A DNA stretch of 32,250 bases from Propionivibrio sp. (GTDB lineage Bacteria > Pseudomonadota > Gammaproteobacteria > Burkholderiales > Rhodocyclaceae). Under the pieces are notes generated by a model. That model did not search any database and was not told the DNA's origin. It was given only the letters and a program-made list of their open reading frames with translations. A program made the translations under genes and the position numbers. The stretch lies in NCBI GenBank assembly GCA_016705685.1, contig JADJLB010000011.1, positions 1-32,250 on the forward strand, written 5' to 3'. Each line of letters begins with the position of its first letter. Position 1 is the stretch's first letter. This document shows positions 1 through 32,250 of this stretch, one piece after another.

Positions 1-38
1 TTCATGCGTGACTGGCGCCCCGCATCGGCGACCTGATC

Positions 39-625
39 TCAGGGCTCGATGCGCGTGCCGAGCACCTTCAGAAATTTCGCCAGCCAATCCGGATGCGCCG
101 GCCAGGCAGGCGCCGTCACCTTACTGCTACCGACATGCGCCTCCGATCAACAGGAATCTCGGCAAAGCTGCCGCCCGCTGCCGTTACCTCCGCAGCACAG
201 GCGGGATAGGCACTCCATGAACGGTCGCCAAGTACGCCGGCCGCCGCCAGAAGTTGAGCGCCGTGACAGATGGCGGCGATCGGTTTTTTTTCGCGTTGGC
301 AAAGTGCTGCACCATGGCGATCACTTTCGGATTGAGGCGCAGATATTCCGGTGCCCGTCCGCCGGGAATCACCAGCGTCATAGTCCTCGGCCGTCACCGA
401 ATCGAACGAAGCATTGAGGGTGAAATTGTGTCCTTGTTTTTCGGCTGTAGGTCTGGTCGTCCTCAAAGTCGTGCACCGCCGTACGCACGGTTGCTCCCCG
501 GCATTCTTCCCGGACAGACGGCAGCGTACCGTGTGCCCGACCATCAACAGCGCCTCTGAAACGGCACCATCGTCCGTAGTCCCTGGTGTAGTCACCGGTC
601 AGCATCAGATTTTCTTGCTTGCCAT
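39..625 (-). pseudogene. DJ-1/PfpI family protein (glutamine amidotransferase-like), multiply frameshifted
   Basis: Reading the minus strand across three frames rebuilds a protein of about 190 residues, the normal size for the DJ-1/PfpI family. It starts MASKKILMLTGDYT at 625 behind a GGAGG ribosome site (631-637) and ends KVLGTRIEP at 39. Recognisable parts include the N-terminal strand, a [17 protein letters not shown] stretch, the [12 protein letters not shown] loop and the nucleophile elbow AICHGAQLL, whose cysteine is the expected active-site residue. The first shift comes right after codon 6 (a TGA follows KKI); I count roughly eight shifts in under 600 bases. Members include chaperones, deglycase-like proteins and peptidase-like enzymes, so no substrate can be given. 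The conserved residues survive on both sides of every shift, so sequencing error is at least as likely as decay. Confidence 0.75.
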
Positions 626-722
626 GGTATTTCCTCCTTATTGGGTGGGCCCGACGGAGAGGATTGTGAATCAATTGCTGCAATTCAGGTAGCCGCAGAT
701 TTCCGGGAACGATCGATCGCGA

Positions 723-1848
723 TCAGTCCAGGGTCCGCCGGAAGGTTTTCAGGCCCAGTGCCAGCACGACGCCCATGAACAAGAGGATGGGCCAGCCCGA
801 TCCCACAGCATGGTCACGCCATTGCCCTTGAGCATGATGCCACGGACCAGCACCAGAAAGTGCGTGAGCGGGAGCACATTGCCGACGACCTGCGCCCACT
901 CCGGCATGCCGCGGAAGGGGAACATGAAACCCGAGAGCAGCATCGAAGGTAAAAAGAAGAAGAAGGTCATCTGCATGGCCTGCAGCTGGTTCCGCGCAAT
1001 CGAGCTGAAGGTGATGCCGAGGGTCAGGTTGGCACAGATGAACAGCAGCACCACGCCATATAGAGCAGCAGATTGCCGTACATCGGCACGTTGAACACCC
1101 AGCGCGCGGCCAGCAAGACGAGCGTCACCTGAATCAGGCCGATGAGAATATACGGAACGATCTTCCGGTCATCACCTCGACCGGCGCCGCCGGCGTCGCC
1201 AGCAGGTTTTCGAAGGTTCCCGCTCGCGCTCCCGGGTCATCGCCAAGCCGGTCATCAATACCATCGTCATCGCCAGGATCACGCCGAGCAGACCCGGCAC
1301 CACGTTGTAAGCGGTTATGCCTTCCGGGTTATAACGTCGGTGCACGCGGAGTTCGAACGGCGGCGCGGACGGACGGTTCAGCCCCGGCATGTCCTGAGCG
1401 AAGACGTCGATACCCAGATGGTTGAGCACCGAAATGGCCCCGCCCGTGGCCATCGGATCGGTCGCGTCGGCTTCAACCAGCAGGACGGGGGGTTTGCCGC
1501 GCACCAGGTCGCGATTGAAGCCGGGAGGAAAGGTGACGACAAACTGCACCTTGCTGCGCTCGAGCAAATCGTTCGCTTCGCGCTCATTCACGCTGCCGAC
1601 TATCTTGAAGTAGTCGCTGTTCCGCATGGCCGCAACATAGGCGCGCGCAAAGGGGCCGGGATCGGCCATGACAACGGCCGTGGGCAGGTGCTTGGGTCGG
1701 AATTGATGGCGAAGCCGAAGAGCATCAACTGCATGATCGGAATGCCGATGATCATCCCAAACGTCAGGCGATCGCGTTTGAGCTGGATGAATTCCTTGAG
1801 CAGAATGCCGATCCAGCGGCTAAAGGAAAACCCGGAAAAACCGTTCAT
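723..1848 (-). pseudogene. ABC-2 type transport permease (YbhS/YbhR/YhhJ-like), frameshifted
   Basis: Inner-membrane permease of a YbhFSR-type exporter. The rebuilt protein is about 375 residues, usual for the family. It begins MNGFSGFSFSRWIGILLKEF at 1848, four bases after the ATPase stop codon, with the membrane-embedded IGIPIMQLMLFGFAIN near residue 40. A large periplasmic region follows (DLVRGKPPVLLVEADATD and neighbours). Then come the ABC-2 landmarks TFENLLATPAAPVEV and LPSMLLSGFMFPFRGMP, and the terminal ALGLKTFRRTLD. At least four frame changes are needed, near 1694, 1220, 1165-1061 and 797. Several coincide with G/C runs one base too short (for example CGGGAACC where CGGGGAACC restores ERGTFEN). 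Only one permease follows the ATPase, whereas YbhFSR itself has two. Confidence 0.8.
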
Positions 1849-1852
1849 CGCA

Positions 1853-2785
1853 TCATCCCTGGAATTGATCCTGGCTGCCCTGCACGAGGTAGATGAAGGC
1901 ATCCTCAAGCGAGGGTGGAACGGCAGTCATCTTCAGCGGCGTATCGCGCAGACGCGATTTCAGCGTGGCTTCCAGCGCGTCCCGGTCCTTGCCGCTGACA
2001 TGAAGCGTGGCGCCAAAACTCGCCACCAGATCGACGCCGGGCAAGGCCCGCAGCGCCTCGCCCATGCCTTGCAGACCGGTACCGGTGATTTCCCAGGTAT
2101 GCAGGTGCTGACCGGTCACCACCTCGACGGCCGTTCCCGAAGCCATCAGCGTACCGTAGGCGATATACGCCAGCCGGTGGCAACGTTCGGCTTCATCCAT
2201 GTAGTGGGTCGAGACGAGCACGGTAATTCCGGCCGCAGAGAGGCGGTGGATTTCCTCCCAGAAATCGCGGCGTGCCTTGGGGTCAACCCCGGCGGTGGGC
2301 TCGTCGAGCAGCAGCAGCCTGGGGTGATGCAACAGGCAGGCGGCCAGCGACAGCCGTTGCTTCCAGCCGCCGGACAGCGTACCCGCCAGCTGGTTGCGCC
2401 GGCCGGCCAGCCCCAGTTCCTCCAGCGCTTGATCGACGACCTTTTTGCGGTCCGTCATGCCGAACATGCGGGCGACGAAATCGAGGTTTTCGCCGATGCT
2501 CAAATCATCCCACAACGAAAATTTCTGCGTCATGTAGCCAACCTGGCGCTTGATCGCAGCGCTCTCGGTGAGCACGTTCAGTCCGAGGCAGGTACCGCGT
2601 CCGCTGTCTGGCGTCAGCAAACCGCAGAGCATGCGGATCGACGTCGTCTTGCCGCTGCCGTTGGGCCCCAGAAAGCCGAAAATCTCCCCTTCCCGCACCT
2701 GCAATGCGAGATCCTTGACGACGTGTTTGTCGCCAAACCGCTTGTTGATTCCGGCGACGTCGATGACCAGCGGAGCGTTGTCCAT
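1853..2785 (-). CDS. ABC transporter ATP-binding protein (YbhF/CcmA-like)
   Basis: Cytoplasmic ATPase that powers the adjacent ABC-2 permease. It has 310 residues and a single nucleotide-binding domain. Visible motifs are Walker A GPNGSGKT (40-47), Q-loop Q87, signature LSGGWKQR (137-144), Walker B LLLLDEP (157-163) and the switch histidine in STHYMDEAE (H194). The C-terminal third resembles the ABC-2 exporter type, ending in PPSLEDAFIYLVQG, a common tail of drug- or polysaccharide-export ATPases. The ATG is one base after the stop of the HlyD-type adaptor gene and the permease ATG comes four bases after this stop, so the genes should be translated together. E. coli YbhF carries two ATPase domains; this protein has one. 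The substrate is not determined by the sequence; drug or cation export is suggested only by analogy. Confidence 0.92.
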   Translation of the reverse strand: MDNAPLVIDVAGINKRFGDKHVVKDLALQVREGEIFGFLGPNGSGKTTSIRMLCGLLTPDSGRGTCLGLNVLTESAAIKRQVGYMTQKFSLWDDLSIGENLDFVARMFGMTDRKKVVDQALEELGLAGRRNQLAGTLSGGWKQRLSLAACLLHHPRLLLLDEPTAGVDPKARRDFWEEIHRLSAAGITVLVSTHYMDEAERCHRLAYIAYGTLMASGTAVEVVTGQHLHTWEITGTGLQGMGEALRALPGVDLVASFGATLHVSGKDRDALEATLKSRLRDTPLKMTAVPPSLEDAFIYLVQGSQDQFQG

Positions 2786-2786
2786 T

Positions 2787-3761
2787 TCAGCGCGGCGCCA
2801 GCCGTACGTCTACCGGCAGGCCGGGGCGAAGGGTGGCCGCCTGAGCCGGATCCGGCGCGGCTTCAACGCGGAACACCAGCTTTTCACGGCTGCCGCGGCT
2901 ATAAATAACCGGCGGCGTATATTCGGCCTGTGCGGCGATGAAGTCGATGCTGGCATGGATAGGCTCCGCACAGCCATCACACCCGGCTAGCACGGCCTGG
3001 CCCGGCTGAAGCGCAGCGACGGCAGACTCCGGGACAAAAAAGCGCAAGCGCCGCCGCGCATCGGGCAGCAGGCTGGCGACGGCGGCGCCGGCGGGAACCC
3101 ATTCGCCGGGCCGGTAATAGGTTTCAGCCAATTCGCCGGCTTCGGGCGCGGTGACCGACTTCTTCTCCACCACCCAGCGTTTCTGCGCCGCGAGGGCGGC
3201 GGCGGCCTGCACGTCGGCCTCGGCGCCGCGCACCTCGGCCTTCCGCCCCAGCGTCGCGCGGTAGCTGGCCAGTTGCTGACGCGCCGCCTCGGTCTGAGCC
3301 TGGGACTGCTCATAGGCGCTACGGGCTTCATCGAGCGCGGTTTGCGAAACGAACTTCGCCTTGGCCAGCGCTTCCTGCTGCCGCAACCGGGTCTGGGCCA
3401 GACGCAAGCCGGCCTGCGCGGCCAGCAGATTGGCTTCGAGCGCAGCAATCTCGGGCGGCCGGCGCGGCTCCTTCAGATTCTCCACCTTCTCGCGGGCCGA
3501 CCCGGCCCGGGCTTCAGCCTCGGCCAGCGCCTGCGCGTCCGGGTCGGTGGCGACCGCGAATAGTGCCTGACCTGCCGCAACGCGACTGCCCCGTAAGGCA
3601 TCCAGCGATTTCAGATAACCCGCCTGGGGCGCCGACAGATACAGGTATTCGCCTTCCACATAGCCCTGATAGGCCGGCGACGAATTCGGCCCGCAGGCGG
3701 CCAGCAGGCTCGCCACAACGGCCCCCGCCAGCAAACGCAAAACGGCACGCGAGCGCATCAT
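2787..3761 (-). CDS. HlyD/YbhG-type periplasmic adaptor, predicted lipoprotein
   Basis: Membrane-fusion protein linking the ABC-2 exporter to the outer membrane. It has 324 residues, with an N-terminal signal ending in the lipobox LAAC (20-23), so Cys23 is the predicted lipidation site. A biotinyl-lipoyl-like half (VEGEYLYLSAPQAGYLKSL) follows. Next is a long Ala/Gln/Glu-rich alpha-helical hairpin of about residues 75-195 (AEARAGSAREKVENLKEP and AQTRLRQQEALAKAKF), then the second lipoyl half (VTAPEAGELAETYYRPGEWV) and a beta-barrel region. Its start overlaps the end of the TetR gene by four bases (ATGA), and its stop is one base before the ATPase start. YbhG-type adaptors usually have an uncleaved or cleaved signal; a lipid anchor is typical of RND adaptors and less usual here. 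Confidence 0.9.
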   Translation of the reverse strand: MMRSRAVLRLLAGAVVASLLAACGPNSSPAYQGYVEGEYLYLSAPQAGYLKSLDALRGSRVAAGQALFAVATDPDAQALAEAEARAGSAREKVENLKEPRRPPEIAALEANLLAAQAGLRLAQTRLRQQEALAKAKFVSQTALDEARSAYEQSQAQTEAARQQLASYRATLGRKAEVRGAEADVQAAAALAAQKRWVVEKKSVTAPEAGELAETYYRPGEWVPAGAAVASLLPDARRRLRFFVPESAVAALQPGQAVLAGCDGCAEPIHASIDFIAAQAEYTPPVIYSRGSREKLVFRVEAAPDPAQAATLRPGLPVDVRLAPR

Positions 3762-4324
3762 GGCTTTCTCCCTTTCGCTTGTTCAATGGGCGGCGCCAAC
3801 AGGCCCAGCATGGCGGCAATTCCCTCGCGAACCTCCCTGGCCGACTGCGGATTCAGTCGCGCTTGGTGCATGATGGCCAGCCCGACGACAGTGGCATGGA
3901 AGAGCAGCACCGCTTCCGGGCCGGACGCCAGACCGGACGTCGCCAGCATGACCTGCACCTGGGTACGCACATGCTTGATCAACTTGCGCAAAGGCTTGCG
4001 GATGGCCGGGTCGGCATCGGCGGCCACGATCAGACCGATCATGACTCGCGGCGGCACGCCGCCGATCATGACCTCAGCAAAGGTGTCGGCCAGGGTGGCT
4101 TGATCAGGCTTCTCGACCAAGCGCGCCGCAATTTCCTCCATCGTCCGGGCAATTGTCTGCCCGGCAATGCCAAGCAGCAGATCGGCACGCGTCGGGAAGT
4201 AGTAGGTCAAGTGGCTTTGCTTGATTCCCGCCGCCCGGGCCACCTGCGGCTGCGTCAGCGCAGCAATGCCCTTGTCCTTGAGCAGCATCACGCCCGCTGC
4301 GAGAATGGAATCCTTTACGTTCAA
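3758..4324 (-). CDS. TetR family transcriptional regulator of the exporter operon
   Basis: This 188-residue DNA-binding regulator has the TetR fold: an N-terminal helix-turn-helix (LTQPQVARAAGIKQSHLTYYFPTRADLL, about 23-50) followed by a helical ligand-binding domain. YYFPTRADLL is the family's typical end of the recognition helix. It is the first gene of the exporter operon and overlaps the adaptor gene by four bases, the arrangement of CecR (YbiH) with ybhGFSR in E. coli. It probably represses its own operon and releases it on ligand binding; the palindrome at 4368-4387 is the obvious candidate operator. The inducer is unknown. Confidence 0.9.
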   Translation of the reverse strand: MNVKDSILAAGVMLLKDKGIAALTQPQVARAAGIKQSHLTYYFPTRADLLLGIAGQTIARTMEEIAARLVEKPDQATLADTFAEVMIGGVPPRVMIGLIVAADADPAIRKPLRKLIKHVRTQVQVMLATSGLASGPEAVLLFHATVVGLAIMHQARLNPQSAREVREGIAAMLGLLAPPIEQAKGRKP

Positions 4325-4367
4325 ACGACACTCCTGAATCTGACGACCTGTGCCGTATTATCCGCTG

Positions 4368-4387
4368 ATTTGGTACAACTACCAAAT
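4368..4387. promoter_or_regulatory. Perfect 20-bp inverted repeat, candidate TetR operator
   Basis: ATTTGGTACAACTACCAAAT: two perfect 8-base arms with a 4-base centre. It lies 44 bases before the tetR start codon and abuts the stop codon of the convergently oriented upstream regulator. Size and symmetry suit a TetR-family dimer. No clear -35/-10 pair was fixed beside it, so the operator role is inferred from position and symmetry. Confidence 0.6.
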
Positions 4388-5131
4388 TCATTTTCGCCGT
4401 AGCTTGATGAACGCGCCGATCTCCCATTCGCGCATCGCCAGCAGCAGCCCCGTGCCGCGACGTTTGGCAAGCGGCGCCGCCAGGCTTTCTTCGTGAATCT
4501 CGGCAAATCTTTGCCGCAGCTTGCGGATTTCGGCCTGCATTTTCGCCATGGCCTGTTCGGTCAGCATGGCATGCGAGAAAGCCATGACTTCGTCGCCTCC
4601 CGAGAAGTCGCTCTTCAGAAACTCGCCCATCCCCTGGCCGAGAAAGTACATGCGGATCGGCCCTTTGGGCCGCCAGTCGAAATCGCGCGCCACGTTGAGG
4701 CGGATCCGATTGCCCGGCAGCAGATCGATCAAGCGCAAGCGGTCAAGCTTGACCAGACGCTGGATGCATTCCGCTTCGCTCAGGGCATAGGTCTCGACGA
4801 TGTTCCCGATTTCCCACTGGTTCAGCACACAAACCGCGACGAGCAGAAGCTTGGCATCAGACACCAGTTCCCTTTCCTGTGCATCGCTCAGGGTATGCAG
4901 ACGGCCTTCGCTGGCCGCGGCCTCATGCGTCAGTTCCGCCAGGGTAAAGCCCAAGAGATGCGCGATTTCTATTACCCTGTCGATGCTGAATCGGCCCAGC
5001 GCGAACATGCGTTTCACGCTGGGTTCAGATACGTTCAGCGCCAGCGCCAAATCACGATAGGTCATCCCTTGTATTTTGAGACGATGCTTGAGGGTTTTCA
5101 CCAACCGGGCGATTTCGTTCATGGCAGCCAA
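4388..5131 (-). CDS. XRE-family helix-turn-helix transcriptional regulator
   Basis: A 247-residue protein with an N-terminal Cro/C1-type helix-turn-helix at about 15-65 (MTYRDLALALNVSEPSVKRMF then FSIDRVIEIAHLLGFTLAEL). The long C-terminal part (RNRIRLNVARDFDWRPKGPIRMYFL and a helical MAKMQAEIRKLRQRFAEIHEES segment) is probably the effector or dimerisation region. The frame opens at a TTG (5131), but an ATG at 5122 giving MNEIARL is the more likely start. It is divergent from the ceramidase-like gene at 5251, and a 7+7 palindrome sits just upstream of it. Autoregulation and control of the neighbour are inferred. The effector is not recognisable. Confidence 0.85.
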   Translation of the reverse strand: MAAMNEIARLVKTLKHRLKIQGMTYRDLALALNVSEPSVKRMFALGRFSIDRVIEIAHLLGFTLAELTHEAAASEGRLHTLSDAQERELVSDAKLLLVAVCVLNQWEIGNIVETYALSEAECIQRLVKLDRLRLIDLLPGNRIRLNVARDFDWRPKGPIRMYFLGQGMGEFLKSDFSGGDEVMAFSHAMLTEQAMAKMQAEIRKLRQRFAEIHEESLAAPLAKRRGTGLLLAMREWEIGAFIKLRRK

Positions 5132-5139
5132 TGGTTAAT

Positions 5140-5158
5140 AGTATTAGTTTTTAATACT
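5140..5158. promoter_or_regulatory. Inverted repeat in the XRE/CREST divergent intergenic region, candidate operator
   Basis: AGTATTA-GTTTT-TAATACT: perfect 7-base arms around 5 bases, in an AT-rich patch of otherwise GC-rich DNA. On the minus strand a TATAAT (5165-5170) lies just upstream, so transcription of the XRE gene would begin close to or inside the palindrome. That suits autorepression. I could not fix a good promoter for the plus-strand gene. Confidence 0.5.
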
Positions 5159-5250
5159 TGATACATTATATGACAAGCCTTTCGACGTTATAGTTTATCA
5201 TTTATCGACTTACGTGCAATCTGAGCTCTCCTTCACTGACGAGAGTCCTT

Positions 5251-6081
5251 ATGAAACCCTGGATCCAGCACCTTCCGCTGATCGTTACCCTGACGCTGTC
5301 GGGAGCCGCCATCGTGCACGGCCCGATAGCGCAACTCCCCGACTATCACAACTTTGCCGATCAATCGCTTTTGTTCGGCATACCCCATTTCGCCGATGTC
5401 ATTTCCAATCTCGGATTCGTCCTGGTTGCCCTGTGGGGCCTGGCAAGGCTGGCCCCATGCACAAGGCACGAGAGCATCGCGAATGGCTGGGCCGGTTACC
5501 GGCTGTTTCTGATCGCCCTGTTGCTCACCGGGGTGGGCTCATCGTACTACCACCTCGCACCGGACAATGCCCGACTGGTCTGGGATCGACTGCCCATTGC
5601 GCTGGCCTGCGGCGGCCTGCTGGCTGGAGTCTGGGGCGATACCCGGAACAGAAGCAGCACCGTGCCATCTGTTCTCCTCGCCATCGCCGCCGTGCTCAGC
5701 GTGGGCTGGTGGTACGTCACCGAACAGGCCGGCGCGGGCGATCTGCGCCCTTACCTGTTGCTCCAGGGTCTCCCCCTGCTACTCATTCCGCTGTGGCAGT
5801 GGATACATGACCGGCCGCGCGCCGAACGACTGGCCTTCACTTATGCGCTGGCAATCTATGCTCTGGCCAAACTGGCCGAGCTGGGTGACCACCCGATCGC
5901 AAGGGCAACGGGAATGCTGAGCGGGCACACGTTGAAACATCTGCTGGCCAGCGCCGCTGCCGCGTTCATCGTCGCGGCCCTGATACGGCGAATCCGCCAG
6001 GTGCCGCTTGGGGTAAAGTTGCCCCCTACGGCGGCCAGCCATTCGACCTTTAGCACAATCAACAAAACAACTTCTCACTAA
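5251..6081 (+). CDS. CREST-superfamily membrane hydrolase, alkaline ceramidase (aPHC)-like
   Basis: An integral membrane protein of 276 residues with about seven hydrophobic segments. The CREST metal-hydrolase signature is complete: Ser97, His101 in SSYYHLAPDN, Asp112 in LVWDRLP, and His226/His230 in GHTLKH. The spacings (S-x3-H, H-x10-D, H-x3-H) match those of eukaryotic alkaline ceramidases, where three histidines bind zinc and the Ser/Asp pair takes part in amide hydrolysis. A lipid amide or related lipid substrate in the inner membrane is therefore likely, but bacterial members are largely uncharacterised. It is divergent from the XRE regulator and lies 19 bases before an Aas-like gene on the same strand, hinting at a shared role in membrane-lipid turnover. 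The ATG at 5251 has only a weak GAGAG ribosome site. Confidence 0.82.
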   Translation: MKPWIQHLPLIVTLTLSGAAIVHGPIAQLPDYHNFADQSLLFGIPHFADVISNLGFVLVALWGLARLAPCTRHESIANGWAGYRLFLIALLLTGVGSSYYHLAPDNARLVWDRLPIALACGGLLAGVWGDTRNRSSTVPSVLLAIAAVLSVGWWYVTEQAGAGDLRPYLLLQGLPLLLIPLWQWIHDRPRAERLAFTYALAIYALAKLAELGDHPIARATGMLSGHTLKHLLASAAAAFIVAALIRRIRQVPLGVKLPPTAASHSTFSTINKTTSH

Positions 6082-6100
6082 GAATGACCGGGGAATAATC

Positions 6101-8249
6101 ATGTTCAAGACTCTAGCGCGCCTCGTCTTCAAGGCACTGTTTCGTGTCCAGGTCAGCGGACAACCCAGCACATTCATCAACCCCAGGACGCTGATCGTCG
6201 CCAACCATGAATCCTTCATCGACGGTCTTCTCCTTGGCCTGATGATGCCGGTCGATGCGGTTTTCGTCGTGCATACGCAAATCGCCAACCGTCCCATGTT
6301 TCGTTTCATGCTGCGTTTTGTTCCGCACCTGGCGGTCGATTCAACCAGTCCGCTGGCGATGAAGCAGATCGTCAAGCTGGTGGAAACCGGGCAGCCTGTC
6401 GTGATTTTTCCGGAAGGCCGGATCACCAAGACCGGCTCGCTGATGAAAGTATATGACGGAGCTGCCTTCGTTGCCGCCAAGACCGGGGCCACCATCGTGC
6501 CGGTGCGCATTGACGGCGCCGCGCGCAGCTATTTCGGCAGGTTGGCCGGTGTCTACCCGCGCAAGCTATTTCCCAAAGTAACCATTTCGATCCAGCCGCG
6601 CCGCCATATTCCCATGCCCGACCTGCCCTCCGCCAAGCTGCGCCGTCGTCGCGCCGGAGAACTGCTGAGGCAGATCCTGCTCGACATGCTGGTCGCCACA
6701 CGCCCGCAACGGACCGTGTTTGAAGCCTTTCTGGATGGCAAGGCCACCTTTGGCGCGCATTACAAGCTGGTGGAGGATGTTCGTCTGGTCGAAGAATCCT
6801 ACGGTTCCCTGCTCAAGATGGCGCTCGGAATGATGCGCCTGATGTCCCGTCTGACCGCACCGGGGGAAGTCGTCGGCGTGCTGACGCCCAATGCGGCGCC
6901 GACACTGGGCCTGGTGCTCGCGCTATCGGCAGGCAAACGCATCCCTGCGCTGCTCAACTATACGGCCGGCCCGGATGGCTTGCAGGCCGCCTGCATTGCC
7001 GCCGACATCAAGACCGTCATTTCGTCCAGAGGCTTTCTGGAGAAAGCCCGACTCACGCAGGTCGTCGAGAAACTGTCCGGCATTCGCGTTGTGTATCTCG
7101 AAGACCTCAAATCGACGATCGGCTTGAGCGACCGCTTGTGGGTACTCTGGCATCTTGTTTTCCCCGCAGGGGCCGCGCTGGCGCAGACGCCGGACGATCC
7201 GGCGATCGTACTCTTCACTTCGGGATCGGAAGGCAAGCCCAAAGGCGTTGTCCATTCGCACACCTCGGTACTCTCAAACGTCGCACAGATACGCGCAGTT
7301 GCCGATTTCACGCCGCACGACAAGTTCATGATGGCCCTGCCACTGTTCCATTCGTTTGGTCTGACCTGTGGCGTCCTGCTGCCGCTGGTGTCCGGCTGCA
7401 AGGTATTCCTCTACCCGAGCCCCCTCCACTACCGGATCATCCCGGAGATCGTCTATGACCGCGACTGCACGGTGCTGTTCGGCACATCGACCTTTCTCGG
7501 CAACTACGGCAAATTCGCCCACCAGTACGATTTCCGGACGCCTGCGCTACGTCGTTGCCGGTGCCGAGAAATTGTCCGAAGACGTCCGCAAGCTGTGGAT
7601 CGAGAAGTTTGGCATCCGCATTCTGGAGGGTTACGGCGTGACAGAATGCGCGCCGGTGGTGGCTGTCAACGTGCCGATGGCCTGCCGCATCGGCAGCGTC
7701 GGGCAACTCCTGCCCGGCATGGAATACGAACTTGAAGCGGTTCCCGGGATCGAGCATGGCGGCGCGCTGCACGTGAAGGGACCCAATGTGATGATGGGAT
7801 ACTTTCTCTACGACCAACCCGGCGTCATACAACAACCGCAATCGAAAGGCCCTGGCTGGTATTCGACCGGCGATATCGTCGAACGCGACGACGACGGGTT
7901 CCTGCATATTCGTGGACGCCTGAAACGCTTCGCCAAGATTGCTGGCGAAATGGTCTCGCTTGAGGTGGTCGAAAAGCTAGCTGCGCTGGCGGCCCCCGAA
8001 TTTGCCCACGCCGCATCGACGCGCGCCGACGCCGCCAAGGGCGAAGCGCTGGTGCTGTTCACGACCGCCCCCGAACTGCGTCGCGAACACTTGCTGGCCG
8101 CTGCCAAAACCACCGGCTCGCCCGAACTGGCCGTGCCGCGAGTTATCCAGAAAATCGCTGCGATCCCGCTGCTCGGCTCCGGCAAGACCGACTATGTCAC
8201 GTTGAAGAAAATGTCGGAAGCATCGGCTGACGAAATGACGAGCGCCTGA
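6101..8249 (+). pseudogene. aas: Aas-like bifunctional acyltransferase / acyl-ACP synthetase, one frameshift
   Basis: The locus spans about 716 codons, like E. coli Aas (719). The N-terminal PlsC acyltransferase domain shows NHESFID (35-41, catalytic H36 and D41) and FPEGR (103-107). The AMP-forming ligase domain shows FTSGSEGKPKG (372-382), then, after the shift, [20 protein letters not shown], the [14 protein letters not shown] acidic loop and the [15 protein letters not shown] hinge. Known Aas enzymes activate a fatty acid on acyl carrier protein and transfer it to 2-acyl-lysophospholipid in the inner membrane. The single shift lies at 7535-7538, where four bases (CGGA) stand in place of three between YDF and RLRYVV, so the two halves are in different frames. 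The ATG at 6101 follows GGGGA. It is 35 bases upstream of the LplT-like gene. Confidence 0.88.
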
Positions 8250-8284
8250 TACGGCCCAATTAAACGCCTTAAGGAAAACAATTC

Positions 8285-10162
8285 ATGAGTTCGCAATTCG
8301 CCCTGCTCAAGACGCGCCGCTACGGTCCTTTCTTCGGAACGCAATTCCTCGGTGCATTCAACGACAATCTGTTCAAGAATGCGCTGGTCGTTCTGCTGAC
8401 GTTCCAGACGACGCAATGGACCGCCATGAAACCCGAACTGCTGGCCAATCTGGCGGCGGGCATATTCATCCTGCCGTTCTTTCTCTTTTCGGCAACCGCC
8501 GGGCAACTGGCCGACAAGTTCGACAAGTCGCGACTGGCACGGCTCGTCAAAGTGCTCGAGATCGTCATCATGCTCATTGCCGGCGTCGGGTTCTGGCTGC
8601 ATAGCCTGGCTAGCCTGCTCTTCGCCTTGTTTCTGCTCGGCCTGCACTCGACCCTGTTCGGCCCGGTGAAATACGCCATCCTGCCGCAGCATCTGCGCGA
8701 GGAAGAGCTGGTCGGCGGCAACGCGCTGATTGAAGCCGGCACCTTTGTCGCCATCCTTATCGGCACCTTGTTTGGCGGTCTGCTCGCCGGCATCGAAGGC
8801 GGCAAGGCGTGGATAACCGCCGGCTGCCTGCTGACCGCGGTGCTGGGCTATTTGACCAGCCGCGGAATTCCGGAAGCTCCGGCGCCGGAACCGACGCTGA
8901 AGATCAATCCGAACCCGTTCACCGAAACCTGGCGCAACATCGGCTTCGCGCGGGAAAACCGCACGGTCTTCCTGTCGATTCTTGGCATTTCATGGTTCTG
9001 GCTTTTCGGCGCGCTGCTCCTCGCGCAATTTCCCGCGTATGCCAAAAACGTACTGGGCGGCACGGAAACGAGCGTCACCCTGCTCCTCGGCACCTTCACG
9101 CTCGGCATCGGTTTTGGATCCCTGCTATGCGAGCGCTTGTCGGCAAAGCAACTGGAAATCGGCCTGGTGCCCTTCGGGTCCATCGGGCTCACCGTCTTCG
9201 GTCTCGATCTGGCTTTCGCCTCGCCGACGACGCTGCCTCCCATTCCCTTGTCGATCCTTCCCTTGCTGCATTCCCAGGGAACGCTACACGTTCTGTTCGA
9301 CCTTTTCGCGATGGGCCTTTTCGGGGGGTTCTTCATCGTCCCGCTCTATGCGCTGATGCAGATTCGCTCGGACGCGAGCCACCGCGCGCGCATCATCGCC
9401 GCGAACAACATCGTCAATGCCCTGTTCATGGTCGTCGGCGCCGGCGCGGCGGCCGGGCTGCTGTCCAATGGCCTGAGCATTCCGACGCTGTTTGGCGTGG
9501 CGGCAATCAGCAACGCCGCTGTGGCGCTGTACATCTACGGTCTGGTGCCCGAGTTTCTATTGCGCTTCATCGTCTGGCTGTTGGTGCACTCGGTGTACCG
9601 GCTGGAAAAAAGCGACATCGATCGCATCCCCGATAGCGGCCCGGCGTTGATCATCAGCAACCACGTCAGCTTCGTCGATGCGCTCGTCATTACAGCCGCC
9701 TGCCACCGACCGATACGCTTCGTCATGGACCACCAGATCTTCAACTGGCCGATCCTGTCGTTTGTTTTCAAGGCCGGGCGCGCCATTCCCATTGCCTCGG
9801 CCAAGGACGATCCGGTATTGCTGGAAAGAGCATTCGACGAGGTATCCGCCGCGCTGGCCGGCGGCGAGCTGGTTGCAATCTTCCCCGAAGGCAAAATCAC
9901 GTCGGATGGCGAACTTTGTCCGTTCCGTCCGGGGATCAGCCGCATTCTTGAACGCAATGCGGTACCGGTGATTCCCGTTGCATTGTCGGGACTATGGGGC
10001 AGTATCTTCTCGAAACGCGACGGCCGGCCACTCGGCAATCTATGGAAGGCGCGACCCTTCAGACGGATCGCCATAGCCGTTGGTCAGCCCGTCAACCCTG
10101 GTCAGGCAGTCCCGGAGGCGCTCAGAAACACCGTGCTGGAGCTGCGCGGCGCGGAAAAATAG
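8285..10162 (+). CDS. LplT-like MFS transporter fused to a PlsC acyltransferase domain
   Basis: A 625-residue inner-membrane fusion protein. Residues 1-430 form a major-facilitator transporter of the lysophospholipid-flippase (LplT) type, with the diagnostic GTQFLGAFNDNLFKNAL (18-34) and GPVKYAILPQHL (126-137). The C-terminal domain is a PlsC-type acyltransferase: NHVSFVD (459-465, H460/D465) and FPEGK (533-537). In the LplT/Aas system the transporter flips lysophospholipids inward for re-acylation. Here a second acyltransferase domain is attached directly to the transporter. The ATG follows AAGGAA with an 8-base gap, and the preceding aas-like gene ends 35 bases upstream, so the two are probably cotranscribed. 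The frame is intact. Confidence 0.9.
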   Translation: MSSQFALLKTRRYGPFFGTQFLGAFNDNLFKNALVVLLTFQTTQWTAMKPELLANLAAGIFILPFFLFSATAGQLADKFDKSRLARLVKVLEIVIMLIAGVGFWLHSLASLLFALFLLGLHSTLFGPVKYAILPQHLREEELVGGNALIEAGTFVAILIGTLFGGLLAGIEGGKAWITAGCLLTAVLGYLTSRGIPEAPAPEPTLKINPNPFTETWRNIGFARENRTVFLSILGISWFWLFGALLLAQFPAYAKNVLGGTETSVTLLLGTFTLGIGFGSLLCERLSAKQLEIGLVPFGSIGLTVFGLDLAFASPTTLPPIPLSILPLLHSQGTLHVLFDLFAMGLFGGFFIVPLYALMQIRSDASHRARIIAANNIVNALFMVVGAGAAAGLLSNGLSIPTLFGVAAISNAAVALYIYGLVPEFLLRFIVWLLVHSVYRLEKSDIDRIPDSGPALIISNHVSFVDALVITAACHRPIRFVMDHQIFNWPILSFVFKAGRAIPIASAKDDPVLLERAFDEVSAALAGGELVAIFPEGKITSDGELCPFRPGISRILERNAVPVIPVALSGLWGSIFSKRDGRPLGNLWKARPFRRIAIAVGQPVNPGQAVPEALRNTVLELRGAEK

Positions 10163-10181
10163 ACCTTATACCGCGCCGGCA

Positions 10182-10205
10182 CGCCGACTGCGCTGTCGGC
10201 GCAGT
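10182..10205. terminator. Overlapping hairpins between convergent genes
   Basis: The gap between the LplT-like gene (plus) and the spermidine-synthase-like gene (minus) contains two mutually exclusive perfect 7-base inverted repeats. One is CGCCGAC/GTCGGCG with a 6-base loop; the other is ACTGCGC/GCGCAGT with a 5-base loop. The position suits a bidirectional terminator. There is no T-run on either side, so a classical intrinsic terminator is not shown. Confidence 0.4.
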
Positions 10206-10218
10206 GTATCCGGGACGC

Positions 10219-12255
10219 CTACATCAGAATCGAGAAAATGCTGCTGTAATCGTCTTTCCAGGGCTGGAAATTCTTTCGCGCGACGATCGGCACTGCATCC
10301 TTGAGCTGAGGCTTGCTGAAAAAGGTACGATCCGCGCTGATCAGCGCCCAGCGTGAACGAAAGATGAGCCGATCACGGTCGCCTTCAAAACTGACCAGAC
10401 GAACATCCTTCTCGAAGTGCTCGGCAGCGGCTTTCACCACCGGTTGCAAGTCAAGGAAACGGTTAGTGATGTGCACGGCCAGCACCCCGTTTGGTTTCAG
10501 ATGCCTGAAATACTGGTCGAATGCCTCCAGAGTCAGCAGATGGACGGGAACCGAATCGCCCGAGAAGGCGTCGACAACCAGCACGTCAAACTGCTGCGCC
10601 GGTTCGCGTTCCAGTTGCAAGCGGGCGTCGCCGAGAACGATTTCCGTGCTGGCGGCGGTGCGCGAAAGAAAGCTGAAGTTATCGCGAGCGATGTCGATCA
10701 CCAATGGGTCGATTTCGTACAGCCTGAAGTAGTCCCCTTTGCGCCCGTAACTGACCAGCGTGCCGACACCGAGGCCGACCACACCGACCCGCAGCGGCCC
10801 GCTGGCCGCCTTGATCTGCAGTGCCTTGCCCGCCCCGCCTTCGGTGCTGTAATAGGTCGTCGGCAAATCCAGCTTGTCCAGCGCGAGGTGCTGTCGACCG
10901 TGGACAATCTGTCCGTGCAGCATGCTGCGGTAATCGCCCTCGGGATTGGCGAAGACTTGCAGGGTGCCGTAGAAATTGCGCACCGTGACCTCGGCCCCTT
11001 CGATCTCGTTGAGGTGTTCATCGACTTGAACCCAGCCCAGAGCCAGCAGCACCGCCGCAGTCGAGGCGATGCTGGCATTGCGCCAGAGCGGACGGGAAAA
11101 CCCGGCTTTGGGGATGATGGCCAGGGCGGCGACCAATCCCGTCAGCATGATGCCGATCGACAGTTCGTAATTGCTGTTGAACCAGTACGGCGCGATGACG
11201 CCGACAAAGAACCCGCCCACAACGCCACCGACGGCCAGCATGAGGTAGTACCCGGTCAAGTGGCTGGGATGCGGCTGCAGCCGGGCGAGTTCGCCGTGAC
11301 ACACCATGCAGGCGACAAAAAATGCCGACAGGTTGATGGCCATCGAAAGGTAAAGGGGAATTTCGCTCAGCCCCAGGGTGGGCAGATAAGCGAGCGCCGC
11401 CAGCCCGACGACCAGCAACGGGAGAAAGATGATGCGCCGATACCAGCCGTGGCGCTCGAAACTCAGGATGAACGAAAGCAGATACAAGGCCAACGGCACC
11501 ACCCAGAGCATCGGAATCGGCGCGATGTTGGTGGTCAGGAAACTGGTATCGGCCACCATCAGAATCGACGGACAGGCCGCCAAAGCCGCCCACAGCACCA
11601 TGTCCGTCCAGCGCGGCGCGGGGCCTTCCTCATGATGCTGCACGACGATGGGTTTCCCCTTCCGCCCGCGCCAGGCAAGCAGCGCGCAGGAGACCGCAAA
11701 GCAGCCAAACAGCCCGGACCACAGCCAGGACTGCCCGCGCGTCGGGAATACCGGTTCAACGGCAATCGGATACGCCAGCAGTGCCAGCATCGAACCGAAA
11801 TTCGACAAGGCAAACAGGCGATACGGCACCAGACCGGATCGTTCACGAGCGAACCACGCTTGCAGCAGCGGGCCGGTCGTGGACAGCACAAAGTAAGGCA
11901 GGCCGATGGATACGGTCAGCAGCCCGAGGATGCGCAGCGTCGGATTCTCGGCGCCGGTCGGCTTCCAGTCGGCGCTCGGGCTGATCGGTATCAGAAGCAA
12001 ACTGACCAGCAGCAGCGCGCCATGCACCAGGCTCTGACGCGAAGGCGTGAGGAAGCGGACGACCCAATGCGAGTAAAAATAGCCGAGCAGCAAGACCATC
12101 TGGAAGAACAGCATGCAGGTGGTCCACACCGACGCCGAACCGCCAAACCATGGCAATATCATTTTTCCGATCAGGGGCTGGACCTGAAAGAGCAGGAACG
12201 CACTGAGAAAAATCGTCAGTCCATAGTGAAAGGTGAGACGCAGATCAATTTTCAT
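10219..12255 (-). CDS. Fused MFS / spermidine synthase-like protein
   Basis: This 678-residue protein has many hydrophobic segments (roughly residues 10-410), beginning LTIFLSAFLLFQVQPLIGKMILPWFGGS, the usual opening of this family. A soluble C-terminal domain with the spermidine-synthase/Rossmann fold follows. There GLGVG (494-498) is the nucleotide-binding loop, YEIDP (513-517) holds the acidic residue after strand 2, GDAR is at 542-545 and VDAFSGD at 561-567. Classical spermidine synthases use decarboxylated SAM and putrescine; the membrane fusions are not well characterised, so aminopropyl transfer is only a family inference. The ATG abuts the 140-bp repeat (12254-12393) and has no recognisable ribosome site, so the native leader may have been displaced. 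Confidence 0.88.
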   Translation of the reverse strand: MKIDLRLTFHYGLTIFLSAFLLFQVQPLIGKMILPWFGGSASVWTTCMLFFQMVLLLGYFYSHWVVRFLTPSRQSLVHGALLLVSLLLIPISPSADWKPTGAENPTLRILGLLTVSIGLPYFVLSTTGPLLQAWFARERSGLVPYRLFALSNFGSMLALLAYPIAVEPVFPTRGQSWLWSGLFGCFAVSCALLAWRGRKGKPIVVQHHEEGPAPRWTDMVLWAALAACPSILMVADTSFLTTNIAPIPMLWVVPLALYLLSFILSFERHGWYRRIIFLPLLVVGLAALAYLPTLGLSEIPLYLSMAINLSAFFVACMVCHGELARLQPHPSHLTGYYLMLAVGGVVGGFFVGVIAPYWFNSNYELSIGIMLTGLVAALAIIPKAGFSRPLWRNASIASTAAVLLALGWVQVDEHLNEIEGAEVTVRNFYGTLQVFANPEGDYRSMLHGQIVHGRQHLALDKLDLPTTYYSTEGGAGKALQIKAASGPLRVGVVGLGVGTLVSYGRKGDYFRLYEIDPLVIDIARDNFSFLSRTAASTEIVLGDARLQLEREPAQQFDVLVVDAFSGDSVPVHLLTLEAFDQYFRHLKPNGVLAVHITNRFLDLQPVVKAAAEHFEKDVRLVSFEGDRDRLIFRSRWALISADRTFFSKPQLKDAVPIVARKNFQPWKDDYSSIFSILM

Positions 12256-12393
12256 GGGGAATGGGGAAAGAGGGAATGAAGGTTTCGCCGGGTGGCCTAT
12301 CTACGCCGAGTCATGCTGGCCGAACATCCGAATTATCCGGTAGACGAACGCTCTTGAGCAGTAAAAAACTCAAGAAGGCGATTCGACCAGGAA
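12254..12393. repeat. 140-bp direct repeat, copy 1
   Basis: It matches 14914-15053 with about seven mismatches and no gaps. Both copies sit immediately upstream of a minus-strand membrane-protein gene. Each contains CTTGAG-N10-CTCAAG with a run of six A in the loop, and opens with a GGGGAATGG purine stretch. A short plus-strand frame is open through both copies but has no known domain. I do not recognise the family. Confidence 0.85.
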
Positions 12394-12437
12394 TGGAAAG
12401 CATGCAATTGACGCACTTCAGGGAGGAATTACTCGCT

Positions 12438-12476
12438 GTCGACTGGGAAATTGCCTCGGGAATTTCCCATATCGAC
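12438..12476. other. Strong hairpin in gene-free stretch
   Basis: GGGAAATT (12445-12452), an 8-base loop, then AATTTCCC (12461-12468). It is reinforced outside by GTCGA (12438-12442) and TCGAC (12472-12476) across small internal bulges. It lies between the direct repeat and the IS5 remnant. No T-run follows, and the function is unknown. Nothing else is recognisable in 12394-12640. Confidence 0.5.
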
Positions 12477-12639
12477 CCGGAGAGAACGTTCGCACTTCTT
12501 GTCTTTGTGTCGTCGCTCTCCCGGGGTTTAACGGACACTCAGCAGCGAAGATAGGAACAGGCTTCGTTCATCGCAGCATTTCAACCGGCTCAATGCGTAG
12601 CCTCTCTCAGCCCCAATTCCATATCGAACGATTGCTCCA

Positions 12640-13310
12640 CGCCGGCCTAATTGGGCGCCCCCCGAGAACAGATTGCTCCCACCAGGCGATCCATACCCCC
12701 ACTGAAATATCGGGACACCGTATCCGATCCCAACACAACCAGTGTGATGAAACTTGCAAATACCAGCCAGAGACGAAAGCGATTCATCCAACTATGAGTG
12801 CGTTCAACGACCCATCGACGTGCCTTGAAGCCGGCTTCCTTACGGATAGCCTGGGCTTCCTCGCCGCGCGTGCGAATGTGTGCGGTGAAACCGAACTCGC
12901 GAACGATGTCTCGGACTTCGTCGAAGTCATAGCCTTTATCCAGGCACAAACCTTGTGGTTTGGCCCGTGTTGGCCGAGGACGCTTCGCCATGATGCCCGC
13001 GAGTGTTTTCTCGACCAATTTCATGTCATGCCGGTGGGCACCGTCAATGACGACGGCCAGCGGAATGCCGGCCGCTTCGGTCAGAAGACTGCGCTTGACG
13101 CCCTGCTTTCCCCTGTCCGTCGGGTTCGCACCCGTTTTTTGAGCTGGACAGCGGCGCTTTCGTCATGGCACCGTCCATCGACAACCACGACCACCCGATC
13201 CCTTTCAAGCCATCGTATCGGGTCAGACCCTTGCGCCACAGCGCTTCGAAAACCCAGCCTCTGTGCATTCCCGAAAGCGTCGGTATGCCGAACTACAGGA
13301 ACAGATCCCC
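12640..13310 (-). pseudogene. IS5-family transposase remnant, N-terminally truncated and frameshifted
   Basis: Joining frames on the minus strand gives the DDE transposase core. It runs RRFRECTEAG-VFEALWRKGLTRYDGL, WSWLSMDGAMTKAPL (first catalytic Asp), TGANPTDRGKQGVKRSLLTE, IDGAHRHDMKLVEKTLAG, GLCLDKGYDFDEVRDI (second Asp) and RARRWVVERTHSWMNRFR-like (RRWVVERTHSWMNRFR, with Glu). The first 60 or so residues of the family are absent upstream of about 13310. The C-terminal end after MNRFR is degenerate. Shifts lie at a C-run near 13253 and at a six-T run (13135-13140), one base too long. No terminal inverted repeats or target duplication could be seen, so the element is probably immobile. Confidence 0.85.
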
Positions 13311-13344
13311 GTCGCATCGAGTGCATTCCATTGACACCCGGTTC

Positions 13345-14892
13345 TTAATCAATCCGTTTCCAAAGCGCCCAGTCAGTGCTTCTATTCAATGGAAAAGACG
13401 CCATGAGTACATACTTGAAGCCGTGAATTGTCACTTCTGAGTGTGAGGTGGTGGCAGTGAGGACGTCGATCCTGCGATGTTGATAATCCTCCAGCAGGTA
13501 GTCTGGCCGTACACGCTGCCACACATCCTTTAACATTGGGTCCGCCGGGTCTGAAAAAGCCTCGCTCTTGTGTTGCTTAACAATTTTAGCGACTTCCGGC
13601 TCTGTCAATCCAAAAGCGTAATCCCAGATGTGCAGCTTTGAAAAGTAGGCAACGGCACCGATGCGGCGAGTGGCGATAATTGCATTGGGTGGCAGATTCT
13701 GCCCCATCCAGCGTGAGGGTAGCTCAAGCCCGGTGCCGGTGAGGACATATCCTGGATAGGTTTTTACTTTCTCTTGAAAAAGTGTGCTGCGAAAGTTGAT
13801 TACACCCAGGCCGATGAAGGCGATGGCGAAAATTGCCACTAGTGCAGTGAGTGTTTTCACTGACATCTTTTCCGCTCCCAGATGAACAAGCAAAGTGCAA
13901 AGCCCCCACCACAGGGCGAAAGCTGCGATTGGACTGAAGGGGCCAAAATACCGGGCAGTGAGAGTCCAGTCATTCCGTGCATACAAGCAGAATAGAATCC
14001 CAGTGCAGATTATCGCCGCGAGGGTTGCGCCCAAGCGTCGATTTTGCCGCCGGATTTGCATTATTCCAAACCCGATTAAGGCTAACGCCAGCACACCGCT
14101 AAAAAGTCCGGGCATGTTAATTACATGCCCACTAAGATAGTTCACGGTACGTTCAATGATGCCCTCGAGGGTTGCACCTTTGGCACGGAAAGTATTGGGG
14201 AGGATGTCGTCAAAATACATGACCCTGGCGAGGGTGATGACGCCGATGCAAGCCAGATTAACAAGCAGCATCAGCCAGGGGCGCAGGCGTGAACCAGAAC
14301 GCTCCGCACCAAGAATTAGTGATAAAGGAAATATCAAAATCAGTTCTGGACGTACCGTAAAACCAATCGCACCGAGGATTGCAATGAGATAGCCGGAACG
14401 ATTCGTCGCCGCCAACGAGACCATCAGGGCAAGCAGCAGAGCCGCCAGTCCGGTCTCCATCCCCGTTGCAGTGAAAAATGCAAAATCATATTGAGTAACA
14501 ATCAACAGGGGCAGGGGAGCTAAAAACGCCAGGCGCCAGGGGTTTGGCGCAATTGGCGCAGCGGTAAGCAGGATGATAATCACTGCAAGAAATCCTGCCG
14601 TCAATCCAACGACCCGAGCCACGTTAAGCAGGTCGCCCAGGGGCGAAAATACCCACACAAGAAATATCCATCCGGCATTTGTCACGCCTTCAACCCGGTC
14701 GCCAGGATTGAATACAAACCCGTGACCGTTGACCAGGTTATCCACGTACCGCAGGCCGATGAGGGCATCATCCACGAACATGCCGCGGGTCCAATTGACA
14801 ATCACCATCCAAAACAATAGACCCGCAAGTAAAGCACCACCGAGGATGAATTTAGTCTGTATTCCCTGTTTTTCTTCCTTGGTTGTCTGCAT
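13345..14892 (-). CDS. GT-C fold membrane glycosyltransferase, AftB/GT89-like
   Basis: This 515-residue polytopic protein has about ten hydrophobic segments and a soluble C-terminal third. Its first loop carries MFVDDALIGLRYVDNLVNGHG (Asp41-Asp42), then FNPGDRVEGVTNAGWIF. That acidic pair and the GHG-FNPG-RVEG-TN pattern recall the arabinofuranosyltransferase AftB group and related polyprenyl-phosphate-sugar-dependent GT-C enzymes. The sugar and acceptor cannot be told. It starts at 14892 behind GCAGGAAGTAAAC, a good ribosome site. It looks more AT-rich than its neighbours by eye and is enclosed by the two 140-bp repeats together with an IS5 remnant, consistent with acquisition as a unit. Confidence 0.7.
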   Translation of the reverse strand: MQTTKEEKQGIQTKFILGGALLAGLLFWMVIVNWTRGMFVDDALIGLRYVDNLVNGHGFVFNPGDRVEGVTNAGWIFLVWVFSPLGDLLNVARVVGLTAGFLAVIIILLTAAPIAPNPWRLAFLAPLPLLIVTQYDFAFFTATGMETGLAALLLALMVSLAATNRSGYLIAILGAIGFTVRPELILIFPLSLILGAERSGSRLRPWLMLLVNLACIGVITLARVMYFDDILPNTFRAKGATLEGIIERTVNYLSGHVINMPGLFSGVLALALIGFGIMQIRRQNRRLGATLAAIICTGILFCLYARNDWTLTARYFGPFSPIAAFALWWGLCTLLVHLGAEKMSVKTLTALVAIFAIAFIGLGVINFRSTLFQEKVKTYPGYVLTGTGLELPSRWMGQNLPPNAIIATRRIGAVAYFSKLHIWDYAFGLTEPEVAKIVKQHKSEAFSDPADPMLKDVWQRVRPDYLLEDYQHRRIDVLTATTSHSEVTIHGFKYVLMASFPLNRSTDWALWKRID

Positions 14893-14913
14893 GTTTACTT
14901 CCTGCGATGCGTG

Positions 14914-15053
14914 ATGGGGAATGGTGAAAGAGGGAATGAAGGCTTCGCCGGGTGGACTATCTACGCCGAGTCATGCTGGCCGAACATCCGGAATATCCGG
15001 TAGGCGAACGCTCTTGAGCAGTAAAAAACTCAAGAAGGCGATTCGACCGGGAA
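14914..15053. repeat. 140-bp direct repeat, copy 2
   Basis: Same orientation as 12254-12393, offset by exactly 2660 bases. The two copies diverge abruptly at 12394/15054 and at 12253/14913. Here the native ribosome site of the following minus-strand gene is preserved between the repeat and the start codon. Confidence 0.85.
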
Positions 15054-15202
15054 GGAAACGGATAAATCGAGGCAATTTTGGAAGCGGTCACCGGTTTTCA
15101 AATAGTCGTTGATTGCCCCAGCGCAATCAATCGCGCACTCGCTCCCATCGAACCTATTCGGGCAACGACGTTTGAGTACAAATGTGTAAAGCGTCGCCAG
15201 AT

Positions 15203-15581
15203 TCAGTTGAGCGGCGAACAAAACCAGATCCTGTTGCCTTCACTGTCTGTAAAGGCGCCCACATAGAATCCTTCATCGTCATAAGCCTGCACGGGGTGGC
15301 TGACCGTGACGCCACGATTCTTCAATTCCCGCTCGGTGTCAAGTGCGTGGTCGGTCGCAAGAGTGATGCGTGGGTTGAGCTGATCGCTCGGTTGTGCGTA
15401 CCAGCCATCGGCGACTGACTTCAACATCAATATGATGTTTCCCAGCATGTACCCGACCTGACGATCACCCTCATACGCCGGTGGCAGAGCCAATGTTTCG
15501 CCATAAAATTGCCGCGCCCGCGACATATCGGTTGCTGCCAGTGCAACGACCCTGGAGCCGCTGAAAACCTAAAGTGCCCAT
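15203..15581 (-). pseudogene. VOC (glyoxalase/bleomycin resistance) family protein, N-terminal frameshift
   Basis: A single VOC module of about 126 residues once the frames are joined: SRVVALAATDMSRARQFYGETLAL (first beta-alpha unit), GYMLGNIILMLKSVADG, LATDHALDTERELKNRGVTV and FTDSEGNRIWFCSP (a typical ending with a metal-ligand-type Glu). The ATG at 15581 (MGTL) reads into the wrong frame because of one extra base at the CC of 15568-15569. Removing it gives MGTLVFSGSRVVAL. Alternatively translation starts at the internal methionine of DMSRARQ, which would delete the first strand. The substrate is unknown. A TTGATTG/CAATCAA inverted repeat lies downstream near 15110-15131 but lacks a T-run. 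Confidence 0.75.
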
Positions 15582-15760
15582 ATGAAACCCTTTCAGTCAC
15601 ACCGTCTCGTTGAGTTGGCCTTGGGCGATTTCACATCGTCGATCACAACCAGAATTTCGATGGCCAACATCCTGCCCATGCGTTCCCATCCTGCCACCAG
15701 CCAAATCGGATGGCAACCCAGGATACCGCTTGGCTTATGTCTTCGAGCAATTTTGCGGGT

Positions 15761-16338
15761 TTAGCGGCTATGCGCCACGTCGGCGAGAAACTCCGTATAG
15801 ATTTTGCCGAGGGCCTGTTCCATCGCCACGGCGAATGCGCCCAGCGAATCGTCGCTGGCGGGCTGCTCCACCTGATAGGTTTTGTTCAATCGTGTCTTGC
15901 CCCCCGCCAGCAGCTGCAGCTCAAGCGCGACGACGGCCTTGCTGTGCTGCCCGGATAGCACCCGTTCAAACTTGACGATGCGCCCGTCAAGCGCATACGG
16001 CGCATTGCTGTCGCCCTTCAGATCAAGTGCGCTGCCCAGGCTGGCCTTGAAATGCTCCTGTACGATTTGTGCAGGCGGATACAGCCACAGGTGGTAGTGA
16101 TACTGGCGTAACTGGCGCAGGCTGGCTTCATCGCTGTAGACGATCGGTCGTTCCGCGTAAAGACTGTCAGCGCGGAAGGCGTTCACGGCAACGGCGCCGG
16201 GCAAGGACGTGGCTGCCGGGGCGACGTGCGCGGGCTGCAGGCGATAGAAACGGTCGGTCGGCGCCGCGGCACGCTGCCGCAGGCGGCGAGCAACAAGAGC
16301 AAACCGAAAGACCAGAGTGTTTTGTTCAGTCGCTTCAT
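15761..16338 (-). pseudogene. ABC-type transport auxiliary lipoprotein, PqiC-like, one frameshift
   Basis: Outer-membrane lipoprotein partner of the MCE transporter, about 192 residues. The start ATG at 16338 overlaps the MlaD stop by four bases (ATGA) and gives MKRLNKTLWSFGLLLLLAAC, a clear lipoprotein signal with lipobox LAAC. One indel within GTGCCGCGGCGCC (about 16262-16275) then separates this from the frame with the mature domain. That domain contains PTDRFYRLQPA, VNAFRADSLYAERPIVYSDE, LRQYHYHLWLYPPAQ and VEQPASDDSLGAFAVAMEQAL, all typical of PqiC/auxiliary lipoproteins. A continuous but unsupported upstream frame (MQEQRNEATEQN) lacks any signal and is rejected as the start. Confidence 0.82.
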
Positions 16339-17213
16339 TTCGCTGCTCCTGCATCGTCGGTTGGCGGTCGGCTCTGGATCAGCGCGGCCGGATTCTCGCG
16401 TATGGTGCGCGAGAACTCGTTGATGTTGCGCCCGGCCGATTCAAGCTGATAGAGCGTCGCATCGATGCGCCGTATCGAGTCCTTCAAACCTGTACCGCCG
16501 TTGGTGACAATGCCGCGGGTATCCTTGACCAGATCTTCGACTTCGGCACGCACCGTGGACAGATCGGCCAGCAGCTTCAGCGCATTGGCCGAAGCGCCAT
16601 CGGCGTTCTGCAGCAGCCGGCTCCAGTGCTGCACGTTCTGATCGCTGAACAAGGTGTCGATACGCCCCGCCGTACGGTTGATGCGCTCGATGGTCGAGCG
16701 CATGTCGGCCATCGCCGGCGCCACGTTGCGGTTGATCTGAACGAGCATCGGCTTGATTGTGGATTCGGTAATCTGGCCCAATTCGGTGGCCAGCGCAGCG
16801 ACCGACTCCATCAAATTGGCGCTGCTGCTGCCGGGAATATCGCCCCCTGCCGCCAGAATGTCGCTGCCGCCGCCCTCCTTGATCTCGACCAGCGGCGCAC
16901 TGAGCAATCCCGGCGTGGCAATCAGGGCGCGGCTATCGACCGGGATGCTCACCGGCTTTCTCAGGTTGAGCGTGATGCGATACGCCGTGCGCTTGTCGCG
17001 CGTCACCGGCTCGACCTGCGCCACATTGCCAACCTCGAATCCCTCGTAGGTCACCACCGTGCCCTCCTTGATGCCGGCGACATTGGCAAAGTGCGTGTAG
17101 ACATCGCCCTTGGCACTGTGCCCGGTAATCCGGTACAAGGCGTAGAGCAGAACGCCGGCCATCAGCAGCACAAAACTGCCGACCAGCAGGTAATTGACGT
17201 TGTCGCGTTTCAT
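16335..17213 (-). CDS. mlaD: MlaD-family (MCE domain) substrate-binding subunit
   Basis: This 292-residue inner-membrane-anchored periplasmic protein has a transmembrane anchor (about 8-28, YLLVGSFVLLMAGVLLYALY). One MCE domain follows (about 38-115: VYTHFANVAGIKEGTVVTYEGFEVGNVAQV through ALIATPGLLSAPLVEIKEG). A long helical tail (about 130-275) is predicted to form coiled coil or a needle, longer than in E. coli MlaD (183). MCE proteins form hexameric channels carrying phospholipids between membranes. It overlaps the PqiC-like gene by four bases and starts 16 bases after the MlaF stop. Confidence 0.93.
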   Translation of the reverse strand: MKRDNVNYLLVGSFVLLMAGVLLYALYRITGHSAKGDVYTHFANVAGIKEGTVVTYEGFEVGNVAQVEPVTRDKRTAYRITLNLRKPVSIPVDSRALIATPGLLSAPLVEIKEGGGSDILAAGGDIPGSSSANLMESVAALATELGQITESTIKPMLVQINRNVAPAMADMRSTIERINRTAGRIDTLFSDQNVQHWSRLLQNADGASANALKLLADLSTVRAEVEDLVKDTRGIVTNGGTGLKDSIRRIDATLYQLESAGRNINEFSRTIRENPAALIQSRPPTDDAGAAK

Positions 17214-17229
17214 TCGTTGTGCCTCATGG

Positions 17230-18030
17230 TCAGGAAATCTCCCGGGTCAATCGTTCCATATATTCCTCGGGGTTGATGGCTTCGTTTCTCGGGGTACGGT
17301 TAAGCAGGGACTGGATGCGCGGGTTATCGCTGGCGCGCACGGCGGCAACCGTATCCGACATCAGGATGCGGCCCTGGTCGAGCACCGTGATCCGGTCGGC
17401 GATTTTGAAGGCGCTCTCCAGTTCGTGCGTCACCACGACGATCGTCATGTTCATGGCGTCGCGCAGGATCAGGATCAGATCGTCCAGTTCGGCGGAAACC
17501 ACCGGATCGAGCCCCGCCGACGGCTCGTCAAAGAACAGCAGGCGCGGGTCCATGACGATGGCGCGCGCCAGCGCCGCACGCTTGATCATGCCGCCCGACA
17601 ACTCCGATGGCATGAGACTCTCGAAGCCGGCGAGATTGACCACTTCAAGCTTCATGCGGCTCATGATGCGCATGGTATTTTCGTCGAGCTTGGTATGTTC
17701 ACGCAAAGGCAACTCGACGTTCTCGCCGACGGTCATCGAATTGAACAAGGCACCGCCCTGAAAGGCCACGCCCATGTTCTTGCGCAGGTCGTACATTTCG
17801 TCGGCACTCAAGCGGGTGATGTCCTTACCGAGCAGCTTGATGCTGCCCGAGGTGGGCTGGTGCAGGCCGAGCAGATGGCGCAACAGCGTGCTCTTGCCCG
17901 AACCGCTGCCGCCCATGATGACCATGATCTCGCCCTGCCGCGCCTGGAAGCTGATGTCGTCGAGAATCTTCCGGGGCCCGTAGTGGGTGACCAGATGGTC
18001 GACGTCGATGGCAAGGTCGGTAGTCGGCAT
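17230..18030 (-). CDS. mlaF: MlaF-family ABC transporter ATP-binding protein
   Basis: Cytoplasmic ATPase of the MCE transporter, 266 residues from the start MPTTDLAIDV at 18030; an upstream in-frame start at 18063 lies in repeat-associated DNA and is unlikely. Motifs are Walker A GGSGSGKST (40-48), Q-loop QGGALF (91-96), signature LSGGM (144-148), Walker B LLFFDEPSAGLDP (164-176) and the switch histidine in THELESAF (H202). GGALFNSMTVGENVELPL is characteristic of MlaF. It forms a complex with the MlaE permease encoded upstream and possibly with the STAS protein, as E. coli MlaF does with MlaB. Confidence 0.93.
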   Translation of the reverse strand: MPTTDLAIDVDHLVTHYGPRKILDDISFQARQGEIMVIMGGSGSGKSTLLRHLLGLHQPTSGSIKLLGKDITRLSADEMYDLRKNMGVAFQGGALFNSMTVGENVELPLREHTKLDENTMRIMSRMKLEVVNLAGFESLMPSELSGGMIKRAALARAIVMDPRLLFFDEPSAGLDPVVSAELDDLILILRDAMNMTIVVVTHELESAFKIADRITVLDQGRILMSDTVAAVRASDNPRIQSLLNRTPRNEAINPEEYMERLTREIS

Positions 18031-18045
18031 TAGAAACAGAACCTC

Positions 18046-18207
18046 TTTAAACACGGAGGACACAGAGACACAGAGTTCGCAGAGTTCGCAGCGAACGAAA
18101 TCTTTAAATCCCTTGGGCCATTTTCCCCATCCATCATCTTCTTTTTCATTCCCGAAGCTTCTCTCCGTGATCTCTGTGTCTCCGTGCCCTCAGTGTTGAA
18201 GGCGTTT
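18046..18207. repeat. Imperfect long inverted repeat (CACGGAG/CACAGAG type) inside the mla operon
   Basis: Left arm about 18049-18075 (AACACGGAGG, ACACAGAGAC, ACAGAG). Right arm about 18161-18197 is its reverse complement with two or three mismatches and one gap. The arms enclose about 85 bases containing two tandem GAGTTCGCA units and a GTTCGC-A-GCGAAC palindrome. It fills the 175-base space between mlaE and mlaF and touches the mlaE stop codon. Similar CACGGAG/CACAGAG-rich intergenic repeats are common in some proteobacterial genomes (recalled, not checked). It may be a nonautonomous mobile or REP-like element. Confidence 0.7.
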
Positions 18208-19002
18208 AGCGGCTGGTAAGGAATGTAAATACCATATCCGCGAGGATGATGCCGATGCACCCAAGCACCACCGCGCGCGTTGTCGCCCGCCCACGCCCTC
18301 GGCGCCGGCATTCACGTTGAAGCCGTTGGCCGCGCCGATGAGGACGATAATCACGGCAAAAATGAAGCTCTTGAGCACGCCATGAATCACGTCGTCGACG
18401 ACCAGCACTTCGAAAACTCGATCGAAGAATATGCCAATCGGCAGACTCAGTTCGCCGGCGCAATACAGCGCCCCACCAAACAACGCAACCAGGTCGGACA
18501 GAATGGTCAATGCCGGCAGGGTCAGCAACATGGCGGCCAGCAGCGGCGCCACCAGATAGCGCACCGGGTTGATTCCGATCACGCGCAAGGCGTCGATTTC
18601 CTGCGAAATCTGCATGGTGCCGATGCGCGCCGCGATGGCCGAGCCGGAACGCCCGGCGACGAAGATCCCGGTGATCAGCGGGGCAAACTCGCGCGTCACC
18701 GACAAGGAGATACCGAGCACCACCTGCCCCTCGGCACCGAAGGTGCGCAGCGTATAAATGCCTTGGATGGCCAGCATCATCCCGGTGGCGAAGGAGGCCA
18801 GCGCGACGATGGGAATCGCATTTACGCCAACGCCGATGGCTTCCTTGAACACCGCGCCCAGGCGCACCGGCTGACGCCGCCAATGACCGAGCAGCAGCCA
18901 GTAAAACGCCTCGACCATCAGCGCGGCGTGATAGCCGACTTCCCGGACCACTTGCAGGCTGCGCTGGCCGACTTGCGAGACGAATGACAGGACGGCGTTC
19001 AT
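18206..19002 (-). pseudogene. mlaE: MlaE-family permease, one frameshift near the C-terminus
   Basis: Inner-membrane permease of the MCE transporter, about 265 residues. Landmarks are AVFKEAIGVGVNAIPIVALASFATGMMLAIQ (50-80), REFAPLITGIFVAGRSGSAIAARIGTM (104-130) and QEIDALRVIGINPVRYLVAP (134-153), the EIDALR/P segment being the family's hallmark. The main frame runs off after GFNVNAGAEGVG. Inserting one C in GTGGGCGGGCG (about 18286-18292) restores GRATTRAVVLGCIGIILADMVFTFLTSR, the normal ending. A sequencing deletion is the simplest explanation. It lies 60 bases after the STAS gene and 175 bases before mlaF, the gap being filled by an inverted repeat. Confidence 0.88.
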
Positions 19003-19062
19003 GCGTATCGGGGAAAGGGTGAAGGCGGCGTTTGACGATTGAGCGCCGGAATCATGCCTGGC

Positions 19063-19398
19063 TCAAACCACGTCATCTAGCGAGGCATGAATCGGGAATA
19101 CCTTGTCGAGCCGCGCCAGCTTCAGCACGTTCATCGCCGGTTGCGCGACTGCCACCAAGGCGAAATCCATGCCCTGCTTTCTGGCCGCCTGATACCCTTC
19201 GACCAGGCTGGCGACGCCGGAACTATCCATATAACTGACTGCCGAAAGATCGATGAGCAACGGCATTTTCTTCTTGAGGCAATCGAGAATGACCTCGCGT
19301 GCACTGGGTGACGAATGCAGGTCAACATCGCCGGAAAGGCGAACTACCATGTACGGCGTCCGGAATTCGATTTGTATATCCACTTGCTTCCCCCTCAT
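19063..19398 (-). CDS. STAS-domain protein (SpoIIAA-type anti-sigma antagonist / MlaB-like)
   Basis: This 111-residue single STAS domain protein carries VVRLSGDVDLHSS (18-30) and the phosphoacceptor region VSYMDSSGVASLVEGY (54-69); DSSG at 58-61 matches the SpoIIAA/RsbV phosphorylation loop. Its ATG overlaps the kinase stop by four bases. However, GGGGG followed by GTG at 19383 (giving VDIQIEFRTPYM) may be the real start. Known relatives have two roles: phosphorylation-switched antagonists of anti-sigma kinases, or MlaB, the STAS subunit bound to MlaF. Position supports both: it lies directly after an RsbW-like kinase and directly before mlaE. Which role applies is not shown. Confidence 0.88.
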   Translation of the reverse strand: MRGKQVDIQIEFRTPYMVVRLSGDVDLHSSPSAREVILDCLKKKMPLLIDLSAVSYMDSSGVASLVEGYQAARKQGMDFALVAVAQPAMNVLKLARLDKVFPIHASLDDVV

Positions 19399-19805
19399 GA
19401 GATACGCTTGGTCAGTTGCAGGCAGTTTGCATAACCCTCCGGCGCCGGCCGGTAGGCCACCCCGTCCATCAATTCGCGCATGAACCGTACGCCCAGCCCG
19501 CCGGGCCGCAGCTCGTGCAATTCCCGTGGGCGCAAATCCTCATCTTTTGCAGGTAGGCCATTATCCAGCAATTGCACCATCAATACGTCATCATTAACGC
19601 CCATGCGCAGCGTGAAGCCCTGTCCGGCGGCAAACCCGTAGCCATGCTTGATGATATTCATGCACGCCTCATTGATCGCCAGCACCACCTGCTCGCTCGC
19701 TTCCTCGGTGCAATGCGCGCGCTGGCACGCCTCGCGCACCGCCGCACGAACCGCCGACAAATCCTCGGTACGCGCTGGAAATGTCCGGTCGAGCAGCTCG
19801 GCCAT
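19395..19805 (-). CDS. RsbW/SpoIIAB-like serine kinase (HATPase_c_2)
   Basis: A 136-residue GHKL-fold ATP-binding protein of the anti-sigma kinase type. The N-box is NEACMNIIKHGY (45-56), the G1 box LLDNGLP (79-85) and the G2 box PGGLGVRFM (101-109). Family members phosphorylate a STAS partner and sequester a sigma factor or another target. Its start shares one base with the phosphatase stop (TGATG) and its stop overlaps the STAS start by four bases, so phosphatase, kinase and STAS should be made together. No sigma factor gene is present in the window. Confidence 0.9.
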   Translation of the reverse strand: MAELLDRTFPARTEDLSAVRAAVREACQRAHCTEEASEQVVLAINEACMNIIKHGYGFAAGQGFTLRMGVNDDVLMVQLLDNGLPAKDEDLRPRELHELRPGGLGVRFMRELMDGVAYRPAPEGYANCLQLTKRIS

Positions 19806-21073
19806 CAGCCGATCACCAGCAGCGTCAGGTCGTCGCGCAGGCGCACGCCGGGATGGACCAGCGTCTCGACCACGCGTTCGAGCTGTTCGGCGGGCGGCCG
19901 AAGCGAATACTTGTCAAGCAGCGCCTTCAGGCCGAAGACTTCCAGCATTCTGCCGTCCGCCGACCAGCCTTCGGTCACCCCATCGGTAAACAGATAGAGC
20001 CGTCCGCCATCGAGCTTCAAGCGCTGGTCGGTATAGGTCATGCCCGGCAGAATGCCAAGCGGCGGCGAGGATTCTTCAAGCTCGCGATACGTTCCCGACC
20101 GGCTGCGATAGAGCGGCGGCTGATGTCCGGCGTTGGCAAACAGGATTTCGCCATTGGCCGGGTTGCACTCCCGGCCGCCATCGTCACGAACATGCCGCGA
20201 CTGGCGGTTTCGGCAAGTTCGTCGTTAAGTATGGCCAGCAACTGCGCCGAATCGTGCACCGTCTTGCCGAGGCAGCGAAACAGGCTGATCGTCTTGGCCA
20301 TCAGCATCGCCGAATTCATTCCCTTGCCCGACACATCGCCCAGCCCCCAGGCGATGCGACCGTCGGCCAAGGTGAAGAAATCGTAAAAATCGCCGGAGAC
20401 CTCCAGCGCCGACAGATTCAGTCCATGGATAGGAAAATCGTCCGCGGGTTGGTCGGGCAGCAGGTTGCGCTGAATCTCGCGCGCCAGATCGAGCTCTCGG
20501 CGCATGCGCTCCTGCTCGACCAGCGCTTCGGTCATCTGCGCATTGTGCACGGCCAGCGAAACCATGCCGGCCAGCACCTGCAGGAAGCGCTTGTCCGCCG
20601 GATCGAAAAGACCGTCGCCCTTGCGCTTGTTGATCACCTCCAACGCGCCCAGCATACGCCCCTTGACCATCAGCGGCGCGCACAGGATGGAACGGGTCGT
20701 GAAACCGGTGCGGTCATCGACGGCGGTGCTGAAATCCCCGTCGGCCGACACGTCGCGCACCATCTGGACGGCATTTTCGGCCAGCGCACGGCCGACGATG
20801 CCCTGATTCCTGGCGATGGTCAGGCCCTTGATCGAGACCGGCCCGGCGCAAGCCAGGCAAGTCAAGGTCTCGCCCGCCGCGTCGAGCAGGAAGATCGACG
20901 ACGCCTCGGTATCCATGTAGCTCATGATCTGCTGCACCGCATTGGCCAGCGTCTGGCTCATCTCCGGGCGCGCCGACGAAATCCTGGCTGATTGCCAGGA
21001 GCAGCTCCATATCGCCCGTCAACCGGGAATTGGCGTTGTTGTCGGCCAGTTGCTTGGCGTGTTCGATCGACAC
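19805..21073 (-). pseudogene. GAF-domain PP2C (RsbU/SpoIIE-type) phosphatase, two frameshifts
   Basis: The locus is about 422 codons. It starts at a GTG (21073, giving MSIEHAKQLADNN) with an N-terminal helical region, then a GAF domain (TLANAVQQIMSYMDTEASSIFLLD through MLGALEVINKRKGDGLFDPADKRFLQVLAGM). A linker helix ELDLAREIQRNLLP leads to the SpoIIE/RsbU domain, with metal-binding acidic residues in VSGDFYDFF and WGLGDVSGKGMNSA, then NAGHQPPLY and FTDGVTEGWS, and DDLTLLVIG at the end. Shifts lie at a three-A run (20979-20981) and at CCC (20170-20172), where one more C restores ECNPANGEILFANAGHQPP. Such phosphatases dephosphorylate STAS antagonists in response to the sensory domain. The GAF ligand is unknown. 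Confidence 0.88.
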
Positions 21074-21129
21074 TGCAGGAAGCTCCGGTGCGTCATGTTG
21101 CAGGAAGACGCATTATCCTTGATTCGGCT

Positions 21130-21792
21130 TTAGAGCGGGCGTCGATAGACCGCAAAGAAATGCGGTACGGGCGGATCCTGATCGTCGTCGTAGGCGACAA
21201 AATGTCTCTCGATCAAACCGGCACGCAGGAAGCCCTCGATCTCATCCCGATCCAAAGCCAGAGGAAAAGAATCAAGTTGTTCGCCCGCATTCCGGCTGCG
21301 ACAGGACACCAGGATTTCGCCGCCGGGAGCAACCAGATCCGAGATGGCTGCCAGCGCTTCAGCCCGACTCGGACCCACCAGAATCTGGATCGTGTTGCAC
21401 TCGTATACCAGATCGAATCCCTGCGACCACGACACCGGAAGATCGAACAGATCGGCGACCCGGTAGTCCACCGTGCTGCCGGGATAGCGCTGCCGGCACA
21501 TGGCGATGGCCGACGGGGAGATGTCGAAGGCCGTAACCCGGTAGCCATGCTGCGACAAGGCTTCGGCATCGTCGCCCAGTCCGCAGCCGATGGTGATCGC
21601 CCGGGTGCCAGCAGAGGCATCTCTCGTCTTGATCCAGTCGAGCAGCAAGGGGTTGGGTTTCAGGTCGGCCCAATATACCTTGCAAATATCGCCGCCGGCT
21701 CGGGCATAGAACGCTTCAAACCAGCCGTTGGGATCATCCCGATCGGCGTATTCCCTGGCCAGACGTTGCGTTGCGCTTTTTGGATCTTCCAT
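21130..21792 (-). CDS. Class I SAM-dependent methyltransferase, TPMT-like
   Basis: A 220-residue cytoplasmic enzyme. SAM-binding motif I is AITIGCGLGDDAEAL (65-79), with the motif II acidic residue Asp90 in VTAFDISPSAIA. FDLVYECNTIQIL (motif IV region) and LVAPGGEILVSCR follow. The opening WFEAFYARAGGDICKVYWADLKPNPLL and the overall layout resemble the thiopurine methyltransferase family, whose bacterial members methylate thiols, selenium, tellurium or other small compounds. It lies 56 bases upstream of the phosphatase gene on the same strand and may be cotranscribed, without an obvious functional link. Confidence 0.85.
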   Translation of the reverse strand: MEDPKSATQRLAREYADRDDPNGWFEAFYARAGGDICKVYWADLKPNPLLLDWIKTRDASAGTRAITIGCGLGDDAEALSQHGYRVTAFDISPSAIAMCRQRYPGSTVDYRVADLFDLPVSWSQGFDLVYECNTIQILVGPSRAEALAAISDLVAPGGEILVSCRSRNAGEQLDSFPLALDRDEIEGFLRAGLIERHFVAYDDDQDPPVPHFFAVYRRPL

Positions 21793-21927
21793 GGTCAGCG
21801 GTATGTCATTTCGCGGAGCTTGTTACGTTCATTGAAACCGATCTTGCGAGTCTAACCCTGATCGCGCTCTCCGACACGCCGACCGCACACATCGGCATCG
21901 CCACACCAGGCGACGACGGCCGGCCGC

Positions 21928-22575
21928 TTACCGGGCGGTGACTTCAAGGCCTTTATCCACGGCACGCGGGTTGCACGACCCGCCGTTGGGCCAATAGCAA
22001 GCACCGGCGAACTCCCGGTTGCCGATGATACTGTCGAGGTAGTCCGCCAGCGTGGCTGGCGAAACCAGCCACACATTCGGCACCGATTCAAAGGGACCGA
22101 TGCCGCTGAGGATATTTTGTACGCGGGCGGCGCAAAAAAGTGGCATGGTGCTCCCGGCCTGGTCGACGCGTGCCTCGATCTGCCTGAACTGCTCAGCGGT
22201 CAAGGCGAAGCGATAGAGTTTGACTACCGGGCCGTCTTCCAGCTGAAAGCGCACATAGTCCCGCAGGCTGATGCCGGGCCAGTGCGAATCGAGACCACGC
22301 GTTCCCATGTAGCTGCCCGCCGGGTCCAGCAAGCGATCCGCGGCAAACATCCCGGAATGGACCATTTTGGCATTGTCGTTGATCACCACGATCACTTCCC
22401 GAGATCCCGGCTCCGGAACGTCGAGATGATCCGGATAGCCGTTGCCGATTCGCGGTGCCGGCGTATCCGGGATGCTATGAACCTGGGCACAGGCGGCAAG
22501 CGCCAGAACGCAGGCAGCCATCAGCACGCCGCCAAGAAAGCGTGTCCAATTGCGCAGATCGGTCAAGCCGGTCAT
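21928..22575 (-). CDS. Lipoprotein of unknown function, possible permuted papain-like fold
   Basis: 215 residues from MTGLTDLRNW (22575), 11 bases after the preceding OYE gene. The signal peptide ends at lipobox LAAC (26-29). The mature part shows VIVVINDNAKMVHSGMFAADRLL with His73 and PLFCAARVQNILSGIGPF with Cys148. An N-terminal histidine in a VHSGMF-like turn followed much later by a cysteine is the layout of permuted NlpC/P60 (YiiX/DUF4105-like) enzymes, but the similarity is weak and activity is inference. Four further cysteines near the C-terminus could form disulfides. The frame continues open upstream into the neighbour, but the lipobox fixes this start. Confidence 0.7.
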   Translation of the reverse strand: MTGLTDLRNWTRFLGGVLMAACVLALAACAQVHSIPDTPAPRIGNGYPDHLDVPEPGSREVIVVINDNAKMVHSGMFAADRLLDPAGSYMGTRGLDSHWPGISLRDYVRFQLEDGPVVKLYRFALTAEQFRQIEARVDQAGSTMPLFCAARVQNILSGIGPFESVPNVWLVSPATLADYLDSIIGNREFAGACYWPNGGSCNPRAVDKGLEVTAR

Positions 22576-22586
22576 CGCCCCAGGAT

Positions 22587-23846
22587 TCAGACGGTCGCTT
22601 CGCGGGCCAGCATGGCGTCTTTTTCCGCTTTGACCGTCGGGTGATAGCACTCCGCGGGTTGAGCGCCCAAATGGCCGACGCAGGCATTGCAGTCGACGCA
22701 TCGGGGGCCGGGCTGGTTGTCGCGAAGATGTCGGTAAATGTACGGGTCGGCGATGAAGGCGCGACCGGCCGAGACCGCGTCGCACTTGCCCTGGCTGATC
22801 GCCGCCTCCATCGCTTCGCGCGTGCGAAAACCTCCGACGCATATCACCGGAATCGCCAGCTGTTTCTTGAATTGCGGCGTGTAGTCGAGGTTATAGCCCT
22901 GGCGCCCTTTCCAGAGCAGATTCGAGGCCAGCGTGACCAACGGCCTGAACACTTGCAGCAAGGTGCGGCGCAGCGGCGGCAGGTAACTCATGCTGCCCTT
23001 GAGCATGTTGCGCAGGCACTGGTCGAACGTACCGCAGACCATCGGAAAACCTGACTCATAATGCCCAACGGATATCTCCACGGCGTCTATGCCCTCGCGC
23101 TGCAGCAGCGTTGCTGCTTCGACCAGCTCGCCGGTGTGCAGACCATCGCGCAACGGCAGCCAGTCCGAGCCGTTCATTTTGACGATCACCGGAAAGTCCG
23201 GGCCGAGGCGCGATCGAATGGCCTGGATGATCTGGCGGATGAAGCGCGTGCGGTTCTCCATCGAACCGCCATACTCGTCGCTGCGCCGGTTGGTATAGGG
23301 CGTCAAGAACTGGCTGAGCAGGTAGCCGTTGGCCGAATGCAGTTGAACGCCGTCGAAGCCGGCACGCCGGCAGCGCTCGGCGGCATCGGCGAACTGCCCG
23401 ACCAGGCGCTGGATCTCTTCGACGGTCAGCGCCTGCGGCTTGGTGCCGGTCAGCAAGTCCTTAACGTCGGAAGCCGAGTATGCCACCGGCGATTGGGCAA
23501 AACGGGGGACCACCTGACGCCCGCAGTGGTTGAGCTGCGCAAAGAATTTGGCGCCCTGCGCATGCACGGCATCGACGACCCTGGCCAGAGCGGGAATCTT
23601 GTCGTCATGGTCGGCGCCAAGTTGCAGCGGCGCCGATTTTCCTTCGCGGCAGACGTAGATATTGCCGGTAATGATCAGTGGCGTGCCACCACGCGCAATC
23701 GGCACATAGAATTCAACCACCGCGTCGGTGGCAAAACCACCACATGTGCCACGCGTTTCGGCGGTGGCGGTCTTGAACAGACGGCCCGGCAGGACAAGCG
23801 GGCCGATGCCGATGGGACTGAAGAGTACGCTGTTTTGTGGCGACAT
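22587..23846 (-). CDS. Old-yellow-enzyme family NADH:flavin oxidoreductase
   Basis: A 419-residue FMN-dependent TIM-barrel oxidoreductase. Family landmarks are FSPIGIGPLVLPGRLFKTA, FFAQLNHCGRQ, AERCRRAGFDGVQLHSANGYLLSQFL, NRRSDEYGGSMENRTRF and the phosphate-binding VICVGGFRTREAMEAAISQGKCDAVSAGRAFIADP. The C-terminus carries four cysteines at 383, 386, 389 and 400 (CVDCNAC then C), like the Fe-S cluster ligands of the longer 2,4-dienoyl-CoA reductase group, but without the extra FAD/NADH domains. The electron donor and substrate are unknown. It is followed by the lipoprotein gene after 11 bases. Confidence 0.88.
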   Translation of the reverse strand: MSPQNSVLFSPIGIGPLVLPGRLFKTATAETRGTCGGFATDAVVEFYVPIARGGTPLIITGNIYVCREGKSAPLQLGADHDDKIPALARVVDAVHAQGAKFFAQLNHCGRQVVPRFAQSPVAYSASDVKDLLTGTKPQALTVEEIQRLVGQFADAAERCRRAGFDGVQLHSANGYLLSQFLTPYTNRRSDEYGGSMENRTRFIRQIIQAIRSRLGPDFPVIVKMNGSDWLPLRDGLHTGELVEAATLLQREGIDAVEISVGHYESGFPMVCGTFDQCLRNMLKGSMSYLPPLRRTLLQVFRPLVTLASNLLWKGRQGYNLDYTPQFKKQLAIPVICVGGFRTREAMEAAISQGKCDAVSAGRAFIADPYIYRHLRDNQPGPRCVDCNACVGHLGAQPAECYHPTVKAEKDAMLAREATV

Positions 23847-23921
23847 GGCAGGCTCCTCTCGGTTGCGTTGCTCAGTACATGCGGCAGTTCAAGTCTGTGC
23901 GGAAATACCGAACGGAATGGT

Positions 23922-24407
23922 TCAGGCACTTTCCAGCCAGTGCGACACAATTGTGCGAATCAACCCAAGGCGCCCAAAGTCGTAGGTCGCCAGCTGCTCG
24001 GGTGAAACCCGTCTGACCTCGGCGATTTCGTCGTTCAACGTCACCTGACCGTACGCTTCGACGGCATAAGCGATGATCAGTTGATTGAATCTGGGGTGCG
24101 GATAATGGCCGATGAACTGGCACGCGCTGCCCTTGAGGCCAAGCTCTTCTTCCGTCTCCCTGAGAATCGCGCTCTCGGGCGATTCACCCTGCTCCAGGAA
24201 GCCGGTGATCATGGAGAATATGCCTTCCGGCCAGGTGGCATTTCTCGCCAGGACGTACTGGCCCTCGTTCCGCACCAGACCAGCAACCACCGGGATGGGA
24301 TTGTTCCAGCTGACGAACTGGCACTGCACCGACGAACACGCCAGGCGCACGACGCCGTCCACAGGGCGGCTTTCAAGATCGCTTCGGCAAAGAGGACAGT
24401 ATTTCAT
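23922..24407 (-). CDS. Nudix hydrolase with N-terminal zinc ribbon
   Basis: 161 residues from MKYCPLCRSDLESR at 24407. A short zinc-ribbon-like segment (Cys4, Cys7, Cys24, Cys29) precedes the Nudix domain. The Nudix box GFLEQGESPESAILRETEEELGL (69-91) fits G-x5-E-x7-REUxEExGU exactly, so metal-dependent pyrophosphate-bond hydrolysis is expected. A zinc ribbon before the Nudix box is also found in NudC-type NAD/RNA-decapping enzymes, but the NudC SQPWPFPxS motif is absent, so the substrate is open. An in-frame upstream start (24458) would add residues before the first cysteine and is less likely. Confidence 0.9.
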   Translation of the reverse strand: MKYCPLCRSDLESRPVDGVVRLACSSVQCQFVSWNNPIPVVAGLVRNEGQYVLARNATWPEGIFSMITGFLEQGESPESAILRETEEELGLKGSACQFIGHYPHPRFNQLIIAYAVEAYGQVTLNDEIAEVRRVSPEQLATYDFGRLGLIRTIVSHWLESA

Positions 24408-24490
24408 CGGCGCATCGTGCCAGGAACGAATTGGAAGATCAAGGCGAAAAAATGGCAAGGGGACGTATCGCCTTCCACACGCCGGTGCGC

Positions 24491-25307
24491 TCAGTGCGCA
24501 CGAGCCAGCATGACGATACCGGCAACCATGCAGGCCGTACCGACGATACGCGATGGAACAAAGGCTTCACGCAGCAGTCCGGCGGTGAAACAACCCGACC
24601 AGCATCGAGACTCGCACCGGCGCAATAACTGAGCGGCCATCGCAGCAAATAGCACAAGCGTGTAGGACAACGGAGAAGCAACCCGACGGCAACAATGTAT
24701 CGGCTGTTTAGCCGCCATTGGGCTTTAAGACCCAGCCTCCGAGCGCCAGCGGTGCAGATCTCCGATGGCAAGACCGAGGGCGAAAGACCGCGCCACACCG
24801 AGCGTCTTGACGGCCCACCAATAGCGCAGGTCATCCGGGAGGGTTCCCCAGACGACCCCGCTCGCGCCTTTGGTGGCAAGGAATGAAACACGGGCGGCTC
24901 CCGCCATCAGGGCAATGCCCGTCAAGACTGCGAAGATACCCAACCATCCAAGAAAACTGGGCGATTCGTTCAGAACGACTATCGCACCAAACACGGCAAA
25001 CAGAGGCCCCGTCCCGCGGGCCAAGGGGTAAACAACCGAAAATTCGCCTTCGCGATAACCCTTCTGCAGAACCAGCGAATACACCACATGAACGATCGCT
25101 GCCTATGATCGCGATCCATGCCTGAACGGTAAGTTGATGCGCGTTGGTGAACCAGGAAGACAACCCGAATGGAGCGGCAACAACCAGGCTGACCAATCCA
25201 AACAGCCACACAAACGGCAAGCCGCCAGACGCCTTCTTGGCGAAGTAGTTCCAAAGCGCATGACATAATGCGCCGGCAACGACAAGGCTGAGCGCATCTG
25301 AGTTCAT
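24491..25307 (-). pseudogene. EamA/DMT-family transporter, multiply frameshifted
   Basis: The reconstructed product is a drug/metabolite transporter with about ten hydrophobic segments. The N-terminus is MNSDALSLVVAGALCHALWNYFAKKASGG at 25307. After an indel near 25100 the frame continues YSLVLQKGYREGEFSVVYPLARGTGPLFAVFGAIVVLNESPSFLGW, which contains the family's typical RG...P and E. Further disruptions between about 24720 and 24840 lead to a third frame with SPLSYTLVLFA and LLREAFVPSRIVGTACMVAGIVMLARA. Unlike the single homopolymer shifts elsewhere, segments of the fifth to eighth helices look missing or scrambled, so real decay is possible. Confidence 0.75.
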
Positions 25308-25346
25308 TGACTATCGTCAGACACCGCCCGCTTGCCAGTAAGTCGC

Positions 25347-25628
25347 TTACTCATCGTAATACGAACCCGAGGGCGGACCCGCCAACAAGGGCATCACCAC
25401 AGCAAATTTTTCAGGAGGGATGTTCTTTACCGAGGCCTGATGCGCAGCGACGGACGTCCACACCTCGATGATCACGAATTCATTGACGTTGTCCTGGTGT
25501 TGAAGCAATTGACACGATTCGCAACCTGGCGACTGCTCGATCAGCGGAAGGATTGAAACCAGAAATTCGCGCAAGCTGTTTGACAAACCTTCTTTGGCGC
25601 GGAAGGTGTTAATACGTGTAATGCTCAT
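25347..25628 (-). CDS. Antibiotic biosynthesis monooxygenase (ABM) domain protein
   Basis: 93 residues from MSITRINTFRAKEG (25628), preceded by AGGAG with a suitable gap. A single ferredoxin-like ABM domain: N-terminal strand ITRINTFRAKEG, helix LREFLVSILPLIEQSPG, strands CESCQLLQHQDNVNEFVIIEVWTS and helix AAHQASVKNIPP. The EVW motif with an N/H-rich helix is common to YgiN/HmoA-like proteins, which act on quinones or heme, or have unknown substrates. A longer in-frame extension upstream has no family similarity and overlaps the next gene. Confidence 0.85.
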   Translation of the reverse strand: MSITRINTFRAKEGLSNSLREFLVSILPLIEQSPGCESCQLLQHQDNVNEFVIIEVWTSVAAHQASVKNIPPEKFAVVMPLLAGPPSGSYYDE

Positions 25629-25666
25629 CGAATACTCCTGAGAAGGAACCGCTTGAAACGTTGTCG

Positions 25667-25987
25667 CTAGTTCCAGTGCGGTGAAGTGACAATTATCATC
25701 AGCGCGAAGAGGCCGTAGAGCAGCCCCGGAACCGCCAGAATGGCGAGCACGGCTATCGCCAGACCGGTCCGGCCGTGCATGTGCAAACGGTGCCCAAGAA
25801 ACAGAATCGCCGCGGTTGCCGAGAGCAGGGAAAGCCACAGGCTCATGTTGAATGAAGAAACCGATCCGTCTCCGATTCCGACAACGAAGAAACCCGCCGC
25901 CAGTGCGGTCACAAGGGCAGCGATCGCGAAGGTGGCCCAGTAAATGACACGACGCGGAGACGTTGGTGAAGATGCCGATGAATTCAT
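25667..25987 (-). CDS. Small three-helix membrane protein (osmoprotectant transporter permease-like annotation)
   Basis: 106 residues from MNSSASSPTSPRRVIYW (25987). There are three to four hydrophobic segments: YWATFAIAALVTALAAGFFVVGIGDGSVSSFN, LWLSLLSATAAILFLG and LAIAVLAILAVPGLLYGLFALMIIVTSP. The G-DGSVSSFN loop and the VPGLL-GLF segment with a terminal PxWN recall a conserved small protein often named osmoprotectant transporter permease, a name with little functional support. It lies 38 bases upstream of the ABM gene and is probably cotranscribed. Confidence 0.7.
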   Translation of the reverse strand: MNSSASSPTSPRRVIYWATFAIAALVTALAAGFFVVGIGDGSVSSFNMSLWLSLLSATAAILFLGHRLHMHGRTGLAIAVLAILAVPGLLYGLFALMIIVTSPHWN

Positions 25988-26111
25988 GGAAGACTCACTG
26001 AAACAGGTACTGTTTTTGGCCGCACGAGCAGGGGCTAAGAACGTGGCAGAAACGCATTTCATAGGCGTATTGGCGAGCCCAGGATGCGCCATTTCAAAGA
26101 AGCAAAGCCAA

Positions 26112-26444
26112 CTATTCAATGGGGGTCACAATGACGGCGGTGCCATAGCAAAGCACTTCGGTCAGACCCGCCATGAGCTCGGTTGCGTCGTAACGCATTC
26201 CGATAATCGCATTGGCTTTGAGCGATTGGCCATGCTGCCGCATGAGTTGAAATGTCTCCGAGCGAGCACGTTCACAAAGCGCAGTATAGATGGTGATATT
26301 GCCGCCAAACAGCGATTGAATGCCACCAAGAAAGTTGCCGATGATCGACCGGGAGCGAACCGTAATCCCTCGAACCACGCCAAGATTCTTCGTGATTCGG
26401 TAACCTGGCAGTTCGAATGCTGTAGTAATCATTGAGTTGTCCAT
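26112..26444 (-). CDS. YbjQ/UPF0145 family protein
   Basis: 110 residues (or 106 from the second ATG at 26432). It has the family core ITTAFELPGYRITKNLGVVRGITVRSRSI, then LCERARSETFQLMRQHGQSLKANAIIGMRYDATEL, ending in CYGTAVIV. The Y-GTAV end and GANAIIG-like strand identify the UPF0145 (YbjQ) fold, which is a pentameric beta protein of unknown function. No motif suggests catalysis. The 270 bases upstream (26445-26715) contain no recognisable gene. Confidence 0.88.
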   Translation of the reverse strand: MDNSMITTAFELPGYRITKNLGVVRGITVRSRSIIGNFLGGIQSLFGGNITIYTALCERARSETFQLMRQHGQSLKANAIIGMRYDATELMAGLTEVLCYGTAVIVTPIE

Positions 26445-26715
26445 GGTCTCTCCGTATTCAAAAATTCGTTAAAGGGCAATCGTTGATGAATGGTTGTGCT
26501 GATTGAGGTTCGAAAGCCGTGCGCGGAACCCAAGACGCGCTCTCGTGGGTCGAATCGACGGCTGGCTTCCGCTTAAAAGCGCAAACACGCTGCGCGGCCT
26601 GCAACAGAAACTCGACCTTCACTGCATCGAGCGGAAATACGATGCTGCCTCTATCCGTACGATTCAGAACGCCTGCGCTAATCTTAGTAGCTATGCAACG
26701 GATATTGACGGAGAC

Positions 26716-27020
26716 TCACGCATGAACCGCTTGTGCCACCAGCTTCACCCCAGAGCCGTACAGACGCGGCTGATAGTATCGAAGCGCGGCTGAGCATCGG
26801 GTCGTAAGGCTCTGTAAAGTGCTTCACGAGTAATTCCGGAAGCGCGGGCGATCTCGCTCATTCCACGCGCACGAGCAATATCACCGAGCGCCGCAGCCAG
26901 TAAGGCGGGATCGTTCTCTTCCAGAATAACAGTGAGATATGCTGCCATATCGTCTTCGTCTTTCAGATGTTCTGCGGGATCGAAATCAGGAAGGTCAGCG
27001 ATACGAATTTTCTTGGTCAT
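26716..27020 (-). pseudogene. HigA-type antitoxin (addiction module antidote), C-terminal frameshift
   Basis: The main frame from MTKKIRIADLPDFDPAEHL (27020) runs 91 residues to a stop at 26745. It has the helix-turn-helix typical of this antidote family: LGDIARARGMSEIARASGITREALYRALRPDAQPRF. A four-G run (26748-26751) truncates the ending to CTALG; one more G would give ALGVKLVAQAVHA, the usual ending, with a stop at 26716. It begins three bases after the toxin stop, so toxin precedes antitoxin, as in HigBA. The antitoxin should bind its own promoter and neutralise the toxin. Confidence 0.88.
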
Positions 27021-27023
27021 GAT

Positions 27024-27320
27024 TCATTCCTCCATCATGGCCGCAAGTTTCACGGCCTTGGCAATATCGGCGGACTGTGTAGACTTGTCGCCGCCGCCGA
27101 GCATTACGATCAATGTTTCACCCCGCTGAATGTAGTACATGCGCCATCCCGCGCCGAAATGTTCGCGCATCTCGACGACACCATCGCCGACAGGCCTTAC
27201 ATCGCCCAGGTTGCCCAGCATCGCCTTGCGCAAGCGAACATTGAGTCGCTGCCGGGTAATCCGGTCTTTCAGGCCATCCAGCCAAGTAGAAAATACATCG
27301 GTGCGTTTGATCGAGAACAC
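27024..27320 (-). CDS. HigB/RelE-type toxin (addiction module killer protein)
   Basis: 98 residues of the RelE/ParE superfamily. It begins with FSTWLDGLKDRITRQRLNVRLRKAMLGNLGDVRPVGDGVVEMREHFGAGWRMYY and ends ADIAKAVKLAAMMEE. VGDGVVEMREHFGAGWRMYY is the family's central sheet with the basic/aromatic residues used for ribosome-dependent mRNA cleavage. GGGDKSTQSADIAKA is the typical C-terminal helix. It is followed by the antitoxin with a 3-base gap. The upstream 96 bases to the alkene reductase gene should hold the promoter; no operator was recognised. Confidence 0.9.
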   Translation of the reverse strand: MFSIKRTDVFSTWLDGLKDRITRQRLNVRLRKAMLGNLGDVRPVGDGVVEMREHFGAGWRMYYIQRGETLIVMLGGGDKSTQSADIAKAVKLAAMMEE

Positions 27321-27416
27321 GCTTAAACTGTAGTCGTCTGGTTACACCTTGTCAACTGCTCAATCAGCAAGGTGAAGACGGGGCATAAGGATGGTTGGCG
27401 CCCTTCTCAACGATCA

Positions 27417-28497
27417 TCAGCTTGGACAGGAAGACATCTCCAGCAAATCGAGCGTCGGATAGTCGATATATCCTTTGCTTCCGCCTTGGTAGAACGTTGT
27501 CGTATCCGGCGGGTTGAGCGGTGCGTTTTGGCGAAAGCGTTCGGGCAGATCGGGGTTGGCGATATACGCTTGACCGAACGCTACGGCATCGGCGTCGCCG
27601 TTGGCGATCGCTTGTTCGGCCGATTCCTTGGTAAATTGTTCGTTCGCAATAAGCACACCACCGAAAGCGGCTTTGATTGTTTTACCAATACTGTCCGGCC
27701 CGAGATACTCGCGCGTGCAAATGAATGCGATCTTGCGTCGGCCGAGTTCAGCTGCAACATGGCCAAACGTGGCGGCCGGATTGGAATCGCCCATCGAGTG
27801 CTTGTCTCCGCGCGGCGCGAGGTGCATGCCGACGCGCTGACTGCCCCAGACGCCGATGACGGCATCCGTGACGTCCAGTATCAGGCGCGCTCGATTTTCG
27901 ACGCTGCCGCCGTAGTCATCGGTGCGGCGGTTCGTGCTGTCCCTGGAGGAATTGATCCAGCAGATAGCCATTGGCGCCGTGAATTTCCACACCGTCGAAA
28001 CCCGCGGCTTTCGCATTTTCCGCGCCTTGCCGATAGGCTTCGATGATTCCGGGAATCTCGTCGCGTTCGAGCGCTCGCGGAGTCACAAAGGGCGTCTCGG
28101 GGCGAACCAGACTGACATGGCCTTCCGGGGCGATCGCGCTGGGCGCCACCGGCAACTCGCCCTTGAGGAAGAGCGGATGCGAAATGCGGCCCACATGCCA
28201 AAGCTGCAGAAAAATGCGGCCGCTCTTCTGGTGCACTGCCTGGGTGATCAGCTTCCACCCTGTCACTTGCTCGGCTGACCAGATGCCGGGCGTTTCGGCG
28301 TAGCCCACGCCTTGCGGCGTGACCGAGGTCGCTTCGGTGATGATCAGCCCCGCGCTCGCACGCTGCGCGTAGTATTCGGCCATCAGGGAATTTGGAACAC
28401 GCACCGCTCCGGCGCGGCTGCGGGTCAACGGTGCCATCACAATACGGTTCGGCAACAATAAATCGCCGACACGCAAGGGATCAAAAAGAGTCGTCAT
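27417..28497 (-). pseudogene. nemA: Alkene reductase, NemA/OYE class, one frameshift
   Basis: About 360 residues. FMN-dependent reductase of activated alkenes and nitro compounds. It starts MTTLFDPLRVGDLLLPNRIVMAPLTRSRAG (Thr25 near the flavin) behind AAAGGACC. It carries LQLWHVGRISHP, the catalytic pair His173/Asn176 in EIHGANGYLLDQFL, NRRTDDYGGSVENRARL, MHLAPRGDKHSMGDSNP and the phosphate loop GDADAVAFGQAYIANPDLP. A CCC at 27941-27943 (one base too many) separates DQFLQ from DSTNRRTDD; the rest is intact. It is divergent from an ArsR-type regulator, a common arrangement for electrophile-responsive reductases. Confidence 0.9.
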
Positions 28498-28581
28498 GAG
28501 ATAGGTCCTTTTTTAATAGTTCATAAATACGGTACAACAGGATTATTGAAAAAGCAACGGTATCGGGTACCCTTACGATCT

Positions 28582-28941
28582 ATGAGTCGACCCCTAGCGC
28601 ACCCGAATAGCGAAGACATCACCGTGGCGGGCATTCTGCACGCCCTCGCCGACCCGGTACGGCTGGCCATCGTCAGCGAACTGCTGAAAGCGGAAGCCGG
28701 TTTGAACTGCACGCAAATGACCGACCGGCTCGAAGTCGACATGCCGAAATCAACCTGCTCTCAGCACTATCGCATTCTGCGAGAGTCGGGTTTGATCGTC
28801 AGCGAACGCAAAGGCGTGGAACTCACGAGCCGCGTGCGCCTGCGCGAACTGGAGACGCGATTCCCCGGATTACTCCAATCGATTCTCAAAGCGCACGAAC
28901 AGGAAACGACGAAAACTAGGCGGCGAGGGCGTGGCGGATAG
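28582..28941 (+). CDS. ArsR-type winged-helix regulator, divergent from nemA
   Basis: 119 residues from the ATG at 28582 (MSRPLAHPNSED); an in-frame TTG at 28546 would place the start inside the promoter region. The winged helix has ILHALADPVRLAIVSELL, MTDRLEVDMPKSTCSQHYRILRESGLI (recognition helix) and SERKGVELTSRVRLRELETRFPGLL. No CxC metal motif of classical ArsR is present, though Cys residues in NCTQ and STCSQH could sense electrophiles. It probably controls the divergent alkene reductase. A perfect GGGTACCC palindrome (28565-28572) lies just before the start. Confidence 0.85.
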   Translation: MSRPLAHPNSEDITVAGILHALADPVRLAIVSELLKAEAGLNCTQMTDRLEVDMPKSTCSQHYRILRESGLIVSERKGVELTSRVRLRELETRFPGLLQSILKAHEQETTKTRRRGRGG

Positions 28942-29447
28942 AGCAGTTGCCAGAACGGGTAGATGGTAGCAATAGCGACGGTGTAGAAAGAACAATGAAG
29001 AGGGGTTGGCACCGCATTGAATTTCGCAAGAACAATTCGAAGCTGACCCCTTTGGGTTGCCCAATCTTCAAAACAGGCTTACCATGGAACGAGAAATTGC
29101 AGACTTGGCGTCTCCTGGACAAGTTCACACCCCCTTGACTTGGCCCAAGACGAGATGCCCTTGAACGTTCGGCCGGTCTTGGCCCAGGATGATTGGCAGG
29201 GGGGAAAAGGGGCGCGGTTTTCTTCCGGAGAAAAAAAAATCTCCCTGACCAAGGCTGGAGCAAGCTGCGTCAGGCAAGACGAGACTGTTGTTGCCGCTCC
29301 AAGTAGGATCTCCAGATCGGAAGTTGTGGTACGCAGAAAGGGGCTTCTCCGTACGCTGGGTACTCGAAGAGCTTGCCGTTGTAGTAGGTGGTGGCCTTAG
29401 GGCGGATTTCAGCGGCCTGTGCAGCCCTGGATAGCGGCACCAGGGAA
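28942..29447. other. Gene-free stretch next to IS1182
   Basis: No supported gene. Both strands carry only short frames with no family resemblance. A minus-strand frame (29270-29494) encodes YYNGKLFEYPAYGEAP and WRSYLERQQQSRLA, which may be a remnant of some mobile gene but is not identified. Long G and A runs (29201-29240) occur. The region probably contains debris from earlier insertions. Confidence 0.4.
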
Positions 29448-31213
29448 CTGTAGACTCTTTTCATCTGCGCATTTGCGGACCGAATGGATATCAATGATCA
29501 AAGGTTGTGCCTTGATACCCGACATGGCCCGTTACAAAGTCATCGACACCAGCCCGCGTTTTCTCGCGGTGGATTTGGAAGCAGTTATTGCCCGGTACCT
29601 TCGAACATGCCTGAACTACCTTGTCGATCACGGAACTCGATCTGCGCCGTTTCGACGCCCGCTATCGTAATGACTTCACTGGCGCTAGCGCCTATGCACC
29701 CGCACTGTTGCTCAAGGTTGTCTTGTTCGCCTACAGCCGGGGCATTGTCAGTAGCCGGGAGATCGAACGTGCCTGCCGCGAGCAGGTCACCTTCATTGCA
29801 CTCAGTGGTGATTGCGCGCCACACTTCACCACCTTTGCCGACTTTGTTTCTACGCTGGGCGCCGAGATCGTTCCGCTGTTCAAGGAAGTCCTGCTCATCT
29901 GCGACCAGCAAGGCCTGATCGGCCGCGAGATGTTCGCGATTGATCGCGTCAAACTGCCGAGCAATGCCAGCAAAGGCAAGAGCGGCACTCGGGCCGATTT
30001 CAGCCGCCAGGCCGACAAGCTGGAACAGGCCGCCCAGCAATGCTCGCCCGCCATCGCGAGAACGACGCCCGACCGATTGAATCCGATCTGACGGCCAAGG
30101 CGGCCCAACGTATCGAGCGGCTTCAGCACGGCGCCGCCCAACTGCGCCGCTGGCTCAAGAAGCATCCCGAGGATCGCAAAGGCGCCAAAGGCAAGGTGAT
30201 CAAGAGCAACCGCACGGATAACGACTCCGCCAAGATGGCCACATCCAAGGGCGTCATTCAAGGCTACACCGGCGTCGCCGCCGTCGATGCCAAGCACCAG
30301 ATCATCATCGAAGCCCAGGCCCACGGCACGGGCAGCGAGCAGGCGCTCCTGATGCCGGTGGTCGCCGCCGCCACACCCTGTGCACGCTCGACACGCTAAT
30401 CACGGCCGACGCCGGCTACCACAGTGAAGCCAACCTCAAGGCACTGGCCGAGACGCATCGACCGGCGCTGATTGCCGACAGCCAGATGCGCCAGCGCGAT
30501 GAACGTTTCACGACCAGGCCCGGCACACGGCCCAACCCGATCCGCTCTACGACAAGGCCCATCCCAAGAAGACCGCCGGTCACTACCGGCCCAAGGATTT
30601 CGACTACGATCCGCAAGCCGGTACCTGTATCTGTCCAGCCGGAAAGAGGCTCTACCAGAACGGAGCCAACTGCCATCACAACGGCCAGATCGGCACCAAG
30701 TTCCAAGGGGCGCTGCGCGATTGTCTGCCCTGTACGTTCGCGAGAAGTGCCTGAGGAAGCCCGAGACGACGAAGACCCGTCAGGTGATGTTCTTTCGCGG
30801 TAAGGCGGATAAAACGGCGGTGAACTATAGCGAGATCATGCGGCGAGCGATTGATTCGGAGCGCGGAAGGCAACTCTACGGGAAACGCTTCGCCACGGTG
30901 GAACCGGTGTTCGGCAATATCCGCCACAACAAAGGGCTGGACCGCTTCGCTGCGCGCGGGCAGACGAAGGTCGATACGCAGTGGAAGTTGTTCTGCCTGG
31001 TACACAATATCGAGAAGCTGGCGCATCACGGCTATGCGCAGTAGCAGAAGAAGGCAAGGCAGGCCCTCCCCAAGGGACATGCCGGCGATTTGAGACAAAC
31101 GTCGCCGCTGGCGGGACGGCGAAGCACCTCATCAAAACGCGAAATGACCAGTGGCGCCGATGAATCCGGCGCCATTCGCTCGTCAAATTCGGCTAAAAAG
31201 GGTTTTTCTACAG
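29448..31213 (+). mobile_element. IS1182-family insertion sequence, probable extent
   Basis: The element surrounds the transposase gene. The proposed ends share CTGTAGA on the left (29448-29454) and its reverse complement TCTACAG on the right (31207-31213). The right end is preceded by an AAAAAGGGTTTTT stretch. Only about seven bases are matched, so the boundaries are approximate and no target duplication was verified. Confidence 0.4.
29524..31044 (+). pseudogene. IS1182-family DDE transposase, multiply frameshifted
   Basis: A locus of about 507 codons. It begins MARYKVIDTSPRFLAVDL (29524), continuing through shifted frames to LLPGTFEHA, LNYLVDH and ELDLRRFDARYRNDFTGASAYAPALLLKVVLFAYSRGI. 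It then has SSREIERACREQVTFIALSGD, FAIDRVKLPSNASKGKSGTRADF (first catalytic Asp), GYTGVAAVDAKHQIIIEAQAHG, LITADAGYHSE, and the C-terminal CLPCTLREKCLRKP and YGKRFATVEPVFGNIRHNKGLDRF (catalytic Glu). It ends EKLAHHGYAQ at 31044. Several shifts fall within 29590-29650, and others near 30040, 30380 and 30530-30700. The family identification is firm; the copy is not functional as written. Confidence 0.88.
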
Positions 31214-31287
31214 CTTCAACGTTTGGGTGCACCGGCCTGCGCGGCTTTTCGCGAAGGTCCGGTGGAACATTTGGTTCGACCCCATTC

Positions 31288-31586
31288 TCACGTGCTACGG
31301 GAATGACGTGCTACGTACTGGCGAAGAACGCCATCCATTCGTGATTGCCAGCTTCACCGGTGGATTTGAAGAACTCCACGACCTCTTGGCTGAAGCGCAC
31401 GGACACAGAGCAATTTCTTGTGTTCGGATTTTGGACGGCCACGCAACGCCTGGACCGGAAACCATCGACTTGAGTTTTGCTTTGGCTAAGTGGTGTGCGT
31501 CAGGATCACTTTGGCAGCAGCAGTAATGGCTCGGTCCTCTTCTGCGGTCGGCATGAGATGGTGGGACGCTTAGAGATTTTCGACAT
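31288..31586 (-). pseudogene. brnA: BrnA-type antitoxin, frameshifted
   Basis: Joining minus-strand frames gives MSKISKRP, MPTAEEDRAITAAAK, SDPDAHHLAKAKLKSM, ALRGRPKSEHKKLL, SVRFSQEVVEFFKSTGE and WQSRMDGVLRQYVARHSR. The product is about 99 residues, matching the BrnA family: a variable N-terminal arm and a ribbon-helix-helix end that binds DNA. The start (31586) overlaps the BrnT stop region by 17 bases. One missing G near 31345 (GAAGCTGG for GAAGGCTGG) and at least three more shifts are needed. BrnA neutralises BrnT and represses the operon. Confidence 0.75.
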
Positions 31587-31839
31587 AGTGTTTTACCTCG
31601 CGACGATTCAACGGCGCAGACTGATGACCCTTCGCGCTTCACCATCGGTCCACAAACGCCACGTAGTACAACTTTGGGTTTCGGAGCGAGCGCGATCATT
31701 TCGCGTTCGCTGTACTCAGGCTCGATCTATCAATCCACACCAGCGCGGCTTCCCAGTTGGCAGTTCTCCTGCCACGGACAGAGAAACGCCGTGTTTCGTT
31801 TGGTTTGCTGTCCTTGGCTGGATCGAACTCGATAAGCAT
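31570..31839 (-). pseudogene. brnT: BrnT-type toxin, frameshifted
   Basis: About 90 codons, normal for BrnT. It begins MLIEFDPAKDSK (31839), the family's opening strand, and continues with NWEAALVWID, EYSERE, LYYVAFVDR, RRVISLRR and NRREVKHYVENL, the conserved ending. These lie in three frames, with five or more indels in 270 bases. BrnT is a RelE-like ribosome-independent RNase-type toxin. It precedes brnA as in known operons and lies between an IS1182 and an IS110 element. Confidence 0.75.
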
Positions 31840-31846
31840 GCTTTAC

Positions 31847-31856
31847 TGTAGCTACA
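31847..31856. promoter_or_regulatory. Palindrome TGTAGCTACA before brnT, candidate BrnA operator
   Basis: A perfect 10-base palindrome starting 8 bases upstream of the brnT start codon, in an AT-rich patch. Ribbon-helix-helix antitoxins commonly bind short palindromes at this place. No biochemical match is known to me. Confidence 0.45.
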
Positions 31857-32009
31857 ATAAATACATCTGTCAACGTGTTGCGCTGAGTGCTTCTTTTGTG
31901 GGGCCGAACGAACAGCACTTCCTGTCCCGAGGCTGCGGCGGAAGCTGCAAATGGCAACGAGAGTGCCAGATGGGGTTTCACGATCACATCAGAACCACGA
32001 AAGGAATCC

Positions 32010-32250
32010 ATGAGCATTGTCACAGTCGGAATCGATCTGGCCACATGGTTGCCGTACGGCGTTGATGATAACGGTAAGTCCGCGCTGGTCAAGCCAAAAG
32101 TATCACGAGAGCATCTTCTGCCTCTCGTCGCACAGTTGCCACCCTGCGTCATCGGCATGGGCCGCTCCGCACCACTGCACGGCTGTTTCGCCAACACGGC
32201 CACGCTACCAGTGACCGATCGCCCCCAAGTTCGTCACGCCTCATCGCCTG
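32010..32250 (+). pseudogene. IS110-family transposase, N-terminal part, frameshifted and cut by the window end
   Basis: The start ATG (32010) follows AAGGAA. The frame reads MSIVTVGIDLA, then, after an indel-scarred stretch (32040-32055), GVDDNGKSALVKPKVSREHLLPLVAQLPPCVIGM. Further on, in shifted frames, come LFRQHGH-like and LIAPKFVTPHRL-like peptides. The GIDLAK opening and the PKFVTP motif are typical of the IS110 DEDD transposase (the first Asp is in GIDLA). The rest of the gene lies beyond the window, so activity cannot be judged. The left end of the element was not located. Confidence 0.75.

Follow-up and report, generated by a model that had tools for sequence, protein, structure and literature searches.

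A conserved partner-switching module beside an MCE-type lipid ABC transporter in Propionivibrio sp. and its probable role in the control of transport

Seven consecutive minus-strand genes in a 32,250-nucleotide stretch of Propionivibrio sp. DNA (contig JADJLB010000011.1, hereafter the window) encode a GAF-PP2C phosphatase, a serine kinase and a STAS protein, followed by the components of an MCE-type lipid ABC transporter. The first three genes probably constitute a dedicated partner-switching module attached to the transporter, in which the STAS protein would serve as the MlaB of its own MlaF clade, the kinase would turn transport off and the phosphatase would turn it on. A switch of a type normally known for the control of gene expression would then probably control a pump that carries lipids between the inner and outer membranes, a combination that appears to be new.

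We infer STAS phosphorylation, STAS-MlaF binding and the direction of control along the following lines. The unphosphorylated STAS protein would bind the helical subdomain of MlaF together with the C-terminal extension of a neighbouring MlaF, and the ATPase so bound would be held on the permease, permitting transport. Phosphorylation of Ser59 by the kinase and/or sequestration of the STAS protein would release MlaF and stop transport, whereas the PP2C, responding to signals through its input domain, would strip the phosphate and so restore it.

Pfam searches conducted on pieces of the window confirmed the order, strand and identity of the seven genes as given in a preliminary description of this DNA (Table 1). 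The open reading frame (ORF) table and the sequence likewise confirmed the successive spacings as a 1-base overlap, a 4-base overlap, 60, 175 and 16 bases, and a 4-base overlap, the 175-base interval between MlaE and MlaF presuming that MlaE ends at 18206. MlaE permease, MlaF ATPase and MCE protein were thus all located in the window operon, and the window MlaF had MlaF chains (7ch8_I and 6xbd_I, for example) among its top PDB matches. Neither MlaC nor MlaA was detected by Pfam in this operon, which ends with the PqiC-like lipoprotein gene; in relatives with the second permease type considered below (type B), extra ORFs were read as putative MlaA and MlaC.

Table 1. Features of the partner-switching and transporter genes, in positions of the window
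Feature	Positions	Strand	Supporting match or remark
GAF-PP2C (SpoIIE/RsbU-type) phosphatase gene	19805..21073	(-)	Pfam GAF 2.3e-16, SpoIIE 3.3e-10 and 3.8e-11 on pieces
RsbW/SpoIIAB-like serine kinase, 136 aa	19395..19805	(-)	Pfam HATPase_c_2 7e-26; top PDB match RsbW 1.4e-9
STAS protein of 111 aa, putative MlaB equivalent switched by phosphorylation	19063..19398	(-)	Pfam STAS 1.3e-20
Codon of STAS Ser59, candidate phospho-acceptor in Y-M-D-S-S-G-V-A-S-L-V-E	19222..19224	(-)	
MlaE-type permease (type A)	18206..19002	(-)	Pfam MlaE 1.7e-60
MlaF-type ATPase, 266 aa	17230..18030	(-)	Pfam ABC_tran 5.1e-34
MlaF C-terminal extension (residues 244-266; Tyr257, Leu261)	17233..17301	(-)	Counterpart of E. 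coli handshake/MlaB-docking helix
MCE protein (MlaD-like), 292 aa	16335..17213	(-)	Pfam MlaD 3e-14
PqiC-like (ABC_trans_aux) lipoprotein	15761..16338	(-)	Pfam ABC_trans_aux 2.2e-7

Three of the seven reading frames (PP2C, MlaE and PqiC-like) are broken in the window copy, a feature absent from the preliminary description and counted against a working phospho-switch. The PP2C gene is split over three frames (GTG at 21073 to about 20960, 20961-20038, and 20041-19805), MlaE shifts frame near its C-terminus, and the PqiC-like gene, which begins at 16338, passes into a second frame close to its N-terminus. Each of the three is a single intact ORF in all four close relatives (L024-L027), with lengths of 422-428, 265-270 and 190-199 amino acids, respectively. 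The first 12 kb of another contig from the same genome (C12) could be aligned with window positions 18161-30145 (91.8% identity, 455 gap positions). This stretch was judged to repeat the window region as an error-rich overlap, and the idea of a further, diverged cluster copy was rejected. Two more window genes appear, by reading, to be split, and polishing of the assembly was imperfect. The intact relatives, the error-rich overlap and these further split genes make assembly error a more likely source of the frame breaks than true gene decay.

Conservation of the linkage in relatives was established by a survey of 369 Gammaproteobacteria genomes, in which the kinase was present in 59 genomes and in 44 of 272 sampled genera, a distribution which, taken with the recurring gene order, indicates that the arrangement is more than chance. 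At the 58 kinase loci from other genomes, the STAS gene adjoined the kinase in 57, MlaE and/or MlaF lay within 500 bp of it in 52, and in 51 a PP2C gene lay upstream in the same orientation. A type-A or type-B MlaE was found in 58 of the 59 kinase-containing genomes as against four of the 310 without the kinase, a co-occurrence for which the Fisher values ignore shared ancestry. Type A occurred in 46 genomes (44 with the kinase) and type B, for which a cut of 300 bits or more was set after a gap in the scores had been seen, in 24 (22 with the kinase), both types being present together in eight.

The association extended to genomes in which the parts are dispersed. G217 and G440 each have a single MlaE, of type B, with the module at another locus; G120, G268 and G404 hold the module and MlaF together with the permease at another locus; and in L112, L122 and L137 the STAS gene directly adjoins MlaF, no permease being present. 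None of twelve unlinked type-B MCE operons contained a STAS ORF, and 11 of those 12 genomes possess the kinase; a further type-B operon (L219 in G106), likewise with no STAS match, was omitted from this set, its MlaE being cut by the contig start. Gene orders were shuffled among loci with parts kept, and in a family of another class the kinase and STAS genes are located behind a different MCE operon. Counting against the association are the loci at which, with sequence available, the switch has no adjacent MCE gene (L099, L136, L143, L147, L167, L262 and L255), one locus with the kinase alone (L268), one genome with the kinase and neither MlaE type (G412), and four with the transporter and no kinase (G164, G400, G106 and G333). 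Chloroflexota loci L190-L192 contained kinase, STAS and PP2C genes and gave no MCE matches.

A kinase tree, built by quick search on 132 columns, placed the module kinases in a single clade (n = 89), and none of the 16 kinases outside it had an MCE gene nearby. RsbW-type kinases at large were rejected as evidence of linkage: weaker matches among relatives were accompanied by MlaE or MlaF in none of ten cases (L011-L019 and L021, loci of 2.6-3.4 kb), and the claim is therefore restricted to the one kinase clade. Within the aligned kinase domain, Glu40 and Asp75 were each conserved in 60 of 60 rows, and an Asn and a Gly-Gly-Leu-Gly run each in 59 of 60, residues which we take to be the GHKL ATP-binding motifs. 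The PP2C aspartates D34 and D52 (55/55 rows) and D170, D220 and D221 (54/54) are presumably metal-binding. The GAF domain previously proposed as the input was found here, and is one of several inputs, an HDOD or receiver domain being present in relatives.

In sequence as well as in fold, the window STAS protein resembles RsbV and SpoIIAA more closely than MlaB, which counts against its serving as an MlaB. The nearest folds to its AF2 model (pLDDT 92.4) were TM1442, RsbV and SpoIIAA, with Foldseek values of 5.5e-10 to 1.5e-8 compared with 1.2e-4 for P. aeruginosa MlaB, and the NCBIfam mlaB model scored 24 bits, below its cut-off of 90. Residues 103-104 are predicted to lie in a strand and residues 107-110 to form a helix, so that the modelled fold is not of the minimal MlaB type; strand 5 and helix 4, present in the window protein, are missing from E. 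coli MlaB (PMC7367683). The NCBIfam and PDB names attached to the STAS protein and the kinase are RsbV/RsbW-like and would, taken alone, suggest an anti-sigma pair.

The Asp-Ser-Ser-Gly motif was kept in all 58 aligned STAS rows. Ser59 and Ser60 had both been put forward as phospho-sites; the first Ser is never replaced, and, as the second is Ala in several module-clade rows of another class, Ser59 is the better candidate acceptor. The Asp-Ser motif itself proved not to be diagnostic, and DSSG was rejected as proof of phosphorylation control, since Asp-Ser also occurs in the genome's STAS-MlaE fusion (DSVG) and in its other MlaB-like protein (DSSA). The latter has no dedicated kinase, which counts against the phospho-switch reading. 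The gene for this protein, of a kind that the preliminary description had set against its own proposal, lies inside a separate Mla-type operon, an outcome that can be read either way. In two studies of E. coli MlaB, Thr52 sits in the MlaF interface, T52E weakens the MlaF pull-down and T52A abolishes ATPase activity (PMC7367683, PMC5016091). The T52A protein still binds, and Thr52 is thus no simple on/off determinant of binding, which again counts against a phospho-switch.

The closeness of the STAS protein and the kinase to RsbV/RsbW and SpoIIAA/SpoIIAB in sequence and fold would suit a classical partner switch, albeit an unlikely one here. In that case the kinase would act on a sigma factor (or on some other regulator of transcription), the module would control expression of the transporter operon or of other genes, and the STAS protein would never contact MlaF. 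Possible targets exist in the form of 11 sigma region-2 matches in the genome, and kinase and STAS genes have no adjacent MCE gene in 4 of the 58 class loci and in L167, L255 and L262. However, when the 11 sigma proteins were compared with the ORFs of 64 neighbourhoods (the window and 63 loci), none matched at 1e-5, in agreement with the earlier statement that the window has no sigma factor gene. Expression control also accords poorly with the co-occurrence of particular MlaE types with the kinase even when unlinked, with the STAS genes placed right against MlaF where the permease is absent, with the twelve STAS-free type-B operons, and with the MlaF clade and C-terminal motif that accompany the module.

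That clade, resolved in a similarly quick tree, united the window protein with 65 other module-type MlaF proteins (n = 66), and 65 of the 66 carry a C-terminal Y[LMI]xxL motif resembling the MlaB-docking one, Tyr257 and Leu261 being invariant in 19 of 19. The C-terminus is predicted, at low pLDDT, to be coil followed by a helix at 254-262. Counting against a strict tie to the module, the motif is also present in the MlaF of G333 (L218), where the kinase is absent. Slightly less likely than the classical switch is direct binding and inhibition of MlaF by the kinase, on the pattern of RsbW and its sigma factor, with the unphosphorylated STAS protein removing the kinase and acting as an anti-anti-MlaF rather than as an MlaB. 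The same genetics would be expected here as under the MlaB reading, and the RsbV-like length and helices of the STAS protein fit a kinase-facing role, which could alone explain its conservation; nevertheless, the extension that docks the STAS protein in E. coli is kept in 65 of the 66 MlaF proteins, and twelve of these operons have no other MlaB-like ORF. That module and transporter merely co-travel or remain neighbours by descent is highly improbable: presence of the module in only five of the 28 genomes of the window's genus, with at least 70% identity found nowhere else among 99 relatives, would fit block transfer, but co-occurrence over many families when unlinked, shuffled gene orders that retain parts, and links to MCE operons of different kinds, another class included, argue against it. 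The original proposal of a phospho-switched MlaB gating transport is accordingly upheld as regards linkage and the lack of a nearby sigma factor, and corrected as regards the Asp-Ser motif and the GAF domain as the particular input.

The window operon resembles E. coli MlaFEDB in possessing MlaE, an MlaF with a C-terminal extension, an MCE protein and a STAS Ser/Thr at the position of the SpoIIAA phospho-serine (PMC7367683, PMC5016091, PMC7790496). It differs in that its STAS protein matches RsbV in length and is accompanied by a kinase and PP2C of its own, a PqiC-like lipoprotein replaces MlaC, and the same genome has a separate Mla-type operon that includes an MlaB-like gene. A sensor-domain PP2C, a GHKL serine kinase, the STAS Asp-Ser-Ser-Gly and overlapping genes are shared with RsbU-RsbV-RsbW and SpoIIE-SpoIIAA-SpoIIAB (PMC8256260), whereas the conserved neighbour here is an ABC transporter and no sigma factor was found nearby. 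In Vibrio fischeri SypA-SypE, too, a serine kinase regulates a STAS protein and the output is not a known sigma factor, as proposed here, although that output is biofilm formation and the system is not a transporter cluster (PMC10120452, PMC4517449). The chimeric Mla-Pqi system (Mpc) of Brucella abortus, likened by description, joins, by the title of the source, Mla-like and Pqi-like parts, as do the window MlaE-F-D and PqiC-like genes (PMC12436622). Closer to hand, the fusion transporter of the same genome (C4, L214) ties STAS to MlaE alongside MlaF-, MlaD- and PqiC-like genes, as in the window, but its STAS domain is fused, its 12-kb stretch gave no kinase or PP2C match, and its MlaF falls outside the module clade and has a different C-terminus.

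Both the regulation of Mla-type lipid transport and the possible phosphorylation of MlaB have been named in print as open questions (PMC7367683). With a dedicated kinase and phosphatase conserved next to STAS and MlaF, the MlaB phosphorylation question becomes directly testable with three small soluble proteins. If the STAS protein does act as a phospho-switched MlaB, the module would supply the phosphorylation control of a lipid pump that researchers have suspected and so far not found, would extend partner switching beyond transcription to an ABC transporter, and would give bacteria a rapid post-translational valve for lipid traffic at the outer membrane, operated by exchangeable sensors.

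A more tentative suggestion is that kinase, phosphatase, STAS protein and one MlaF might form a portable signal-gated energy unit serving several MCE permeases, such that one phosphorylation could switch more than one lipid route. It is prompted by L100, L101 and L127, each with two MlaE matches and one MlaF (and, in L100 and L127, two MlaD), by G120, G268 and G404, where the module holds MlaF and the separate permease operon has none within the fetched stretch, and by the eight genomes with both MlaE types. A plasmid search with the kinase returned five records at 29-32% identity.

Inspection of the ORF table and underlying sequence established that the cluster at positions 21073-15761 consists, as the preliminary description had it, of seven consecutive minus-strand genes, and confirmed the spacings claimed there (overlaps of 1 and 4 bases, gaps of 60, 175 and 16 bases, then a 4-base overlap). 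The gene set, strand and Pfam identities thus stood, but three of the seven frames proved to be broken: the PP2C gene (three frames), the MlaE gene towards its 3' end and the PqiC-like gene close to where it begins.

Minus-strand genes of the cluster spanning positions 21073-15761, in order of transcription, with their Pfam matches
Gene	Strand	Pfam match
PP2C gene (first gene)	minus	GAF + SpoIIE, on pieces
Kinase gene	minus	HATPase_c_2
STAS gene	minus	STAS
MlaE gene	minus	MlaE
MlaF gene	minus	ABC_tran
MlaD gene	minus	MlaD
PqiC-like gene	minus	ABC_trans_aux

All three broken genes are single ORFs in each of the four congeners with the cluster (L024-L027). The window is the entire contig C11 of a genome of 17 contigs, and its positions 18161-30145 align with C12:1-12000 (L028) at 91.8% identity with 455 gap positions; the start of C12 is thus an error-rich near copy of the window's right part, which indicates both that the two contigs overlap and that the assembly includes poorly polished sequence. 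Two more window genes look split by frame breaks (6101-8249 and 27417-28497; by reading rather than by search, an acyltransferase/AMP-ligase and an old-yellow-enzyme-like gene). Given the intact congener ORFs, the poor polishing and these further split-looking genes, the frame breaks in the cluster are probably assembly errors.

A survey of 369 Gammaproteobacteria genomes with kinase profile A1 (threshold 1e-12) returned matches in 59, from which 58 non-own best loci plus one second hit were fetched. STAS was adjacent to the kinase in 57 of the 58 loci, the one miss (L135) lying at a contig end, and MlaE and/or MlaF followed the kinase within 500 bp in 52, so that the proposed linkage is indeed conserved beyond the window; of the remaining six, L121 and L135 lie at contig ends, while L099, L136, L143 and L147 are real misses. 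PP2C lay upstream on the same strand in 51/58 loci, was divergent in 2/58 and was not found in 5/58; in 14/58 it was fused to the kinase as one polypeptide. Seven module PP2C genes scanned for input domains carried HDOD (four), GAF (two) or a receiver domain (one). Among loci from named records, 25/31 gave an MlaE or MlaF match, the misses being L168 and L183, where the contig runs out, L167, where it does not, and three Chloroflexota loci (L190-L192). Two MAG records titled Klebsiella pneumoniae, possibly wrongly labelled, were encountered: L185 holds the whole cluster (STAS 55% identical to that of the window), and L167 holds PP2C, kinase and STAS (64%) with no MCE match. A recurring locus near a DUF1841 or endonuclease III-like gene, which also has FHA-like and PP2C-like genes in convergent orientation (most names by reading; Pfam support for DUF1841 in L200 only), contains the kinase-STAS pair without transporter in L099, L143 (part of L205) and L147, and the transporter without module in L200, as if either the module or the transporter had dropped out.

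The strongest results came from co-occurrence with unlinked transporters, as these are unexplained by neighbourhood alone. Window-type MlaE (type A, 1e-50) was present in 46/369 genomes, 44 of them with the kinase. A second type (type B, query from L129) was set apart in 24/369 genomes at at least 300 bits, the next match scoring 236 bits, and the kinase was present in 22 of the 24. Conversely, the co-occurrence survey proposed in the preliminary description found type A or B MlaE in 58 of the 59 kinase genomes, a count that takes genomes as independent of shared ancestry; G412 has the kinase with neither type, and only G164, G400, G106 and G333 have either type without it. Twelve unlinked type-B operons (L206, L207, L209-L213, L218, L220-L223) contained no STAS gene detectable by profile (0/12), the same profile detecting an MlaB-like gene in two other Mla operons (L216, L217) and not in a third (L208); the kinase was present in 11 of the 12 genomes. 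In G217 and G440 the single MlaE is type B, with kinase and STAS at another place, and in G120, G268 and G404 MlaF stays beside STAS in the module, with MlaE and MlaD at a separate locus. Ahead of the type-A MlaE-F-D-PqiC operon of G181 lies the gene for an HD_5 (HD-GYP-like) protein of 370 aa (L202:5018-6130) in place of the kinase module, which in this genome is found elsewhere, beside a type-B operon (L149).

In a tree of 74 MlaF-like rows, the 66 from type A/B systems formed one group (SH-aLRT 97, branch 1.68), outside which lay four other Mla-type MlaF, the fusion-type MlaF and three unrelated ATPases. A C-terminal Tyr-[Leu/Met/Ile]-x-x-Leu occurred in 65 of these 66, the sole exception being G164 (L200), a genome without a kinase match at the 1e-12 threshold and with no STAS gene next to its transporter operon. 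G333 (L218) lacks the kinase yet keeps the motif, which counts against a strict link between the two. This C-terminus, in the predicted structure of the window MlaF a coil followed by a helix at 254-262, both at low confidence, corresponds to the E. coli MlaF extension whose Tyr261, Leu265 and Leu266 dock at the MlaF-MlaB interface (PMC7367683).

DSSG was aligned in 58/58 STAS rows within the context Tyr-Ile/Met-Asp-Ser-Ser-Gly-Val/Ile-Ala-x-Leu/Met-Val/Ile-Glu. The window STAS model (pLDDT 92.4) was nearest to anti-sigma antagonists, P. aeruginosa MlaB being more distant. A kinase tree of 105 rows placed 89, including every MCE-linked row, in one group (SH-aLRT 96), and no MCE gene was found near the 16 kinases outside it, a small sample found via the module's own profile. 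The window has no sigma factor gene, as already remarked upon, and all 11 sigma region-2 matches of this genome lie on contigs other than C11; with these sigma proteins as queries against the ORFs of the window plus 63 loci, no match reached 1e-5.

In E. coli (PMC7367683, PMC5016091), MlaB is needed to keep MlaF on MlaED, substitution T52E weakens MlaF binding, T52A retains binding and abolishes ATPase activity, and MlaB phosphoregulation is named an open question. By analogy, the simplest model would have STAS in MlaB's place with kinase and PP2C beside it: dephospho-STAS on MlaF would switch transport on, the kinase would switch it off, and PP2C would restore it. Because some loci carry the switch with no transporter next to it, the switch may also have a second target or act at a distance. 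Open-licence literature yielded no paper combining MlaE with RsbW, or RsbV with MlaB, and none joining partner-switching, an ABC transporter and phospholipid transport; a wider search found no such system in titles or abstract starts among the matches listed. Restriction to open-licence papers means that these negatives are no proof of absence. Two surveys of MCE gene neighbourhoods, in the parts available, list STAS but no phosphatase and no kinase of the anti-sigma type (PMC1810536, PMC5561183).

Among named records, those nearest to the window that have the cluster were three Propionivibrio and one titled Accumulibacter; the window's genome is assigned to one genus with the survey genomes that correspond to them. 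Some MlaE was present in all 28 genus genomes, the window type (at least 89% identity) in five including the window's own, and the kinase (at least 70%) in the same five with identical gene order. This genome also encodes a second Mla-type operon (MlaF, E, D, A, C, B by reading, its STAS gene by profile) and a STAS-MlaE fusion; apart from the window gene and its copy in the C12 overlap, it gave no kinase match at E 1e-3 or better.

Across the phylum, the broader kinase profile A4 (1e-10) matched in 45/398 genomes, own included. The complete STAS-MlaE-F-D-PqiC order recurs in two loci of other classes, L260 and L261; L262, the best non-own match, has PP2C, kinase and STAS on a 6.7-kb contig that holds no MCE genes, and L268 has the kinase alone. 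In L263, from family f240 of another class, MlaE is followed by a protein of 225 aa that resembles MlaF only weakly and matches no Pfam family, and then, in order, by MlaD, a TPR lipoprotein, the kinase, STAS and UbiD. MlaD lay upstream in six of the seven longer f240-kinase stretches (L254, L256-L259, L263; exception L255). Several f240 STAS rows have Ala for the second DSSG-position serine; the first, equivalent to the candidate phospho-acceptor Ser59 of the window STAS, is never replaced. The UbiD gene directly follows STAS at L263:8555-10012 (Pfam, this locus only), and ORFs resembling it by reading occur in L254-L257 and L259.
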